DNA from: Sphingosinicella microcystinivorans
GTDB lineage: Bacteria > Pseudomonadota > Alphaproteobacteria > Sphingomonadales > Sphingomonadaceae
DNA: 64,000 bases
Direction: 5' to 3'
NCBI RefSeq assembly: GCF_003634215.1
Contig: NZ_RBWX01000008.1
Location: 496,001-560,000, forward strand
The notes under the pieces: generated by a model
Database searches by the model: none
The model's input: the letters and a program-made list of their open reading frames with translations, nothing else
Told to the model about the DNA's origin: nothing
Translations under genes and position numbers: made by a program
In this document: in pieces, positions 1 through 64,000 of the stretch
How the letters are laid out: each line of letters opens with the position of its first letter
Position numbering within the stretch: the stretch's first letter is position 1

Positions 1-535
1 CTTCGTAGGCCGCGTGCGGCGCGCTGTCCGCCGAGAAATTCGCAAGGTCGACGCCGCGTCCGAACGGCGCCGTCGGGCCGATGCCTTTCGCGGCGAGCTG
101 CGCACGCAGGCTTGGCGTCGCGGCGAGAACGCTCTCGGCGGGGCCGTGGAACCAGCGCTCGTACCGCCAGAACCACGCAGCCGGAAGGCCGGTACGCGCG
201 GACACATAATCTGGGAAATGCGTGTGATAAGCGGTCGTGAACGGCAGTCCCGAGCGCAGACACCATCGCCTTGCGGCAAGACCCAGCATTCCTTCGGTGG
301 CGATATGGATGGCATCGGGGACGAAGGCGCGCAGCCGTTTCCCGACCTGGCCGGACGTTGCGAGCGCAAGCCGGATTTCTCCATAGCCCGGACAGGGCAG
401 CGAGGGCCACGCGTCAGGCGAAAGCACCAGAACCGTATGCCCGGCGCGCTCCAGCTCGCCGCGCACCATCTGAAGCGTGCGCACCACGCCGTTCACCTGC
501 GGTTCCCACGCATCGGTGACGATCGCTATGCGCAT
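1..535 (-). CDS. Glycosyltransferase family 4 protein, GDP-mannose-dependent mannosyltransferase-like (3' end cut by the window)
   Basis: The reading frame starts at the ATG complementary to 533-535 and stays open to base 1, so only the N-terminal part (about 178 residues) is visible. It opens with MRIAIVTDAWEPQVNGVVRT, the typical start of GT4 glycosyltransferases, where the QVNGV stretch forms part of the acceptor-side loop. Further on are HIATEGMLG, TAYHTHFPDY and a GRGVDL-type segment before the nucleotide-sugar half, which lies outside the window. The family includes the MgtA/PimB-like mannosyltransferases that decorate lipids at the cytoplasmic membrane. It begins 10 bases after the LpxH-like gene on the same strand, so the two are probably co-transcribed and both act on envelope lipids. 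The exact sugar donor is inference. Confidence 0.85.
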   Translation of the reverse strand, partial: MRIAIVTDAWEPQVNGVVRTLQMVRGELERAGHTVLVLSPDAWPSLPCPGYGEIRLALATSGQVGKRLRAFVPDAIHIATEGMLGLAARRWCLRSGLPFTTAYHTHFPDYVSARTGLPAAWFWRYERWFHGPAESVLAATPSLRAQLAAKGIGPTAPFGRGVDLANFSADSAPHAAYE

Positions 536-545
536 GGAAACGGGC

Positions 546-1397
546 TCAGGCCGCGTTTGCTTGCTGCATGGGAAGCACGCGCGCGTTCATCTCGTCGGCC
601 CAGTGCAGGATTTCCATCGTGCCGTTGAAGTGCTCGACAAGCGCGGTGCAACCCTCGACCCAGTCGCCGTCGTTGTAATAGACGACGTCGCCGAATTGCC
701 GTTCCTCGGCGGTGTGAATGTGCCCGCAGACGACACCGTCGAGCTGGCGGTCGCCAGCCGCCTTCGCGACGGCCTCCTCGAAGCGGCTGATGAACTCGAC
801 CGCATTCTTCACCTTGTGCTTGGCGTGCTTGGAAAGCGACCAATAGGGCATGCCGAACCGCGCGCGCACCTTGTTGACGACCGTGTTCAGCTTCATCAGC
901 ATTTCGTATGCAGCGTCGCCGAGGAACGCGAGCCAGCGCGCGTAGAGCACCACGGCGTCGAACTCGTCGCCGTGCAGCACGAGCAGGCGACGGCCGTCGG
1001 CGGTTTCGTGAATGGCTTTCGATCGAATCTCGACGCCCCCGAAGCTGAGCCCGGTGAACTGGCGGAACACCTCGTCGTGATTGCCCGGAATGTAGATGAC
1101 GCGCGTGCCGCGCTTGGCGCGCTTCAGCAGGCGCCAGACGATGTCGTTGTGCTTGGCGGGCCAGTACCAGCTCTTCTTCAGCCGCCACCCGTCGATGATA
1201 TCGCCGACGAGATAGAGCGTGTCGGAATCGACGCTGTCGAGGAAATCGATGAGCAGGTCGGCGTTGCAGCCGCGCGTGCCGAGGTGCACATCCGATATCC
1301 AGATCGTGCGGTAACGGCGGCGATCGCTCCTGCGCACTTCGGGTTCACTCGGCCGAAGCGACGCGACACGTTCGGCGAACTCGCCGGGCGCAAACAT
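546..1397 (-). CDS. LpxH-like metallophosphoesterase (UDP-2,3-diacylglucosamine diphosphatase family)
   Basis: This is a calcineurin-like phosphoesterase of about 283 residues. All metal-binding blocks are visible in order: DVHLG, GDIIDGW, GNHDE, HGDEFD and GHIHTAE. Family members hydrolyse UDP-2,3-diacylglucosamine in lipid A synthesis, but many alphaproteobacterial COG2908 paralogues have unproven substrates. An upstream in-frame GTG at 1415 would add six residues. I prefer the ATG at 1397 because GGAGG lies about 11 bases ahead of it. The gene leads directly into the glycosyltransferase 10 bases downstream. The class is secure and the substrate is inferred. Confidence 0.88.
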   Translation of the reverse strand: MFAPGEFAERVASLRPSEPEVRRSDRRRYRTIWISDVHLGTRGCNADLLIDFLDSVDSDTLYLVGDIIDGWRLKKSWYWPAKHNDIVWRLLKRAKRGTRVIYIPGNHDEVFRQFTGLSFGGVEIRSKAIHETADGRRLLVLHGDEFDAVVLYARWLAFLGDAAYEMLMKLNTVVNKVRARFGMPYWSLSKHAKHKVKNAVEFISRFEEAVAKAAGDRQLDGVVCGHIHTAEERQFGDVVYYNDGDWVEGCTALVEHFNGTMEILHWADEMNARVLPMQQANAA

Positions 1398-1512
1398 ATT
1401 CAAGTCGACCTCCACTGGCGGACGGCTGTTTGCGCGCCAGCGTATCGCGATGTTGCGTTACGGTTTGCAGGCCGAATTATGAAGGTTTTGCGCGAGTCGC
1501 GCTCGTACAATG

Positions 1513-2133
1513 TCAGGAATCGATGCGGATATGCCCCGCTAGACCTGCTACGCGCGCGAGCCATCCCTGCACGCGCGGGTAGCCTGTCAGGTCGAATGCG
1601 CCGCCTTCCTCGCAAACGTGCGTGTACGCATAGAGCGCAATATCGGCGAGGCTGAAGCTGTTCCCCACGAACCACTGGCGATGCGTCAGATGCTCGTCCA
1701 TCAGTTTCAGCGCCGCTTCGCCGCCTGCGCGCTTACTGTCGATCTGTGCGTGCTGCGCATCGGAGAGATTGTCGCGCCCGACGTAAGCGAGCCAGAAGCG
1801 CAGCGTCGCGATATTGGGCTCGTGGTTGTACTGTTCCCAGAACATCCAGCGCAGCATGTCCGCCTCGTCCCAGCGGTCGGCCGGGATCAATGCCGAGCCT
1901 TTGGCGAGGTAGAAGATCGCCGCGTTCGATTCCGGCAGGTAGCGCTCACCCACCTGGAGCACGGGCACCCGGCCGTTCGCGTTCACCGTGGAAAGATAGG
2001 CGGGTGTGCGCGTCTCGCCCTTGCGGATGTCGTAGAGCTTGCGCTCCAGCGGCAAGCCGAGGTGCGCCGCTGTCAGGCGGATCTTGTAGCAATTGCCCGA
2101 AACCGGGTCTTCATGCAGCGTCAGCCTGTCCAT
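1513..2133 (-). CDS. Glutathione S-transferase family protein
   Basis: The 206-residue protein has the usual two-domain GST size. The N-terminal thioredoxin-like half carries an SGNC segment near residues 12-15, where the glutathione-activating Ser or Cys normally sits, then the NANGRVPVLQ cis-proline loop and the LPESNAAIFYLA glutathione-binding turn. The C-terminal half is helical and contains FSLADIALYAYTH, the conserved N-capping box region. The start overlaps the end of the quinone oxidoreductase gene by 23 bases, so the two are translationally linked. Together they suggest detoxification of quinones or electrophiles. The substrate is not predictable. Confidence 0.9.
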   Translation of the reverse strand: MDRLTLHEDPVSGNCYKIRLTAAHLGLPLERKLYDIRKGETRTPAYLSTVNANGRVPVLQVGERYLPESNAAIFYLAKGSALIPADRWDEADMLRWMFWEQYNHEPNIATLRFWLAYVGRDNLSDAQHAQIDSKRAGGEAALKLMDEHLTHRQWFVGNSFSLADIALYAYTHVCEEGGAFDLTGYPRVQGWLARVAGLAGHIRIDS

Positions 2134-3133
2134 GCGCGATCTCCAGTACGACCTTGCCTACGTGTTCGCCGGATTCGAGATAACGATGCGCGTCCGCCGC
2201 GGCTTCCAGCGGGAAGACCCGGTCGACGACGGCCTTCAAGCCACCGCCCGCGAACAGCGGCCAGACATCGGCGGCGAGGCTGTCGGCAAGCAGCGATTTA
2301 TATTCGATGCTGCGCGGGCGCAGCATCGATCCCGTCAGGATCAGTCCCTTGCGCATGACCGCGCCGAGATCGAGCTCGCCGGTCTGGCCGCGCTGGAACG
2401 CAATCGACACATGACGCCCGCTTTCGCCAAGGCATTTGACGTTGCGCGCGAGATAATCGCCGCCCACCATGTCGAGCACGAGATTGACGCCTCGCCCGCC
2501 GGTGATCGCGGCAACCTCGGCAACGAAATCCTGCGCCTTGTAATCGATCGCGTGATCCGCGCCGAGCGCCAGCGCCGCCGCACATTTTTCCGCGCTGCCG
2601 CAGGTGACGATCGACGTGAGCCCGAACGCCTTGCAGAGCAAAATCGCGGTGACGCCGATACCGCTCGTGCCACCGTGGATCAGCGCGGTTTCGCCCGGGG
2701 CGCCGTAGCCGCGCTCGAAGAGGTTCGACCACACCGTGAAATACGTCTCCGGCAGGCTCGCCGCCTCGATGAGCGTCAGCCCTTCGGGCACCGGCAGGCA
2801 CTGGCCTTCGGGGACCGTGCAATACTGCGCATAGCCGCCACCCGCGACGAGCGCGCACACCTGCTGGCCGATCTGCAAACGCCCGGTTCCGCTGCCCAAA
2901 GCGACGATTTCGCCCGCGATCTCCAGCCCCGGTATCGAAGGTGCGCCCGGTGGCATCGGATACAGGCCGAGGCGCTGCAGCACGTCGGGCCGGTTCACGC
3001 CCGCCGCTGCGACCTTCACGAGCACTTCGCCGTCCTTCGGCACGGGGACGGGACGTTGGACGGGGACGAGCACTTCGGGGCCGCCGGGGCCTTCGGGGTC
3101 GATCGCGATCATGTCCACTGGAACCCCGGCCAT
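2111..3133 (-). CDS. NAD(P)H-quinone oxidoreductase, MDR superfamily (PIG3-like)
   Basis: The 340-residue protein belongs to the zinc-free medium-chain dehydrogenase/reductase group. The GroES-like N-domain contains AAGVNRPDVLQRLGLYP and PGLEIAGEIVALG. The Rossmann domain contains ALIHGGTSGIGVTAILL, the NADPH-binding motif, followed by GADHAIDY. These match the PIG3/QOR branch, which reduces quinones using NADPH in the cytoplasm. No structural zinc cysteines are seen. The gene is first of a two-gene unit with the GST and is divergent from the DUF1192 gene. Confidence 0.92.
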   Translation of the reverse strand: MAGVPVDMIAIDPEGPGGPEVLVPVQRPVPVPKDGEVLVKVAAAGVNRPDVLQRLGLYPMPPGAPSIPGLEIAGEIVALGSGTGRLQIGQQVCALVAGGGYAQYCTVPEGQCLPVPEGLTLIEAASLPETYFTVWSNLFERGYGAPGETALIHGGTSGIGVTAILLCKAFGLTSIVTCGSAEKCAAALALGADHAIDYKAQDFVAEVAAITGGRGVNLVLDMVGGDYLARNVKCLGESGRHVSIAFQRGQTGELDLGAVMRKGLILTGSMLRPRSIEYKSLLADSLAADVWPLFAGGGLKAVVDRVFPLEAAADAHRYLESGEHVGKVVLEIAHGQADAA

Positions 3134-3208
3134 GACGTCATCCTCCCCCTTGTTCGCGGCGCCCCTCTAGCGCAGATTGCGCGGCCATTCCAGACACGGG
3201 TTAACCCT

Positions 3209-3406
3209 ATGGACGACGATTTTCTGCCGAAAACGAAAGACGATCCGCTGACCCTGCTTACGCGGCAGGATCTCGATCCGCTGTCGCAGGACGAACTCAG
3301 GGCGCGCATCGCCGCGCTTGAAGCCGAGATCGGTCGAACGCGCGCCAAGCTCACCGCGGCGGGCAGCGTGAAATCCGCCGCTGACGCGCTTTTCGCACGA
3401 AAATAG
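3209..3406 (+). CDS. DUF1192 family protein
   Basis: This small acidic protein has 65 residues and starts MDDDFLPKTKDDPL. The following LTRQDLDPLSQDELRARIAALEAEI is the hallmark of DUF1192, a short alphaproteobacterial family with a C-terminal coiled-coil segment (here about residues 25-50) and no known function. The longer open frame upstream is antisense to the oxidoreductase gene, so I use the ATG at 3209. It sits between the divergent oxidoreductase gene and the acyl-CoA dehydrogenase pair. Confidence 0.85.
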   Translation: MDDDFLPKTKDDPLTLLTRQDLDPLSQDELRARIAALEAEIGRTRAKLTAAGSVKSAADALFARK

Positions 3407-3482
3407 ACGCCTCTCACAAGTCACGGGATGCGCGCGCCGCCTCAGCGGCACATGCTTCGCTCAACAACCGTGGGAGGGTTTC

Positions 3483-4577
3483 TTGAACTTCGATTTCTCG
3501 GACGACGCCAAGGCGCTACGCGAATCCGCGCGCCGCATGTTGAAGGAGAACGCAGGCCCCGACGCGGCGCGGCGCATCATGGACTCTGAAGCCGTGTATG
3601 ATGCAGCGCTGTGGCGGCAGGTCGTCGACCTCGGCCTCACCGCCGCGCGCGTGCCGGAGGCGCACGGCGGCGTCGGCCTGTCGCCCGAGGAAAGCTGCGT
3701 GCTCGCCGAGGAATTCGGCCGCAGCCTGGCGCCCGTCCCCTTCCTCTCGACGCTGCTCGTAACCGAGGCGCTGCTTCTTGCCGGGACCGAAGCGCAGCAG
3801 GCGAAATACCTGCCTGGCATCGCGGAAGGCAGCGTCATCGCCTGCTACGCATGGGGCGAAGGCGCGAATTCGCCCGCCGTGATCCCCGCGACACGCGCTG
3901 AGGGCGGCAGGCTCACGGGCACGAAGTCCCCGGTCGCAGACGCGCTCGCCGCGAGCCTCGCGGTCGTGACCACCGCAGGAGAGGACGGTCCGGCGCTCTG
4001 GCTCGTCGATCTGAAAGACGCCGCCGTCGCGCCCGCCGCGACGCTCGATCTCGTCCGCAAGCACGGCACGATCACGCTTGATGGCACCCCCGCCGAACCT
4101 CTGGGCACATCCGCAGACTACCAACGCTTCCTCGATCGCGCCGCCGTGATCCTTGCGTTCGAAGCGATCGGCACGGCGAGCGCCGCAATGGAAATGGCCG
4201 TCGGCTACGCGAAGGACCGCGTCGCCTTCGGCCAGCGCATCGGCCGCTATCAGGGCGTCAAGCACAAGTGCGCCGACATGTACATCAAGCTCGAACTCGC
4301 CCGCGCCCACGCGCTCTACGGTGCATGGGCGTTCGCGGCGGATGCCGACGAGCTGCGCCACGCCGCCGCCGCCGCGCGCGCCGCGAGCCTCGACGCCGTG
4401 CGCTTCACCGCCGAGGAGAATGTGCAGCTGCACGGCGGCATCGGCTTCACGTGGGAATCGAACTGCCAATTCTACTACCGCCGCGCCCGGCAGATCAGTG
4501 CCGCGCTCGGCAGCCGCGCGTTCTGGGCGGACCGGCTGGTGCGCGCGCTCGAACAGCGCAACCGCGCTGCCGCCTGA
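3483..4577 (+). CDS. Acyl-CoA dehydrogenase family protein (first of an adjacent pair)
   Basis: This 364-residue flavoprotein starts at a TTG preceded by GGGAGG at a good distance. It shows the acyl-CoA dehydrogenase fold: an N-terminal helical domain with VPEAHGGVGLSPEE, a middle beta domain, and a C-terminal helical domain with DRVAFGQRIGRYQGVKH and QLHGGIGFTWE. It is shorter and more divergent than the protein encoded 12 bases downstream. In actinobacteria and sphingomonads such paired genes often encode alpha2-beta2 heterotetrameric FadE enzymes that oxidise bulky side-chain thioesters such as steroid side chains. Heteromer formation is inferred from the pairing. Confidence 0.92.
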   Translation: MNFDFSDDAKALRESARRMLKENAGPDAARRIMDSEAVYDAALWRQVVDLGLTAARVPEAHGGVGLSPEESCVLAEEFGRSLAPVPFLSTLLVTEALLLAGTEAQQAKYLPGIAEGSVIACYAWGEGANSPAVIPATRAEGGRLTGTKSPVADALAASLAVVTTAGEDGPALWLVDLKDAAVAPAATLDLVRKHGTITLDGTPAEPLGTSADYQRFLDRAAVILAFEAIGTASAAMEMAVGYAKDRVAFGQRIGRYQGVKHKCADMYIKLELARAHALYGAWAFAADADELRHAAAAARAASLDAVRFTAEENVQLHGGIGFTWESNCQFYYRRARQISAALGSRAFWADRLVRALEQRNRAAA

Positions 4578-4589
4578 GGGAGACAAGAC

Positions 4590-5807
4590 ATGGATTTCAA
4601 CGACACCCCGCAGGAAGCCGAATACCGTGCCAAGGTCCGCGCCTGGATCGCCGAGGCGGCGAAGGAATACGAAGGCCTGCCCGAACCGAAATCGCAGGAC
4701 GAGTTCGTCGCCCGCCAGAAAAGCTGGCAGAAAAAGAAATACGAAGCCGGCTACGCAGGCCTCACCTGGCCCAAGGCGTTCGGCGGGCAGGGCCTCGGGC
4801 CGATGAACGCGATCATCTTCGGGCAGGAAGAGGCGAAATCCGCCGCGCCGACCGGCCTCTATTCGATCGGTCTCGGCATGTGCATCCCCACGGTGTTCAC
4901 GCACGGCCCGAAGGAAGCGATCGAACGCTTCGTGCCGAAGGCGCTGGAGGGGAGCGAAATCTGGTGCCAGCTGTTCTCCGAGCCCATCGCCGGCTCCGAC
5001 CTCGCAGGCATCCGCACCAAGGCGGTGCGCGACGGGGACGACTGGATCATCACCGGCCAGAAGGTGTGGACGACCTTCGCGCACCTTTCGGACTACGGCA
5101 TCATCGTCACCCGCACCGATCCGTCCGCGCCCAAGCACAAGGGCCTCACCATGTTCATCGTGGACATGCACGCGCCGGGCGTCGACGCGCGGCCGCTCAA
5201 ACAAATGTCGGGCGGCGCGGACTTCAACGAAGTGTTCTTCGATAGCGTGCGCGTACCCGACGCATGGCGCATCGGCGCGGTCGGCGACGGCTGGAAGGCC
5301 GGGCTCACCACGCTGATGAACGAGCGCCTCGCGGTCGGCGGCAAGCCGCGCAATTCGCCCGGCTGGCGCACGCTGATGGAGCTTGCGAAGGGCATCGACA
5401 CCGAACAGGGCCCCGCGATCGAACGCATGGACGTCCGCGCCCGCATCGCCGACACCTACATCAGCGATGAGGGCGTGAAGCTCACGCAGATGCGCGCGCT
5501 TTCCGCGCTTTCGCAGGGCAAGACGCCGGGCGCGGAGCAATCGATCTCCAAGGTCGTCGTCGCGAAAACCATGCAGGACATGGCGGCCTTCGCGCTCGAT
5601 CTGTCCGAAAGCGCAGGCTTCGCGGCGGGCGAAAAGGACAGCGACCTGCAGCGCCTGCAGGGCGCCTACATGTGGTCCGCGGGCCTCCGCATCGCGGGCG
5701 GCACCGACGAGATCCTGCGCAACATCATCGCCGAGCGCGTGCTTGGCCTGCCGGGCGATTTGCGGCCCGACAAGGACACACCTTTCAACGAGATCGTGCC
5801 GCTATAG
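4590..5807 (+). CDS. Acyl-CoA dehydrogenase family protein (second of the pair)
   Basis: The 405-residue protein begins MDFNDTPQEAEYRAKVRAW and follows the first dehydrogenase by 12 bases behind GAGGGAGA. Visible motifs are LTWPKAFGGQG (N-domain), CQLFSEPIAGSDLAG (FAD/acyl site), KVWTTFAHLSDYGI, and GGTDEILRNIIAERVLGLP near the C-terminus. The length and C-terminal tail fit the FadE subfamily used for branched or cyclic acyl-CoA substrates. It probably forms the larger subunit with the upstream product. The electron acceptor would be ETF, which is not encoded here. Confidence 0.93.
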   Translation: MDFNDTPQEAEYRAKVRAWIAEAAKEYEGLPEPKSQDEFVARQKSWQKKKYEAGYAGLTWPKAFGGQGLGPMNAIIFGQEEAKSAAPTGLYSIGLGMCIPTVFTHGPKEAIERFVPKALEGSEIWCQLFSEPIAGSDLAGIRTKAVRDGDDWIITGQKVWTTFAHLSDYGIIVTRTDPSAPKHKGLTMFIVDMHAPGVDARPLKQMSGGADFNEVFFDSVRVPDAWRIGAVGDGWKAGLTTLMNERLAVGGKPRNSPGWRTLMELAKGIDTEQGPAIERMDVRARIADTYISDEGVKLTQMRALSALSQGKTPGAEQSISKVVVAKTMQDMAAFALDLSESAGFAAGEKDSDLQRLQGAYMWSAGLRIAGGTDEILRNIIAERVLGLPGDLRPDKDTPFNEIVPL

Positions 5808-5819
5808 GGCGTCTGCCCT

Positions 5820-5843
5820 TGGCAGCGGCGCTTCGCGCTGCCA
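5820..5843. other. Inverted repeat just upstream of the MBL hydrolase start
   Basis: TGGCAGCG and CGCTGCCA are perfect inverted arms around an eight-base loop. They lie between the dehydrogenase stop at 5807 and the ATG at 5854. No T-run follows, so it is not a classic terminator. It could act as an mRNA stability hairpin or mask the ribosome site. The sequence supports the fold only. Confidence 0.4.
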
Positions 5844-5853
5844 CATGGGAACA

Positions 5854-6744
5854 ATGGACATCAAGGCCGCGATCGAAGCCGCACCCTATGGCGCAAGCGA
5901 GCGTATATCGCCGCTCGTCCGCCGCGTGCTTGCGCGGAATCCGAGTCCGTTCACCTTCCTCGGCACCGGCACCTATATCGTGGGGAGCGGCAAGGTCGCC
6001 GTGATCGACCCCGGCCCGGACGAGGACGCGCATCTGGACGCCATCCTCGCCGCCACAGCGGGCGAGACGATCAGCCACCTCTTCATCACCCACACGCACC
6101 GCGATCACAGCCCGCTCGCCGTACGGCTGAAGGCGCTGAGCGGCGCCGAGGTCGTGGGCTGCGCGCCGCTGGTGCTGGAAGACGACGGCCCCCGCACCGA
6201 CGCCGCCTTCGACAGCACCTACACCCCCGACCGTGTGCTCGCGCACGGCGAGGTCGTGCCCGGCGGCACATGGGCGGACGGCGGCTGGACGATGGAGGCC
6301 GTGCACACCCCCGGCCACACATCGAACCACCTGTGCTTCGCGCTTCACGAGGAAAAGGCGCTGTTCACCGGCGACCATGTGATGGGCTGGTCGACAAGCG
6401 TCGTGACGCCGCCGGATGGCGACATGAGCGACTACATGGCCAGCCTGAAGCTGCTGCAGGGCCGCGACGACCGCATCTATTACCCGACGCACGGTGAGCC
6501 CGTTACCGAGCCGCAGCGGCTGGTACGCGGCTACATCGCGCACCGCCGCCAGCGCGAGGGCCAGATTCTGCGTCTGCTCGACGGCGGTCCGAAGGCGATC
6601 CCCGATCTCGTGGCCAGCATGTACGCCGCAGTCGACCCCAGGCTGCATCCGGCAGCGGGCCGATCGGTCCTCGCCCACCTCATCGACCTTCAGGCGCGCG
6701 GCGTGGTAAACGCGGACGGAGATGTGTGGGAGAAGGTCGCGTGA
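5854..6744 (+). CDS. MBL fold metallo-hydrolase (LACTB2-like)
   Basis: The protein has about 296 residues. It carries the metallo-beta-lactamase signature THTHRDHS (HxHxDH), then TPGHTSNH, GDHVMGW and PTHGEP, all metal ligands in the expected order. The C-terminal part (GRSVLAHLIDLQARG) resembles the winged-helix tail of LACTB2/glyoxalase-II-like enzymes, some of which are RNases and others thioesterases. Starts at 5845 and 5854 are both possible; I chose the second, MDIKAAIE. The stop overlaps the next gene's GTG, so the two are co-translated. The substrate is unknown. Confidence 0.9.
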   Translation: MDIKAAIEAAPYGASERISPLVRRVLARNPSPFTFLGTGTYIVGSGKVAVIDPGPDEDAHLDAILAATAGETISHLFITHTHRDHSPLAVRLKALSGAEVVGCAPLVLEDDGPRTDAAFDSTYTPDRVLAHGEVVPGGTWADGGWTMEAVHTPGHTSNHLCFALHEEKALFTGDHVMGWSTSVVTPPDGDMSDYMASLKLLQGRDDRIYYPTHGEPVTEPQRLVRGYIAHRRQREGQILRLLDGGPKAIPDLVASMYAAVDPRLHPAAGRSVLAHLIDLQARGVVNADGDVWEKVA

Positions 6745-7352
6745 AAACCGTTCTGACGCTCCTCGCCGGGCTGCTGCTCGGCGCGCTCGCAGCGTGGTTC
6801 TTGGGTCGCGACAAAGTGAAGCCGGTGGATGCGCAGTCCATCGCCGCCGCCAGCCTTGATGCGATCCGCGCACAGAACAAGCTGACCGTGTTCGCCGGGC
6901 GCTTCACGGTGACGGTTTCGACGCGCGTGGAAAAGCTGGGCCTTTCGGCGGAAAAGACGCTGATCGTGCCCGCCACGGTGCGTTACGATATCGATTATTC
7001 GAAGCTCGGTCGCGACGACATCGTTTGGGACGAAGGTTCGCGCGTGATGACGGTGCGACTGCCCGACATCCAGCTCGACGAACCGCAGGTCGACATGGCG
7101 AACATCCGCGAATACAGCGGCGGCACGATCCTGATGGCGCTCGGCAATGCCGAGGAGGTCATCGACGCCGCCAACCGGAGCAAGATCAGGACGGCCGTGC
7201 TCAAGGAGGCCGACACCACTCTTGTGAGAGAGCTTGCGCGCAGTTCGGCACGCACCGCCGTCGAGCGCGGCTTTGCATTGCCGCTCGCGGCGGCAGGAAT
7301 CGATGCCCGCGTCATTGTCCGCTTCCCGGACGAGAGCGGCTACGCACTATAG
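6741..7352 (+). CDS. DUF4230 domain-containing protein
   Basis: The GTG at 6741 overlaps the upstream stop and is preceded by GGGAGAAGG, giving a 203-residue product. One N-terminal membrane anchor (VLTLLAGLLLGALAAWFLG) is followed by an extracytoplasmic beta-rich domain with YDIDYSKLGRDDIVWDE and RLPDIQLDEPQVD, typical of DUF4230. The C-terminal half is helical. Function is unknown in the family. Here it lies between an MBL hydrolase and nadA. Confidence 0.82.
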   Translation: MKTVLTLLAGLLLGALAAWFLGRDKVKPVDAQSIAAASLDAIRAQNKLTVFAGRFTVTVSTRVEKLGLSAEKTLIVPATVRYDIDYSKLGRDDIVWDEGSRVMTVRLPDIQLDEPQVDMANIREYSGGTILMALGNAEEVIDAANRSKIRTAVLKEADTTLVRELARSSARTAVERGFALPLAAAGIDARVIVRFPDESGYAL

Positions 7353-7376
7353 AAGAACCCCAGGAGTATCGACGAC

Positions 7377-8381
7377 ATGGACGCACGCCGCGCCAACCTG
7401 CCCAAGGGCAAGGATCTTTTGAGCGAAATCGACCGCCTGAAGCGGGAACGCAACGCCGTGATCCTCGCGCATTATTATCAGGAAGCCGCGATCCAGGACA
7501 TTGCGGACTTCGTGGGCGACAGCCTCGACCTTTCGCGCAAGGCCGCGGACACGGACGCGGACGTCATCGCCTTCTGCGGCGTGCGCTTCATGGCGGAAAC
7601 CGCGAAGATTCTCTCCCCGCAGAAGACCGTGATCCTGCCGGACATGGACGCGGGATGCAGCCTTGAAGATTCCTGCCCGCCCGAGCAGTTCAAGCGTTTC
7701 CGCGAGGCGAACCCCGATCACATCGCGCTCACCTACATCAACTGCTCAGCGGCGGTGAAAGCGCTCTCCGACATCATCGTCACCTCGTCCTCGGCCGAGA
7801 AGATCATCAGCCAGCTTCCGAAGGACCAGAAGATCATCTTCGGGCCGGACCGGCACCTCGGCGGCTATCTTTCGCGCAAATTTGGCCGCGAGATGCTGCT
7901 GTGGCCGGGCGCGTGCATCGTGCACGAGGCGTTCAGCGAAAAGGAACTGCTGAAGCTGAAGGCGCAGCACCCGGACGCGCCCGTCGCCGCGCACCCTGAA
8001 TGCCCCGGCAACATCCTCGACCACGCCGATCTCGTCGGCTCGACAAGCGCGATCCTGAAATTCGCACTCGAAAGCCCGGCGGAAACGATCATCGTCGTCA
8101 CCGAGCCCCATATCATCCACCAGATGGAAAAGGCCGCCCCGCACAAGACCTTCATCGGTGCGCCGGGCGCAGACGGAAACTGCAGCTGCAACAACTGCCC
8201 GTTCATGGCGCTCAACACGATGGAAAAACTCTACCTCGCACTGCGCGACCTCAAGCCGGTGATCGAGATGGACGAGGACATCCGCACGAAGGCCCTGAAG
8301 CCGTTGGAACGAATGCTCGCGATGGCCTCTTCCACCGTCGGCCAGGGCGACATTTCGAGCGTGCGCGTCACGGGGGACTAA
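7377..8381 (+). CDS. nadA: Quinolinate synthase NadA
   Basis: This 334-residue enzyme condenses iminoaspartate with dihydroxyacetone phosphate to give quinolinate in NAD synthesis. Three cysteines that bind the 4Fe-4S cluster are seen in [18 protein letters not shown] and the CSCNNCPFM block. [20 protein letters not shown] marks the substrate-binding N-terminal domain, and [11 protein letters not shown] and MEKAAPHK follow as expected. nadC is encoded about 4 kb downstream with two unrelated genes in between, and no nadB is present in the window. Confidence 0.97.
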
Positions 8382-8470
8382 CGCCCCATCGGCCTTGCAA
8401 CGTTTGAGAGCGTGAAACGCTTCTGCCGTTAAGACGATATTGGAACCTTCCCAATATTGATCGCAGAAGC

Positions 8471-10282
8471 ATGGGGAAATTTCTTAAGCGATATCTTGCC
8501 ATAACTGGGGTGCTCACACTTATCACCGTGAGCATGCCTCTTATGGCGTCAATGTTCATCGTCTCCATAATCTTGATCATCCCAGGATTGGCACTCATGT
8601 TCGCGCCCACGGCATTTCTGTGGGGTGTCGTTTACAGCCTGTTCTATTGGCTCGCGTTTCGCTTCGTCGGCACGCTCGGCGCAGCAATGTCTGCCCTCGT
8701 GCTGACGCCTGCAGTACTTTGGCTCATTCCACAGCACTCGATTACTGCGACTGAAGCAGAGCTGGAGAAGTACGCCCTCCCAGCCGTGAAGGCGCAAGGC
8801 TTGATCCAACCGGCCGGGGACATCCGCATTGATGAACAGTTCGGTGGTTGGGAGATAAAGTGTGGTAGCCGATGCCTTTCCCTTCTCTTTGAACCGAAGG
8901 TACGCAGCGTCACGATCAATCGGACAGAAACGCGCACTTGGGAGCAACTTCGGGCCGGCAGCACTCTTCAGACGGCGAGAGCCAAAACATTCCGATTGCG
9001 CAAAGCCGGACAATGCGGAGACGATTGGCGGGAACCCGACGATACGCTTTTGGGCTACTACGGGCGAAATCATAAGGACAATCTGGCCATCTCCACGGAT
9101 TTCAAACGCCGGCTTACGACGGATGCTTGTCTTGCGGAGGAGGAGCCAATGGAGCGACATGACATGCTGCTGCGTCAGGCACGCTGGCATTCAGAAGGCC
9201 CGCCCAATTCCAGTGCGTGGACGTTTTCTCCGCAAAATGTTCGTGTCACCTTGGAAGAGATACGTGCCGGCACCGGAGAGATTCTGTTCCGGACCGTCAA
9301 CATCAGCAGTCTTGGTTTGTTCGCTCCCCTGAACATTGGTCCAGACGGCGGGCTCGCCAACCCCCATTTCGGCTGGGAGCGCACGCAAATGACCACGAAA
9401 GACTCTTCAGCCGAAAGCGATGTGCAAGGTGCGGTCGATGATGCGCTCGCCGTGCGACGTTCCGTTGATAAGGCGCGTGTTCTTGAAGAAACGCGGCTCA
9501 CGATTTCCGCGGCTCTCGACAATCCGGCTTTTCCGGAAACGGCCATTATTTTCGAAGCCGTGGAGGGTTATCTGAGCCAGCTGAACAGGCTGACCGTATC
9601 TGAGCGCGACCTGCAACTGGTACAGCGCCTGATCCGTGATCCCCGTTTTTCAGATCTGCCCGGTGCTTATCACCTGCCCAACCTCTTCGGCAGTGATGAC
9701 CTGAACGCTCTTCGACCCGACATTGCCCGTAAACTTGCTTCTCCTGCACCTGCGATCCAGCCGGGCCCAACCAACCTCGGGACAGCGCTTGAAAACTGGC
9801 CTGAAGCGAGTTTTGCAACGCTTCTTCCGGATGAAGCCGCTCTCTTGCAGGATGCGAGGCTGCGTCCCCGGGCAAATGGACTGATTGTTCGTCTGTCCGA
9901 TGGCGGTGCACCTGCGGCGGGTCTGTTGACCACCATTCTTGACGAACATTTGGCTTTGTATTCGGGGTTTGATCGAAGCAAACTCCGCCAACGCGAAAAC
10001 CAACGCGAATACGAAGCGCACCGCGCGACGATGGAAGCGGCGGTCAAGGGCCTGTGTCGGATGGGACCAGCGGCGTCGGGGCAACTCCATAGACTATTGA
10101 AGATTGAGGATCGCCTGCCCTTCAAAGCGTTCGATCGCATGGACTGGGACCGAATGATGGCCCGGGTTGGCAAGCCTTTGGAAGCCATCCGCAAGCCGGA
10201 AAGCCTCGGCGGTAGTGATGAGAAATACCGAGATAACTTGCGCAGGGCCGTGCGACGCCCGTCGAGCGAGATACGCTGCTAG
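8471..10282 (+). CDS. Membrane-anchored protein of unknown function
   Basis: I do not recognise this 603-residue protein. The first 90 residues hold two or three hydrophobic segments (around 10-30, 32-55 and 62-85). After them comes a long soluble region with CGSRCLS near residue 135 and several acidic helical stretches. No catalytic motif is obvious. Its codon use looks less GC-biased than that of the flanking genes, with many A/T third positions, and it splits nadA from the peptidase/nadC pair. Both points suggest recent acquisition. The ATG at 8471 is followed by a plausible membrane start. It could be a polymorphic surface or stress protein, but nothing in the sequence proves it. Confidence 0.72.
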   Translation: MGKFLKRYLAITGVLTLITVSMPLMASMFIVSIILIIPGLALMFAPTAFLWGVVYSLFYWLAFRFVGTLGAAMSALVLTPAVLWLIPQHSITATEAELEKYALPAVKAQGLIQPAGDIRIDEQFGGWEIKCGSRCLSLLFEPKVRSVTINRTETRTWEQLRAGSTLQTARAKTFRLRKAGQCGDDWREPDDTLLGYYGRNHKDNLAISTDFKRRLTTDACLAEEEPMERHDMLLRQARWHSEGPPNSSAWTFSPQNVRVTLEEIRAGTGEILFRTVNISSLGLFAPLNIGPDGGLANPHFGWERTQMTTKDSSAESDVQGAVDDALAVRRSVDKARVLEETRLTISAALDNPAFPETAIIFEAVEGYLSQLNRLTVSERDLQLVQRLIRDPRFSDLPGAYHLPNLFGSDDLNALRPDIARKLASPAPAIQPGPTNLGTALENWPEASFATLLPDEAALLQDARLRPRANGLIVRLSDGGAPAAGLLTTILDEHLALYSGFDRSKLRQRENQREYEAHRATMEAAVKGLCRMGPAASGQLHRLLKIEDRLPFKAFDRMDWDRMMARVGKPLEAIRKPESLGGSDEKYRDNLRRAVRRPSSEIRC

Positions 10283-10408
10283 GACCGATCACTACCGCTA
10301 CGCGACGTTCAGGTCTCCAACCGGTCCATCGCCCCCCGATTGACCCCGCCCCGAATCCGTTTCACTTGATGGGTCCGGCAACAAGCGTCTTGGGGACGAA
10401 CCGAATCC

Positions 10409-12508
10409 ATGCGTTTTTCCATTCTGTTGATGGCGGCTTTCACTCTGGCGACTGCACCTGCTGCGTACGCGGCTGAAGACGATCCCAACCTCTGGCTCGA
10501 AGAGGTAGACGGCGCCCGCGCGCTCGATCAGGTGCGCGCGTGGAATGCCGCTACCGAGAAGCGTCTGCAGACGGATAGTCCGGCGTTCAAGGCGCTGCAG
10601 GCCGAGATGCAGGCGATCCTTGAGGATGACAGCCGCATCGCCGTGCCCGAGGCGATTCTCGGGGACAAGGTGACGAACCTGTGGACGGATGCGAAGAACC
10701 CGCAGGGGCTGTGGCGCATCGCCGATCTCGACGCCTTCGCCGCCGGAAAGCCGGTGTGGCGTACGCTGATCGACCTCGATGCGATGTCGAAGGCGGACGG
10801 GCGGAAATGGGTGTGGAAGGGCGCCGCGTGCCTTGCGCCCGCTTATGCCCGCTGCATGGTCGGCCTGTCCGACGGCGGCTCCGACGCGCTCGTCTACCGC
10901 GAATTCGACATGGAGGCGGGCGCCTTCGTGGAGGGCGGCTTTGAGACGCCCGAGGCGAAGGGCGACGTCGCGTGGGTCGATCTCGACCGGCTGATGATCG
11001 CCACCGCGCACGGCGGAGACGTGACCGAATCGGGCTACCCGCGTCAGGTCCGCCTGTGGAAACGTGGCACGCCGATGGCGGAGGCTACGCTCCTCGCCGA
11101 GGGCAAGGCCAGCGACATGGGCATGGATGCGAGCGCAACCGACAGCGAAGGCCGCATGTGGCCACGCATCACGCGCCATCCCGATTTCTGGACCGCCGAG
11201 ACCTTCCACCTGAACCTGGACGGCACGCTCATTCGTTCGCCGCTGCCGGAAACGGCGACGATCGAGGACATGCTCGGCAGCCGCGTCGTCGCGCTGCTGC
11301 ACAAGGATTGGGTTTACGGCGGCAAGACCTATGCGGCGGGCGCGCTCGTCGCCTATGACGCGGCGACGCTCGTCGTCGGGGGTCCGGCGGCGGTCGAGCA
11401 GGTCTATGCGCCTTCGGGGAAACAGGCGATCGAGGCTGTCGTCGCGGGCAGCGGGCGCCTCTACGTGTCGCTGCTGGAGGATGTCGCCGGGCGGCTGATC
11501 GCGCTCACACCGACCGCAGCCGGCTGGACGGCGGAAACCGTGCCGGTGCCGCCGAACAGTGCGGTGACGCTCGCGGTGGCCGGGGGCGCGAACGACACCG
11601 CCTTCTACACGACCGAGAGCTTCGCCAGCCCCGAGACGCTGATGGCAGTGCGCGGCGGTGACACGCCCACGGAGGTCGCCGCGCTTCGGGCGTTCTTCGA
11701 TCCCGCCTCGATTTCCGTTGAGCAGCGCTTCGCAACCTCGAAGGACGGCACGCGCATCCCTTATTTCGTCGTGCGTCCGGCAGACGCGAAAGGCCCGCTG
11801 CCGACGATCATGCACGCCTACGGCGGCTTCCGGAGCGCGCAGAAGCCGACCTACCTCACCAAGAATCCCTACCAGATCGGCCCCGGCGGGCTATTCTGGC
11901 TGAAGGACGGCGGCAGCTTCGTGATCGCCAACATTCGCGGCGGCGGCGAATACGGCCCCGCGTGGCACGAGGCGGCGCTGCGCGAGAAGCGGCAGAACAG
12001 TTTCGACGATCTCTATGCCGTCGCCGAGGATCTGAAGCGTGCCGGGCTGACCTCGAAGCTTGGCGTTTCGGGCCGTTCGCAGGGCGGGATGCTCGTGGGC
12101 GTCGCGATGACGCAGCGGCCGGACCTCTTCGACGCCGTCATCATGGGCGTGCCGCTCGCGGACATGCTGCGCTACAACAGGCTGCTCGCGGGCGCATCGT
12201 GGATGGGCGAATACGGCAATCCCGACGTGGCGGAGGACCGCGCGTTCATCGCGAAATATTCGCCGTACCAGAACCTGCGCGCGGGCGCAAAATACCCGCC
12301 CGTCATCATCTATACGTCTACGAAGGACGACCGCGTCCACCCCGGCCACGCCCGGAAGTTCGCAGCAAGGCTCGCGCAGCAGGGCCATGCGTTCGACTAT
12401 TACGAAAACACCGAAGGCGGCCACACCGGCACCGCCAACGCCGCCGAGCACGCCTACCGCGCCGCGCTGATGCTGAACTTCGCCCGCCGGGAGCTGATGG
12501 GGAAATGA
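10409..12508 (+). CDS. Secreted prolyl oligopeptidase family serine peptidase (S9A)
   Basis: The 699-residue protein has a signal peptide of about 21 residues (MRFSILLMAAFTLATAPAAY). After it comes the start of the mature chain with DPNLWLEEVDGARALDQVRAWN, a propeller domain, and an alpha/beta hydrolase domain. The catalytic serine lies in GVSGRSQGGM, the aspartate in TSTKDDRVHPGH and the histidine in TEGGHTG, in the correct order. These are the S9A features for cleaving short proline-containing peptides, here probably in the periplasm. The stop overlaps the nadC start codon, indicating co-translation without an obvious pathway link. Confidence 0.95.
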   Translation: MRFSILLMAAFTLATAPAAYAAEDDPNLWLEEVDGARALDQVRAWNAATEKRLQTDSPAFKALQAEMQAILEDDSRIAVPEAILGDKVTNLWTDAKNPQGLWRIADLDAFAAGKPVWRTLIDLDAMSKADGRKWVWKGAACLAPAYARCMVGLSDGGSDALVYREFDMEAGAFVEGGFETPEAKGDVAWVDLDRLMIATAHGGDVTESGYPRQVRLWKRGTPMAEATLLAEGKASDMGMDASATDSEGRMWPRITRHPDFWTAETFHLNLDGTLIRSPLPETATIEDMLGSRVVALLHKDWVYGGKTYAAGALVAYDAATLVVGGPAAVEQVYAPSGKQAIEAVVAGSGRLYVSLLEDVAGRLIALTPTAAGWTAETVPVPPNSAVTLAVAGGANDTAFYTTESFASPETLMAVRGGDTPTEVAALRAFFDPASISVEQRFATSKDGTRIPYFVVRPADAKGPLPTIMHAYGGFRSAQKPTYLTKNPYQIGPGGLFWLKDGGSFVIANIRGGGEYGPAWHEAALREKRQNSFDDLYAVAEDLKRAGLTSKLGVSGRSQGGMLVGVAMTQRPDLFDAVIMGVPLADMLRYNRLLAGASWMGEYGNPDVAEDRAFIAKYSPYQNLRAGAKYPPVIIYTSTKDDRVHPGHARKFAARLAQQGHAFDYYENTEGGHTGTANAAEHAYRAALMLNFARRELMGK

Positions 12509-13350
12509 GCATGGAGATCGCAGGCTTCGACACGGAAGCTTTCGTGCGCGCCACGCTCGCCGAGGATCTGGGCGATGCGGGCGATATCACCTCCGCCGCC
12601 GTGATCCCGGCGGACGCGCGTTTCCACGGTGTGATGGACAGCCGCGACGCCATCGTCGTCGCCGGGCTCGACATCGCGGCCGCTTTTTTCCGCACGCTCG
12701 ACGCGGGTGTGGAGATCGAGATGCTGGCGAAGGATGGGGACCAGGTGTCCGCGGGCACCGACCTGATGCGGCTCTCCGGCCTTGCACGCGGCATGCTGAC
12801 CGCCGAGCGTTCGGCGCTCAACACCGTGCAGCACCTCTCCGGCATCGCGACGCTCACGCGCCTTTATGTAGACGCCATCGCCGACACGGGGACGATCCTG
12901 CTCGACACGCGCAAGACGATCCCCGGGCTTCGCGTGCTCGAAAAATACGCGACGCGCATGGGCGGCGCGCAGAACCATCGCATGGGGTTGTGGGACGCAG
13001 CGATGATCAAGGACAACCACGTCGCGGTGGCCGGCGGCGTCAGCGAGGCCGTGCGCCGCGCGAAGGACGCAGGCATCGCCAGCATCATTCTGGAGGTCGA
13101 CCGCGTGGACCAGATCGAGCCGGGGCTTGCGGCAGGCGCGACCCACCTGCTGCTCGACAATATGAGCGTTTCAGAACTCCGCGCAGCTGTCAGCCTCGTC
13201 GCGGGGCGCGTGCCCACCGAAGCATCGGGCGGGGTCAATCTCGATACGATCCGGGGCATCGCCGAAACCGGCGTCACCTATGTTTCGGTCGGGCGGATCA
13301 CCCAGTCCGCCCCCGCCGCCGACATCGGGCTCGACCTTGCGAGCGCCTGA
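12505..13350 (+). CDS. nadC: Nicotinate-nucleotide diphosphorylase (carboxylating) NadC
   Basis: The 281-residue enzyme converts quinolinate and PRPP to nicotinate mononucleotide. Diagnostic segments are EDLGDAGDITSAAV near the N-terminus, LDTRKTIPGLRVLEKYA, and GGAQNHRMGLWDAAMIKDNH, which carries the quinolinate-binding residues. EASGGVNLDTIRGIAETGV follows near the end. The ATG at 12505 overlaps the peptidase TGA; an alternative ATG sits at 12511. It works with NadA, encoded upstream in the same direction. Confidence 0.97.
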   Translation: MSMEIAGFDTEAFVRATLAEDLGDAGDITSAAVIPADARFHGVMDSRDAIVVAGLDIAAAFFRTLDAGVEIEMLAKDGDQVSAGTDLMRLSGLARGMLTAERSALNTVQHLSGIATLTRLYVDAIADTGTILLDTRKTIPGLRVLEKYATRMGGAQNHRMGLWDAAMIKDNHVAVAGGVSEAVRRAKDAGIASIILEVDRVDQIEPGLAAGATHLLLDNMSVSELRAAVSLVAGRVPTEASGGVNLDTIRGIAETGVTYVSVGRITQSAPAADIGLDLASA

Positions 13351-14044
13351 GCGCCTGCTGCTGGCGCTGTGCCTTGCCGCTTGCGGATCGACGGACGATT
13401 CCGGCGGCACCGCAACGGCGGAATGCAATATCCCCGCGAAGCTCGACCTGCCGCGCACCGCAAGCCTGCCGGACACAACACCGGACGCACCGGCAGCGGC
13501 CTATGTCCTTGCGATGTCGTGGTCGCCGGAATTCTGCCGCTTCCGCAAGGATGCGGACGCCCACGAGGGGCAGTGCAGGGACAACCATTTCGATTTCATC
13601 CTGCACGGCCTGTGGGTGGACAGCGCCTCCGGTGCTTCGCCGCGTGCCTGCGCGACGGCGGTGCCCGTGGGCGAAGCGCTCGTGCGCCAGCATTATTGCA
13701 TGATGCCTTCGGCGCAGCTGATGCAGCACCAGTGGGCCGCGCATGGCACCTGCGCATTTTCAAGCGCGGAGGCCTATTTCGGCGCGGCAAAATCGCTGTG
13801 GGACGGCGTGAAGCGCCCCGATCTCCGCACGCTTCGCGGCGAAACGCTGACAGCGGGGATGGTGCGCGAGGCGTTCGTGAAGGCCAACATCGGCCTCCCA
13901 ACCGAAGCGATCGCCGTGGCGCTCAACAAGCGCGGCTGGCTCACCGAAGTGCGCCTGTGCATGGACCTCGACTACAACTACGTCGCCTGCCGCGCACCGG
14001 GCGCGACGGATACGGCGCGCGTGCTTATCTGGCGCGGCGGGTGA
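13337..14044 (+). CDS. Ribonuclease T2 family lipoprotein with altered CAS II motif
   Basis: The likely start is the TTG at 13337, inside the nadC end, because it places RLLLALCLAAC as a lipoprotein signal. Earlier codons give a proline-rich leader without signal character. The 235-residue product has the T2 CAS I motif FILHGLWVD (H90) and CAS II HQWAAHGTC (H131, Q132, H136), plus conserved cysteines. RNase T2 enzymes use two histidines and a Glu/Lys in HEWxKHGTC. Here Glu is Gln and Lys is Ala, so activity may be weak or altered. Predicted location is periplasmic, lipid-anchored. Its 3' end overlaps the convergent DUF4112 gene by 20 bases. Confidence 0.85.
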   Translation: MRAPERLLLALCLAACGSTDDSGGTATAECNIPAKLDLPRTASLPDTTPDAPAAAYVLAMSWSPEFCRFRKDADAHEGQCRDNHFDFILHGLWVDSASGASPRACATAVPVGEALVRQHYCMMPSAQLMQHQWAAHGTCAFSSAEAYFGAAKSLWDGVKRPDLRTLRGETLTAGMVREAFVKANIGLPTEAIAVALNKRGWLTEVRLCMDLDYNYVACRAPGATDTARVLIWRGG

Positions 14045-14468
14045 TCGTGCCTTCCACCACCGCCGTCTTCGGGTGGTGCCGGTCGAGATGCTTCTTGATG
14101 ATGCGAAGGTTGCGCGTGTTCGACCGGAACAGCACATCCATCGCATCGCCGAGCAGCGGCACGAAGCCGATCGCGGTGTCGAGCAGCGTATTTCCGGCCA
14201 TGCGGGCAAGGTGCCAGCGTGACATGCCAAGGTTGCGCGCTTCCCAGATGATATAGGCGGACATCAGCCCGGCGATGATGTCGCCGACGACGGGAACGAA
14301 GCCAAGAACAGCATCAAGGCCGATCTTGTAGCTGATGCCCGGCACGGTGATCGACCGTTCGAGCAGCACTTCAAGCGCCTCCACACGCGCGCGTACGGCG
14401 TGTGGATCGCGCGAATCGAACCCCGCGCGGGCCATCACCTCTTCAAACGCACGCTGATCGACGCTCAC
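14025..14468 (-). CDS. DUF4112 domain-containing membrane protein
   Basis: The 147-residue protein shows the DUF4112 pattern of two matched repeats: GLDAVLGFVPVVGDIIAGLMSAYIIWEA and, later, LLDTAIGFVPLLGDAMDVLFRSN. Each is a hydrophobic helix with a GFVP(V/L)(V/L)GD turn. The C-terminal KKHLDRHH tail is basic. Function is unknown in the family; it is a small inner-membrane protein. It is convergent with the RNase T2 gene and shares its last 20 bases. Confidence 0.87.
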   Translation of the reverse strand: MSVDQRAFEEVMARAGFDSRDPHAVRARVEALEVLLERSITVPGISYKIGLDAVLGFVPVVGDIIAGLMSAYIIWEARNLGMSRWHLARMAGNTLLDTAIGFVPLLGDAMDVLFRSNTRNLRIIKKHLDRHHPKTAVVEGTITRRAR

Positions 14469-14498
14469 CTGCAGCCTCCTTGAAAGCCTGTGGTTGCG

Positions 14499-15026
14499 CT
14501 ATTTGGTGACGACGGCTCCACATGCAAGACGCGGTCCCGCGTTTCCTGCCGGATCGCTGACACCGTCATCAGGCTTGGCGTGCACGACTACTGCCGCGCC
14601 GTCGGTATCCAGGATCGGTGTCTCGCCGCTGTAGAGCGTTGCGCCTTCGATGCGCGCCTCAACGCGCCCCACGCCGTCCGCACCGACAGTGACGTTCGGC
14701 AGGTCGCCCTTGTGCTGGCCGTGTTTCGCGCCCGTCGGGTTGAAGTGCGAACCTGCGGAGGTGAAGTCCGGCGCGGTGCAAAGACCGACACCGTGAACAT
14801 GGAAAGCGTACGTGCCGGCGGGCCAGCCTTCGAGCACAAGCCCGACATCGACGCCGCCCCGCGCTTCGGTGAGCACCGCGCGACCCTTCGTGGCGCCATC
14901 CTTGTCGAGAAGCTGCGCATAGGCCGCGGGCGGCGGCGCAGCCGGCGCCGCGGGCTGTTCAGCCTTGCTCGCGCAAGCGCCGGCCATCAGGGCGGCCAAA
15001 GGGATGAGGCTGGTGGAAACGCGCAT
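14499..15026 (-). CDS. sodC: Cu/Zn superoxide dismutase family protein
   Basis: I use the ATG at 15026, giving 175 residues with an N-terminal export signal (MRVSTSLIPLAALMAGACAS) that may be a lipobox. The alternative start 12 codons earlier would bury the signal. Copper ligands appear in FHVHG and SHFNP, the zinc-loop histidines and aspartate in AKHGQHKGD, and the last copper histidine in VVVHAKPDD. The disulfide cysteines are in GVGLC and RLACG. All metal ligands are present, so an active periplasmic superoxide dismutase is expected. An Ala/Pro-rich linker follows the signal. Confidence 0.93.
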   Translation of the reverse strand: MRVSTSLIPLAALMAGACASKAEQPAAPAAPPPAAYAQLLDKDGATKGRAVLTEARGGVDVGLVLEGWPAGTYAFHVHGVGLCTAPDFTSAGSHFNPTGAKHGQHKGDLPNVTVGADGVGRVEARIEGATLYSGETPILDTDGAAVVVHAKPDDGVSDPAGNAGPRLACGAVVTK

Positions 15027-15095
15027 GATCGGTCTGTCCCCTGTATTGGTATGGCAGATCAACGCACTGTGGCGCTTATGGTTTCGCGCGCAACC

Positions 15096-16517
15096 TCAAT
15101 CCATGGACTTGACGATTTCCTCGACCATTTTTTTGGCGTCGGCGAGAAGCATCATGGTGTTGTCGCGGTAGAAGAGTTCGTTGTCGACACCGGCATAGCC
15201 GACGCCCCCCATCGAGCGCTTGATGAACAGCACAGTCTTCGCCTTTTCGACGTCGAGCACGGGCATGCCGTAGATCGGTGAGGTCTTGTCGGTCTTCGCC
15301 GCCGGATTGGTGACATCGTTGGCACCGATCACGAACGCGACGTCGGCCTGGCCGAAGTCCGTGTTGATATCCTCGAGCTCGAACACCTCGTCATAGGGCA
15401 CGTTCGCTTCCGCGAGCAGCACGTTCATGTGCCCCGGCATGCGGCCCGCCACGGGGTGGATCGCATAGCGCACGTCGACGCCGTGCTCCTTCAGCTTGTC
15501 GCCCATCTCGCGCAGCACGTGCTGCGCCTGCGCCACCGCCATGCCGTAGCCCGGCACGATGATGACCTTCTCGGCATTCTGCATCAGGAACGCGGCGTCC
15601 TCTGCGGAGCCGCGCTTCCACGGACGGTCGATCGCCGCTGCGGCACCCGCGGGGCCGGCCTCTGCACCGAAGCCGCCTGCGATGACGCTGATGAAGCTGC
15701 GGTTCATGGCGCGGCACATGATGTAGCTGAGGATCGCGCCCGACGAGCCCACGAGCGCGCCGGTGATGATCATCGCGGTGTTCTGCAGCGTGAAGCCCAT
15801 CGCAGCAGCCGCCCAGCCCGAATAGCTGTTCAGCATCGAGACGACGACGGGCATGTCCGCGCCGCCGATCGGGATGATGAGCAGGAAGCCGATGAGGAAG
15901 GCAAGGCCCGTTACCGTCCAGAAAATCCAGGCGTCGGGTGACGGTTCAAGCGTGAACCATGCGATAAGCCCGAGAATGCCGACCAGCGTGCCGAGGTTGA
16001 TCACATGCCGGAGAGGCAGCAGGATCGGCGCGCCCGACATGTTGCCATTGAGCTTCAGGAACGCGATGACCGATCCTGAGAAGGTGATCGCGCCGATCGC
16101 GATGCCGAGCCCCATCTCGACGCGGCTGACCGCGAAAATCTCACCGTCCGCGCCCGCGATGCCGAACGCCTGCGGGTTGAGGAACGCCGCCGCCGCTACA
16201 AGCACGGCGGCAAGGCCGACGAGGCTATGGAACGCTGCGACAAGCTGCGGCATCGCGGTCATGGCGATGCGCCGCGCGACGATGAAGCCGATGCCGCCGC
16301 CAAGGATGATCGCGGCTGCGATCTCCGGCAGAGAGGCGATCTCGTGCGTGGCGAGCGTCGTCGCCACGGCGAGCCCCATGCCGATCATGCCGTTGCGATT
16401 GCCCGCGCGGCTGGTCTCGGGCGAGGACAGGCCCCGAAGCGCCAGAATGAACAGGACCCCGGAGACGAGGTAAGCGAGAAGCGCCCATGCGGGCACAGCG
16501 GAAGCGACGTGTTCCAT
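15096..16517 (-). CDS. pntB: NAD(P) transhydrogenase subunit beta
   Basis: The 473-residue protein has about nine N-terminal membrane segments followed by the soluble NADP-binding domain III. That domain shows VIIVPGYGMAVAQAQH (GxGxxV fold), YAIHPVAGRMPGHMNVLLAEA, and FVIGANDVTNPAA, the residues that hold NADP. It couples hydride transfer between NADH and NADP to proton entry at the inner membrane and supplies NADPH. It lies third in a tightly spaced unit, six bases after the small subunit. Confidence 0.96.
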   Translation of the reverse strand: MEHVASAVPAWALLAYLVSGVLFILALRGLSSPETSRAGNRNGMIGMGLAVATTLATHEIASLPEIAAAIILGGGIGFIVARRIAMTAMPQLVAAFHSLVGLAAVLVAAAAFLNPQAFGIAGADGEIFAVSRVEMGLGIAIGAITFSGSVIAFLKLNGNMSGAPILLPLRHVINLGTLVGILGLIAWFTLEPSPDAWIFWTVTGLAFLIGFLLIIPIGGADMPVVVSMLNSYSGWAAAAMGFTLQNTAMIITGALVGSSGAILSYIMCRAMNRSFISVIAGGFGAEAGPAGAAAAIDRPWKRGSAEDAAFLMQNAEKVIIVPGYGMAVAQAQHVLREMGDKLKEHGVDVRYAIHPVAGRMPGHMNVLLAEANVPYDEVFELEDINTDFGQADVAFVIGANDVTNPAAKTDKTSPIYGMPVLDVEKAKTVLFIKRSMGGVGYAGVDNELFYRDNTMMLLADAKKMVEEIVKSMD

Positions 16518-16523
16518 CGGCGC

Positions 16524-16811
16524 TTAGCCCTTCTTCTCTTTTTTCTTGTACATGGCGAGCATCCGCTGCGTCACCGCGAAGCCGCCGAAGATGTTGACGC
16601 TGGCGAGCGCCACGGCGACGAGGCCGAGCCACTTGGCGACGCCCGAACCCGCGGCAAGCGCCGCGATCAGCGCGCCGACGATAATCACCGACGAAATCGC
16701 GTTCGTCACCGCCATCAGCGGCGTGTGCAGCGCCGGTGTGACCGACCAGACCACATAATAGCCCACGAAACAGGCCATTACGAAGATCGACAGGATCGAA
16801 ATGAAGTCCAT
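16524..16811 (-). CDS. NAD(P) transhydrogenase alpha subunit, membrane part
   Basis: This 95-residue hydrophobic protein corresponds to the C-terminal membrane domain of E. coli PntA, which in many alphaproteobacteria is a separate gene. It has about three transmembrane helices, including YYVVWSVTPALHTPLMAVTNAIS, the conserved domain II segment. It ends in a lysine-rich tail (MYKKKEKKG). It lies between the two large subunit genes with gaps of 3 and 6 bases. Confidence 0.93.
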   Translation of the reverse strand: MDFISILSIFVMACFVGYYVVWSVTPALHTPLMAVTNAISSVIIVGALIAALAAGSGVAKWLGLVAVALASVNIFGGFAVTQRMLAMYKKKEKKG

Positions 16812-16814
16812 GGC

Positions 16815-17957
16815 CTATGCTCCCCCCAGCACCGGATGGACGGCCTTGCCGTCCTTGGTCAGCCGCACGCCCTTCACGATCTCGTCGTCGTCGGGGAGCA
16901 CGGGCACCTTCGTGTCCTTGTCCCAGAAGGCGGACAGGAAGTTGAACAGGTTGCGTGCGTAGAGCAGCGAAGCGTCCGCCGCGAGGCGGCTGGGCACGTT
17001 CCTGTGCCCGACGATCTTGACGCCGTGCTTGACGACGATCTCGCCCGCCACCGCACCTTCCACGTTGCCGCCCGCCTCGACCGCGAGATCGATGATGACG
17101 CTGCCCGCGCGCATCGTGGCGAGCTGCGCGTCACTGACGAGGCGCGGCGCGGCGCGGCCCGGGATGAGCGCGGTGGTGATGACGATGTCCTGCTTGGCGA
17201 TGTGCGACGAGACGAGCTCGGCCTGCGCGGCCTTGTACTCGTCCGACATCTCCGTCGCGTAGCCGCCCGAGCCTTCGCCTTCGATGCCCTTCACGGCTTC
17301 GACGAAGATCGGCTTTGCGCCGAGCGACATGATCTGTTCCTTGGTCGCCGAGCGCACGTCCGTGGCCGAGACCTGCGCGCCGAGGCGCCGTGCGGTCGCG
17401 ATTGCCTGAAGCCCGGCGACACCGACGCCCATGATGAACACCTTCGCAGCAGAAACTGTGCCCGCCGCCGTCATCATCATCGGGAAGGCGCGGCCGTATT
17501 CCGCCGCCGCATCGAGAACCGCCTTGTATCCGGCAAGGTTCGACTGCGAGGAGAGCACGTCCATCGACTGCGCGCGCGTGATGCGCGGCATCAACTCCAT
17601 CGCCAGCGCCTCGTAGCCCGCAGCGGCATAGGCCTTCGCCCGGTCAGGGCTCGCCGCAGGCGCATGCATCGCCACGACGCGCGCACCCGGCGCAACACCT
17701 GCGAGCGACGCCGGTTCCGGCGCCTGCACGGCAAGCACGATACCCGCACCGCTGAGGATGGAAGCACGCGGCCCCACCTCGGCGCCTGCCGCCGCATAAT
17801 CGGCGTCCGCAATGCCCGACGCGAGACCCGCGCCCGATTCCACGGCAACCACAGCCCCCAGGCCGATGAATTTCTTCACCGTCTCAGGGCTTGCAGCGAC
17901 GCGGCGCTCAAAATCGGCGGTCTCACCAAGGACCGCGATCCGAACCGGCTGTGTCAC
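16815..17957 (-). CDS. Re/Si-specific NAD(P) transhydrogenase subunit alpha, soluble part
   Basis: The 380-residue cytoplasmic subunit carries the NADH-binding domain I. It resembles alanine dehydrogenase, with ERRVAASPETVKKF near the N-terminus, FIMGVGVAGLQAIATARRLGAQVSATDVR (Rossmann motif and the acidic residue after beta-2), and RAGSVIIDLAVEAGGNVE. It binds NADH and passes hydride to NADP on PntB. It follows the small cytochrome oxidase subunit gene by seven bases, so one transcript probably carries four genes. Confidence 0.95.
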   Translation of the reverse strand: MTQPVRIAVLGETADFERRVAASPETVKKFIGLGAVVAVESGAGLASGIADADYAAAGAEVGPRASILSGAGIVLAVQAPEPASLAGVAPGARVVAMHAPAASPDRAKAYAAAGYEALAMELMPRITRAQSMDVLSSQSNLAGYKAVLDAAAEYGRAFPMMMTAAGTVSAAKVFIMGVGVAGLQAIATARRLGAQVSATDVRSATKEQIMSLGAKPIFVEAVKGIEGEGSGGYATEMSDEYKAAQAELVSSHIAKQDIVITTALIPGRAAPRLVSDAQLATMRAGSVIIDLAVEAGGNVEGAVAGEIVVKHGVKIVGHRNVPSRLAADASLLYARNLFNFLSAFWDKDTKVPVLPDDDEIVKGVRLTKDGKAVHPVLGGA

Positions 17958-17964
17958 AGATCTA

Positions 17965-18105
17965 CTAATTGTAGAGGAAGAGGAGCATGCCGAGCAGCAC
18001 GAGCACGATGAACCCCGTGCCGTACTTCATCATCGCAAGAAAACCCGTGTAGGTTTTCGCGTGATCCTTCATCGCCTTGTCGGTGTACGTGCTGTTCTGC
18101 GCCAT
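17965..18105 (-). CDS. aa3-type cytochrome c oxidase subunit IV
   Basis: A 46-residue protein beginning MAQNSTYTDKAMKDHAKTY with a single C-terminal transmembrane helix (FIVLVLLGMLLFLYN) matches the short bacterial subunit IV family of aa3 oxidases. The longer open frame upstream would add a soluble leader that does not fit the family, so I use the ATG at 18105. It heads the transhydrogenase operon, far from any other oxidase subunit in this window. Confidence 0.88.
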   Translation of the reverse strand: MAQNSTYTDKAMKDHAKTYTGFLAMMKYGTGFIVLVLLGMLLFLYN

Positions 18106-18261
18106 CTCAAACGTCCCCCAATCCGGACCCAATTCCGCTCGTTCATACCAACACACAGCCAAGTGTGAAGCGAAAAACGGGTCAAAATCTTAACCTGACG
18201 GCAATGGGATGTGCCGTAACGAGACAGGCGGGTCAATTTTCGAGAAGCAGAGATTCGGCAT

Positions 18262-19722
<1,461 letters not shown>

Positions 19723-19723
19723 G

Positions 19724-19747
19724 CCGCGGAAAACGTGGTTTCCGCGG
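19724..19747 (+). terminator. Hairpin after the NtrC-like regulator gene
   Basis: CCGCGGAAA and TTTCCGCGG form a perfect nine-base-pair stem around a six-base loop, starting one base after the regulator's stop codon. There is no T-run, so it is either a weak intrinsic terminator or an mRNA 3' end stabiliser before clpA. Confidence 0.45.
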
Positions 19748-19840
19748 GCCCGCCCGCACATTGCCCCCTTGATGTTTTGCCAATCGTCCCTGATCTTCAC
19801 ATCAGGCGGCGGATGTTTCGCCGCATCGCAGGAGTGACGA

Positions 19841-22186
19841 ATGCCGGCCTTTGCCCGCGAGCTCGAGCACACGCTTCACAACGCCCTCGCCGAAGCGAGC
19901 CGGCGGCGGCATGAATATGCCACGCTTGAACACCTGCTGTTCGCGCTGATCGGGGATAGCCATGCCTCTGCGGTGATGAAGGCCTGCGGTGTCGATCTCG
20001 ACCAGCTCGGCGAGGAGCTGACCGGCTATCTCGACAAGGAACTGGAGCCGCTGCGCGCCAGCGACCAGGTCGATCCCAACCCCACTGCCGGTTTCCAGCG
20101 CGTCGTGCAGCGTGCCATCCTGCACGTGCAGTCTTCTGGCCGGGACGAGGTGACGGGCGCCAACGTGCTCGTGGCGCTGTTCTCCGAGCGCGAGAGCCAC
20201 GCTGTCTATTTCTTGCAGCAGCAGGACATGACGCGGCTCGATGCGGTGTCATACCTCAGCCACGGCATCGCCAAGTCGCCCTCCCTCTCGGAACCGCGCG
20301 CAGTGCGCGGCGCGGACGAGCCCGCAGAAGAGGCAAAGGACAAGGACAAGGCGAAAAAGCCCGCGGATTCGCCGCTGAAGCAGTTCTGCGTGAACCTCAA
20401 CGACAAGGCGCTTTCGGGCAAGGTCGACCCGCTGATCGGTCGCAACGCCGAGGTCGACCGCACGATCCAGATCCTGTGCCGCCGTTCGAAGAACAACCCG
20501 CTCTACGTGGGCGATCCGGGCGTCGGCAAAACCGCCATCGCCGAAGGCCTCGCGCGCAAGATTATCGAGGGCGACGTGCCCGACGTGCTGAAGGACGCGG
20601 TGATCTATGCGCTCGATATGGGGGCGCTGCTCGCCGGCACGCGATACCGGGGCGATTTCGAGGAGCGGCTGAAGGGCGTCGTCACCGAGCTCGAAAAGAT
20701 GCCCGAAGCGATCCTGTTCATCGACGAGATCCACACCGTGATCGGCGCGGGCGCCACTTCGGGCGGCGCAATGGATGCCTCGAACCTTCTGAAGCCGGCG
20801 CTGTCGGGCGGGTCGATCCGCTGCATCGGCTCGACGACCTACAAGGAGTTCCGCAACCACTTCGAGAAGGACCGCGCACTGCTGCGCCGGTTCCAGAAGA
20901 TCGACGTGAAGGAACCCTCGATCGAGGACACGGTGCGCATCCTCCTTGGCCTCAAGACCTATTTCGAGGAGCATCACAAGGTTCGCTACACGAACGACGC
21001 CGTGAAAACGGCCGTGGAACTCTCCGCACGCTATATCAACGACCGCAAGCTCCCCGACAAGGCGATCGACGTGATCGACGAGGTCGGCGCTTCGCAGATG
21101 CTGCTGCCGCCCGCCAAGCGCAAGAAGGTGATCGGCGTGAAGGACGTCGAGGCCGTGGTCGCGACGATCGCGCGCATCCCGCCGAAATCCGTCTCGTCGG
21201 ACGACAAGAAGGTGCTGGCGACGCTGGAGCAGGACCTGAAGCGTGTGGTTTTCGGGCAGGACAAGGCGATCGAGACGCTCTCGTCGGCGATCAAGCTGTC
21301 GCGCGCGGGGCTGCGCGAACCGAACAAGCCGATCGGCAACTACCTCTTCTCCGGCCCCACCGGCGTCGGCAAGACGGAAGTTGCGCGCCAGCTCGCCGCG
21401 ATCCTCGGCATTCCGCTGCAGCGCTTCGACATGTCGGAGTATATGGAGCGGCACTCGGTGAGCCGCCTCATCGGCGCCCCTCCGGGCTATGTCGGCTTCG
21501 ATCAGGGCGGACTGCTGACGGATGCTGTCGACCAGAACCCGCACAGCGTGTTGCTACTCGACGAGATCGAGAAGGCGCACCCGGACCTGTTCAACATCCT
21601 CCTTCAGGTGATGGACGCCGGCAAGCTCACCGACCATCACGGAAAAACGGTCGATTTCCGCAACGTCATCCTGATCATGACGACGAACGCGGGCGCGTCC
21701 GACATGGCGAAGGAAGGCATCGGCTTCGGGTCCACGGTACGCGTGGGCGAGGATGAGGAGGCCATCAAGCGCATGTTCACGCCCGAGTTCCGCAACCGCC
21801 TGGATGCGACGGTGCCTTTCGGCTACCTGCCGACGCCGGTCGTCGCCATGGTCGTCGACAAGTTCATCCTCGAACTCGAACTCCAGCTCGCGGACCGCGA
21901 TGTCCACATCAAGCTGTCGGACGAGGCGAAGACCTGGCTGATCGACCGCGGCTACGACAGGCTCTATGGCGCGCGTCCACTCGCGCGGCTGATCCAGACC
22001 ACCATCAAGCAGCCCCTCGCCGAGGAACTGCTGTTCGGCAAGTTGGTGAACGGCGGCGAGGTGGTCGTCCATATCAAGGACGACAAGCCGTCGTTCGAGA
22101 TTATCGCCGCGGCGCCGAAGCCGCGTGCCGCCAAAAAGGGCAAGACGGGCGAGGCGAAGGGCGGTAAGAAAACCGTCGATGCGTGA
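19841..22186 (+). CDS. clpA: ATP-dependent Clp protease ATP-binding subunit ClpA
   Basis: The 781-residue unfoldase has the ClpA layout. The N-domain lies at about 2-145 (ELEHTLHNALAEASRRRHEYATLEHL). D1 has Walker A GDPGVGKT near residue 222, and D2 has Walker A GPTGVGKT near residue 506. The GIGFG segment in D2 fits the ClpP-docking loop. It unfolds substrates and feeds them to ClpP in the cytoplasm. The usual clpS adaptor gene is not immediately upstream, where the sigma-54 regulator lies instead. A Lys/Ala-rich tail closes the protein and overlaps the next start. Confidence 0.97.
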   Translation: MPAFARELEHTLHNALAEASRRRHEYATLEHLLFALIGDSHASAVMKACGVDLDQLGEELTGYLDKELEPLRASDQVDPNPTAGFQRVVQRAILHVQSSGRDEVTGANVLVALFSERESHAVYFLQQQDMTRLDAVSYLSHGIAKSPSLSEPRAVRGADEPAEEAKDKDKAKKPADSPLKQFCVNLNDKALSGKVDPLIGRNAEVDRTIQILCRRSKNNPLYVGDPGVGKTAIAEGLARKIIEGDVPDVLKDAVIYALDMGALLAGTRYRGDFEERLKGVVTELEKMPEAILFIDEIHTVIGAGATSGGAMDASNLLKPALSGGSIRCIGSTTYKEFRNHFEKDRALLRRFQKIDVKEPSIEDTVRILLGLKTYFEEHHKVRYTNDAVKTAVELSARYINDRKLPDKAIDVIDEVGASQMLLPPAKRKKVIGVKDVEAVVATIARIPPKSVSSDDKKVLATLEQDLKRVVFGQDKAIETLSSAIKLSRAGLREPNKPIGNYLFSGPTGVGKTEVARQLAAILGIPLQRFDMSEYMERHSVSRLIGAPPGYVGFDQGGLLTDAVDQNPHSVLLLDEIEKAHPDLFNILLQVMDAGKLTDHHGKTVDFRNVILIMTTNAGASDMAKEGIGFGSTVRVGEDEEAIKRMFTPEFRNRLDATVPFGYLPTPVVAMVVDKFILELELQLADRDVHIKLSDEAKTWLIDRGYDRLYGARPLARLIQTTIKQPLAEELLFGKLVNGGEVVVHIKDDKPSFEIIAAAPKPRAAKKGKTGEAKGGKKTVDA

Positions 22187-22532
22187 TGAACTTCAGCAGG
22201 GCGAAGACAAGCCGATCAACCGCCGGAACTTGATGATCGTTCTCGGCGGTCTCGGCGCGCTTTTGCTGCTTTCGAACATCGACGGCCCCGGTTTCAGCTT
22301 CATTTCCGACGACGACGAAACCGCGATCACGATCGAATCGAAAACCGATGAGATCGACGCCAAGGTGGAGCGTATGGAAGCGGCCATCGAGAAACGGCTG
22401 GAGGGTACCGCCGAACGCCTCGAAGCCGCAGGATCGGGCACCCGCCTCGATGAAGACGAGCTTGATGCAGCGATCGAGGAACTTCGCGACGGCGATCCTG
22501 CACGCTTCCTGAAGACCATCGAAACGCTTTAG
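22179..22532 (+). CDS. Small membrane protein with coiled coil, function unknown
   Basis: The ATG at 22179 lies inside the clpA end (eight-base overlap), so translation is coupled. The 117-residue product has one transmembrane helix (NLMIVLGGLGALLLLSNI) and then an acidic region predicted to be coiled coil (DEIDAKVERMEAAIEKRLEGTAERLE). It has no recognised domain. Its linkage suggests an accessory role near ClpA, but that is only positional. Confidence 0.7.
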   Translation: MRDELQQGEDKPINRRNLMIVLGGLGALLLLSNIDGPGFSFISDDDETAITIESKTDEIDAKVERMEAAIEKRLEGTAERLEAAGSGTRLDEDELDAAIEELRDGDPARFLKTIETL

Positions 22533-22639
22533 TCAGACCGTGCGGCATCGCCGTCCAAACGCACCACTCGTCGTGAAAACAGTGCGTTACAACGCACGGA
22601 GCGATTGCCCGCCACATCTCTCGCACGCACACTACGCCT

Positions 22640-23803
22640 ATGAAGGCAGAGGGGCCCTGGCATGATTATCCGCGCGCGCTGCGCGAGGTGTTGCGCCGCG
22701 AGCCCAAGAGCCTACCCATGGTCGCCGCGAAGCTGGGCTGGTGCCGCGCGCGACACGGCCTCGGGCCGCGCGACTTCTTCGATTTCGAATTGCGACATCG
22801 CCCGACGTCGACGTGGCGCGATTATCTGAGTGATGTGCCGCACATGCGGCGGATCATGCGCGCACTTCACCCGGAGCCGCTTGCGCGGCTTGCGAACGAC
22901 AAGGTGCTGAGTACCGAGCGGCTAATGGAGCGGGGGGTGGCGGTCGCGCCGGTTTATGTGATCGCTGGACGCGACACCGACAGCCATCCGACAAGCGGGC
23001 GCCTCACGGTCGTCAATGATGCGGCGGCATTGCGACGATCGCTTGACGGCGCGCCGGACCGCCTGTTCTGCAAGCCCGCGACCGGCACGTTCGGAAACGG
23101 TGTTTTCCGCGCACATCGTGAAGGTGCGCAATGGCGCGTCGGTGACATTTCGATGTCGGCGGCAGCTTTCGCCGAACATCTGCTTACGCAGGACGACCGG
23201 TCGGGAACGCTGGTCAGCCCCGAACTTCGCAACCATCCCGCACTGGCCCCGATCACAGCCGATCTCGGGCTTGCTGCAACGCGCGTTTACACAGCGCGCA
23301 CCAGCGCCGGGACCGAGATTTTCTGCACGGTGCAGAAGGTGATGACGACACCGGCGCTTGCCGACAATTTTCACGACGGCACCACTGGCCATCTGCTCTG
23401 CTTCGTCGACCCCGAAAGCGGTTGTATCACACACTCTTACGGGCGCGATCCCGGCGACCGAATCCGTCTGAACACATACGAAACGCATGCGCTGACAGGC
23501 GCGGGGCTTACCGGCTTCCGCATCCCATACTGGAAGGACATCTTGAACCTGGCCCGCGCCGCGACCGAGGCCATGCCAGAGCTTCCGTTGCCCGGCCTCG
23601 ACATTTCGCTAACGCCCGACGGCCCGGTCGTGCTGGAATCGAACGCCTACTGCTTCGCGATCGCGCCTCAACTGCAGCGCGGAGGATTGCGCCCGATTCT
23701 GAAAAAGCTGATCCCGAGGCTCGCGATCGACGCCGAGCGACGCGACAACGCGCTGAGAGCTTTGCGCTCCGGCACGCCGAAAGCCCGCCGCAACACGCAC
23801 TGA
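22640..23803 (+). CDS. Sugar-transfer associated ATP-grasp domain protein
   Basis: The 387-residue protein shows ATP-grasp features. LANDKVLSTERLMERGVAVAPVY leads into the nucleotide fold, RLFCKPATGTFGNGVFRA provides the phosphate-binding lysine and glycine loop, and LDISLTPDGPVVLESNAYC near the C-terminus has the acidic and Asn metal ligands. This arrangement matches the ATPgrasp_ST family seen next to glycosylation genes, which probably ligates an acid to an amine or sugar. The substrate is unknown. It is convergent with the following gene with a four-base gap. Confidence 0.82.
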   Translation: MKAEGPWHDYPRALREVLRREPKSLPMVAAKLGWCRARHGLGPRDFFDFELRHRPTSTWRDYLSDVPHMRRIMRALHPEPLARLANDKVLSTERLMERGVAVAPVYVIAGRDTDSHPTSGRLTVVNDAAALRRSLDGAPDRLFCKPATGTFGNGVFRAHREGAQWRVGDISMSAAAFAEHLLTQDDRSGTLVSPELRNHPALAPITADLGLAATRVYTARTSAGTEIFCTVQKVMTTPALADNFHDGTTGHLLCFVDPESGCITHSYGRDPGDRIRLNTYETHALTGAGLTGFRIPYWKDILNLARAATEAMPELPLPGLDISLTPDGPVVLESNAYCFAIAPQLQRGGLRPILKKLIPRLAIDAERRDNALRALRSGTPKARRNTH

Positions 23804-23807
23804 GAGA

Positions 23808-24701
23808 TCAGGCGCGCCAGCTACCGTCGAGCAGCTTGATGATGCCCGAGAAGTCTTTCGCCGCGCCCCCGAGGTTCGAAAAGGTCTGGTAGAGTGCTTC
23901 GGCCTGCGTGCCGAGCGGCGTTGCCGCGTTCGCCGCGGCGGCGGCCTCCATGGCGAGCTTCAGGTCCTTCAGCATCAGCGCAGCAGCGAATCCGCCCTCA
24001 TAGTCGCGGTTGGACGGTGCAGTCGGCACCGGGCCCGGCACCGGGCAATAGCTCGTCATCGACCAACACTGGCCGCTCGCCTTCGAGGAGATGTCGAAGA
24101 AGACCTGCGGATCGAGGCCGAGCTTCTCGGCGAGCGCAAACGCCTCGCACGTGCCGATCATCGAGATGCCAAGCAGCATGTTGTTGCAGATCTTCGCGGC
24201 CTGCCCCGCGCCCGCGCTGCCCGCATGGATCACGGCCTTGCCCATGCACGCGAGGATCGGCTCGGCGCGCGCGAACGCCTCGTCCGTGCCGCCGACCATG
24301 AAGGTGAGCGTGCCGCCCGAGGCGGCCGCAACGCCGCCCGAAACCGGCGCGTCCACCATCGCGAAGCCCTGAGTTGTTGCAGCCTCGACGACCTTGCGCG
24401 CGGTCACCACGTCAATCGTGGAGCAATCCATGAACAGGGCACCAGGTTTCGCTGCGCCGAACACGTCGCCATTGTAGACGGCTTCGACGTGCTTTCCCGC
24501 CGGGAGCATCGTAACGACCGCGTCAGCGTCCGAAACGGCCTCCGCGGCACTTGCAGCGACGGCGCAGCCATCACCCTTGGCGCGGGCGAGCGCATCGACG
24601 CTGAGATCGAAGGCGCGCACGGCATACCCCGCCTTCGCAAGGTTCGCGGCCATGCCCGAGCCCATGTTGCCGAGCCCGATGAATGCGATTGTCTCCGCCA
24701 T
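23808..24701 (-). CDS. NAD(P)-dependent beta-hydroxyacid dehydrogenase (3-hydroxyisobutyrate dehydrogenase-like)
   Basis: The 297-residue enzyme starts at the ATG complementary to 24699-24701, with GGGAGATC ahead. It has the Rossmann motif FIGLGNMGSGMA, FMDCSTIDV, the substrate-binding DAPVSGGVAAASGGTL and the catalytic lysine region GAGQAAKICNNMLLG. These are the hallmarks of the family that includes MmsB of valine degradation. The sequence fits MmsB well, but tartronate semialdehyde reductases look similar and no other valine genes are adjacent. Confidence 0.9.
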   Translation of the reverse strand: MAETIAFIGLGNMGSGMAANLAKAGYAVRAFDLSVDALARAKGDGCAVAASAAEAVSDADAVVTMLPAGKHVEAVYNGDVFGAAKPGALFMDCSTIDVVTARKVVEAATTQGFAMVDAPVSGGVAAASGGTLTFMVGGTDEAFARAEPILACMGKAVIHAGSAGAGQAAKICNNMLLGISMIGTCEAFALAEKLGLDPQVFFDISSKASGQCWSMTSYCPVPGPVPTAPSNRDYEGGFAAALMLKDLKLAMEAAAAANAATPLGTQAEALYQTFSNLGGAAKDFSGIIKLLDGSWRA

Positions 24702-24760
24702 GCCGATCTCCCTTGCGTGTCTTTTCTGGGGCAAGGTCTAGCCATGCGGAGCGCCAAAAG

Positions 24761-24797
24761 AAAAGGCCCGGCACGCCGAAACGTACCGGGCCTTTTT
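24761..24797 (-). terminator. Intrinsic terminator of the Bax-inhibitor gene
   Basis: AAAAGGCCCGG and CCGGGCCTTTTT are inverted arms around a 15-base loop. Read on the minus strand the hairpin is followed by T-rich sequence, as expected for termination of the transcript from 25557. The plus-strand arm also ends in five T, so it may work both ways. Confidence 0.8.
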
Positions 24798-24819
24798 GCA
24801 GTCTCTAGCTGCGAAAATG

Positions 24820-25557
24820 CTATTCGCGGCTTCCGAACAGCTGCAGCATGAACATGAACATGTTGATGAAGTCGAGGTAGAGCGACAGCGCGCCCATCAC
24901 CACGGCCTTGCCCATGAAGTCGCTGCCCGCGACCTGGAAGTACATGTTCTTGATGCGCTGCGTGTCATACGCCGTCAGGCCCGCGAAGATCAGCACGCCG
25001 ATCACCGAGATGGCGAACTGCATCACCGACGAACCGAGGAACATGTTCACGACGCTCGCGATGATGAGACCGATGAGCCCCATCACGAGGAACGTGCCGA
25101 AGCCCGACAGATCCTTCTTCGTCGTGTAGCCGAAGAGGCTGAGACCCGCGAAGGCGCCTGCCGTGATGAAGAACATGCGCGCGATCGACGTGCCCGTGTA
25201 GGTCAGGAAGATCGTGGACATGGACAGGCCCATCACCGCCGCGAAGGCCCAGAAAATCGCCTGGGTCGCGGGCGTCGACAGCCGGTTGAGCCCGAAGCTC
25301 AGCACCATCACGAACGCCAGCGGCGACAGGATGATGACCCACGCGAGCAGGCCTCCCTGCGAAAAGACCTGTGCAGCCATGCCGCTATTCGCGAACAGCA
25401 GCGCCACAATGCCCGAAAGCAGCACGCCGGAGGCCATGTAATTATAGACCGACAGCATGTATTTGCGAAGGCCGGCGTCGAAAGCGACGCCCTCGGCCGT
25501 TGTCGCCGGGCGACCGTAAGCCAGGCGAGGATCCGTCTGGTTCACCATGTTTTTCAC
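24820..25557 (-). CDS. Bax inhibitor-1/YccA family membrane protein
   Basis: The 245-residue protein has seven hydrophobic helices and the family pattern, including YMASGVLLSGIVALLFAN (first helix), a MGLSMSTIFLTYTGTSI central segment and the C-terminal acidic pair region LTAYDTQRIK. YccA proteins interact with the FtsH protease, and BI-1 proteins can conduct calcium; which applies here is not visible. It is a single-gene unit with its own terminator. Confidence 0.93.
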   Translation of the reverse strand: MKNMVNQTDPRLAYGRPATTAEGVAFDAGLRKYMLSVYNYMASGVLLSGIVALLFANSGMAAQVFSQGGLLAWVIILSPLAFVMVLSFGLNRLSTPATQAIFWAFAAVMGLSMSTIFLTYTGTSIARMFFITAGAFAGLSLFGYTTKKDLSGFGTFLVMGLIGLIIASVVNMFLGSSVMQFAISVIGVLIFAGLTAYDTQRIKNMYFQVAGSDFMGKAVVMGALSLYLDFINMFMFMLQLFGSRE

Positions 25558-25640
25558 TCTCCCATTTGCCGGGTCATCCGGCTTGCGAAGATAATATCGT
25601 GTGGATTGCCCGCAGCTTCAAGGAAAACCGGACAAATTCA

Positions 25641-28139
25641 CTATAGATTTCTGAGTGCACGTGCCGGACGTGCGCCAAGCGCGCTCCAAGACCCCACGAG
25701 GCTGAGCAGCAGGATCGCCGCGGCACCGAGCACGACGGTAAGGATCACGGGGCTCCAGACGGGCAGCCATTCCAGCTCGAAAACCTGCGTCACCACGTAC
25801 CAGCCGCCCGCCGTGCCGAGCACGAAGGCGATGGCCGAAAGGATGATCGCAAGCAGCGCATACTCCGCAAGCAGGCTGAGCAGAACCTGCCCCCGCGAGG
25901 CGCCGAGCACCTTCAGCATCACCGAATCATAGATGCGCGCACGCCGCGCAGCCGCGATTGCGCCGACAAGGACGGCGATCCCCGCAGCGATCGCAACCGA
26001 AGCGGCGGCCCTCACTGCCGACGACATCTGGCCAAGTAGCGCGCCGGCGTTTTCAATCACATCGCCGACGCGGATCACCGAAGCCGACGAGAACGCCCGC
26101 ACGACGGCGCGCGACACCGCGGGAACCTCTTCGGGCGAGACGGTGACGGTCGCCATGTAGCTGTGCGGCGCGCTTTCGATGAGGCCGGGCGAATAGACGA
26201 GCGCGAAATTGAAACCGAGCGAATCCCAGTTGATTTCGCGGAAGCTTGCGATGGTCGCGGGAAGATCGACACCAAGCACGGAGACAGTGATACTGTCCCC
26301 GACCTTGAGTCCGAGCGCCTCGCCCACCTCGGCGTCCATCGAAACGAGCTGCGGCCCGCTGTAGTCCTCCCGCCACCATTTGCCCGAGACCACGCGGTTT
26401 CCATCGGGCAGCGCCGCCGAATAGGTGAGCCCTCTGTCGCCGCGCAGGATCCATGCGCCTTCGGGCACGTCCTTCATTTCCGACACGAGCTTGCCGTTCA
26501 CGGCAACAACCGGCCCGCGCAGCGACGGCACGATACGGATCACGGCGCCGGGCGCGGCATCGAGAACGGTTTTGCGGAAAGACTCAGCTTCGCCTGCGGG
26601 AATATCGACCACAAACAGACTCGGCGCCTCGCGCGGCAGCGCTTCGTCGATCTGGCGCGACAGATTGGTTTCAATGACAGCAAGCGTCGCGAACAGCGTG
26701 AGGCCGAGCCCAAGCGCGACGACGAGTTGCCGTGTCATCGATCCTGGACGGTGCAGATTGCCGAGCGCAAGCCGCAGGAGCGGCTGCTTCGGGCGCGGCA
26801 GGCGCGCAGCAACCGCCCGGATGCCGAGCGCGAGAACCGCGAGCAGCGCCATCAGGCCGAGCGCGGCAGCAATGAACGCGGCGGCGAACAGCGGCTCACG
26901 CGCCTGCGTGACGGCAATCGCCGCGATGACCAGCGCCGCACCGAGGCTGAGCAGGACCACTTCGAGCGGCGGCCGCTTGGTACGCTCCACACCGGCACGG
27001 AACAGGCGCGCGGCGGGAACGTCGCGCGCCTTCGCGAGCGGCCAGATCGCGAACGCCGCCGCCGCGAGCAGGCCGTACAGGATCGCGGTGATCAGCGGCA
27101 CGGGGTAGACGCCGAGTTCAGGCGGCACCGGGAGCGCATCGCCCGCGAAGGCCACGACGATCGCCGGTACGAATGCCCCCGCCACCGCGCCGAGGACGAC
27201 CGCGGCGAACGCGATGAGCCCCACCTCGATCATGTAGATGCGGAAGATCGTGCGCGAATCCGCGCCGACGCTTTTGAGCGCTGCGATCGAGCGCGTCTTG
27301 CCGTCGAGATAGGAACCGACGCCGTTCCCGACGCCGACACCGGCAACGAGCAGCGCGGTAAGGCCAACGAGCGTCAGGAACTGGCCGAGCCGTTCGACGA
27401 AACGCCGTGTGCCGGGCGCGCCGTTCGAACGATCCTGGATACGCCATGCCGCATCCGGAAAGCGCTCATTCAGCGCTTCCGTCACCGATTCGGGGGAGGC
27501 GCTCGATGGCAATTTCAAGCGATAGTGCGTGCGATAGAGGCTTCCGGGTTGGCGGAGACCGGTTTTATCCAGCGTTTCAAGCGACATCAGCAGCGTCGGC
27601 CCGAGCGTGAAGCCTTCGCCGACCTTGTCGGGCTCTTCGGCGAGCACGCCGGTAATCCGCACGCGCGCGTCGCCAATCGTAACGCTGTCGCCAATGCGTG
27701 CGCCGAGCCGGTCGAGCGCGGCCTGATCGACGACGAGGCCGCTCGCCTTCAACGCATCCGCGAGCGGCATGCCGCCTTCGAGGCGCACGCTGCCATAGAA
27801 AGGATAGGTACCATCGACGGCTTTCAGTTCGCCGAGAACGCTTTCGGCACCGTCGAGCCGGCTCGCCATCGCGCGCATACGAACGACTTCCCCAACGCGA
27901 CCTAAGCCGCGAAACGCCGCCAGTTCCGCCTCGTTCGCCTGCCGCTGCGTCAGCATCACCTCGACATCGCCGCCGAGGATCGACTGGCCCTTTTCGGAAA
28001 GCGACGTGACGATGGCGGTGGAAAGGCTGCCGACACCCGCGAGCGCGGCAACGCCAAGGAACAGGCACACCGCAAGCAGACGCAAGCCCGCAAGGCCTCC
28101 GCGCAGGTCGCGCAGCGCCAGCTTGAGGGGGAGGTTCAA
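25641..28139 (-). CDS. ABC transporter permease, FtsX-like (YbbP family)
   Basis: The 832-residue protein has an N-terminal membrane helix, a large periplasmic domain, and repeated FtsX membrane modules (segments near 255-385, about 400-440 and 710-825), ten or so helices in total. This is the double-FtsX architecture of YbbP. Such exporters pair with a YbbA-type ATPase and are thought to move lipids or hydrophobic compounds. It overlaps the ATPase gene by four bases. Confidence 0.92.
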   Translation of the reverse strand: MNLPLKLALRDLRGGLAGLRLLAVCLFLGVAALAGVGSLSTAIVTSLSEKGQSILGGDVEVMLTQRQANEAELAAFRGLGRVGEVVRMRAMASRLDGAESVLGELKAVDGTYPFYGSVRLEGGMPLADALKASGLVVDQAALDRLGARIGDSVTIGDARVRITGVLAEEPDKVGEGFTLGPTLLMSLETLDKTGLRQPGSLYRTHYRLKLPSSASPESVTEALNERFPDAAWRIQDRSNGAPGTRRFVERLGQFLTLVGLTALLVAGVGVGNGVGSYLDGKTRSIAALKSVGADSRTIFRIYMIEVGLIAFAAVVLGAVAGAFVPAIVVAFAGDALPVPPELGVYPVPLITAILYGLLAAAAFAIWPLAKARDVPAARLFRAGVERTKRPPLEVVLLSLGAALVIAAIAVTQAREPLFAAAFIAAALGLMALLAVLALGIRAVAARLPRPKQPLLRLALGNLHRPGSMTRQLVVALGLGLTLFATLAVIETNLSRQIDEALPREAPSLFVVDIPAGEAESFRKTVLDAAPGAVIRIVPSLRGPVVAVNGKLVSEMKDVPEGAWILRGDRGLTYSAALPDGNRVVSGKWWREDYSGPQLVSMDAEVGEALGLKVGDSITVSVLGVDLPATIASFREINWDSLGFNFALVYSPGLIESAPHSYMATVTVSPEEVPAVSRAVVRAFSSASVIRVGDVIENAGALLGQMSSAVRAAASVAIAAGIAVLVGAIAAARRARIYDSVMLKVLGASRGQVLLSLLAEYALLAIILSAIAFVLGTAGGWYVVTQVFELEWLPVWSPVILTVVLGAAAILLLSLVGSWSALGARPARALRNL

Positions 28140-28840
28140 GCGACGGTCTCGCGCACGATCTGCCCGTCACGCATTTCGACGATGCGCCCGCATCGTGCGG
28201 CAAGTTCGGTATCGTGAGTGATGAGCACGAGCGTGGTGTCCTGCGCGCGCTGCCGTTCGAACAGCAGCTCGACGATCTCGTGGCCGGTCGCGGCGTCGAG
28301 GTTGCCCGTGGGCTCGTCGGCGAAGAGGATGCCGGGACGCGGCGCCGTTGCACGCGCGATCGCGACGCGCTGCTGTTCGCCGCCCGAAAGCTGAGATGGG
28401 TAGTGCGTCAGCCGGTGGCCGAGGCCGACCGCCTCAAGCTCGGCGCGGGCCCGCGCTTCCGCGTCGGGGGCGCCTGCAAGCTCCAGCGGCACGGAAACAT
28501 TCTCAAGCGCCGTCATCGTCGGCAGCAGATGGAAGGCCTGCAGCACGATGCCGATGCGGCCGCGCCGCGCGCGGGCGAGCCCGTCTTCGTCAAGCGCACC
28601 GAAATCCTGCCCCGCGACGCCGATCCGCCCGCTGTTCGCGCGTTCGAGGCCGGAGAGCACCGCCATCAGCGAGGACTTGCCCGAACCGGAAGGGCCGAGA
28701 ATCGCAACGCTTTCGCCCCGCGCCACGGAAAGGCTGACGCCGCGCAGGATTTCGACCGCGCCTGCGCCTTCGCCGAGCGTGAGGGTGACATTGCGCGCAT
28801 CAATCACGATATTGGAAGGCGCCGAGGAGATATCGTTCAA
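28136..28840 (-). CDS. ABC transporter ATP-binding protein (YbbA-like)
   Basis: The 234-residue ATPase carries Walker [10 protein letters not shown], signature [14 protein letters not shown], Walker [13 protein letters not shown] and the switch histidine in [12 protein letters not shown] start it at the TTG complementary to 28838-28840 ([10 protein letters not shown]), because the longer frame upstream is antisense to the arylesterase gene and basic, low in family similarity. It works with the FtsX-type permease. The ATPase and the divergent arylesterase form the same pairing as E. coli ybbA and tesA. Confidence 0.92.
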
Positions 28841-28851
28841 GGGGATCCGCT

Positions 28852-29514
28852 TTGTCTGGTTCGTGCAGGTTCCGTAGTTATGGGGATGCGCCACGCTTTG
28901 TCCAAGTCGTGATTGCCGCATTTCTGCTGTTCGTCGGCGCGAGTCCGTCGCTTGCCGAAACGCGGATAATCGTCGCCTACGGCGATTCGCTGATGGCGGG
29001 CTATCAGCTGAAGCCCGGCGAAGGCTTCGCGCCGCAGCTTGAAAAGGCGCTGAAGGCGAAGGGACATTCGGTGCGTGTCGTGAGCGGCGCGGTTTCAGGC
29101 GATACCACCGCCGCGGGCAAGGCGCGCATGGCGTGGGTGCTTGGCGGACTGAAGGCAAAGCCCGATCTCGTCATCCTCGGCCTCGGTGCCAACGACATGC
29201 TCCGCGGCCTGCCGCCCGCGCAGGCGCGCGCCAACCTCGATGCGATGATCACCGACTTCAAGAAGCGCGGCAGCAAGGTGCTCGTCGCGGGAATGCTCGC
29301 CGCGCCCAACATGGGCAAGGCCTATGCGGCGGAGTTCAACGGCATGTACCCGGCGCTCGCGAAGAAGCACGCCGTGCCGCTCTACCCGTTCTTCATGAAA
29401 GGCGTGGTCGCAAACAAGGCGCTGCTGCTCGGTGACGGGATGCACCCTAATTTGAAGGGCGTTTCCGTGATCGTGCAGGGTATCTTGCCGAGCGTCGAGG
29501 CGGCGCTCCGCTAG
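28852..29514 (+). CDS. Arylesterase, SGNH/GDSL hydrolase (TesA-like)
   Basis: The protein has up to 220 residues. The SGNH blocks are VAYGDSLMAGYQ (Ser), GAVSGDTT (Gly), LGLGANDMLRG (Asn) and DGMHPN (Asp-His). A signal peptide (VIAAFLLFVGASPSLA) points to the periplasm. The first in-frame start is a TTG at 28852, only 11 bases from the divergent ATPase start. A GTG at 28909 would give a tighter signal peptide and leave room for promoters. Substrate choice among esters and thioesters is open. Confidence 0.9.
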   Translation: MSGSCRFRSYGDAPRFVQVVIAAFLLFVGASPSLAETRIIVAYGDSLMAGYQLKPGEGFAPQLEKALKAKGHSVRVVSGAVSGDTTAAGKARMAWVLGGLKAKPDLVILGLGANDMLRGLPPAQARANLDAMITDFKKRGSKVLVAGMLAAPNMGKAYAAEFNGMYPALAKKHAVPLYPFFMKGVVANKALLLGDGMHPNLKGVSVIVQGILPSVEAALR

Positions 29515-30044
29515 TGCACAGGCTGTTCGTCGGGATCGACCTGCCGCACATGGTGAAGGACGCGCTCGTCGCACGCATGGGCGGTGTGCTCGGCGCCCGC
29601 TGGCAGAGCGAGGACCAGCTTCACCTGACGCTGCGCTTCATCGGCACGGTCGACACGCACACAGCGAATGCCGTTGCCGAAGCGCTATCGACGATACGAG
29701 CGCGTGCGTTCGATCTTTCGACCGCCCGTCCCGGCATTTTCGAGCGCAAGGCCCGCATCGAAACGCTCTGGGTCGGCGTCGAACCGCAGGAGCCGGTGAA
29801 GGCTCTGCACAACAAGGTGGACCGCGCGCTGCAGCTTGTCGGCATCGCGCCCGACACCCGAAGCTACCTGCCGCACATCACGCTGGCGCGCTTCTCCGGC
29901 ACGGCGGGTCCACTCGATGCTTTCCTGCGCGAAGGCTTTCCGCCAATCACCTTCAAGGTGGACGCGATCAGCCTGTTCGAAAGCCGCCTCACCACGGAGG
30001 GCGCGGACTACACCGTCGTCGCGCGCTGGCCCTTGATCGCCTGA
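29514..30044 (+). CDS. thpR: RNA 2',3'-cyclic phosphodiesterase ThpR
   Basis: The 176-residue 2H phosphoesterase has both signature HxT motifs, HLTLRFIG (near residue 43) and HITLARFSG (near residue 122). MHRLFVGIDLP at the start is typical of the family. It opens 2',3'-cyclic phosphates of RNA to 2'-phosphate; older names are 2'-5' RNA ligase or LigT. The GTG start shares its G with the stop of the arylesterase. Its 3' end overlaps the convergent phosphatase gene by 37 bases. Confidence 0.95.
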   Translation: MHRLFVGIDLPHMVKDALVARMGGVLGARWQSEDQLHLTLRFIGTVDTHTANAVAEALSTIRARAFDLSTARPGIFERKARIETLWVGVEPQEPVKALHNKVDRALQLVGIAPDTRSYLPHITLARFSGTAGPLDAFLREGFPPITFKVDAISLFESRLTTEGADYTVVARWPLIA

Positions 30045-30478
30045 AGCAGACCCCGCGCACCGTCCTCAACGAGCCGGAACGTTTCGGCAAAGCCCTCGTC
30101 GCCACCATAATAGGGGTCCGGCACATCGCCGCCCTCGGCATGATCGAGCAGCAACGACAATGCCGCACGCGCGCCGCCCGGCTGCATGGCGAGCAGGTCT
30201 GCCAGGTTCTTCGCGTCCATCGCCACGATATGATCGAAGCGGTGGAAGTCCTCTTCCGTCACCTGCCGCGCGCGCAGCATCGAGATGTCGAGGCCTTGGC
30301 GCAGCGCCTCGGCCTGCGCACGCGGGTCGGGGGCGTGGCCGATGTGCCAGTCGCCGGTCCCCGCGCTGTCGATCTCCACCGCCGCGCCCTCCGACTCCAC
30401 CAACCGCCGCATCGCTCCCTCCGCAAGCGGCGAGCGACAGATGTTGCCTAGGCAAACGAACAGGACCGATATCGTCAT
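30008..30478 (-). CDS. Low molecular weight protein tyrosine phosphatase
   Basis: The protein has 156 residues from the ATG at 30478; an ATG at 30490 is also possible. The phosphate loop is VCLGNICRSP (C9, R15), and the acid is in VPDPYYGG. IDSAGTGDWHIG is the conserved substrate-edge segment. It may dephosphorylate protein or arsenate-like substrates in the cytoplasm. Exopolysaccharide Wzb enzymes are related, but no capsule genes are nearby. Confidence 0.93.
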   Translation of the reverse strand: MTISVLFVCLGNICRSPLAEGAMRRLVESEGAAVEIDSAGTGDWHIGHAPDPRAQAEALRQGLDISMLRARQVTEEDFHRFDHIVAMDAKNLADLLAMQPGGARAALSLLLDHAEGGDVPDPYYGGDEGFAETFRLVEDGARGLLQAIKGQRATTV

Positions 30479-30575
30479 CGCGATTTCCATGCTTTCGATT
30501 TGAGAGCGCTGTGTTAGCCACGACGCAACCGGCTGGACAAGGGCCAGCATCTCGAAACTGGGGAGGGTCGAGAGC

Positions 30576-32153
30576 ATGAACGACGCAGCCGCAATTCTGG
30601 AAGCACGCAAGGGCGAGGTCGGCGGGCCATACGCCTGGTACGTGCTTGGCGTACTCGTGCTCGTCTATGTGCTCAACTTCATCGACCGCCAGATCATCTC
30701 GATCCTCGCGGAGGACATCAAGGCGGACCTTGGCGTCACCGATGCCGACATGGGCTTCCTCTACGGCACCGCCTTCGGCGTGTTCTATTCGCTGTTCGGC
30801 ATCCCGCTCGGGCGGCTTGCGGACATGTGGTATCGCGGACGCCTGATGACGATCGGCCTTTCGGTCTGGTCGGCAATGACGGCGCTTTCGGGCTTCGCGC
30901 AGAATTTCGGTCAGCTCGCCGCCGCGCGCATCGGCGTCGGCATCGGAGAGGCCACGGCGAGCCCCTGCGCGTTCTCGATCATCTCGGACTATTTCCCGCG
31001 TGAAAAGCGCGCCACCGCGCTCGCGATCTATTCGAGCGGGCTCTATCTCGGTGGCGGCCTGTCGCTGTTCATCGGCGGTGTCATCGTGAAGAGCTGGAAC
31101 AGCGCTTTCCCTGATGGCGGCCCTCTCGGCCTCGCGGGCTGGCAGGCGGCGTTCCTTGCCGTCGGCCTGCCGGGGCTGATGCTCGCTCTGTGGGTGCTTT
31201 CCCTGCGCGAGCCGCTGCGCGGCATGTCCGAAGGAATCCTGAGCGTGCCCGAACCCTCGCCATGGCCGAAGTTCTTTACCGAACTCTCAAGCGTCATTCC
31301 GCCCTTCACGCTGATTCAGGCGGCGCGCATCGGGGGACGAGCGTTCGCAATCAACCTCGCGGGGCTCATCGTCGTCGTGCTCGGCGCGGCCGGGATGATG
31401 ATGCTCACCGGAGATACGCTGCAATGGGGTGCTATCGGCATCGGCTGCTATTCGGTGTTTTCGTGGTCGCAATCGCTGAAGCGCCGGGATCCACCGACCT
31501 ATCAGCTCATCTGGGGCACACCGACCTTCCTGCTCGCCATACTCGGCTTCGGGTCGATCGCGTTCGTTACCTATGCGGTCAGCTTCTGGTCTGCACCCTA
31601 TGCGATCCGTACGTTTGGCGCCGATCCGGCCATCGTCGGCCTCATCATCGGCGGTGTCGGTGCTGCGGGCGGCTTTATCGGTGTGATCGCAGGCGGGCGC
31701 CTTGCGGACTGGGCGAAATCGCGCTGGCCGGCGGGGGATATCCTTGTTGCAACGCTCGGCGTCATTGTTCCCGCGCCGCTCATGCTCGTCGTCTACACCA
31801 CAGAGAGCCTCACGGTTTTCTATCTCGCGTTCGTGCCGATGGCGATCATCAACAGCTGCTGGGTCGGCATCGCCGCCGCCACGAGCCAGAACCTCGTGCT
31901 GCCGCGGATGCGCGGCGCCGCAACCGCGACCTATTTCCTCGGCACGACGCTCGTCGGCCTTGGCCTCGGGCCGTATTTCGCGGGCAAGATGTCGCTCGTC
32001 ACCGGAAGCCTCGGCGTGGGTATCCTCAGCTTGCTCGTCGCCGCGCCGGTAACGCTCGTCTGCCTCTGGGTTGTCTGGCGCAGGCTCCCGCAGGCAGAGG
32101 CGACGCGCCTGGAACGCGCCGTCGCGGCCGGGGAAGTCGCCGCGCGAGCCTGA
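30576..32153 (+). CDS. MFS transporter, Spinster-like
   Basis: The 525-residue protein has about 12 membrane helices. Typical segments are LNFIDRQIISILAEDIKADLG (helix 1 and the loop after it), GIPLGRLADMWYRGRLMTIGL (the MFS motif A region), and RIGVGIGEATASPCAFSII. Such genes are common in sphingomonads and take up or export small organic acids and lipids. It is followed by a GMC oxidoreductase and an epoxide hydrolase in the same direction, so it may import the substrate of that pathway. Confidence 0.92.
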   Translation: MNDAAAILEARKGEVGGPYAWYVLGVLVLVYVLNFIDRQIISILAEDIKADLGVTDADMGFLYGTAFGVFYSLFGIPLGRLADMWYRGRLMTIGLSVWSAMTALSGFAQNFGQLAAARIGVGIGEATASPCAFSIISDYFPREKRATALAIYSSGLYLGGGLSLFIGGVIVKSWNSAFPDGGPLGLAGWQAAFLAVGLPGLMLALWVLSLREPLRGMSEGILSVPEPSPWPKFFTELSSVIPPFTLIQAARIGGRAFAINLAGLIVVVLGAAGMMMLTGDTLQWGAIGIGCYSVFSWSQSLKRRDPPTYQLIWGTPTFLLAILGFGSIAFVTYAVSFWSAPYAIRTFGADPAIVGLIIGGVGAAGGFIGVIAGGRLADWAKSRWPAGDILVATLGVIVPAPLMLVVYTTESLTVFYLAFVPMAIINSCWVGIAAATSQNLVLPRMRGAATATYFLGTTLVGLGLGPYFAGKMSLVTGSLGVGILSLLVAAPVTLVCLWVVWRRLPQAEATRLERAVAAGEVAARA

Positions 32154-32229
32154 TGCTTTATCCAGAATTGCGCACGCGCCCAAACAGCGCCACTCTTGCG
32201 CCTGCTTTCAGGACTCGGGGGAGATTGGG

Positions 32230-33846
32230 ATGTCGGAATACGACTATATCGTCGTCGGTGCGGGTTCAGCAGGCTGCGTGCTTGCGAATCGCCTGTCCGC
32301 GAACCCCGCCACGCGCGTGCTTCTCGTCGAAGCGGGCGGCAAGGACAGTTCCTTCCTGATCCACATGCCCGGCGGACTTTCGAAGATCATCCCGCCCGAA
32401 AACGCGCACGCGACCAACTGGTGCTTCTGGACCGAACCACAGAAGCACCTGGATGGCCGCCGCCTCTATTGGCCGCGCGGGCGCGTGCTCGGCGGCTCCT
32501 CGTCGATCAACGGCATGGTCTATATTCGCGGTCACGCGAGCGACTACGACCGCTGGGCGCAGATGGGCTGCATAGGCTGGGGCTGGGACGACATCCTGCC
32601 GTATTTCCGCCGCTCCGAAACGAGCGAGCGCGGCGCCGACGATTATCACGGCGGCGATGGCCCGCTTCATACCGGGCGCCGCAGCCTGCCCACCCCGCTC
32701 ATCGACGCCTTCATCAAAGCCGCGGCCGAAGCGGGATATCCCGTAACGGACGATTTCAACGGGCCGCAGTTCGAAGGCGCGGGCCGCTATGATTCGACGA
32801 TCAAGAACGGCGAGCGCTGGTCTGCCGCGAAGGGCTATCTGAAACCGATCCTCGATCGCCCCAATCTCGATGTCCTCACCGATGTGCTCGTCGAACGCGT
32901 CACCTTCAACGGGCGTCAGGCGACCGGCATCGCCTATCTGAAAAACGGCAAGGCCGAAACGGCCTCCGCGCGCGAGACGATCGTCTGCGGCGGCGCGGTG
33001 AACTCGCCGCAGCTGCTGATGCTCTCCGGCATCGGCCCCGCCGCGCATCTGGCGGAGCATGGTATCGCGGTTATCCACGATGCGCCGGACGTCGGCGGCA
33101 ATCTGCAGGATCATCTCGATATCCTGATGCAATGGACCTGCACGCAGCCGATCACGCTCAACAAGAACGCCGGCTTCCACAACAAGCTGCTCGCGCTCGG
33201 CAATTGGGTGCTGCGCCGCGACGGTTCGGGTGCCTACATGCCGACGCCTGCCGGCGCGTTCCTCTCCACCCGGCCGGACCTCGCCGCGCCGGATATCCAG
33301 ATCCACTTCATGCCTGTGCTGGGCGAGCCGCACGGGCGTGGAACGCTCGGCCATCAGCACGGCTATGCCATGCACATGTGCCAGCTTCGCCCGGAAAGCC
33401 GCGGCACGATCCGCCTCCAGTCGGCCGATCCTACGGCCCACCCGGCGATCGATCCCAATTATCTCTCAGCGCCCGGCGACCTCGAAACGCTGCTCGCTGG
33501 CATCGAGATCACACGCAATATTGGGCGTATGCCCGCGCTCGCACCGTTCCGCGGCAAGGAGGTGTGGCCCGGCGAAGGCGTTACCGCGCGCGAGGACGTC
33601 GTGACGGCGCTGAAGGCATGGGGTGAGACGATCTATCACCCGATCGGCACATGCCGCATGGGTGCGGACGAGCGCTCGGTTGTCGATACGCAGCTTGCCG
33701 TACGCGGCGTCTCCGGCCTGCGCGTTGTCGATGCTTCGGTCATGCCGACGCTCATCTCCGGCAATACCAACGCGCCGACGATCGCGATCGCCGAGAAGGC
33801 GGCCGACATGATCTTGGCAGACGCCAAGCAATCGCTGGCGGCATGA
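32230..33846 (+). CDS. GMC family oxidoreductase (choline dehydrogenase-like)
   Basis: The 538-residue FAD enzyme begins MSEYDYIVVGAGSAGCVLAN, which includes the FAD-binding GxGxxG motif, and has GGSSSINGMVYIRGH (GMC signature 1). The catalytic His/His region is in YHPIGTCRMG, and the second is near SGNTNAPTIAIAEKAADMI. It oxidises primary alcohols, often of long-chain or terpenoid type; the substrate is unknown. The ATG at 32230 has GGGGGAG before it, and its stop overlaps the next start (ATGA). Confidence 0.95.
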   Translation: MSEYDYIVVGAGSAGCVLANRLSANPATRVLLVEAGGKDSSFLIHMPGGLSKIIPPENAHATNWCFWTEPQKHLDGRRLYWPRGRVLGGSSSINGMVYIRGHASDYDRWAQMGCIGWGWDDILPYFRRSETSERGADDYHGGDGPLHTGRRSLPTPLIDAFIKAAAEAGYPVTDDFNGPQFEGAGRYDSTIKNGERWSAAKGYLKPILDRPNLDVLTDVLVERVTFNGRQATGIAYLKNGKAETASARETIVCGGAVNSPQLLMLSGIGPAAHLAEHGIAVIHDAPDVGGNLQDHLDILMQWTCTQPITLNKNAGFHNKLLALGNWVLRRDGSGAYMPTPAGAFLSTRPDLAAPDIQIHFMPVLGEPHGRGTLGHQHGYAMHMCQLRPESRGTIRLQSADPTAHPAIDPNYLSAPGDLETLLAGIEITRNIGRMPALAPFRGKEVWPGEGVTAREDVVTALKAWGETIYHPIGTCRMGADERSVVDTQLAVRGVSGLRVVDASVMPTLISGNTNAPTIAIAEKAADMILADAKQSLAA

Positions 33847-34967
33847 TCGCACCGTTTGAAATCCCTGTGGAGCCTGAAGAGGCGGAATGGGTCCGGCGCC
33901 GCGTCGAGGCTTTCCGCTTCTTCGAGGAACCCGAGGACGCCGGTTGGCGCTACGGCGCGAATCGCGCCTATCTCGAACGACTGCGCGACTACTGGCTCAC
34001 GGTGTTCGACTGGCCGGACGCGGTTGCGCGTCTCAACCGTCATCCACACGTTCGCGCCGAGGTGCTGCCCGGCTTCCGCCTGCACTGCATCCACAAGCGC
34101 TCGTCGCGTCCCGATGCGAAACCGCTGCTTATTGCGCATGGCTGGCCGGGGTCGATCCTCGAATTCGATGCGATCATCGAGCGGCTCGCGGAACCCGAGG
34201 ACGGTTCACCGGCCTTTCACGTCGTCGCCCCCTCGCTTCCCGGCTATGCGTGGTCGGACAAGCCGAAATCGCCGATCGGGCCGCGCGGTGTCGCGAAGCT
34301 CTACGATAGCCTGATGGGCCGCCTGGGCTACGACAGTTATATCTACCAAGGGGGAGACTGGGGCAGCGTCATCGGCGGCTGGATCGGGCTCGATTCCGCG
34401 CGCGTCACGGCGGTTCACCTGAACGGCTTCGGTCTCCGCCCGGCAGACATGCAGCCGACTACGGAGGAAGAAGCGCTCTGGCTGAAATGGGCGTTGCAGA
34501 TTCGCGCGACCGAAACCGCCTATCTCCAGCTTCAGGGCACCAAGCCGCAGAGTCTTGCTTACGCAATGATGGATTCGCCGATGGGCATCGCCGCGTGGCT
34601 CGCCGAAAAGTTCTGCGGCTGGAGCGATGTCGGCACGCACAACCCAGCGCCGCCGTTCAGCATGGATCAGATGCTCACCAACATCATGATCTACCTTTCG
34701 ACGCGCAGCTTCCACACGGCAACGTGGATCTATCGCGGCCTGTTCGACGAGGGCGGTTTCACGATTCCGGACGGTCGGCGCATCGAGGTGCCCACAGGCG
34801 TCGCCGCCTTCCCCCACGACCTGCTTGCCTTCCCGCCGCGCGCGATGGCTGAGCGCGGCTACAACATCGTGCACTGGACGAAGATGCCGCGCGGCGGCCA
34901 TTTCGCGAGCCTTGAGGAACCCGAACTGTTCCTCGCCGATCTCAGAAAATTCGTCGCAGCGCTGTAA
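33843..34967 (+). CDS. Epoxide hydrolase (EHN-type alpha/beta hydrolase)
   Basis: The 374-residue protein has the EHN N-terminal domain (about 1-100, including [25 protein letters not shown]). A core hydrolase domain follows. HGWPGS is the oxyanion hole, GGDWGS carries the nucleophilic Asp, and PRGGHFAS the catalytic His. It opens epoxides to diols. With the upstream MFS and GMC genes (overlap of four bases) it probably forms a short degradation operon for an alkene- or terpenoid-derived compound. Confidence 0.94.
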
Positions 34968-34971
34968 AAAA

Positions 34972-35040
34972 CCTCTCCCTTGATGGGAGAGGATACGAAG
35001 CCTTGCCAGCGTGCTGGCTAGGCGAAGTTGGTGAGGGTGG
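34972..35040. repeat. Palindromic intergenic repeat element
   Basis: Two hairpins are visible. CCTCTCCC and GGGAGAGG surround TTGAT, then GCCTTGCCAGC and GCTGGCTAGGC surround two bases. A GAAGTTGGTGAGGGTGG tail follows. Repeats of this shape are widespread between genes in alpha- and other proteobacteria. It invades the 3' end of the minus-strand FliN-like gene and provides its stop codon. It may also end the upstream plus-strand operon. Confidence 0.75.
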
Positions 35041-35266
35041 CCCTGCGCACGCGCTCGGAAATGGAAACACCGATGCGATCGCCGAGCAGCACGATCTCGC
35101 CACGTGCGATGAGTTCATCGTTCGCATAGATCCACACAGGATCGTCGCGGCGTGCGTCGAGATCGATCACAGCGCCCCGCCCCATCTTCAGGAGCTGGCG
35201 GATCGGCATCTGCTTGCTGCCGATGACGACCGAAATCTCGACCTTGATCCTTTCGATAACGCTCAT
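35018..35266 (-). CDS. FliM/FliN-type motor switch domain protein (orphan)
   Basis: The 82-residue protein matches the SpoA/FliN C-terminal domain, with [29 protein letters not shown] and [18 protein letters not shown], the usual FliN core. It lacks the longer N-terminal part of typical FliN. The last residues (ATLTNFA) and the TAG are encoded by the palindromic repeat at 34972-35040, so the native end was replaced. No flagellar gene is adjacent. It may be an orphan switch subunit or a diverged domain with another role. Confidence 0.85.
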
Positions 35267-35332
35267 GACCGCCTATCTGCGTTTCGGGTTTCGGGCATGA
35301 TGCACCGGATAGGGTTAGAACGGGGTAAAGAG

Positions 35333-35947
35333 ATGCCCGAGTGGCGGGTGGAAAGCGGCCTTGCCGATTATGCCGAAACGCTGGCCACAATGGAGCAGCG
35401 CGCGGCGGACATCCGGGCGGGTGAGGCGGGCGAGCTGATCTGGCTCGTCGAACACCCGCCGGTCTACACCGCAGGCACCAGCGCGGACGCGGCGGAGTTG
35501 CTGGCACCGACACGCTTTCCAGTGTTTTCGACCGGCCGGGGCGGCCGCTACACCTACCATGGGCCGGGCCAGCGCGTCGGCTATCTGATGCTCGATCTGG
35601 AACAACGCGGCCGCGATCTCAGGGGCTTCATCTGTTCGGTCGAACGCTGGCTGATCGCGGCGCTTGCCGATTTTGGGGTCTCAGCACGCGCGGTGCCCGG
35701 CCGGGTCGGCGTGTGGACGGATACACCTGCGGGCGAAGCAAAGATCGGCGCGATCGGTGTGCGTGTGCGGCGATGGGTCAGCTTCCACGGCTTTTCGCTG
35801 AACGTCGCGCCCGAACTCGAGCACTTCTCGGGCATCGTGCCCTGCGGCCTTGCCGAATATCCCGTCACCAGCCTCTCAGGCCTCGGTATCGAAGCGTCGA
35901 TGGCCGACGTCGATGCCGCGCTGCAACGGCACTGCCCGTTCTTGTAG
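35333..35947 (+). CDS. lipB: Lipoyl(octanoyl) transferase LipB
   Basis: The 204-residue enzyme moves octanoyl groups from ACP to lipoyl domains. Evidence includes [36 protein letters not shown] (substrate loop), [23 protein letters not shown] with the acceptor lysine, and [17 protein letters not shown] with the catalytic cysteine. The start could be at 35297 (MMHRIG) or 35333 (MPEWRVES). I favour the latter, since CGGGG precedes it and the family usually starts near this point. Confidence 0.94.
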
Positions 35948-35950
35948 GTT

Positions 35951-37069
35951 TCAGGCGGCGCGGCGACGCGCGCTGTCGTCCATGCGTGCCGGGCGCGGCT
36001 TGCCGAACAGGAAGCCCTGTCCGAGCGCAACGCCCGCGCGGCGCACCGAGGCGGCCTGATCTTCGGTCTCGACATGCGTCGCGATCACCTGCGTGCCGCC
36101 GCGCGCAAGCGCCTTCAGCACGCCTGGGTCGGCTTTCTCAAGGATCGCGGCATCGAGCTTCAGGAAGCCCGGACGGCGGAATATGCCTTGCAGGCGCGGC
36201 AGGTCGCCGAGCGATGCCTTGTCGACCGAGAAAGCGAAGCCCATCGCCTCGATGCCGCGCAGGTCCGCCGCGACCTCGGTGTTTAGCGTGACGGCGGTCG
36301 CCGCATCGATTTCGAATACGATGCGCTGCGACAGGGCCTTCTGCTGCCGCGCGAAGGTGGTCAGCGCTGCACGGAAGCTGTCGCTCTGCAGCGAATCGCC
36401 CGAAAGGTTACAGAAAAGCCGTGTTTCCATATGCCGGTCGCCAATGCGGTGGCAGAGGCCGACGATGCTGGAAAGCTGCCGCGTGTCGATATCCGCCGCG
36501 CGCCCCGTAGCACGGGCGGCAGGGAGGAATTCGGCGGGCATCATCAGCGTGCCCGTGTGCGACCGTAGGCGCGAGAGTACCTCGTAGTGCTGCACGCGGC
36601 GATCGGGAATGCCGACGATCGGCTGCAGATGCAGCTCGATCTGTGCGTCTCCAATCGGGTCGCCAGCGCTGTCCGCCACGAAGTCGGGCGTCACTTTTCG
36701 CCCGCAGCGCGCGCTCACATGCGCCGCGAACTGCAGGAGGTTGTTTGCCGTCTCCAGTGAAACATCATGAGTTTCAGGCGCCGCCGCCGTCATGGACGCT
36801 GCCGGGCGCAGCATTTCAAGTGCAGCGACACGGGCGCCAAGTGCTTCGACCTCAGCCTTGTTGTAAGCTGCCGTCACGAATGCGCGCCGTGCGAAGCGAT
36901 GTGTGGAGAAAAGGACATCCGCAACCGCAAAGCAAAGCGCCGTGGCTACCGAGGCCGCCGCCGCGATAAATGTCGGCGCGTTCCAGAGCGAGGGACCGGC
37001 AATCGAAAGCGCCGCAGCGCCTGCCGCGTAGCAAACGAGCCGCAACGGCAATCCGGCATACACAGACAT
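35951..37069 (-). CDS. Membrane-bound EAL domain protein with degenerate active site
   Basis: The 372-residue protein has two N-terminal membrane helices (about 8-27 and 33-50). A helix or coiled coil around 60-90 carries NKAEVEALGARVAALEM. The EAL domain spans about 140-360. The signature is altered: YEVLSRL replaces YEALLR, DKASLGDL replaces the DDFGTGYS loop, and VIATHVETED replaces VVAEGVETE. The Asn of FCNLSGDSL and the Glu of IVFEID are kept. Loss of the loop Asp and the Glu before VET suggests it cannot cleave c-di-GMP but may bind it or a partner. It is convergent with lipB. Confidence 0.9.
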   Translation of the reverse strand: MSVYAGLPLRLVCYAAGAAALSIAGPSLWNAPTFIAAAASVATALCFAVADVLFSTHRFARRAFVTAAYNKAEVEALGARVAALEMLRPAASMTAAAPETHDVSLETANNLLQFAAHVSARCGRKVTPDFVADSAGDPIGDAQIELHLQPIVGIPDRRVQHYEVLSRLRSHTGTLMMPAEFLPAARATGRAADIDTRQLSSIVGLCHRIGDRHMETRLFCNLSGDSLQSDSFRAALTTFARQQKALSQRIVFEIDAATAVTLNTEVAADLRGIEAMGFAFSVDKASLGDLPRLQGIFRRPGFLKLDAAILEKADPGVLKALARGGTQVIATHVETEDQAASVRRAGVALGQGFLFGKPRPARMDDSARRRAA

Positions 37070-37253
37070 TCTGGCCCCCGTAGGATGTTCGTGGAGTGCA
37101 GACTGCCGTCCAGCGGTGTAAAAATGGTTAATGCGCGATCAACCATGGAACGCTTAGAACCCAACCCGCCTTGAGCCGTTGGCGGAATGCGGTTACGTTG
37201 CGGGCGAAGCGGTGAAAAAATCCGCAGCAACAAGAAAATGCCGGGGTAAAACG

Positions 37254-37541
37254 ATGGGAAGCATGTCGAAACGCACGATTTTGGGGTTCTCGATGGCAAT
37301 CGCCTTGGCGGCAACCGCCTGCGGGAAAAGCGATAATGCCGGGAAGGAAGGCGAAAAGGCCGCCGTGGAAGGCGCGGCCGACGCGTCCATGTCGGAACTC
37401 GGCGCGGATGCGTCGACGGCGGATGCCATGTCTGTCGACGTGGCGGCGGGCGGCGTCGAGCCGATGACCGATCCGGCGCTGGTGGACGTCGCACCGATCC
37501 CGGATGCCCCTGCGTCCGAACAGGCTCCCGCGCAGCAGTGA
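37254..37541 (+). CDS. Small alanine-rich lipoprotein, function unknown
   Basis: A 95-residue product starting MGSMSKRTILGFSMAIALA has a lipobox-like ATACG, followed by a low-complexity acidic, alanine-rich region with repeated AD and GA pairs. It is probably anchored to a membrane. No family is recognised. It is read in the same direction as the SCP2 gene 40 bases downstream. Confidence 0.65.
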   Translation: MGSMSKRTILGFSMAIALAATACGKSDNAGKEGEKAAVEGAADASMSELGADASTADAMSVDVAAGGVEPMTDPALVDVAPIPDAPASEQAPAQQ

Positions 37542-37581
37542 CTTGACGGCCTTCGCGGCCAATTCTTGTGGGAGGATTTGC

Positions 37582-37881
37582 ATGAGCCTTGCCGAAATCA
37601 CCGAAACAATGCGCGGCCGCGTCGGCGCGGATGCAGGTCTCGGGAAAAGCGTGAAGTTCGATTTTGGCGACGAGGGCGTGGTACGCATCGACGACAAGTC
37701 CTCGCCTGCGGTCGTGGACAATCAGGACCTTCCGGTCGATTGCACCGTGAAGGTGTCGATGTCTGACTTTCTCGACATCGCGGAGGGTAAGACGAATCCG
37801 CAAATGGCGTTCATGATGGGCAAGCTCAAGGTGGAAGGCGACATGTCGGTCGCCCTGCAGCTGGGCAAGGTGCTTGGCTGA
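37582..37881 (+). CDS. SCP2 sterol-binding domain protein
   Basis: The 99-residue protein (MSLAEITETMRGRVGADAGL) shows the SCP2 single-domain pattern, with KFDFGDEGVVRIDDKS and DCTVKVSMSDFLDIAEGKTNPQMAFMMGKLKVEGDM. The domain binds hydrophobic ligands such as acyl-CoA or sterols. GGGAGG sits ahead of the ATG. It fits with the lipid-oxidising genes in the window but is not operonic with them. Confidence 0.9.
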   Translation: MSLAEITETMRGRVGADAGLGKSVKFDFGDEGVVRIDDKSSPAVVDNQDLPVDCTVKVSMSDFLDIAEGKTNPQMAFMMGKLKVEGDMSVALQLGKVLG

Positions 37882-37894
37882 TCCCGTGTCTGCC

Positions 37895-38488
37895 ATGGTA
37901 AAGCGTATCCGTTCAGCAACTCTGGCACTCGGCATCTGTCTTGCGGCAGCGCCGTCGGCCTACGCCGCAGCCGATCTCGGCGGCCCGCCCGTTCGTGCGA
38001 TGACATCAGAAGAGAGCACGGCCCATGCGATCTGGCTGCTGCGCGCGGGCCTGAACGTTTCCGCGTTGCAGTGCCAATTTTCGCCCTATCTGGCCACGGT
38101 GCGAAACTACAACGAGATGCTGAAACAGCATCAGCCCGAACTGTCCCGCGCCTATCAAACACTGGAGAAGCATTTCCGTCGTCTCGACGGGAAAGCCGGC
38201 CCCCGTGCCTTCGACAGCTTTACGACGCGCATTTACAACAGCTTCTCGGCGCTCGATGCGCAGCGTAGTTTCTGTTCGGCTGCGGGCGATATTGGTCGGG
38301 AAGCGCTGTCTTGGGGACCCGGCAGTTTAAGCGGTAAGGCCGTAACCGCTGTTCAGCGCCTGCGCGCCGCGCTTATCGCACCGCCCGATCCCTATCGGCA
38401 GGTTCAGCTCGGCTATGTCGTCCTGCCGCGTATTCCGGATCCGTGTATCGACAAGCGCGGAAAACCCATCAAGCGCTGTAACGTCTGA
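37895..38488 (+). CDS. Exported protein of unknown function with four cysteines
   Basis: I start the gene at the ATG at 37895 (MVKRIRSATLALGICLAAAPSAYAA), which gives a clean signal peptide with a cleavage site after SAYA. A TTG at 37874 would overlap the preceding stop. The mature part has about 170 residues and four cysteines (LQCQF, SFCSA, DPCID and RCNV) that could form two disulfides. No known domain is seen. It is directly behind the SCP2 gene. Confidence 0.7.
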   Translation: MVKRIRSATLALGICLAAAPSAYAAADLGGPPVRAMTSEESTAHAIWLLRAGLNVSALQCQFSPYLATVRNYNEMLKQHQPELSRAYQTLEKHFRRLDGKAGPRAFDSFTTRIYNSFSALDAQRSFCSAAGDIGREALSWGPGSLSGKAVTAVQRLRAALIAPPDPYRQVQLGYVVLPRIPDPCIDKRGKPIKRCNV

Positions 38489-38542
38489 CGGGATTGCGCG
38501 ACCGGTTTCGCCACGCATCTCAATCTCACATAGCCGACGCAT

Positions 38543-38575
38543 AAAAAAAGGGCCGCCTCTCAGAGGCGGCCCTTT
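38543..38575 (-). terminator. Intrinsic terminator of the OmpA-family gene
   Basis: GGGCCGCCTCT and AGAGGCGGCCC form a perfect 11-base-pair stem, extended by the AAA/TTT flank. On the minus strand it is followed by seven T. It lies 45 bases past the OmpA stop and also behind the plus-strand unknown gene, so it may serve both. Confidence 0.88.
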
Positions 38576-38619
38576 CCGGTTGCGGGGCGCCGTTGAAGGC
38601 GCCCCGTGTTCCGTCGAGC

Positions 38620-39744
38620 TTACATCGAAGCTCCGCCGAAGTTGATTTCCACGCGGCGGTTCTGCGGTTCACGCACACCGTCGGCAGTTTCAACAAGCAG
38701 GCGGGTTTCGCCGAAGGCTTCGGACGCGATCGCCGTTTCCGGCACACCCTGACCAACGAGGTACTTGCGAACCGAGTCAGCACGGCGCTGCGACAGACCG
38801 ACGTTGTAGTCGGCCGGACCCGCGGCGTCGGCGTGACCCGCAAGCGTAACGCTGGCCTGGCCCGTTTCCTTGTACGACTGCGCGGCGCGGTTGAGGATGT
38901 CCGCTGCATCCGCCGTGATGTCCGACTTGTCGAAGTCGAAGAACACGATGAACGGTCCCGGCGTCGGAGGCGGCGGCGGGGGCGGCGGGGGCGGCGGGGG
39001 CGGCGGGGGAGCCGGTTCCGCAACCGGAGGCGGCGGAGGCGGCGGCGCTTCCGCACCGAAGTTGAAGATCACGCTCGCGAGCAGCGAGTGGCTGCGGAAG
39101 CGACCGTCATAGCCCGATCCCTCCACGCCGACGAGATCCACCGACGGCGCGTTGAAGAAGCGGTACTTCAGGCCCAGATCGACATTGTCGCTGATCGCCT
39201 TGCGGACGCCGGCGATCACCTGCCAGGCAAAGCCCGTATCGCTGTCATCAGCGAAATCCGTGCCCAAGTCGGTGACCTGATAGATGTCCGCCTTGACGCG
39301 CGCGATACCGACACCGCCGCCGACGTAGCCATTCCAGCCAGAGTCGTCGCCGAAGTCAAACAGGCCGTTCAGCATGAAGCTGAGCGCGCTCGTGGTGCCA
39401 CCGGCATCCGGGAACGTTCCCGAGGCGGTCGCGCCGCTACCCGGAACCGCATAACCGGCCAGGGTCACTTTATCGAGCGAAGCCTTCTTGTAACCAAGCT
39501 CGAATTCGGTGCGGAAACCACCGAAGTCGTATCCAACGATGCCATCGACGTCATAGCCCATCTTGTGCTTGACGCTGACACCATTGCTCGTTTCGACACC
39601 CTGCGGGCTGGTCACGTCGAAATCGATATTCTCGATGAGCAGCGCACCGCCCTCGATACCTGCATACCAGGCCTTGTCGCGCGCGAGCGCCGGGCCCGCA
39701 AGAGCGGTGCCGGCCAGCGCCATGACTACGGCGAGTCTACGCAT
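38620..39744 (-). CDS. OmpA family outer membrane protein with proline-rich linker
   Basis: The 374-residue protein starts at the ATG complementary to 39742-39744 with GAGAAAGGGG ahead. It has a signal peptide (MRRLAVVMALAGTALAGPALA), an eight-stranded outer-membrane barrel (about 22-225), a linker with one run of seven and one of 15 prolines, and a C-terminal OmpA peptidoglycan-binding domain. That domain contains VFFDFDKSDIT, GHADAAGPADYNVGLSQRRADSVRKYL and PQNRRVEI. It ties the outer membrane to the cell wall. The open frame upstream of the ATG is not used. Confidence 0.95.
   Translation of the reverse strand: MRRLAVVMALAGTALAGPALARDKAWYAGIEGGALLIENIDFDVTSPQGVETSNGVSVKHKMGYDVDGIVGYDFGGFRTEFELGYKKASLDKVTLAGYAVPGSGATASGTFPDAGGTTSALSFMLNGLFDFGDDSGWNGYVGGGVGIARVKADIYQVTDLGTDFADDSDTGFAWQVIAGVRKAISDNVDLGLKYRFFNAPSVDLVGVEGSGYDGRFRSHSLLASVIFNFGAEAPPPPPPPVAEPAPPPPPPPPPPPPPPPTPGPFIVFFDFDKSDITADAADILNRAAQSYKETGQASVTLAGHADAAGPADYNVGLSQRRADSVRKYLVGQGVPETAIASEAFGETRLLVETADGVREPQNRRVEINFGGASM
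38960..39048. repeat. GC-rich repeat coding the poly-proline linker of the OmpA protein
   Basis: On the plus strand GGCGGC and GGGGGC units repeat in two blocks, separated by a short AEPA-coding interval. They encode the 15- and 7-proline runs on the minus strand. Such tracts can slip during replication and vary in length between strains. Confidence 0.7.
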
Positions 39745-39891
39745 TGAAATCCCCTTTCTCAGTCTCCACGAACTTCCATGGAAGTCGCCTGAACGATCTA
39801 TATCACGGAAGTTTCCCGCGCAATCGAATATAACCCCGAAATGTTGCATAAATACCGCACCTTGCGGCGGAATTCAGCGTTTCCCGTGGGG

Positions 39892-40383
39892 TCATGACGT
39901 CAACAGACCCTGTTCGCGAAGATAAGTCAGCAGGGTTGCCAACGTGGCCCGTGCCTCGATGTCGATCACGCTTCCGCCTTCGGGCATATCGATCGCGATC
40001 GGGGATTCGGTCAGCATCACGGCGCCGCCGATTCTGAGCCCTGCAACCGGCAGTGCAGCGTTCCAGGCATCACCGTCGAACACCGCGACGATCCCTTCGT
40101 CAGCGATCCAGCAAAGCATCCCCTCCGCCGCCGCCGCGAGCGTCCACGCGCCCTCCCAGTGCGCGAGAGCGCCGGTGTGCCCGGCCCATGCGCCAGAAGC
40201 GCCTTCACCCACGATCCACAGCGCGCCGGGTGCCGGCAATTCGGGTGGTTCGGAAAGCGCGCGGCTTGCTACGCACAAATGCACAAGGCGGTCGAGGCCG
40301 TGAATCGCGGCGTTGTGCGTGAGTTCCTTTTGGGCCTGCCCGGTGGCGATGAGCGGCAAACCAAGGCGTGCAGTGGCGGTCAT
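39892..40383 (-). CDS. DUF2793 domain-containing protein
   Basis: The 163-residue protein starts MTATARLGLPLIATGQAQKELTHNAAIHGLD, the DUF2793 signature, and has repeated Ala- and Gly-rich beta stretches such as GALWIVGEGASGAWAGHTGALAHWEGAW. The family is found at the tail end of alphaproteobacterial GTA and prophage clusters, and may be a fibre or receptor-binding part. It is the last gene of the cluster, nine bases after the gp15-like gene. Confidence 0.88.
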   Translation of the reverse strand: MTATARLGLPLIATGQAQKELTHNAAIHGLDRLVHLCVASRALSEPPELPAPGALWIVGEGASGAWAGHTGALAHWEGAWTLAAAAEGMLCWIADEGIVAVFDGDAWNAALPVAGLRIGGAVMLTESPIAIDMPEGGSVIDIEARATLATLLTYLREQGLLTS

Positions 40384-40392
40384 CGGTTGTTC

Positions 40393-42591
40393 CTATCGGT
40401 TGAGGATGAAATCGGCGGCAAAAGGCGCGCCCCCGCCCACGGTCGCGCTCAGCTGTCGGACCTCGAAATGAACAGCGCCTGGAAGTCCACCGAACGCCGC
40501 CGTCTGCGCGCTCGCGGTCAGGGTCCACATCCCTTCGCCCACTTCATCGTCTACAGAGGTCGCGCCGACACGGCAGCGGACGGCATAGCGCTCGTATTCC
40601 TCGCCAAGCGGCGCATCTACGCCATCGACCCAGCCGAATCCTGTCCGACTCCGCCTGGTCCACGAGAATATGATCGCGCCGTCCGCCAGCACATGCGCCG
40701 CTCCATGCACGGGTGACAGCGGCTGCAATGCACGTCCCGTTACCCGGTGCACGACATGCGGACTGTCCGAAGCACTCGTGTTTGGCGGCACGACGCGCAC
40801 GGCGACATCCGTGCTGATCGCGTCGACGGAAAGATCTATTGGAAACAGCGCGGCCGTTTCGAGCAACACGAAGCGTTCGCCTGCCGCATGCCCGGCCATC
40901 GCCGCCTCGCTCGCTTTCCGGCCACGCAGCAGGCCCGAAAGCCGAAAGCGGCGCGGCGCGGTGGGAACCGCACTGCGAAACTGGATCAGTTCATCCCCGA
41001 CAAGCGCCAAGTTCGCACCTGCCAGCACAGAGAGCGCCGGACGACTTTCAAGCCACATCGTGTCGGATATCAGTTCCACGTCCAGCGCAGAAGTTTCGTC
41101 CCAGCGCGTCGGGTCCGTGGCGGGAAGTGCCGCCAGCGCCATGCCCATCGGCACGCCGCCACTCGCCATGCCGACGCTCGACCAGCTTGCACCGGCATCC
41201 CCGCTCAGCCAGATTTCGCCGCGACGCCAACCGCTCCCCGATCCTGCCGCGGCGATCCAAAGGCGCGGCACGCTCGGCATCTCGCCCGCGATGGGCGGCA
41301 GTTCGAAGGCGTGGAATTGCGTCTCTCCCTGCGGCGCATCGATGGTCGTTTCCGCGCGGCCGCCGTCGGCCGCCGGGTCCAAGCCTACGCCTGCATCCAC
41401 CGGCTCCGCCTCGATGGCGACCGTCATCGTTTCCAAAACCGTCCGGCGAATTTCCCAGCGCCGACCGTCGCGGCCGGAAAGCCGGTCACCAGGCTGCAGC
41501 GCAAGCGCCCGGTAGCCGAGCCGGAAAGCCGCGGTCTCACGCCGTGTCCACAAACGTTGCAGCACACTTTGTGCCGCACGTTTCGCAGCACCGGCTGAAA
41601 GCGCGACCGGCAGCGCGCTATGATCTTCGCGTCCGCGCGCGCCCGGCCGAAATGCGCGCTGCGTCCCCGCCTGATAATCGCGCGCAATGTCGAGGTAGCC
41701 AAAGGTCACCAATGCCGGCGCATCCCCGCTGCGGCGTGCAATCGAATGGCGGCTCTCACCCTCGACCAGCCCGTCGTCGTCGAGAACGATACCGGTCTCG
41801 GCGCTGTCGTCATGAAGCCGTATCCGCTTGCCGCCGAGCGCCCGCACGTCGCCGAGTTCGCCAAGCGATGCGATCCACGTCGAAAGCGGCGCGTTGGTTG
41901 CAGCGGCGAAGCCCGGCAGAGACTCCGAAAGGCCGCCGGTGGAGATTCGCACACCGGCGGCCTCCGCAAGATCGCCGAGGATCGCGCCGACCGTTGGCGG
42001 CGCGGCATCGGATATGACCTCGAATGACAGGTTCGGAATGCGGTTCGCGAAATCGCCGAGCTGCAGGTCTTCAAACACGGCATAAGCAAGGCCGCGATAA
42101 GCGGGCGCATTCGCCCCCCCTTCTGCAGCGGCGATCAGCGGATCAGGCGCCTGGGTCTCGCTGCCCGTATAGATGCGCACGGTCCCTTCCGCCGTCATCT
42201 CGCCGGCTGCACCGCGCAGCAGCTTGCCGTCGGCCCATATGCGTCCGACCCCCACGATCGGCCGCGCCGAAATCGCCACCGCGAAGGATGCGGAATAGCT
42301 GTATGTCGTTGTGCGGCCGCCCGAGCGCTTGCCGCCGCCTGAACGGTGCGCCGTTTCCTTGAGGCCCCGACTCCAGATCACGTTCCCCGCCGCACGGGTT
42401 GTGCCGTAAAGCCGTGGATGCGGCACCCCATAGGCCGAGCTTTGTACGGTGAGATCGTCGAGGCGGGGGCCCGTGCGCCCCTTCGGCGCGAACAGCATCT
42501 GATCGATGGCGTTCCCCGCGACCGCGCCGATGGCAGCGCCGATGGGTCCGCCGACGATTGCGCCGACGGTGGTCAGAACAAGTGTCGCCAT
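40393..42591 (-). CDS. GTA baseplate protein, gp15-like but without the barrel domain
   Basis: The 732-residue protein starts at the ATG complementary to 42589-42591 (MATLVLTTVGAIVGGPIGAA), followed by a glycine-rich hydrophobic stretch near 10-30 and phage tail tip features such as YGTTRAAGNVIWSRGLKETAH and NRIPNLSFEVI. RcGTA gp15 is about 1,300 residues long and carries a sugar-hydrolase-like barrel ahead of this tail-tip part. Here that barrel is missing. The remaining part fits the conserved tail-protein domain. It probably caps the tail and contacts the cell surface. Confidence 0.85.
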   Translation of the reverse strand: MATLVLTTVGAIVGGPIGAAIGAVAGNAIDQMLFAPKGRTGPRLDDLTVQSSAYGVPHPRLYGTTRAAGNVIWSRGLKETAHRSGGGKRSGGRTTTYSYSASFAVAISARPIVGVGRIWADGKLLRGAAGEMTAEGTVRIYTGSETQAPDPLIAAAEGGANAPAYRGLAYAVFEDLQLGDFANRIPNLSFEVISDAAPPTVGAILGDLAEAAGVRISTGGLSESLPGFAAATNAPLSTWIASLGELGDVRALGGKRIRLHDDSAETGIVLDDDGLVEGESRHSIARRSGDAPALVTFGYLDIARDYQAGTQRAFRPGARGREDHSALPVALSAGAAKRAAQSVLQRLWTRRETAAFRLGYRALALQPGDRLSGRDGRRWEIRRTVLETMTVAIEAEPVDAGVGLDPAADGGRAETTIDAPQGETQFHAFELPPIAGEMPSVPRLWIAAAGSGSGWRRGEIWLSGDAGASWSSVGMASGGVPMGMALAALPATDPTRWDETSALDVELISDTMWLESRPALSVLAGANLALVGDELIQFRSAVPTAPRRFRLSGLLRGRKASEAAMAGHAAGERFVLLETAALFPIDLSVDAISTDVAVRVVPPNTSASDSPHVVHRVTGRALQPLSPVHGAAHVLADGAIIFSWTRRSRTGFGWVDGVDAPLGEEYERYAVRCRVGATSVDDEVGEGMWTLTASAQTAAFGGLPGAVHFEVRQLSATVGGGAPFAADFILNR

Positions 42592-42595
42592 GGTC

Positions 42596-43009
42596 TCAAA
42601 TCTCCGGAAAACGCCAGGCGGTGCGCGCCCATTCCGGTGGGAGGGGAGCGTCGACGACACGCCCAAGGCCGAAATGGGCATGAACAAACGTATCGCCGCA
42701 GCAAACGGCGAGATGGCGCTGCGCAGCCGACACCGCGATCAACGCCAGATCGCCCGCGAGCGGTTCGCCCGTTCGCAGCATACATCCGGCCGCCGCCAGC
42801 CCGGCCGCCAACCGATCGCGATTGTCGGCGGCAAGGCAATAGTCCTGCGGCGTACAAAACGAGAGCCCCGCGCCCTTCGCCGCCGCGATGGCGACACCGA
42901 CGCAGTCGAGGGCAAGGCCCGGCACGCGCCCCTGCACGCGGCAGGGCGTGCCCACACAGGCCCGCGCCGCGCGCACGATGTCGGCGTGGCGCGAATGCCT
43001 GTCCGTCAC
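42596..43009 (-). CDS. NlpC/P60 family cell-wall peptidase (GTA gp14-like)
   Basis: The 137-residue protein has the NlpC/P60 catalytic cysteine C36 in LALDCVGVA and the histidine H99 in QRHLAVCCG; GDTFVHAHFGLGRVV completes the core. GTA gp14 is thought to cut peptidoglycan during DNA entry. It overlaps the DUF2163 gene by four bases. The family is short, and this copy has the normal length. Confidence 0.9.
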   Translation of the reverse strand: MTDRHSRHADIVRAARACVGTPCRVQGRVPGLALDCVGVAIAAAKGAGLSFCTPQDYCLAADNRDRLAAGLAAAGCMLRTGEPLAGDLALIAVSAAQRHLAVCCGDTFVHAHFGLGRVVDAPLPPEWARTAWRFPEI

Positions 43010-43839
43010 AGGCTTGGATAGCGGATTACGGAATCGGTGCCGGGCACATGAGGCTCTCCGCGAAAATTGTCCTTGTTCTGAAAGCGGTCCCGGCAGGTCG
43101 AAAAGCGGCGGTCACAGCCCTCGCGCAGCTCCACGAGTTCGCCCGGCGCCAGCCGCGCGGCAACCGCCTCGCGCAGATCAACGGATACGCCATCCGAAGC
43201 GACGATTTCGAAATCCAGCCCCGCGAGCGCGCCGGCGAGCGGCCGAAGCCGTCCATAGGCAAGCGCACTGCTCGGCAGCGCGCAATCGGTCTCGATGCGC
43301 GCCGCGCCCGTCACCGCCGTCACGCACGCGATATGCGTCAGCGGCGCCAGCGCCACGCGGCAGCGCGCATCGCCCAGCCGCGCGCGGCATTCCGGCGTGC
43401 AGAGCGCGATCGGCGTACGATCGAGGTCCGCGTGCGCACTTTTCAGTTCCGCTTCGAAGCGGTCATCGCGGCGCACGATGTCGCCGATCTCGCCACTCGC
43501 CAGCAGTATTGAAGCCGTTGGCGCGCTCCAGTCGACAAGCGATAGCGTCGCACAGGCACGGTCGTAGCGGCCCGTCGCGATATCGTCGGCGCGGATGCGA
43601 CCGCTGCCGAGCGCGCCCGACACCTCCATGCCGCCGCCCTCGATTGAATCGGCGTGGGCGACCGCCGAAGGCACCATGCCGGGCACGGGCGAGCAGGCCA
43701 TGCCGTCCACGACGAGTGGGCGGTCGTGCGACGTGAAACCAAGCGCCGCGCCGTCCGCGCGCTCGATTCGCCAGCAGAAGGCAAGGCTCGTCGTTTCCTC
43801 TTCAAGCGCGGCGGCAAGCGTTTCCGGGATAGCGCGCAT
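43006..43839 (-). CDS. DUF2163 domain-containing protein (GTA gp13 hub)
   Basis: The 277-residue protein has the DUF2163 pattern: LAFCWRIERADGAALGFTSHDR near the start, then repeated acidic loops, the Cys-bearing CTPECRARLGDARCRV, and CDRRFSTCRDRFQNKDNFRGEPHVPG at the end. The cysteine motifs resemble the 4Fe-4S-binding site reported for RcGTA gp13, which forms the tail hub. It sits between the DUF2460 tail protein and gp14, the canonical order. Confidence 0.92.
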   Translation of the reverse strand: MRAIPETLAAALEEETTSLAFCWRIERADGAALGFTSHDRPLVVDGMACSPVPGMVPSAVAHADSIEGGGMEVSGALGSGRIRADDIATGRYDRACATLSLVDWSAPTASILLASGEIGDIVRRDDRFEAELKSAHADLDRTPIALCTPECRARLGDARCRVALAPLTHIACVTAVTGAARIETDCALPSSALAYGRLRPLAGALAGLDFEIVASDGVSVDLREAVAARLAPGELVELREGCDRRFSTCRDRFQNKDNFRGEPHVPGTDSVIRYPSL

Positions 43840-46139
43840 CAGGCCTCGCGCACTTCGATGATGGGAGCAGAGGGCATCTCGCCCGCGCGCCAGCCCTGCA
43901 GAGAGGCTTCGATACTGTCCTCGGCGAAGCGCACGGGCACGTCGAACAGGAAGCCCGCCGTCACCGCCGCGGCAGGCGCGGTATCGAATGTCACCGATCC
44001 CCCTTCGAGCGACCAGCCGTCCGTCAACTCCGTGCCCGCAACCGCCACACGCACGCTGCCGGCATCGGGCCGCGTTATGTGCCGCGTTTCGCCTTCGCCA
44101 TAGCGCTTCACCAACGGAAACACCGTCCGCACGCCGTCACCCGCGCCCAACATCTGATCGAGCGGCGAGGGGGCGCCCGTCATACCGTTCGAGCTGAAAT
44201 CGAAGGGATCGCGAAACCGGAACGCGAACGCCCGCCCGCGCCGCGCGCGGAAGAAGGCGATCAGCGTCGCAAGATCCTCCTCCGAGCGCACGCCCGGCCC
44301 GGCGTCGTAGCGCAGCCGCGCCTGTGCCCAGTCGCTGTTCCTCTGCTCGTATCCCGAAACGCTGGTCACGACCTGCGTCGAAAACAGCGGACCGCCGCTG
44401 GCGCCTTCCGCAAGCGCCAGCGGAAACGCCACGTCATGAAAGCCCAAGGGCGCATCCTCCTCGATCTCGAAAAACGTGAATCCGTCGCGCATAACCTGCG
44501 GAAAGGCCCACACGAAGGTTTCGGCGACCCGGCTCAGCGCATCTTCCGCAGCCTCCGCGATCGGCTGCCAAAGGTGCCCTTCCGCACCGTTCAGCACGAA
44601 GCCCGCGAAATAATGCTGCTCGGCAGACGCATAGCCGAGCGCATCCGAAACCGCCGCCCGCGCCCGCCGCATCCCGCCCGCGTTGCCGTCGGTGACGAAG
44701 TCGTAGTCCTCCAGCTGCAGCACATCGAACGCCGGATACGCCCACGCCGCGGGCATGTTCACCGCCGCGAGCCACGCAGCCTCGGGCCTCAGCACCTGCG
44801 GCGCATAGAACAGCAGCGCCACCTTTATGCCCGGCGCCGCGCCCTTCACTGCATCGCGCAGCGCCAGCGTCGAAGCCCCCAGCTTCCCGCCCAGCCATGC
44901 ATGATACGCCGTCTGCGCCGTGGTCGGTGTTTCGGAAACGTCCGCCATCGCGGGCGGCGCAGCAAGGCCCGTCTCCGCCGTGTAAGCCGCCGTCGCCGCC
45001 GCGTCGTGGAAACAGGGCGTGCGATCCACCCCGAATCCCGTCCACCACCACGGCTCCCCGATCTGGAACCAGGGCGCCCCGAACCCTGCGAACGCCTCGC
45101 CCACACTCCGTAGCCAAACCATCGCATCGTCGTTCGCGGGCGAAAGCAGAGTCGAGGGTGGGTCCCAGCCCGTGAGCGCAGGCGACCCGTTGCCTGCGCG
45201 CTGCTTCCACTCCTCGGGCGCGTGCGCGTCAAACAGTTCGTAGCTCAGCGACAGGACGACCTGATACCCGAGCGCCCCGGCGCGCGCGCAGAAATCCTGG
45301 TGCCAAACCCGGCAGGGCGCGTTCAGCGGATCCCCCTCCGCAACAACGAACCGCACGCCGTCCCAGCCGAGCCGGAAATAATGGCTCATCCCCACATAGT
45401 GGTTGAACCACGCCCGGTAGCCGAGCTTCAGCGCGTTCCCCACCACGCGCTCCGGCGTCAGATTATAACTGTCGTCGTACCCTCCCGCCATGCGCAGGCG
45501 GTGCGGGGGCAGGCAGGCGTCGCCGATCTCCAGCACCGAGGATGGCCCGTCGCAGCGCATGCCCTCGATCCGGACCGTTGCCACGCCAGGCACGGCGAGC
45601 GGCACGTCCTCCCGCGTATATCCGCCCGGCACCACCGAGATGAACATCCGGTCGATATCGCCTGCCCACACCGGGTCCGCCTCGCCCGGGAGCAGGAAGC
45701 CGCCGTCCATCGCATCGAAGTCGAGCGTGATCACCGCATCGTCCGGCTCGCCCTCGGCATAGTTCCACAGCCGCACGTACCAGCTCTTCGGTACGCCCGC
45801 GGCATCGCGCCCCTCGATCGTAAGCGTCGGCCCGTCGAGTTCATGGAGCTTCCGGCAGTCGCCTTCCGATCGCCACCGGAAGGAAAGCTGCGTCCCCCGA
45901 TAGTCCCGCCGCGTCTCATAGGCGATCAGCGGATGGTCCCAGCGGTCGGCGCTTTCCCAGATCAGCCCGACGAGATCGTTCGCGTTATAGAACGCCGCGT
46001 CGATCCGCAGCGCGTCGGACGCCGTCGTCACCACGCTTCCCATCGCGGGCCGCGCGAAATCGACCGTCCAGTAGCGCGCGTCGAAGCGCTTCATCCAATC
46101 CCGCCGTATGCCGTCGCCCGGCTTCGCCAGCCAGTGCAT
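43839..46139 (-). CDS. DUF2460 tail protein fused to an N-terminal barrel-like region (GTA gp12-like)
   Basis: The 766-residue protein ends in a DUF2460 domain (from about 564), with SGYEQRNSDWAQARLRYD and RAFAFRFRDPFDF, the family core of distal tail protein gp12. Ahead of it lies a beta-rich N-terminal region (about 1-220) and a region (about 235-555) that resembles a glycoside-hydrolase-type TIM barrel: AWFNHYVGMSHYFRLGWDG, LSYELFDAHAPEEWKQ, FQIGEPWWWTGFG and FDVLQLEDYDFV. Standard gp12 is about 200 residues. The barrel seems to be the one missing from gp15. Some databases name such fusions non-contractile tail sheath proteins; I am unsure of that label. Confidence 0.85.
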   Translation of the reverse strand: MHWLAKPGDGIRRDWMKRFDARYWTVDFARPAMGSVVTTASDALRIDAAFYNANDLVGLIWESADRWDHPLIAYETRRDYRGTQLSFRWRSEGDCRKLHELDGPTLTIEGRDAAGVPKSWYVRLWNYAEGEPDDAVITLDFDAMDGGFLLPGEADPVWAGDIDRMFISVVPGGYTREDVPLAVPGVATVRIEGMRCDGPSSVLEIGDACLPPHRLRMAGGYDDSYNLTPERVVGNALKLGYRAWFNHYVGMSHYFRLGWDGVRFVVAEGDPLNAPCRVWHQDFCARAGALGYQVVLSLSYELFDAHAPEEWKQRAGNGSPALTGWDPPSTLLSPANDDAMVWLRSVGEAFAGFGAPWFQIGEPWWWTGFGVDRTPCFHDAAATAAYTAETGLAAPPAMADVSETPTTAQTAYHAWLGGKLGASTLALRDAVKGAAPGIKVALLFYAPQVLRPEAAWLAAVNMPAAWAYPAFDVLQLEDYDFVTDGNAGGMRRARAAVSDALGYASAEQHYFAGFVLNGAEGHLWQPIAEAAEDALSRVAETFVWAFPQVMRDGFTFFEIEEDAPLGFHDVAFPLALAEGASGGPLFSTQVVTSVSGYEQRNSDWAQARLRYDAGPGVRSEEDLATLIAFFRARRGRAFAFRFRDPFDFSSNGMTGAPSPLDQMLGAGDGVRTVFPLVKRYGEGETRHITRPDAGSVRVAVAGTELTDGWSLEGGSVTFDTAPAAAVTAGFLFDVPVRFAEDSIEASLQGWRAGEMPSAPIIEVREA

Positions 46140-46702
46140 CAGCGCCCCTCGGCGCGCAGCAGCGCCTGCCGCACCGCGCGCGCCACTTGTCGGCCGCTCT
46201 TTGCCATGAAGGCGGGCGAAGCGTCGGCGGGCGCATTCACCCTCACGTTGATCGTGGCCCCGCCGCGCGCGGCGCCCGTCTCGATGCGTCCGCTGGCGGT
46301 CGGCACGAACACCTCCGGACCCCGCTCGCCAACGAGGTAGGCCTGCCCCGGCGAGACCGGGCCTCCCGTCGCGCGCCCCGGCAAGCCGAAGGCGGTCATC
46401 GCGGCGCTCGCCAGCGTCCCGAAAATACCGCTCGAACCCCCGCCCCCCGCGCCGAAGTTCATCTTCAGCGTCGAGGCTGCGATCTCGTTCATCACCGAAA
46501 GCACGCTGCGCTTCAGGTCCTCGAACCCGAACTTGCCCGTCCTGATGAAGCGATTAAGCGCGCTTTCCATCGCGCTCCCCGCCCGGTCCATGCCCGCCTG
46601 CAGCGGTCCATCCAGTTGCCGCGACATCGTATCGACATCGCGCGCAAAGCCCTGCGTATCCGCGCGCACCTTCAGCACGAGCGTTTCGATTTCATCATCC
46701 AT
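46139..46702 (-). CDS. Short tail tape measure protein (GTA gp11-like)
   Basis: The 187-residue protein (MDDEIETLVLKVRADTQGFARDVDTM) has a helical N-terminus and a Gly-rich middle (NFGAGGGGSSGIFGTLAS). PVSPGQAYLVGERGPEVFVPTASGRI follows, a common tail-tape end. It is far shorter than phage tape measures, as in RcGTA, in line with a short tail. It starts inside the end of the chaperone gene and ends at the first base of the next start. Confidence 0.88.
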   Translation of the reverse strand: MDDEIETLVLKVRADTQGFARDVDTMSRQLDGPLQAGMDRAGSAMESALNRFIRTGKFGFEDLKRSVLSVMNEIAASTLKMNFGAGGGGSSGIFGTLASAAMTAFGLPGRATGGPVSPGQAYLVGERGPEVFVPTASGRIETGAARGGATINVRVNAPADASPAFMAKSGRQVARAVRQALLRAEGR

Positions 46703-46874
46703 CGTCGCGTTCCATCAATTGCCGCAGTTCCGCAGCGCCCAGCGCCTCGCCCTCAGGCGCCGGCCCCAGCGCGTTCAGCAGATCGGCGGGCGTCGCCGCC
46801 CAGAAATCATCGGGCCGCCACCCCAGCCGCGCCGCGAGCCCCGCCGCCCGCCGCGCACAGTCGGAAAAGCTCAT
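46695..46874 (-). CDS. Phage tail assembly chaperone, small
   Basis: A 59-residue frame starts at the ATG complementary to 46872-46874 (MSFSDCARRAAGLAARLGWR) and reads through FWAATPADLLNALGP to a TGA at 46695. It overlaps GTA-gp10 by four bases and the tape measure start by eight. The WRPDDFW element and length fit the TAC_6-like chaperone seen between gp10 and gp11. The reading frame and its overlaps are direct evidence; the name is by family pattern. Confidence 0.85.
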   Translation of the reverse strand: MSFSDCARRAAGLAARLGWRPDDFWAATPADLLNALGPAPEGEALGAAELRQLMERDDG

Positions 46875-47173
46875 CGCCCGGCAAGGATTTGCGTCAGCAG
46901 CGTTTTCAGCGCAGGCGTCGCCGCCGCGAGTCCCCCCGCCACAAGCGCCTCGGAGAATGCCTCCCGCTCCGCGCCCTGCGGATCGAGGCAGTGCCAGAAC
47001 AGCCCCGCCATCTCGGCCAGCGAAAGCTGCCCCGCCGCCGCGCGCTCGACGAGCCCGAACAGCGGCCCCAACTCCGCCTCCGCCGCCACCAGCGCCGCAA
47101 AGCTCGGCCGCAACCGCAACCGCTCGTCCGCGATCAGAAGCTCAGCTTCACCGCGCAGGGGGTTCGCAGTCAC
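46871..47173 (-). CDS. GTA-gp10 family protein
   Basis: The 100-residue protein matches the GTA gp10 family: MTANPLRGEAELLIADERLRLRPSFAALVAAEAELGPLFGLVER and a C-terminal helical segment. It is a likely tail assembly factor acting with the small chaperone. It overlaps the tail tube gene by four bases and the chaperone gene by four. Confidence 0.92.
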   Translation of the reverse strand: MTANPLRGEAELLIADERLRLRPSFAALVAAEAELGPLFGLVERAAAGQLSLAEMAGLFWHCLDPQGAEREAFSEALVAGGLAAATPALKTLLTQILAGR

Positions 47174-47580
47174 GCCGTCACCACCGGCCCGGCGCTTTCC
47201 AGCGCGAGCGTGTACGTCCGCTCCCCGCCGAAATCGCCCGCGTAGTCGAGCCGCGTCACCAAAAACGGCCCCTGCATTTTCTCGCCGCTCTCGAAGCTCA
47301 GCTCATACCCCGCCACCGTGCCGCCGAGCGCCAGCGTCTTCAGCTGCGCCTCGGCGGCCGACCCGGTGAACACCCCCGCGCCGGACACGGAAACATGCCG
47401 AACCCCGCCCCCCGAAAGCAGCTCGCGCCATCCCCCCGATCCCTTGTTCGTCACCGCGACCGCCTCGCTCGCGATCGACATCTGCGTCGTGCGCAGCCCC
47501 GCGATCGTCTGGTACGTCGCGGGCGCTCCCCCGTTCGAAAGTTTCAGCAGGAACGCGCTGCCCTTTTCGGCTGCCATCAT
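47170..47580 (-). CDS. Major tail tube protein (GTA gp9-like)
   Basis: The 136-residue protein begins MMAAEKGSAFLLKLSNG and has VAGLRTTQ-like (here IAGLRTTQMSI) and SGGVRHVSVSGAGVFTG segments of the TP901-1-type major tail protein. It should form the hexameric tube of the flexible tail. It is 10 bases after the tail terminator gene. Confidence 0.92.
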   Translation of the reverse strand: MMAAEKGSAFLLKLSNGGAPATYQTIAGLRTTQMSIASEAVAVTNKGSGGWRELLSGGGVRHVSVSGAGVFTGSAAEAQLKTLALGGTVAGYELSFESGEKMQGPFLVTRLDYAGDFGGERTYTLALESAGPVVTA

Positions 47581-47590
47581 CGTGTCTCCT

Positions 47591-47983
47591 TCAAAGCGTT
47601 TCGGTGCGCGCGCGAAATTCGATGGTGCCGCTCACCATCCCGCGCGCGGGGTCGGATGCCGTGCGGCTGCGCAGCATGTCGTTGGTGACGAGCCGGTGAC
47701 CCTCGAGCGCAGCGATCCCCAGCACCGCCGTTTCCACTGCGCCGAGAACGGGCTTCAACGCCGAAACCGCGTCCCCCGCGGCCCACGCGGTCACGGCATA
47801 AAGATGCTGCCGCCGCCGCTCGGTCTTGGTCGAAATGTCGGTCACGAGATCCGGCCCGATTGTCAGGTAGGGCAGCACCGCGCCTGGCGGCGGCCCGTCG
47901 TAGACACCCGTCGCCAACGAACCCGCCAACCCACCCAAAGCCGCGTACAGCGCCTGCTGCAGCGCAAGTCCCGCATCACTCAT
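47591..47983 (-). CDS. DUF3168 tail terminator (GTA gp8-like)
   Basis: The 130-residue protein (MSDAGLALQQALYAALGG) matches DUF3168: VYDGPPPGAVLPYLTIGPD and RRRQHLYAVTAW, then the ALEGHRLVTNDM turn. It ends the tail tube and joins it to the head. It overlaps the small gene upstream by four bases. Confidence 0.92.
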   Translation of the reverse strand: MSDAGLALQQALYAALGGLAGSLATGVYDGPPPGAVLPYLTIGPDLVTDISTKTERRRQHLYAVTAWAAGDAVSALKPVLGAVETAVLGIAALEGHRLVTNDMLRSRTASDPARGMVSGTIEFRARTETL

Positions 47984-48201
47984 AAAAGGCTCCTCAACCA
48001 AGCGCCCGGCCAGCGGAGCCGCGCGTCGCTGATCGCCCGCCGCCGCAAACCGTGCCCGGCGAGCCGGATTTCGCTGCCCTCCGCGCGGATGGACACGCCG
48101 GGCAGATCATCCGCCAGTCCCGCGAGCCGCCGCACGATCCGATGCTCGGCACGGCCGGAAATTTGTGCAGCTTTGCTGCGCAGCAAATCCTGGAATTTCA
48201 T
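47980..48201 (-). CDS. Small basic protein in the GTA head-tail region
   Basis: This 73-residue, Arg-rich protein (MKFQDLLRSKAAQISGRAEH) overlaps both neighbours by four bases, so it is very likely translated. I see no domain. Its place between head closure and tail terminator suggests a neck or assembly role. Confidence 0.7.
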   Translation of the reverse strand: MKFQDLLRSKAAQISGRAEHRIVRRLAGLADDLPGVSIRAEGSEIRLAGHGLRRRAISDARLRWPGAWLRSLL

Positions 48202-48518
48202 ACCCTTGCTTCTGCTCTGAGGAGGATGCGATCAGGCCGCAGCGGATCGCGCGTCGCGGCGATCACGGTCAGCGCCTGTCCACGCCACTGCAAGCGGTCC
48301 CCGACCTTTGCCGAAGCCTCCCCGCGCATCACGATCGTGTAGCGCGCAGGCGCCGAGAGCCGTTCGGCCCGCGCACCGATCACAGGCGTCTCGCTCTCCA
48401 CGCTCGCCCACATCGGCGCGCCGAACACGGGATCGCCGGCCGCGCCCGCAGCATCGCCCGCGGTGTGGACCCCGATCGCAACGCGCTCTTTCAGCGCACC
48501 CGCCAGCTCGCCGCTCAT
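48198..48518 (-). CDS. Head-tail adaptor/head closure protein (GTA gp7-like)
   Basis: The 106-residue protein starting MSGELAGALKERVAIG has the head closure pattern with PMWASVESETPVIGARAERLSAPARYTIVMR and RLQWRGQALTVIAATRDP. It joins the connector to the tail. It overlaps the connector gene by four bases. An ATG 10 codons earlier lies inside that gene and is less likely. Confidence 0.88.
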   Translation of the reverse strand: MSGELAGALKERVAIGVHTAGDAAGAAGDPVFGAPMWASVESETPVIGARAERLSAPARYTIVMRGEASAKVGDRLQWRGQALTVIAATRDPLRPDRILLRAEARV

Positions 48519-49006
48519 GCGAGGCGCATCCGCCGCCAGGGCCGCCAAAGCGCCGCAACCGCCGCAGGCGGCCCCGCGTCGCCCGCAGCGTCGCGGTGCC
48601 CATAAAGGTGCGCGGTCAGCCGCACGATGCCCTGCCGCAGCGGCTCGGGCACGCCGTTCCAGTCCCCGGCCAGCCCCGCTTCCACCACGATGCGCGCTGG
48701 CGTACGCCCGGAAACACGCACCCAGCCATCGCCGGAAGCGTCTGTCAGACTGTCGAACGCAGCGGCATCCTCACCAACGAACGCGCCTTCGAAGCTGCGC
48801 ACGGGTGTCGCCGCCAGCCGGTGCCACTCACCGTCAGCCGCAACCGTCTCGCTGCGTTCCTCCGCGATCAGCACTTGCCCCGTGAAGGCCTCGCACAGCG
48901 CTGCAGCGCTCCGCACCAGCCCGGCGAGCAGCGCATCCTCCTCAACTCCATCGATGCGCAGATACGCCTTCACCTCGCCGAGCGAGACGGCAAGCGGCGC
49001 GCTCAT
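48515..49006 (-). CDS. Head-tail connector protein (GTA gp6-like)
   Basis: The 163-residue protein has the gp6 connector pattern MSAPLAVSLGEVKAYLRIDG, DALLAGLVRSAAALCEAFTGQVL, and a long C-terminal helix (PLRQGIVRLTAHLYGHR). It forms the ring under the portal. It overlaps the fibre-adaptor gene by four bases, which shows that the inserted block is translated in one unit with the tail genes. Confidence 0.9.
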   Translation of the reverse strand: MSAPLAVSLGEVKAYLRIDGVEEDALLAGLVRSAAALCEAFTGQVLIAEERSETVAADGEWHRLAATPVRSFEGAFVGEDAAAFDSLTDASGDGWVRVSGRTPARIVVEAGLAGDWNGVPEPLRQGIVRLTAHLYGHRDAAGDAGPPAAVAALWRPWRRMRLA

Positions 49007-49284
49007 CGTTCGTCCACCCGGATGGAAAGCGCGCGTTCCTCGATACGCCCGCTCGTCAGCGTCACCCGATTGGTCACGCGATAGACGTGGCCGGGGATGC
49101 CGCCCTGAAGCGTCGCCGAAGCGCGCCCGGCTTCGCTCGCAGCCCCATCCACGGCAATGCCGCCCGGCTCCTCGGGCGCCACGATCCATACGCTGGCGGC
49201 GATCGTGTCGCCCGCCAGATAGCCCGCCGCCCAGTCGACCGTGTAGTCGATCCGCGCGCCGGGATCCTTCAGATAGAATCCCAT
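49003..49284 (-). CDS. Phage fibre-tail adaptor-like protein
   Basis: The 93-residue protein (MGFYLKDPGARIDYTVDWAA) shows the pattern KDPxxxxDYxxDW, GDTIAASVW, and GGIPGHVYRVTNRVTLTSGR of a small beta-sandwich family linked to phage fibres. It is not part of the RcGTA core. It opens the inserted block beside the M14-like gene, 23 bases away, and may hold it to the particle. Confidence 0.78.
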   Translation of the reverse strand: MGFYLKDPGARIDYTVDWAAGYLAGDTIAASVWIVAPEEPGGIAVDGAASEAGRASATLQGGIPGHVYRVTNRVTLTSGRIEERALSIRVDER

Positions 49285-49307
49285 CGCAAACTCCGTGGTT
49301 GATCTGG

Positions 49308-51659
49308 TCAGGCCGCGCCGACGCCGAGCACGCGGCTGTCCGGCCGCACGCGCAGCACCGCGCCGGACAGGGCGGGCGGGATGAGACCCGTGCTGAGAAC
49401 AGGCCGCGCCGCGCGGTGCGGCATCGATGCGCCCGCGCCCCGCACCAGTCCCGCCGCCGTCAGAGTGGACGCAGCCACATGCTGGCTGTGACGGCAGGAC
49501 GCCGCCGCGATTTGTCCTGCGAGCGACAGCGCCGCTGCGCTGCTCTGCTGCACGTGCGCGGCACCCGCAGGCGCGAGCCACGGCGTCAATGCCGCCGGGC
49601 CGGACTGCATGCTCTGCACCGCCGCCGCCGGACTCAGCGCGGCGCCGAACCAGCCGTCTTGATATGTATCCGCAAGCGCAGGGCCGATCGTGTCGACGCT
49701 AGCGCCGATCTCGCTCAGGAAATCCGCGAAGGCGTAAGACCATTCGAATGTGATGCCGAAGCCGCCCACGGTTCCGGCTCGCGCAAACGCCGTGCTGCTG
49801 CCCGTCGAACTCGAAGAATAATTGTGCAGCGATGTGCCGTAGAGCGTCTCGACATTGGCGATGAACGCGCTTTCCGCGCCGCTCGCACCGTCCTTGTACG
49901 TCCCGAACTGCGCGCCGCTGAACGTATGGCTGTGCCATGCGATCTGGCCGGCGCAATTCAGCAGGCTCGCGGCATTCACGCCCCATTCGGCCACAAGCAG
50001 CGCAACGCTCGCCTCGATGCTGAGGATCGGATCGGCAACGTCGCTGCGGTTGATCGCGTTCGATCCCCAGGCCCGGTTGGGATCGTCGCCGACATCTCCG
50101 GCCTCCGCGACGCCGCGCGCCATGCCGCCGACCATGCCCGCCGTATTGGTGATGAGGAACACGTGCTCGAATGCGCTGCGCAGACTGTCGTGGTCAGCGT
50201 CGTCCACGCTCATCAGCCGTTCGGCGAAGCGCAGCATGGCGCGCAGCCCGCCCCATTCGCCCGCGTGCGTCCAGGTGTGAAACAGCCGCGTCTTCGGTCC
50301 CGAGGCGCTGGCGTCTGTTATGCCGAATGCGAAGGCATATGTGTCACCGACAGCGATTCCGTCCGGGCTCACGAGGTCCGGAAAATCGTAATACGCATAT
50401 TTGTTCGGCGCCGAGGCCGAAACGCCGAGCGCCGCGCACGCCGCCGGACGGCACATGTGCGCGTTCGCGTCCCACGTCGTCAGCCAGGCCTCCAGCTCAG
50501 CGTAGGGCACCGGCGGAATGTTGGCGATCTGGATCACCGCTTCGGCGAAGGCACCCGTCTTCGCAAAGGTCAGCAGCGATCCCGAAACCGATCGGCTGTC
50601 GAACGGCACCCAGGCAGACATGTCGCCGATCGTGGAGCCATATCGCCAGTAAAGCCGGTTGCTCGCGGGCGGTGTCGATTGCCGCCAGTTCGCGAAGTCG
50701 AGCGTGAACGTCGGCGAACGCCCCGCCTCTTTCAGGTCGACGGTCGCGTAAAACCCTTCCCACTTCGATCCGGGGATGTTCGCGTTCATTTCAGGATCGC
50801 CGAACAGCGCGATGGTCGGCGTGGTCGTGCTGCCACCGGTGATGACCGTTGCCCCAACATCGATGTCGCCGCCGCCCGGCGGACGCGACAGCGTCGGCGT
50901 GATATCGGCTACGCCGGGAAGCGGCGACCCCGCCGTGTGGCCCGACCTGGCGCCGGCAGGGGCAAGCGAACCGGCTGCCGCGCCCTGAAGGATCAGGCCC
51001 ACGACGTGGTTCGATCCGTTCGACCAGCTGCCGCTTGCCGGCGTGAACGGATAGCAGATACCCGTCAGCGTTTGCGCCTCGCCCGGAGCATGGTCCGCAA
51101 CGCCCATCGCCCCGCCCGACGCGCCCGATCCGACTGCGGCGGTCAATCGCGCGGCCCCGTGGGAGGGGCTGCCCCACGTGCAGCCCGCCGCGGTCACGAC
51201 CTGAAGATAAACCAGCCGTGCATCGGCGGGCACGTCGATGTCGAACGTTGCGCACGCGGCGCTCGATCCCGGCGCATAGGCGGGCGTGGAAACTGCGCCC
51301 GGGCTGCCGGCGTCATATTCGATTACCGCGATCTGGATGTCGCTGCCCGTCACGCCGTTGTGGCTCACCGAAAGCGGCGCGCTGCCCGTCGCGGCGTTCT
51401 CCAGAACCCACATGTCGGCAACGTCCACCGTGGCCGACGAACCGAGGTCGCCCTTGTTTGCGCGCGTAAAGCTCTGCGCACCGCGCGCAATGCCGGTGAT
51501 GGCAAGCGGCGACGATGCGTTCGCACGCTCGTGGTCGATCACCGCGATCAGCGTGTGACCGCTGCCCGAAACGGCATAGGCGTCCGTGGCGATCGGGCTC
51601 GCGTTCGCCGTCGTGTCGACATGGACAACGGCGGCGTTCACGAATTGGGGAGCGGTCAT
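49308..51659 (-). CDS. Fibre-like protein with an M14-type zinc carboxypeptidase domain
   Basis: The 783-residue protein has no signal peptide. Residues about 30-225 are a beta-sandwich with repeated hydrophobic/polar strands (TLIAVIDHERANASSPLAIT). A Gly/Pro linker follows to about 285. Residues about 286-660 match cytosolic-type M14 carboxypeptidases. A W-rich beta domain (LYWRYG, AWVPFD, PPVPYAELEAWL) leads into HAGEW (H465, E468), DDPNRAW (N528, R529), WHSH (H576) and ITFEWSY (E639). The spacings resemble carboxypeptidase A H69/E72, N144-R145, H196 and E270. A Ser/Ala-rich tail follows to the end. It lies between capsid and connector genes. Likely a particle-borne peptidase; the substrate is unknown. 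Confidence 0.75.
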   Translation of the reverse strand: MTAPQFVNAAVVHVDTTANASPIATDAYAVSGSGHTLIAVIDHERANASSPLAITGIARGAQSFTRANKGDLGSSATVDVADMWVLENAATGSAPLSVSHNGVTGSDIQIAVIEYDAGSPGAVSTPAYAPGSSAACATFDIDVPADARLVYLQVVTAAGCTWGSPSHGAARLTAAVGSGASGGAMGVADHAPGEAQTLTGICYPFTPASGSWSNGSNHVVGLILQGAAAGSLAPAGARSGHTAGSPLPGVADITPTLSRPPGGGDIDVGATVITGGSTTTPTIALFGDPEMNANIPGSKWEGFYATVDLKEAGRSPTFTLDFANWRQSTPPASNRLYWRYGSTIGDMSAWVPFDSRSVSGSLLTFAKTGAFAEAVIQIANIPPVPYAELEAWLTTWDANAHMCRPAACAALGVSASAPNKYAYYDFPDLVSPDGIAVGDTYAFAFGITDASASGPKTRLFHTWTHAGEWGGLRAMLRFAERLMSVDDADHDSLRSAFEHVFLITNTAGMVGGMARGVAEAGDVGDDPNRAWGSNAINRSDVADPILSIEASVALLVAEWGVNAASLLNCAGQIAWHSHTFSGAQFGTYKDGASGAESAFIANVETLYGTSLHNYSSSSTGSSTAFARAGTVGGFGITFEWSYAFADFLSEIGASVDTIGPALADTYQDGWFGAALSPAAAVQSMQSGPAALTPWLAPAGAAHVQQSSAAALSLAGQIAAASCRHSQHVAASTLTAAGLVRGAGASMPHRAARPVLSTGLIPPALSGAVLRVRPDSRVLGVGAA

Positions 51660-51672
51660 GGCCTTGTGCCTC

Positions 51673-52044
51673 TCAGGCCGGATCGCCGATTTCGATATCC
51701 CACCCGCCGAAGCTCACGGTGCTTGCGGCAACCAGCGGCTGCGCGGGGCAGGTCGTCACATAAAGCAGCCGCGATCCGGCGGCATCGAGCAGCGCCACAT
51801 GCGTCGCGGTGCCCGATGCGGTGATGGCGACATCGCTTTTCGCCGCAACGCTGAGGCGCCGCCCGGAGGTGACGCCCTCGCCAATCGTGAAGTCCGCGCT
51901 CGTCATCGCCGCATCGGCAAGTGCGCCGCTGTTTGCGGCGCCGTAGCTCGCGGGTTCGGCGGCGAGTGCCACCATGCGTGTGGCGCCCGTCTTCACGGCG
52001 CCGAGCGCCGCATCGAGCACGTCGTTGTGCACGGCTTTCGCCAT
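51673..52044 (-). CDS. Small phage-type structural protein
   Basis: The 123-residue protein (MAKAVHNDVLDAALGAVK) has the pattern FTIGEGVTSGRRLSVAAKSDV, ASGTATHVALLDAAGSRLLYVTTC and VSFGGWDIEIGDP, seen in many phage genomes next to fibre genes. It probably is a fibre or decoration component. It is 13 bases before the M14-like gene and 74 after the capsid gene. Confidence 0.75.
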   Translation of the reverse strand: MAKAVHNDVLDAALGAVKTGATRMVALAAEPASYGAANSGALADAAMTSADFTIGEGVTSGRRLSVAAKSDVAITASGTATHVALLDAAGSRLLYVTTCPAQPLVAASTVSFGGWDIEIGDPA

Positions 52045-52118
52045 GTCCTGTCTCCTTGTTTCGTGAAAAAGGGGTGCGCCGCAGCGGCAGGGGGACCGCC
52101 GCGGCGCGTTCGCTGCGG

Positions 52119-53210
52119 CTAGGCCGCGGCGAATTTCAAAAGCTTGATCGCTTCCGAATTGGCGACCGCGCCGCCGATCCGTTTCGTCGCGTAGAAATGC
52201 ACGAACGGCTTGTGCGAATAGGGATCGCGCAGGATGCGCGTCGCCGTGCGTTCGGCGATCACATAACCGGCCGCGAAATTGCCGAACGCGATCGAAAGGC
52301 TGCCCGCGCCGATATCCGGCATCGCCTCGGCCTCCACCACCGGATAGCCGAGCAGCGTCGCCGGCTGCCCCTCAGCGAGACCCGGACGCCACAGGAAATT
52401 CTCGTCGCCGTCCTTCATCTTGCGCACCCGCGCCAGCGTCTTCGAATTCATCACGAACACCGCGCCCTGCCGGTAAACGGGCCGCAGCAGATGCACGAGG
52501 TCGATCAGCGCGTTCTCCGGTTCACTCGCCGTGAAGTTCCCGGAAACGCCCGTCGCCAGATGCTGCAGCGTCCCGAACGCCCGAACCGCATCCCCGGTCG
52601 CGGCGGTCGCATAGCTCAGGAACCCCTTGGGCTGGTTCGTCCCGTTCCCGTTCACGAACGCCGCGCCTTCCACGGCGGCGAACTCGCGGGCGATCTCGTC
52701 CGAAAGCCAGCTTTCCACGTCGAACGCCACATCGTCGAGCATCGCCTGGCTCGCCGCCGGGTTCGCATAAAGCTCTCCCATGGGCGGCGCGATTTCGTTG
52801 AAGTCGGGCGTTTCCGTCTCGGGCCTTGCCGCGATGTCCGAAACCCAGCCCGAAGCGAAGCCGCCGCTCGCCACCAGCTTGCGGTAATTGCTGCTCCCCA
52901 CCTTCACCACGTTCGCGATCGCGCGAATGGGCGAGATGTCCTTCAAGGTCGCGTCGATCTTCTGATCGATTTCCACAGGCACCGCATAGCCGCCGTCGCT
53001 GTCTGCAAGCGACATCGCCTTCACCTCCGGCGCGGCAATCCCCTTGCGCAGATACCCGTCCGCAAACGCCTTCCGCTCCGGCACAGCCTCGTGCCCAAGC
53101 GCCGGCCGCCCAGCCTTCACCAGCTCGGCCGTCAGCGCCGCCACTTCGCCGCGCAGCACATCCACCTGCGCCGCCTCAACCTCACCGTCCGCCTTCACTT
53201 CATAGTCCAT
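52119..53210 (-). CDS. Major capsid protein, HK97 fold (GTA gp5-like)
   Basis: The 363-residue protein has a coiled N-terminal delta region (about 1-60), the usual cut site area near SLADSDGGYAVPVEID, and HK97 segments such as GAAFVNGNGTNQPKGFLSY and PVYRQGAVFVMNSKTLARVRKM. FAAGYVIAERTATRILRDPYS sits near the end. It builds the head. It overlaps the protease gene by 11 bases. Confidence 0.95.
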   Translation of the reverse strand: MDYEVKADGEVEAAQVDVLRGEVAALTAELVKAGRPALGHEAVPERKAFADGYLRKGIAAPEVKAMSLADSDGGYAVPVEIDQKIDATLKDISPIRAIANVVKVGSSNYRKLVASGGFASGWVSDIAARPETETPDFNEIAPPMGELYANPAASQAMLDDVAFDVESWLSDEIAREFAAVEGAAFVNGNGTNQPKGFLSYATAATGDAVRAFGTLQHLATGVSGNFTASEPENALIDLVHLLRPVYRQGAVFVMNSKTLARVRKMKDGDENFLWRPGLAEGQPATLLGYPVVEAEAMPDIGAGSLSIAFGNFAAGYVIAERTATRILRDPYSHKPFVHFYATKRIGGAVANSEAIKLLKFAAA

Positions 53211-53631
53211 GGGATCCTCCTTCTGTGATTGAAAAAACCCGCGCGAGCGGCTGCATGGGAAAGGTCACCAGCGAGACCTCGATCAGCTCCACCGCCAGCA
53301 GTTCGCGAAGCCCCCGCGCCCGGTCGGCCCGCGCGCGCTTCACGCGGTATCCGAACGACAACCCGGAAAGCGCCCCGGCGCGCAGCAAACTCGCCGCCTC
53401 CCGTGCCCCCGCGCTCCCGTCCGCAAGCCGCGCCGAAATCCGAAGCCCGCGCCCGTCCTCCTCGACCCGCTCGACAAGCCCCACCGGCCGCGCCGCATCG
53501 TGCTGCCACAGCAGCGGCACCGCCCCCGCGCCCACAAAAGCGCCCTTCCGCACCACGTCCCGCCCCCGGTCCGGCACATCGAACACAGCCGCATAGCCGG
53601 CGAGGCGCAGCGCGCCTTCCGTTCCCATCAT
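53200..53631 (-). CDS. HK97 family prohead protease (GTA gp4-like)
   Basis: The 143-residue protein from MMGTEGALRLAGYAAVFD has the herpes/HK97 protease core: LLWQHDAARPVG (catalytic His), ALSGLSFGYRV (catalytic Ser), and LLAVELIEVSLVTFPMQPLA (third residue region). It trims the capsid N-terminus. The start is at 53631, or 53628 for the second Met. Confidence 0.92.
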   Translation of the reverse strand: MMGTEGALRLAGYAAVFDVPDRGRDVVRKGAFVGAGAVPLLWQHDAARPVGLVERVEEDGRGLRISARLADGSAGAREAASLLRAGALSGLSFGYRVKRARADRARGLRELLAVELIEVSLVTFPMQPLARVFSITEGGSHGL

Positions 53632-53648
53632 CCGCAATGTCCTCGCTG

Positions 53649-53960
53649 TTATTCGGCGAACACGCCCTTGAGGCCCACGGTCACCGCCAGCCCCATCACC
53701 AGCCCCGCGAGCGTCAAGCGCACCAGCCAGCCGACAAGCGCCGCCCGCGCGCTTTTCTTCGCCTCGCGCCACGCGCCGAGCAGCGCGCGCAGTTCACCCA
53801 CGTCATGCGCCGCCTTCGCGTCGGTCAGCCCCACGCGCGCCAGTGCCCGCGCCGCGCCCACCTCGCTCGCCTCTTCCACGAGCGCGCGCAGCGTCACCAG
53901 GTCCGCGCCCTTCCCCGCCGCCTGCGCGATAAGGCCCGTCAGCATCGCGGCTTCATTCAC
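53649..53960 (-). CDS. DUF6127-like small membrane protein (GTA g3.5 position)
   Basis: The 103-residue protein has a helical N-terminal part (MLTGLIAQAAGKGADLVTLRALVEEASEVGAARALARVGL) and a C-terminal membrane helix (LTLAGLVMGLAVTVGLKGVFAE). It lies between portal and protease, the place of the g3.5 gene. I think it is the DUF6127 family. It overlaps the portal gene by four bases. Function unknown. Confidence 0.78.
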   Translation of the reverse strand: MNEAAMLTGLIAQAAGKGADLVTLRALVEEASEVGAARALARVGLTDAKAAHDVGELRALLGAWREAKKSARAALVGWLVRLTLAGLVMGLAVTVGLKGVFAE

Positions 53961-55090
53961 GCGAAGTCCTCCGCATCGATCCCGAGCAGCCGCCGCTTCT
54001 CTTCACCTGAAAGGAAATCCGCCGCGCTCACCTGCGCCCACAAAATCTCGCGGTCGTGCGACAGCGCCGGAATCTCGTCCTTGTCGATCGCGACGCTCGC
54101 GTCCGCCCACCAGTGCGAAAGCCACCCCGAAAGCGCCTCCACGATCCGCTGGGCGAGCGGCAGCACCGTCAGCCGCCACAGCGCTCGATTGGCTTCCGAA
54201 TAGTTCGCATACGTATTGTCGCCCGGCAGCCCCAGCAGCATCGGCGGCACCCCGAAGGCGAGCGCGATGTCGCGCGCGGCGGCGGCGTGCATTCCGGCGA
54301 AATCCATGTCGGCGGGCGTCATCGAGAGCGCCTGCCATTTCAGCCCGCCTTCCAGCAGCATCGGTCGCCCCGCGTTCCCAGCCCCCGCGAAGCTCGCCTC
54401 CATCTCGGCGCGCAGCCGCGCGAACTGCGCCGGAGACAGCGCGCCCTCGCCCTCGAACACCAGCGCGCCGGAGGGCCGCGCCGCATTGCCGAGCAGCGCG
54501 CGGTTCCACGCCGCCGCCGCATTGTGCGTCGCCACCGCCCCCGCCGCCGCCGCCAGGCAGCCGAGCCCATAATGATCGTCGGTCGGGTTCAGCATCCGGA
54601 TGTGCAGCACGCCGGCACCATCACCCGATCCGCAGCCATGCGCCGGAAGCCGCACTGCCGTCTCTCCGGCGCGGTAGAGATACGCCGCCGGCCACCCGCG
54701 CGCGTCGCCTTCCACCGTCACCCGGTCCGGCCGCAGCGCGTGCAGTTCCGCAGGCCGCCCGCCCGCGCCGATCGCCGCGTCCACATAGGCGTTGCCGTGC
54801 AGCAGAAGATGCACCGCCAGCGTTTCCAGAAACCCCGCCCGCGTCTCGCGCGGATTGGGCTGCGCGATCAGCCCCGCGAGCGCCCCGCCCGAAACTTTGA
54901 GCGGCGCCGATCCCGCACTCTCCGCAACCAGCCGGATTGCCCGGCTCGCGACAGGATTGCGCGTCAAAGCCTCGCGCACCCGCGCCGCATAAGACGCAGG
55001 CACATCGCCCGCGTCCCAGCCCCCGCCATAGCCCAGCACATGACGCGGCAAGGCCGGACGCCCGCTCTTGCGGCCGAACCAGTTCAACAT
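53957..55090 (-). CDS. Phage portal protein (GTA gp3-like)
   Basis: The 377-residue protein (MLNWFGRKSGRPALP) shows portal features of the HK97 type: NPVASRAIRLVAESAGSAPL, HGNAYVDAAIGAGGRPAELHALRPDRVTVE, and GVPPMLLGLPGDNTYANYSEANRALWR. It forms the dodecameric gate at a head vertex. GGAGATC sits ahead of the ATG at 55090. An upstream repeat separates it from the cupin gene, so the core cluster restarts here. Confidence 0.95.
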   Translation of the reverse strand: MLNWFGRKSGRPALPRHVLGYGGGWDAGDVPASYAARVREALTRNPVASRAIRLVAESAGSAPLKVSGGALAGLIAQPNPRETRAGFLETLAVHLLLHGNAYVDAAIGAGGRPAELHALRPDRVTVEGDARGWPAAYLYRAGETAVRLPAHGCGSGDGAGVLHIRMLNPTDDHYGLGCLAAAAGAVATHNAAAAWNRALLGNAARPSGALVFEGEGALSPAQFARLRAEMEASFAGAGNAGRPMLLEGGLKWQALSMTPADMDFAGMHAAAARDIALAFGVPPMLLGLPGDNTYANYSEANRALWRLTVLPLAQRIVEALSGWLSHWWADASVAIDKDEIPALSHDREILWAQVSAADFLSGEEKRRLLGIDAEDFA

Positions 55091-55116
55091 CAGCGATCTC
55101 CAAAAAAGAAGAAAAT

Positions 55117-55154
55117 CCCCCTCGCCCCGTTGGGGAGAGGGATGGGGAGAGGGG
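55117..55154. repeat. Palindrome-like intergenic repeat ahead of the portal gene
   Basis: CCCCTCGCCCCGTTGGGGAGAGGGATGGGGAGAG-like sequence with CCCC and GGGG arms occurs just before the portal gene. It resembles common bacterial intergenic repeats and marks the portal side of the inserted island. Confidence 0.6.
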
Positions 55155-55202
55155 ACAATCAAAAAACCGATCTACGCCCCCTTCAGGAGCGGCGCAGAAC
55201 CC

Positions 55203-55532
55203 TCAATCCACGACAAACAATCGCGCACCCACCGCGCTCACCGACCGGTGCGCCATCGCGCCATCACCCACGTGATACGACATCCCCGGCGTCAGCGTGA
55301 CCCGCCGCCCATCGGCAAGCTCGGTCACCAGCTCGCCCTCCAGGCAGAGCAATATATGCCCCTTCTCGCACCAGTGATCGGCGAGATACCCCGGCGAATA
55401 GTCCACCATCCGCACCCGGATCGCCCCGAACTGCCGTGTCCGCCAGACGGCGTGGCCGGTCTCGCCGGGATACACAGTCTCGGGGGCAGAGGCCCAGTCC
55501 ATCGTTTCGAAGGCGAGTGGTTCGATGTGCAT
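55203..55532 (-). CDS. DHCW-motif cupin fold protein
   Basis: The 109-residue protein from the ATG at 55532 (MHIEPLAFETMDWASAPETV) carries YLADHWCEKGHILLCLEGEL, whose DHW(C)xxGH cupin motif gives the family its name, and MSYHVGDGAMAHRS, the second metal-ligand loop. Small one-domain cupins bind metal or small acids. GGAGAAG precedes the start. The longer frame upstream shows no fold. It is not a GTA gene and lies in the island between portal and terminase. Confidence 0.87.
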   Translation of the reverse strand: MHIEPLAFETMDWASAPETVYPGETGHAVWRTRQFGAIRVRMVDYSPGYLADHWCEKGHILLCLEGELVTELADGRRVTLTPGMSYHVGDGAMAHRSVSAVGARLFVVD

Positions 55533-55791
55533 GGTAACGACTTCTCCGGAATCATGATGCCGCCGACCATAACGCCCCCGTTCGCCAAGGCGATACCCGC
55601 GCCCGAAGCATTCTGCCGAACACCCCGCCTCCACCACCACCTCGGTGGACCCGAATTCGGCACCATTTGAAGGCGCTGAGTTAAGTGCAGCGAGAGCGGC
55701 CGCCTGAACAGCAAGATCGTTCGCTGCCGCCTTCCCGGCACAGCTTTGATCGACGTTTACCTTTTGCGGCAAAGGTTCGGTCAGAGCGTCA

Positions 55792-56244
55792 TTACTCCGC
55801 CTCACCAAGGGTGACCCCGATCTCCTCGACCGCACCCTTCGGACTCAGTTTAACGTAAAGGATGGCATCGGTGCCATCCTGAAGTTTAACGGGCCCGTCG
55901 TAGACACGTGGTGCAGACCGCGTGAGCGTAACGCCAGCCCGAACGCTCACAGTGCTTAACGATTTGTCCTTGTCCGCAACGCCGGCAAGCCCAAATGGTA
56001 GGCGTTTACCCGCCTCCGATCGGAGGTACCGTTGCCTTGTCACTGTGTTCCCAAAGATCGTCCACCGCGAGTTATTACGCGTTAGAATTTCGCAGTCATC
56101 TGGCGTGCAAGGCCCGCGTCGTAGCCCCGAAACGCCGTCAGCGTTCTCAACGTGAGTTCCGACGGCTGAGAAAGCCTTCAAGGTCGGCGAACCCGCAAAA
56201 GCCATCGTTGGAAACAGCAATGCCGCGATAACAGTCTTTTTCAT
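55792..56244 (-). CDS. Exported protein of unknown function (GTA island)
   Basis: The 150-residue protein starts MKKTVIAALLFPTMAFAG, a clear signal peptide, preceded by GGGG. The mature chain has GPCTPDDCE with a close cysteine pair and a C-terminal beta-rich region. I see no family. It lies in the island with the cupin and NTF2-like genes. Confidence 0.68.
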   Translation of the reverse strand: MKKTVIAALLFPTMAFAGSPTLKAFSAVGTHVENADGVSGLRRGPCTPDDCEILTRNNSRWTIFGNTVTRQRYLRSEAGKRLPFGLAGVADKDKSLSTVSVRAGVTLTRSAPRVYDGPVKLQDGTDAILYVKLSPKGAVEEIGVTLGEAE

Positions 56245-56437
56245 CCCCCATCTCCTCATGGGCGGTACAAGCACCTCCATCATGGATATGCGAGTCCGGC
56301 GGATAGCAGCCAATTTTGCGCAGAAGGATGGTCATAGCTGGCAAAACCCTCCAATCGTCCGCCTCCGCTGCTCGACGATCACTGAGCACTCTGCCGTCCA
56401 AACACAGGTCGAGAGTCGGCCAGAACATACCCTCGAC

Positions 56438-56471
56438 CGTCACCCCGGCAAAGGCCGGGCCCATAACGGTC
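56438..56471 (+). repeat. Partial copy of the island palindromic repeat
   Basis: The sequence CGTCACCCCGGCAAAGGCCG with a CCATAAC follow-on matches the left arm of the palindrome at 57191-57258; only this half is present here. The copies flank the NTF2-like gene. Confidence 0.7.
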
Positions 56472-56538
56472 CTGCACAGCTTCACAGCCGCGAGAAGCCA
56501 AACTACTGTTTCGCCTCTCAACATGATCGGAATTGTAC

Positions 56539-57138
56539 ATGTCGAGTGATCACCAGCATGGACCATTAACCGGCGTAGGGCGGCGTGAGCTTCTCGCCAT
56601 CACGGGAATTGTGGCCCTCTATGCAAAGCCTGCATCCGCGTGCGTCATCCTCGAAGGCGCTGAAGCGCTTGAAGAGATCGTGAAAACATTCCTCTATGCG
56701 TTGAACGAGCGACAGTTTGAACGCCTCGCGCCCCTCCTGTCCGACGATTTCCGGTTCTTCCCCGATTTGAATGAATCGCCGGTGGACGGAAACGCGTACA
56801 TCGCCGGCCTTCAAGGCGAGCCGACGCCCAAGCGCGATGGCATAAAATCCCGCACCATAGATGTTTCCGACTTTCAGCTTGTGCAGTTCGAGTTCGTTGA
56901 GTTTGAAGACATCCCGCCCGAACGCCAGACAAGCTGCGGCAACGACTTTAATTGGCAGAAGCGAATTGCGATTTATGATGTGACGGTGCTGCCCGTCGAC
57001 CCCCCGGTCATTACCCTGCAATCCTTGTCATCACCAAAACCCTCGCACGCGCCGACAGCAAAGCCGGAAACGCCTCTCGACAGAACGAGGATAAAATCGA
57101 TCAGGCACATAACGCTTCCGTTACTCGACAATCGCTGA
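56539..57138 (+). CDS. Exported NTF2-like protein of unknown function (GTA island)
   Basis: The 199-residue protein begins MSSDHQHG, then RRELLAITGIVALYAKPASA, a possible Tat-type signal with a Cys near the cut. The next part (EEIVKTFLYALNERQFERLAPLLSDDFRFFPD) fits the NTF2-like/SnoaL fold. It is the only plus-strand gene in the GTA cluster, so it was inserted rather than inherited with it. A TTG start at 56533 is possible. Confidence 0.65.
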   Translation: MSSDHQHGPLTGVGRRELLAITGIVALYAKPASACVILEGAEALEEIVKTFLYALNERQFERLAPLLSDDFRFFPDLNESPVDGNAYIAGLQGEPTPKRDGIKSRTIDVSDFQLVQFEFVEFEDIPPERQTSCGNDFNWQKRIAIYDVTVLPVDPPVITLQSLSSPKPSHAPTAKPETPLDRTRIKSIRHITLPLLDNR

Positions 57139-57190
57139 GCTGGCGTCCATCCGGGGCTCGGTTCGCCTCCGATTCAGAACACACTCTACC

Positions 57191-57258
57191 CGTCACCCCG
57201 GCAAAGGCCGGGGTCCATAACTACGGTCGCATGGATACCGGCCTTCGCCGGTATGACG
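57191..57258. repeat. Palindromic repeat element in the GTA island
   Basis: CGTCACCCCGGCAAAGGCCG at the left and CGGCCTTCGCCGGTATGACG at the right are imperfect inverted arms, each with its own small GGC stem. The centre is short and AT-rich (CATAACTACGG). This looks like a REP-type palindrome and is a sign of insertion or hotspot use. Confidence 0.78.
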
Positions 57259-57297
57259 AGGGGGCGGGCGATGATTTGTTTAAGGACGGTACGTTCG

Positions 57298-57720
57298 CTA
57301 GAATGCAATCGCTGCAAACATGACAAGGGTGCTCACAAAGACGACAATCCAAACCATCGCCGACACATCTGCCAGACGTGCCCAAAATCTTGACTCCGAG
57401 AGCAGCGGACTGTCCCGATCTATGTCATCGGGATTCACGCCCGTTTGTTCGCAGAGTGCAAAAGTGAAGCGATCCCACAGGTCCGGTTTGCTCAATTCCT
57501 CGGCCGGAAGAACTCTTTGAAGAGCTGTGAACACATCCCCAGCAGTGAGCCAGCCTTGCGCATCCGCGTAATCCAGCTTCACGCCAAAGGTCCGCTCAAC
57601 GTCGGCTATCGCCGCGATCTCATCCCCATCGCCACCGAGCCCGACGCTTCTGGAAGGGTTTTCCGTCACGGCGAGAGGATAGCCGAAAAGGTTTTCCCTA
57701 CAATACCGGCTCCATGCCAT
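57298..57720 (-). CDS. Carrier-protein-like membrane protein (GTA island)
   Basis: The 140-residue frame opens at ATG 57720, close to the terminase stop (57725); a GTG at 57669 may be the real start. It has two similar segments, DVERTFGVKLDYADAQGWLTAGDVFTAL and CEQTGVNPDDIDRDSPLL, that recall acyl-carrier folds but no phosphopantetheine serine. A C-terminal membrane helix follows (VWIVVFVSTLVMFAAIAF). No function is known. Confidence 0.6.
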   Translation of the reverse strand: MAWSRYCRENLFGYPLAVTENPSRSVGLGGDGDEIAAIADVERTFGVKLDYADAQGWLTAGDVFTALQRVLPAEELSKPDLWDRFTFALCEQTGVNPDDIDRDSPLLSESRFWARLADVSAMVWIVVFVSTLVMFAAIAF

Positions 57721-57724
57721 TCCC

Positions 57725-59050
57725 TCAAACCACCCGCACCCCCGGCCGCGCACTCTTCCCCATAAGCGCCCACACCGCCCAGACCAGCGCATCCGCCCGG
57801 TCCGGCGAGCGTCCCGGCCCTTCGTAGCCGCCCCCGGCGATCAGCCCGCACAGCTCGTCCTCCAGCGCCGGAAATGCGCCCGCATGATGCACGCGCCCGG
57901 CTTCGTATTGCGCCGCGACCGGCTCGGCGCGGATCGCCTTGCCGCGTGTCGCGCGCACCGATTTCACGGGCAGCGCCTCGTCCACGGCGGCGAGCACGCG
58001 CGCGACCATGTCGCCGCCGTTGTTTACCTCCGCGATCACGCGGTCCGCGCCGTGCCGCGCGGCAGCGTCTGAAACCGCGCGTGCCCAGCCTTCGGGGGAC
58101 AGGCCTTCGACGCTCGCATCTTCGATCACCACGATCGTGCCATCCGCGCGCAGCCCCGCCGCGACGATCCCGCACACCGATCCCGCGCCGTGCCCGGCGG
58201 GCGGATCGACACCAATCACCACGCGCGCGAAGCCCTCATCGTGCGCCCCGGTCACCGGCACCCGGCATCGCTCGATCAGCGCGCGCGACCAGAGCGCGCC
58301 CTCCACCTCCTCGATCATCTCGCCGTCCAGTTCCTGCCGCCCCAGTCGCGTGCCGCCGTAAGCCTCCGTCACCGCCGCCAGAAAGGCGGGGGGCAGGTTT
58401 GCCGCATTCTCCGCCGTGCGCCCGCGCGTCACGATGAGGGCGTGTCCCGCCATCGCCTCTTCAAGCAGGCGGCGCACCAGCGGCACGGGGCGCGGCGTCG
58501 TCGTCAGCACCGCGCGCGGCGCGCTTCCCAACCGTAGCCCCATGCGCAGGTTCATCCACACGTCGAGGCCGCGTGGCCATTTCGCGATCTCGTCTCCCCA
58601 GGCGTGGCTATGCTGCGCGCCGCGCAGCGCATCCGGATCGTCCGCCGAATAGAGAAAGCCCTGCGCGCCCGTCGGCCACGAAAGTCGCCGCAGCGAAGGC
58701 TCGAATTCGGGGCGCCAATCCGCGCGCACGCGAAGCAGGCCGGATTCGCCTTCCACCATCACGGCGCGCGCTTCATGCAGCGTCGTACCCACAATGGCGA
58801 TGCGCGCGCCGCCGTTTCGCGCCGCGCGCTGCACCCATTCGGCGCCCGTGCGCGTCTTGCCGAAGCCGCGCCCCGCCATCACCAGCCAGGTGTGCCAGTC
58901 GCCCGGCGGCACGACCTGCGAAGCCCGCGCGCGCGAATACCAGCTGCCGACAAGCACGTTTTGCTTTTTAACGGCGATCCCCTCCATTGCCTCGGAGAAC
59001 TCCGCCGGCGTCATCGCCTCCAGCCGGGCTTTCAGGGTCAAGGCTGTCAC
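57725..59050 (-). CDS. Terminase large subunit (GTA gp2-like)
   Basis: The 441-residue packaging motor has an ATPase domain with Walker A GRGFGKT (60-66) and acidic pair D153/E154 in HAWGDEIAKW. The nuclease domain has D282 in VVIGVDPPAG, AEVNNGGD and DRADALVWA. It drives headful packaging of bacterial DNA in GTAs. It overlaps the small subunit gene by four bases. Confidence 0.96.
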   Translation of the reverse strand: MTALTLKARLEAMTPAEFSEAMEGIAVKKQNVLVGSWYSRARASQVVPPGDWHTWLVMAGRGFGKTRTGAEWVQRAARNGGARIAIVGTTLHEARAVMVEGESGLLRVRADWRPEFEPSLRRLSWPTGAQGFLYSADDPDALRGAQHSHAWGDEIAKWPRGLDVWMNLRMGLRLGSAPRAVLTTTPRPVPLVRRLLEEAMAGHALIVTRGRTAENAANLPPAFLAAVTEAYGGTRLGRQELDGEMIEEVEGALWSRALIERCRVPVTGAHDEGFARVVIGVDPPAGHGAGSVCGIVAAGLRADGTIVVIEDASVEGLSPEGWARAVSDAAARHGADRVIAEVNNGGDMVARVLAAVDEALPVKSVRATRGKAIRAEPVAAQYEAGRVHHAGAFPALEDELCGLIAGGGYEGPGRSPDRADALVWAVWALMGKSARPGVRVV

Positions 59051-59526
59051 GCGTCGCCCTCTACCCGTCGTGCTTCGATGGCGGTCGCGCGCGCTTCCAC
59101 GGTGCGATACAGCGTCAGGGCTTCATCCTCCGCCTCCTCGCCCACAATCATCGCATAGGCCTCCGGCCTGCGGCGGCTCAGCATGAACATCAGCAGCCGA
59201 TCCGAATATTCCCGGATGGTCACCGGCACGCCGTTGCCGCGCACCACGGTTTTTTCCACGCCGTTGCGGATGCGGTCGAACGCGATCGCCTCAAGCTCGT
59301 CCATCGCGAGCGAAAGCGCATCGTCCCAGGCCCGCGCGAAGGCGGTGTCGCGGCGTCGCAGCGCATAGACACCGCATGTCGCCTTGCCCGTCGCGGCCAC
59401 GGCGCGGCGCACATTCGCCGTTTCGGCCAGCGTTTCCAGGAAGATCTCGCGCCGTTTCGCCGTCCAGCCGTCGTGTCGCTCGGCGCCGCGGCGCGCCGTG
59501 GGCTTGGCGGGTGTCGTGTTCGTCAT
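59047..59526 (-). CDS. Terminase small subunit-like protein (GTA gp1 position)
   Basis: The 159-residue protein has a basic N-terminus (MTNTTPAKPTARRGAERHDG) and an HTH-like helical region (RREIFLETLAETANVRRAVAATGKATCGVYALRRRDTAFARAW), as in small terminases. The rest is helical. It overlaps TerL by four bases and is the first gene of the cluster. In GTAs this subunit has lost strict DNA-site recognition. Confidence 0.88.
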   Translation of the reverse strand: MTNTTPAKPTARRGAERHDGWTAKRREIFLETLAETANVRRAVAATGKATCGVYALRRRDTAFARAWDDALSLAMDELEAIAFDRIRNGVEKTVVRGNGVPVTIREYSDRLLMFMLSRRRPEAYAMIVGEEAEDEALTLYRTVEARATAIEARRVEGDA

Positions 59527-59815
59527 CGGGCCTCATTCGCTGGAGAAGCGCCGAGCCCCGATGTGAAAACGGCCCCGAAGGCGGTGAAGCCCCGGAGCCG
59601 CAATTCCTCAGCGTGTCTGTTCTCTAGCAAAGAGCGGTTCGCTCGTCAAGCATTATTTCACCGATTTGGTTATTATTGCCCCCTTTGGTCGCAGGCGGGT
59701 TGTAATGTGGCTGCGGCAGAGGCATTTCGCGCGTCGATCCACATACGCCGTTCATCGGATCGTAATTTTAAGCGGCGTAAGAGACGTTTACCGGGGCCAG
59801 GCAATAGAGGTTGAA
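59527..59815. other. Non-coding region upstream of the GTA cluster (probable promoter region)
   Basis: The 289 bases hold no convincing gene. A short AT-rich stretch (about 59,650-59,690, including CATTATTTCACC and GGTTATTATTG) stands out against the high-GC surroundings and could hold the cluster's promoter. No certain -35/-10 can be named. Confidence 0.4.
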
Positions 59816-59947
59816 ATGAAAACGATCATCGTCTGCGCCTGTCTTCTGTTCATCGCCGCTGTTGGCGCGATTGCGATTCCGCCGCATGCGGGCGCGATCG
59901 CCTCCACGCCGCCTGCCGCCGCAGACGCCGCCGTTCACACGCGGTAA
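59816..59947 (+). CDS. Possible small exported peptide
   Basis: A 43-residue frame (MKTIIVCACLLFIAAVGAIA) has AGAGG about eight bases before the ATG, a signal-like hydrophobic start, and an Ala/Pro tail. It lies just upstream of the GTA cluster on the opposite strand. It could be real but is too short to judge. Confidence 0.4.
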   Translation: MKTIIVCACLLFIAAVGAIAIPPHAGAIASTPPAAADAAVHTR

Positions 59948-60411
59948 TAGTCCGCCACGCGGTCCAGCCCCAGGCATAGCACCACCTTACCGGCACGCGC
60001 CGGCCAGCCCATCGCCCGTTCCGCCGTTTCCAGCCCTTCACCCAGGCAGACGGTTCGCGTCAACACATCCGCAAGCCCTCGCCCGGCGTGTGAGAGTGCC
60101 CCATCCACGCGCGTTTTCGCGCCGATCTGGGCCGTTGTGGGATCGGGTGCATCCGGCGCGCTGCGCGCACCTCTCGCCACCGGGCCTGCATCCCATGCCA
60201 TCGTCACGCGCGGGCCTTGCGCGGCGATCAGGAAGTCGCGGCGCAGGCGCACGCCCGCCTCGAACTGGCGGTCGCTGATCTTGCCGCGCGCGTGCAGCCA
60301 CGCGATCGGCTCTTCCGCGCGGTTGGCGTGGCGCGCGCCTTTCGTGGCCGCGCGGCGGTGCGGCGGGCTGTCGATGCTGTTCACGATCATACGGTTACGG
60401 GTCTGGGGCAT
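59935..60411 (-). CDS. DUF6456-like protein next to the GTA cluster
   Basis: The 158-residue protein has a basic N-terminus (MPQTRNRMIVNSIDSPPHRR), WLHARGKISDRQFEAGVRLRRDFLIAAQGPRVTMAWD, and a C-terminal region RGLADVLTRTVCLGEGLETAERAMGWPARAGKVVLCLGLDRVADYY. I recognise the pattern as DUF6456. It is divergent from the XRE gene and just beyond the terminase end, so it may act in GTA control. That is a positional inference. Confidence 0.75.
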   Translation of the reverse strand: MPQTRNRMIVNSIDSPPHRRAATKGARHANRAEEPIAWLHARGKISDRQFEAGVRLRRDFLIAAQGPRVTMAWDAGPVARGARSAPDAPDPTTAQIGAKTRVDGALSHAGRGLADVLTRTVCLGEGLETAERAMGWPARAGKVVLCLGLDRVADYYRV

Positions 60412-60429
60412 TCGGGTCTCCCTCGCGTT

Positions 60430-60442
60430 CGATTGCGAATCG
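60430..60442. promoter_or_regulatory. Candidate operator between the DUF6456-like and XRE genes
   Basis: CGATT and AATCG are inverted arms around GCG in the 89-base divergent gap. This could be a binding site for the XRE protein encoded from 60501. Single, short palindrome; low confidence. Confidence 0.35.
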
Positions 60443-60500
60443 CCCTTGCCATTGCGCTTCGGCTGTAGGACAGTGAAAAATAACCCAATAGGATAATTCG

Positions 60501-61064
60501 ATGCTCACACGCATCCGCGAGGTCCGCAAGGGCAAGGGTCTCACGCTGGCGGACGTCGCGGAGCGCTGCCGCCCCGCCACCACCCCCCAGACCATCGGCC
60601 GCCTCGAAACCGGCACCCGCACCGTCTCGGTCGGCTGGCTCAACCGTATCGCCGACGCGCTCGGTGTCGAAGCCGCCGAACTCGTAACCCACCCCGAACG
60701 CCCCGACGTTCCCGTCGCCGCGCTCCTCGGCGCGGACGGCGCGCGCGCGCCCACCATGGCGCAGACGCTGCTGCCGCCGCGCCCTTCGGGCGCGATGATC
60801 GCGGTGCAGGTCGTCTCCGGAATCGGCGATTACCGCACCGGCGATTCAATCTGGTGCGAGCGGCTGTCGCCCGCCGAGTTCGAGCGCGCGCGCAACCGCG
60901 ACGTGCTCGTGCCGCGTCCCGCCGGGCGCTTCGTGTTCGGACGCCTCGTCGATCTCGATGGGCAGCGCCTCGCCATCCTGCCGCTTGTCCCCGGCGCACG
61001 ACAGCTCGTCATTTCCGAAACGCCTTGGCTTGCGGTCGCGGTCACGCTGGTACGGCCACTTTAG
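60501..61064 (+). CDS. XRE family transcriptional regulator with C-terminal beta-rich region
   Basis: The 187-residue protein has an HTH at about 5-60 (IREVRKGKGLTLADVAERC, TIGRLETGTRTVSVGWLNRIADAL). Its C-terminal beta-rich part (MIAVQVVSGIGDYRTGDSIWCERLS) is like the peptidase-type dimer domain of phage repressors but has no clear Ser-Lys dyad. AGGA sits before the ATG. It may repress itself, the divergent gene or the GTA cluster. Confidence 0.88.
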   Translation: MLTRIREVRKGKGLTLADVAERCRPATTPQTIGRLETGTRTVSVGWLNRIADALGVEAAELVTHPERPDVPVAALLGADGARAPTMAQTLLPPRPSGAMIAVQVVSGIGDYRTGDSIWCERLSPAEFERARNRDVLVPRPAGRFVFGRLVDLDGQRLAILPLVPGARQLVISETPWLAVAVTLVRPL

Positions 61065-61117
61065 GGAGTATGCGCGCGGAAGCGTCGCGGCTAACCGCAG
61101 CGCCGAAAGGAAGCCAT

Positions 61118-62260
61118 ATGCTCGAAACCGCCACCCGCACCGCCTTCGACGAGGATCACGCCCTCTTCCGCGACAGCGTCCGCAAGTTCTTCGACCGCGA
61201 ACTTTATCCCAACCTCGATCGGTGGGAGCACGAGGGCATCGTCGACCGCGATTTCTGGCGCGCCTGCGGCGAAGCGGGTCTACTTTGCCCGCAAGTGCCC
61301 GAAGAATACGGCGGCCTCGGCCTCGACTACCGCTACAACGCCGTCATAGGGGAGGAACTTTGCTACGCCGGTTCCTCGGCCGGCATCACCCTCCACTCCG
61401 ACATCGTTGTCGACTACATCATCAACTACGGCTCCGAAGAACAAAAGCGCCGCTGGCTCCCCGGCATGGTCTCGGGCGAGGTCATCACCGCGATCGCAAT
61501 GACCGAACCCGGCGCGGGCTCGGATCTCCAGGGCGTCAAGACGACCGCGAAGCGCGACGGCAACCACTATGTTGTGAACGGCTCCAAGACCTACATCACC
61601 AACGGCCAGAACGCCGACCTCATCATCGTCGTCGCCAAGACCGATCCGGCGCTCGGCGCGAAAGGCACCTCGCTCATCCTCGTCGAAGCCGACCGCGAAG
61701 GCTTCGCCCGCGGCCGCAACCTCGACAAGATCGGCCAGCATTCCGCAGACACGTCGGAGCTCTTCTTCAACGACGTCCGCGTGCCGATCACCAACTGCAT
61801 CGGCGAAGAGAACATGGGCTTCATCTATCTGATGAAGCAACTCCCGCAGGAGCGCCTGCAGATTGCGCTCTCCGGTCAGGCCGTCGCGCAGCGTGCGTTC
61901 GACGAGGCCGTGAAGTTCACGAAGGAGCGCAAAGCGTTCGGCAAAACCGTCTTCGATTTCCAGAACACCAAGTTCACGCTCGCCGATCTCGCGACGAAAC
62001 TCCAGGTCGGCTGGGCGCATCTCGACTGGGCGCTGAAGCGTCACGTCGAGGGTCAACTCACCGCCGCTGAAGCCTCCGCCGCGAAGCTCTGGCATACCGA
62101 GCTGCAATGGGATGCCTGCGACCTCTCGCTCCAGCTGCACGGCGGCGCCGGCTACATGAACGAATATCCGATCGCCCGCCTGTGGCGCGACGCGCGCGTG
62201 CAGCGCATCTACGGCGGCACGTCGGAGATCATGAAGGAAGTCGTCAGCCGCGCCATCTAG
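61118..62260 (+). CDS. Acyl-CoA dehydrogenase, long-chain type
   Basis: The 380-residue protein starts at ATG 61118 (MLETATRTAFDEDHALFRDS). It has AMTEPGAGSDLQGVKTTA, the flavin site, and KTYITNGQNADLIIVVAKTD. The usual YEGT glutamate is Gly here (YGGTSEIMKE). The base is probably E245 in QLPQERLQIA, as in long-chain and isovaleryl types. It is a single gene; the longer upstream frame overlaps the regulator. Confidence 0.95.
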   Translation: MLETATRTAFDEDHALFRDSVRKFFDRELYPNLDRWEHEGIVDRDFWRACGEAGLLCPQVPEEYGGLGLDYRYNAVIGEELCYAGSSAGITLHSDIVVDYIINYGSEEQKRRWLPGMVSGEVITAIAMTEPGAGSDLQGVKTTAKRDGNHYVVNGSKTYITNGQNADLIIVVAKTDPALGAKGTSLILVEADREGFARGRNLDKIGQHSADTSELFFNDVRVPITNCIGEENMGFIYLMKQLPQERLQIALSGQAVAQRAFDEAVKFTKERKAFGKTVFDFQNTKFTLADLATKLQVGWAHLDWALKRHVEGQLTAAEASAAKLWHTELQWDACDLSLQLHGGAGYMNEYPIARLWRDARVQRIYGGTSEIMKEVVSRAI

Positions 62261-62266
62261 GCGCGG

Positions 62267-63640
62267 TTAGAAGCTCTCTTCGGCGTAGATTCGCGAAAGA
62301 TCGCCCGCCCAGCGGCCGTGATAGGCTTCGAGCAGTCGCTCGGCGGGTGTCTTGCCGCTTTCGACAATCTCGAACAGCGGCGCGAGGAAGATCGCCTCGC
62401 TGTCGCCAGAGCTGTTGAGCCGAGCGCGCCGCGTCAACCCAGCTTCGGCGATGGCGAGAACTTCCTTACCGAGCTGCTGGAAAGTGCGGCCGCGCGGTCC
62501 CTTCGCCTGCAGCCCGAGCTTCGGCACCTCTTCGCGAATGCGGCGGTGGTCCGCGATCGTCCAGTGCTTGACCGCATCCCACGCCGCATCGAGCGCGATG
62601 TCGTCGTAGAGCAGCCCCACCCAGAAGGCAGGCAGCGCGCAGATACGATTCCACGGGCCGCCGTCCGCACCGCGCATCTCGAGATAGGACTTGAGGCGCA
62701 CTTCCGGGAAAGCGGTAGAGATATGATCGTTCCAGTCGCCGAGCGTCGCGCGCTCGCCGGGCAGCGCCGTGAGCTTGCCGTCCATGAAGGCGCGGAAATC
62801 CTGTCCGGCGAGATCGACGTACTTGCCGCCGCGCACGGCGAAATACATCGGCACGTCGAGGATATAATCCGCCCAGCGTTCGAAGCCGAAACCATCCTCG
62901 AACACGAACGGCAGCATACCGGTGCGCGCCGCATCGGTGTCGGTCCAGATGTGGCTGCGGTAACTAAGGAAGCCGTTCGGCTTGCCTTCGGTGAACGGCG
63001 AGTTCGCGAACAGCGCCGTCGCGAGTGGCTGCAGCGCTAGGCTGACGCGGAATTTCTTCACCATGTCGGCCTCGCTCGCATAGTCGAGGTTGGTCTGGAT
63101 GGTGCAGGTGCGCAGCATCATGTCGAGGCCGAGCGATCCAACGCGCGGCATGTGCCGCAGCATGATGTTGTAGCGTCCCTTGGGCATGATCGGCAGTTCG
63201 TCGCGGCGCTTGTCTGGCCACATACCGAGGCCGAGAAAGCCGAGCCCGAGTTCCTTGCCGACCTCTTGCACTTGCTTCAGATGCCGCCCTGTCTCGGCGC
63301 AGGTCTGGTGCAGGTTTTCAAGCGGTGCGCCCGAAAGCTCGAACTGTCCGGCGGGTTCGAGACTGACATTCCCATCGTCTCCGGCAAGGGCGATGACGTA
63401 CCCATTCTCCTCGACCGGTTCCCAGCCGAAGCGCGTCATCGCCATCAGAAGATCCCGGATGCCGCCTTGCTCGTCGTAGGACGGCGCGCGGTGATCGGTT
63501 GTGCGATACACGAATTTCTCGTGCTCGGTGCCGATTCGCCAACGCTCCGCGGGCTTGCTGCCGCGCTCGAAAACGCTCAGCAAATCGTCTTTTGACTCGA
63601 TAGGAAGGGCATCCCCTTCACCGGCCTTGCGCGTGCTCAT
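62267..63640 (-). CDS. gshA: Glutamate-cysteine ligase, plant/alphaproteobacterial type
   Basis: The 457-residue enzyme makes gamma-glutamylcysteine, the first step of glutathione synthesis. Features include WRIGTEHEKFVY (glutamate site), GWEPVEENGYVIALAGDDGNVSLEPAGQFELSGAP, GFLGLGMWP and MLRTCTIQTNLDY, all typical of the GCS2 plant-type branch. It fits with the GST encoded early in the window. Its stop is six bases from the convergent dehydrogenase stop. Confidence 0.96.
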   Translation of the reverse strand: MSTRKAGEGDALPIESKDDLLSVFERGSKPAERWRIGTEHEKFVYRTTDHRAPSYDEQGGIRDLLMAMTRFGWEPVEENGYVIALAGDDGNVSLEPAGQFELSGAPLENLHQTCAETGRHLKQVQEVGKELGLGFLGLGMWPDKRRDELPIMPKGRYNIMLRHMPRVGSLGLDMMLRTCTIQTNLDYASEADMVKKFRVSLALQPLATALFANSPFTEGKPNGFLSYRSHIWTDTDAARTGMLPFVFEDGFGFERWADYILDVPMYFAVRGGKYVDLAGQDFRAFMDGKLTALPGERATLGDWNDHISTAFPEVRLKSYLEMRGADGGPWNRICALPAFWVGLLYDDIALDAAWDAVKHWTIADHRRIREEVPKLGLQAKGPRGRTFQQLGKEVLAIAEAGLTRRARLNSSGDSEAIFLAPLFEIVESGKTPAERLLEAYHGRWAGDLSRIYAEESF

Positions 63641-63694
63641 GGCGAGCGCTTAGCCGTCCTCGCGGCCGCGCGCCAGAGAGGAAATGAGCGAGGC

Positions 63695-64000
63695 TCAATC
63701 CCCCCGCCAATCCCCCGCGAGCGACTGCCAGATCGCCACCGCCGCCGCCGCTGCCGTGTCAGCGCGCAGGATGCGCGGGCCAAGGGACACGCGGACGCAC
63801 TGTGGCAGCGCCCGGATGGTGGCACGCTCGGTGTCATCAAACCCGCCCTCCGGGCCAATGAGGATCGCTGCGGGTGCGGCAACGCCGGGCAGCACCTTCG
63901 CGACAGGCTCGCCGCCTTCCTCGTCGCAGAAGATCAACGCGCGCTCCTCTGGCCAGTCCGCAAGCAGCCCTGCGAGCGGGACGGGATCGCCAAGCTCCGG
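63695..64000 (-). CDS. rsmE: 16S rRNA (uracil-1498-N3) methyltransferase RsmE, C-terminal part
   Basis: The frame is open to the window end. The visible 101 residues contain LIGPEGGFDDTE (SAM-binding knot) and VSLGPRILRADTAAAAAVAIW, the SPOUT-fold signature of RsmE. It methylates U1498 of 16S rRNA. It lies 54 bases upstream of gshA in the same direction. The N-terminal PUA-like part is outside the window. Confidence 0.94.
   Translation of the reverse strand, partial: PELGDPVPLAGLLADWPEERALIFCDEEGGEPVAKVLPGVAAPAAILIGPEGGFDDTERATIRALPQCVRVSLGPRILRADTAAAAAVAIWQSLAGDWRGD

Follow-up and report, generated by a model that had tools for sequence, protein, structure and literature searches.

The middle of a putative spike or fibre gene in Sphingosinicella microcystinivorans encodes a domain related to M14 zinc carboxypeptidases, and the relationship is supported as one to the CCP type rather than to M14 proteins generically. 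The gene lies at 49308..51659 on the minus strand (reading 51659 to 49308) of the 64,000-nucleotide stretch of DNA that we analysed, referred to below as the window, and belongs to a cassette of three genes that separates capsid from connector in an RcGTA-like cluster. Such a domain on a spike points to a particle that may modify something on the exterior of the recipient cell. We regard it as an evenly balanced proposition that the gene specifies the enzymatic fibre of a spike cassette, a zinc-dependent CCP-type M14 protein that acts beyond the outer membrane of the recipient to cleave a peptide or amide bond.

The putative spike cassette and its surroundings

The genes around the fibre, all on the minus strand, begin with a large terminase (57725..59050; PF03237, E 2.3e-25), a portal protein (53957..55162; PF04860, E 1.1e-77), a prohead protease (53200..53772; PF04586, E 3.6e-26) and, upstream of the fibre, an HK97-type major capsid protein (52119..53210; PF05065, E 2.5e-87). 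Beyond the cassette lie a head-tail connector (48515..49189 as listed; TIGR02215, E 5.2e-21), a tail tube protein (47170..47580; PF06199, E 4.5e-38), a short tape-measure-like protein (46139..46702; PF09718, E 2.3e-5) and an Rcc01695-family distal tail protein with fused non-contractile tail sheath domains (43839..46139; TIGR02217, E 6e-63; PF23844, PF23845, PF09343). A baseplate hub (43006..43839; PF09931, E 8.2e-50) and an Rcc01698-like tail tip protein (40393..42687; PF23666, E 1.6e-27) flank an NlpC/P60-like protein at the RcGTA g14 position (42596..43009), which is a weak match to TIGR02219 (E 1.7e-4, 22 bits, cut-off 81.9) and has no Pfam match. The HK97-type head genes and the Rcc01695- and Rcc01698-type tail genes are thus present in RcGTA order, and the gene content supports the assignment to an RcGTA-like gene transfer agent (GTA) cluster made in the preliminary description.

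The first gene of the cassette encodes a small protein of 123 amino acids (51673..52044, minus strand), here termed the base, which served as a cassette marker and has relatives in 36 of 296 genomes of the order; one relative, in a phage, adjoins an annotated tailspike gene. The base profile (A3) matched no PDB chain at E 1, in a comparison by sequence only against a set that may lack the Rcc01079 chain. The third gene, which begins with ATG 23 bases downstream of the fibre gene, encodes a Gp77-type fibre-tail adaptor of 93 amino acids (49003..49284, minus strand; PF23148, E 1.2e-28, 99.9 bits, cut-off 27) that also matches PDB chain 8jou_D (E 5.2e-4). This neighbour agrees with the fibre-like role first proposed for the M14 gene. 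Because the connector as listed overlaps the Gp77 gene, its true start is probably further downstream.

Besides the window's own, 39 base places were found, of which all but four were fetched (n = 35). Twenty-eight of these are in GTA-like clusters, and 27 of the 28 carry a Gp77 gene; in the remaining one the contig stops shortly past the base. In four clusters that have no base, the capsid gene is followed directly by the connector, with no Gp77 gene. These four come from 12 probed genomes and are those with a capsid match, a fifth and weaker match (a second copy in G018) having been left out; in one genome scan, seven genomes whose top match fell between E 0.005 and 0.1 were likewise left out. 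Related clusters either have no cassette or combine the same base with other fibres, including an SGNH/SASA esterase (L094 and L017), a second M14 protein (L012) and unassigned proteins. An M14 fibre also follows the capsid gene in a prophage (L098). A fused Gp77 domain in the L098 fibre was tested and rejected; in the same test the SGNH fibre of L017 gave E 6.2, the Gp77 domain fused to that fibre being found by Pfam alone (PF23148, E 3.9e-8).

The fibre gene is an open reading frame of 783 codons with no internal stop. We judge the 1065-amino-acid plus-strand frame that overlies it (48627-51824) to be an antisense frame in high-GC DNA. With limits drawn by eye, the protein consists of an N-terminal part (residues 1 to about 230), a linker, a tryptophan-rich region (285-440), the M14/CCP-like domain (441-674) and an alanine-rich C-terminus. 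Its C-terminal tail reads RVLGV (49320..49334, minus strand), and the pattern RxLx[I/V] occurs in the last 25 residues of 15 of 25 fibres from the same cassette slot, in a survey of hand-chosen fibres, one per locus, from GTA-context loci with a fibre reading frame of at least about 350 amino acids. The family has three distinct known members (the window protein, L003, which is the same as L005, and L004, which is the same as L006 and L001), and only three of 397 genomes of the host family carry the gene, which weighs against the proposed enzymatic fibre. The other two members are 71-75% identical to the window protein. Over residues 441-674, dN is 0.18-0.22 and dS 0.67-0.86, and the fibre gene is under purifying selection.

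Relationship of the fibre domain to M14 carboxypeptidases

The principal evidence for the M14-like domain (residues 441-674; 49638..50339, minus strand) is its detection by an HMM whose seed sequences, three other fibres and four CCP enzymes, include none of the window family. This model recovered all three family members at 29.0-35.8 bits (E 6.8e-7 to 5.8e-9), while the best score among the 639 listed of 1000 shuffled domains was 10.2 bits. Among 563 open reading frames of the window, the target had E 9.9e-8 and the runner-up E 3. The significant match is confined to residues 456-540, approximately. Alignment with hhalign to the CCPs gave P 7.9e-4, compared with 0.096 and 0.41 for reversed controls. 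At E up to 1, the fibre profile recovered six PDB sequences, every one an M14 protein of the CCP (M14D) type. In genomes of the class, this profile gave at least 33 matches in 31 of 385 genomes, with at most four candidates scored per genome; two matches are query members, and of the remaining 31 all but two, which have no locus, proved on checking to be CCP relatives (n = 29). The M14-type domain proposed in the preliminary description is thereby borne out; MpaA and Csd4, the examples it cites, are not supported as the closest models by this profile search, in which the six PDB matches belong to the CCP type.

The link from the window protein to the CCPs runs through intermediate fibres, themselves identified either from their gene neighbourhood or with profiles of the window family or of P0004. 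The window-family profile matches the L098 fibre at E 1.2e-8, and that fibre in turn matches PF00246 at E 8.4e-4 (19.5 bits, under the cut-off of 21.6). The same profile reaches the cellular CCP L100 only at E 0.72 and, used by itself, has no match among PDB chains at E 10. As a single sequence, the window protein has no M14 match in Pfam, NCBIfam, PHROG or the PDB, and PF00246 is absent at E 1. An HMM of CCPs only, built from 27 of 30 loci after a motif filter removed three, gives it 1.7 bits (E 95), close to the 1.2 bits of the top shuffle out of 500. AlphaFold models of the full protein and of residues 285-674 are of low confidence (mean pLDDT 32.3 and 38.1), and Foldseek with the latter returned nothing at E 0.001.

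The tryptophan-rich region had been read as the beta domain of CCP-type enzymes. In Pfam at E 1 the CCP N-terminal domain, PF18027, is not detected in it; the region does align with the tryptophan-rich parts of the L098 and L099 fibres. Relatives were also sought in mobile elements. The fibre protein had no tblastn match at E 1 among phages and plasmids, the first 710 bases of the gene had no blastn match among phages, and the M14 regions of L098 and L099 had no tblastn match among phages. Scans of viral contigs with L098 and L099 found no relatives, and a scan with A5 returned solely an already known family member. A search of the open-licence literature, by title and the start of the abstract, yielded no paper dealing with a GTA-borne M14 protein.

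The putative active site and competing readings

Several residues of the fibre domain correspond to the catalytic apparatus of carboxypeptidase A (CPA) and of BcCCP, whose site residues, in the available text of PMC3940198, include His171, Glu174, Arg226, Asn235-Arg236 and Glu344. All codons given here are on the minus strand. The motif HAGE (50256..50267) supplies H465 and E468, putative zinc ligands that are in register with His171 and Glu174 in profile alignments. N528-R529 (50073..50078) is in register with CPA Asn144-Arg145 and BcCCP Asn235-Arg236 in three alignments. R515 (50115..50117) is the likely equivalent of CPA Arg127 and BcCCP Arg226, in register with a gap in two alignments; in one gapless alignment it is displaced and lies opposite a neighbouring arginine. 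E639, in TFEWSY (49743..49745), is the candidate general base (CPA Glu270, BcCCP Glu344) and falls outside any significant profile alignment. The window protein has NTAG in place of the NPDG motif of CCPs. The preliminary description had placed HAGE, PNR (P527-N528-R529), H576 and E639 in M14 order. All are present and invariant in the three family members, and the placement holds for H465, E468, N528 and R529; H576, in AWHSH (49932..49934), is the candidate third zinc ligand, although the aligners do not set it opposite the canonical one.

This alignment bears on a serious rival, somewhat unlikely in our estimation, in which the domain is a catalytically dead M14 fold that has lost its third zinc ligand and is retained purely for binding, so that the spike would do no more than recognise a peptide or sugar on the surface. 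In six MAFFT alignments the residue opposite the histidine of the DxHG motif is not H576 but position 570 (alanine or threonine). The interval from N528 is 48 residues to H576 and 42 to A570, compared with 33, 37, 33 and 33 in the relatives P0004, L098, L099 and L100, a spacing that does not favour H576 as the third ligand, and the profile match ends shortly past N528-R529. However, H465, E468, R515, N528, R529, H576, H578 and E639 are invariant across the three members, whereas position 570 varies. The next aligned phenylalanine lies 9 residues from H576 and 15 from A570; the corresponding distances are 10 in L098, 11 in L099 and 14 in P0004, so that two of the three relatives fit H576 better. 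Moreover, the related fibres L012, L098 and L099 retain a DxH[G/N] motif.

Two further readings concern what the particle is and what it would cut. M14 enzymes that cut peptidoglycan stem peptides exist (MpaA, Csd4), and the preliminary description envisaged trimming of cell-wall peptides. We consider an active peptidase trimming stem peptides at entry very unlikely, because a spike would act beyond the outer membrane. The cluster also contains an NlpC/P60-like gene of its own (a weak match) at the position of g14, whose product degrades peptidoglycan in RcGTA according to the available text of PMC7296036. In addition, the PDB matches are of the CCP type, and the adjoining genes encode fibre parts of the particle surface. 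It is also improbable that the locus is a decaying prophage whose fibre is a host-range protein, with no working GTA. A relative's cluster is present in IMG/VR as a viral contig, the related M14 fibre of L098 resides in a prophage, and no capsid homologue was found in three of six genomes examined in the genus (one of the three 78% complete). Against this, families of RcGTA genes are matched (TIGR02217, PF23666, PF09931), clusters with the same gene order are present in further genomes of the order, the two flanking genes that were scanned encode OmpA and an acyl-CoA dehydrogenase, and selection on the fibre gene is purifying.

Proposed function and comparison with known systems

In the proposed enzymatic fibre, the base and the Gp77-type adaptor would probably anchor the protein on the particle exterior, at the neck or head. 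Zinc would probably be bound by H465, E468 and one further histidine, for which H576 is the likeliest candidate; R515, N528 and R529 would probably hold the substrate carboxylate, and E639 would act as base. The most likely target is a peptide or amide bond within a surface layer that lies beyond the outer membrane of the recipient, and candidate substrates include a surface protein, a peptidic matrix and an amide-substituted polysaccharide. By analogy with enzymatic tailspikes, the particle could grip and traverse this layer. The homology, the conserved residues, the make-up of the cassette and the swapping of its fibre are observations, from which zinc binding, catalysis, position on the particle and substrate are deduced. 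As a broader and tentative proposal, which we hold to be possible, sphingomonad RcGTA-like particles carry exchangeable enzyme-tipped spikes encoded in one cassette slot, the Sphingosinicella enzyme being a CCP-type carboxypeptidase.

GTAs spread host genes among relatives. To our knowledge, the determinants of GTA recipient cells have been worked out mainly in Rhodobacter, and a slot with a base, an adaptor and a swappable, sometimes enzymatic fibre makes the choice of recipients in sphingomonads concretely testable. If the proposal is correct, a gene transfer particle made by the cell would alter a peptide or amide bond on related recipient cells, and exchange of spikes would set which strains can receive DNA. 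A CCP-type peptidase on the particle surface would represent an extracellular role for this family; substrates of bacterial CCPs were unknown as of 2014, according to the available text of PMC3940198.

The best PDB matches of the fibre profile are the bacterial CCPs of M14D (BcCCP, 4b6z; SdCCP, 3l2n; BmCCP, 3k2k; PaCCP, 4a37-4a39). Like these enzymes, the fibre domain has the HxGE, arginine and Asn-Arg elements in register. In contrast to them, NPDG and PF18027 are not detected and the third histidine is displaced or lost; moreover, CCPs are free cytosolic enzymes, whereas here the domain is the middle part of a putative structural gene. The adaptor is related to the gp77 fibre-tail adaptor of phage GP4 (PF23148; a relative of 8jou_D), although the Pfam description places the latter in a podophage tail. 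Enzymes of similar type include the phage protein PghP, which hydrolyses gamma-PGA, and its homologue PghL, both described in the available text of PMC6506827 as zinc enzymes with a carboxypeptidase-like fold that clear a surface polymer. In PghP, His41 and Glu46 have HxxxxE spacing, and His, Thr and Ser replace Arg127, Asn144 and Arg145 (PMC6506827). By a reading of its motifs, the window protein instead has HxxE and the Arg/Asn-Arg set, which does not match the PghP type. The tape measure protein of phage T5 also contains a virion-borne zinc carboxypeptidase-type region (cited in the available text of PMC11445458), which unlike a surface spike belongs to the tape measure.

Among GTAs, the closest parallels are in RcGTA itself. 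Its head spike, with Rcc01079 as the base and Rcc01080 as the fibre, likewise sets a longer fibre on a small base (PMC7296036, available text), although its genes lie outside the main cluster, unlike the window cassette (PMC13420450, available text). The spike mediates attachment to the capsule, and no peptidase domain is named for it in the portions of the sources at hand. The RcGTA tailspike TspA is, like the proposed fibre, a GTA-borne enzyme that aids transfer, and it raises gene transfer; in contrast to the M14 fibre, it is a beta-helix enzyme directed against biofilm and located at the baseplate (PMC13420450, available text).

The fibre gene and its cluster

The preliminary description placed the fibre gene correctly (49308-51659), with the qualification that it is encoded on the minus strand, from 51659 to 49308, as a protein of 783 amino acids. 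It is preceded by a gene for a 123-amino acid base protein (52044-51673, minus strand), which lies 13 bases before its start, and is followed by a gene for a 93-amino acid Gp77-type adaptor (49284-49003, minus strand), located 23 bases beyond its end. Pfam and NCBIfam matches identify HK97-type capsid, protease, portal and large terminase genes upstream. Downstream are, in order, the connector, tail tube, a short tape-measure-like protein, an Rcc01695-family distal tail protein, the hub, an NlpC/P60-like protein (assigned from a weak match) and an Rcc01698-like tip. By predicted gene content the set is a head-tail cluster like that of RcGTA, the Rhodobacter gene transfer agent (GTA). The two flanking genes that were scanned encode an OmpA-type protein and an acyl-CoA dehydrogenase. 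The distal tail protein (43839-46139) is a fusion with non-contractile tail sheath domains (PF23844, PF23845), and exceeds its RcGTA counterpart in size.

The fibre protein is present in three of 397 genomes of the family, counting the window's own, and all three are within Sphingosinicella. Its two relatives belong to Sphingosinicella soli and to a MAG of the same genus, and share 71-75% identity with the window protein. No capsid homologue was found in three other genomes of the genus (G002, G003 and G005, the last only 78% complete), and the GTA-like cluster is therefore apparently absent from them. One contig that IMG/VR lists as a virus, L001, encodes the same fibre protein, residue for residue, as the S. 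soli GTA-like cluster.

Relationship to M14 carboxypeptidases

Searches of Pfam, NCBIfam, PHROG and PDB with the window protein as a single sequence did not find M14, and the putative assignment was assembled via intermediate sequences. Built on residues 285-674 of the three family members, a profile (search space 20000) finds the fibre of prophage L098 at E = 1.2e-8, the protein of locus L099 at 5.8e-4 and P0004, the fibre encoded on viral contig L012, at 6.3e-3. It reaches a cellular cytosolic carboxypeptidase (CCP), L100, only at 0.72. L098 matches PF00246 at 8.4e-4, slightly under Pfam's cut-off. When 27 cellular CCPs are combined into a profile, L099 (2.4e-7) and L098 (8.9e-4) are found, but P0004 (3.9) and the window protein are missed; the latter scores 1.7 bits (E = 95), and the best of 500 shuffles 1.2 bits.

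The strongest test of a predicted M14 relationship is an HMM that leaves the window family out. Built from the L012, L098 and L099 fibres and four CCP enzymes, it finds the three members at 6.8e-7, 5.7e-7 and 5.8e-9, and is not fully independent, since its fibres were themselves picked up by neighbourhood or with profiles of the window family or P0004. Among 563 window ORFs the target is its sole match (9.9e-8; next 3), and the best of 1000 domain shuffles, 639 of which were listed, scores 10.2 bits versus 29-36 for family members. With the intermediate fibres excluded, direct profile-profile comparison gives P = 7.9e-4 at a modest probability of 25% (reversed controls 0.096 and 0.41).

At E up to 1, a fibre profile combining the window family with L012, L098 and L099 retrieves six sequences from PDB, every one an M14 carboxypeptidase (best 1.8e-6). 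The name CCP-like protein 5 belongs to two of them, and the other four correspond to the bacterial CCPs described in PMC3940198 (4b6z, 3k2k, 3l2n and 4a39, the last identical in sequence to 4a37). L098 alone has seven PDB matches, five of them M14, including the four that rank best; the window-family profile alone has none at E = 10. Run on 385 class genomes, the combined profile has matches in 31, 33 in total. Query members account for two of these matches, and all 29 checked of the remaining 31 are CCP relatives. At L099 (genome G878) a second M14-like protein (5551-7683) has a LamG domain; three ORFs beside it match phrog_16728, and one of these matches a QueC-like family as well; none of four proteins scanned there is a head gene. 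In addition, the genome that contains the window has a cellular CCP of the ordinary kind, with a PF18027 domain (G000:C1:14869-15201).

In the bacterial enzyme BcCCP (4b6z), zinc is bound by His171, Glu174 and His268, the carboxylate is held by Arg226, Asn235 and Arg236, and Glu344 corresponds to the base Glu270 (PMC3940198). H465, E468, N528 and R529 occupy BcCCP-site positions in three alignments. R515 falls at the Arg226 position in two alignments, with a gap, and opposite a neighbouring Arg in the gapless profile-profile alignment. The remainder of the site is less certain. For the third ligand, six MAFFT alignments place the DxHG histidine at position 570, which varies (A/T), and not at H576, which is invariant in the window family within the motif AWHSH. 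The spacings are mixed between the two candidates. The next aligned Phe is 9 residues from H576 and 15 from A570, versus 10 in L098, 11 in L099 and 14 in P0004; the Asn of the Asn-Arg pair is 48 and 42 residues away, respectively, versus 33-37 in P0004, L098, L099 and L100. The third-ligand motif is kept in the related fibres of L012, L098 and L099. We prefer a putative live site, mainly because H576 and H578 are invariant. Two AlphaFold predictions were both poor (mean pLDDT 32.3 and 38.1), and a Foldseek search with the second had no match at E = 0.001, the 50 entries shown including no M14 protein.

A cassette with exchangeable fibres

Base-protein relatives occur in 36 of 296 genomes of the order; apart from that of the window there are 39 places, 35 of which were examined as loci. 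GTA-like clusters surround 28 of the 35, 26 with a capsid gene in the stretch and two with Gp77 but the capsid not in the stretch. The Gp77-type adaptor is present in 27 of these 28; the contig of the other stops shortly past the base. The remaining seven loci have neither GTA-like cluster signs nor Gp77. In four clusters lacking the base, capsid leads directly to connector and Gp77 is absent. One phage has the base gene ahead of an annotated tailspike gene, and in a Microcystis phage all its neighbours are annotated hypothetical. In prophage L098 the M14 fibre has the major head protein on one side and a head closure gene on the other.

The fibre gene may stand before or after the base. The slot exchanges enzymes, since fibres adjoining the same base carry an SGNH/SASA carbohydrate-esterase domain (L094, 3851-6007, PF03629 E = 4.7e-16; viral contig L017, 1491-4406, 3.3e-8). 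One other carries another M14 domain (L012) and one a lectin-like domain (L083), and the remaining scanned slot fibres have weak Pfam matches or none. Pfam also assigns the L017 fibre a C-terminal Gp77 domain (E = 3.9e-8), which a purpose-built Gp77 profile did not confirm and which would argue for fibre-adaptor contact. RxLx[I/V] occurs within the last 25 residues of 15 of 25 slot fibres; shuffled tails give an expected 0.86 and no more than 5 in 1000 rounds. The set differs widely and includes the window's tail (49320-49334), although some of the 15 look closely related. This tail may be a docking peptide.

Proposed function and known systems

An enzyme-tipped spike on the particle exterior is consistent with the position, the base, the adaptor and the swap for esterase fibres. 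It could be placed at head vertices, where RcGTA carries its own, or at the neck, to which the Gp77 adaptor points; the base protein has no sequence match among PDB chains. The M14 domain would act on a peptide or amide bond, and its substrate is a guess. Trimming of cell-wall peptides, offered in the preliminary description, is less likely, because a spike outside the outer membrane faces surface protein, capsule or matrix rather than peptidoglycan, and an NlpC/P60-like gene is already present in the cluster.

We found no report of an M14 spike in a GTA in the open-licence literature. The proposed job is of the same kind as that of TspA, the enzymatic tailspike of RcGTA, which degrades biofilm and raises gene transfer (PMC13420450), and the general principle of an enzyme spike on a GTA is therefore already known. 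Among phages, T5 has a virion-borne zinc carboxypeptidase region (as cited in PMC11445458) and PghP is a depolymerase of carboxypeptidase fold (PMC6506827). Enzymatic spikes are already known on GTAs and on phages alike.
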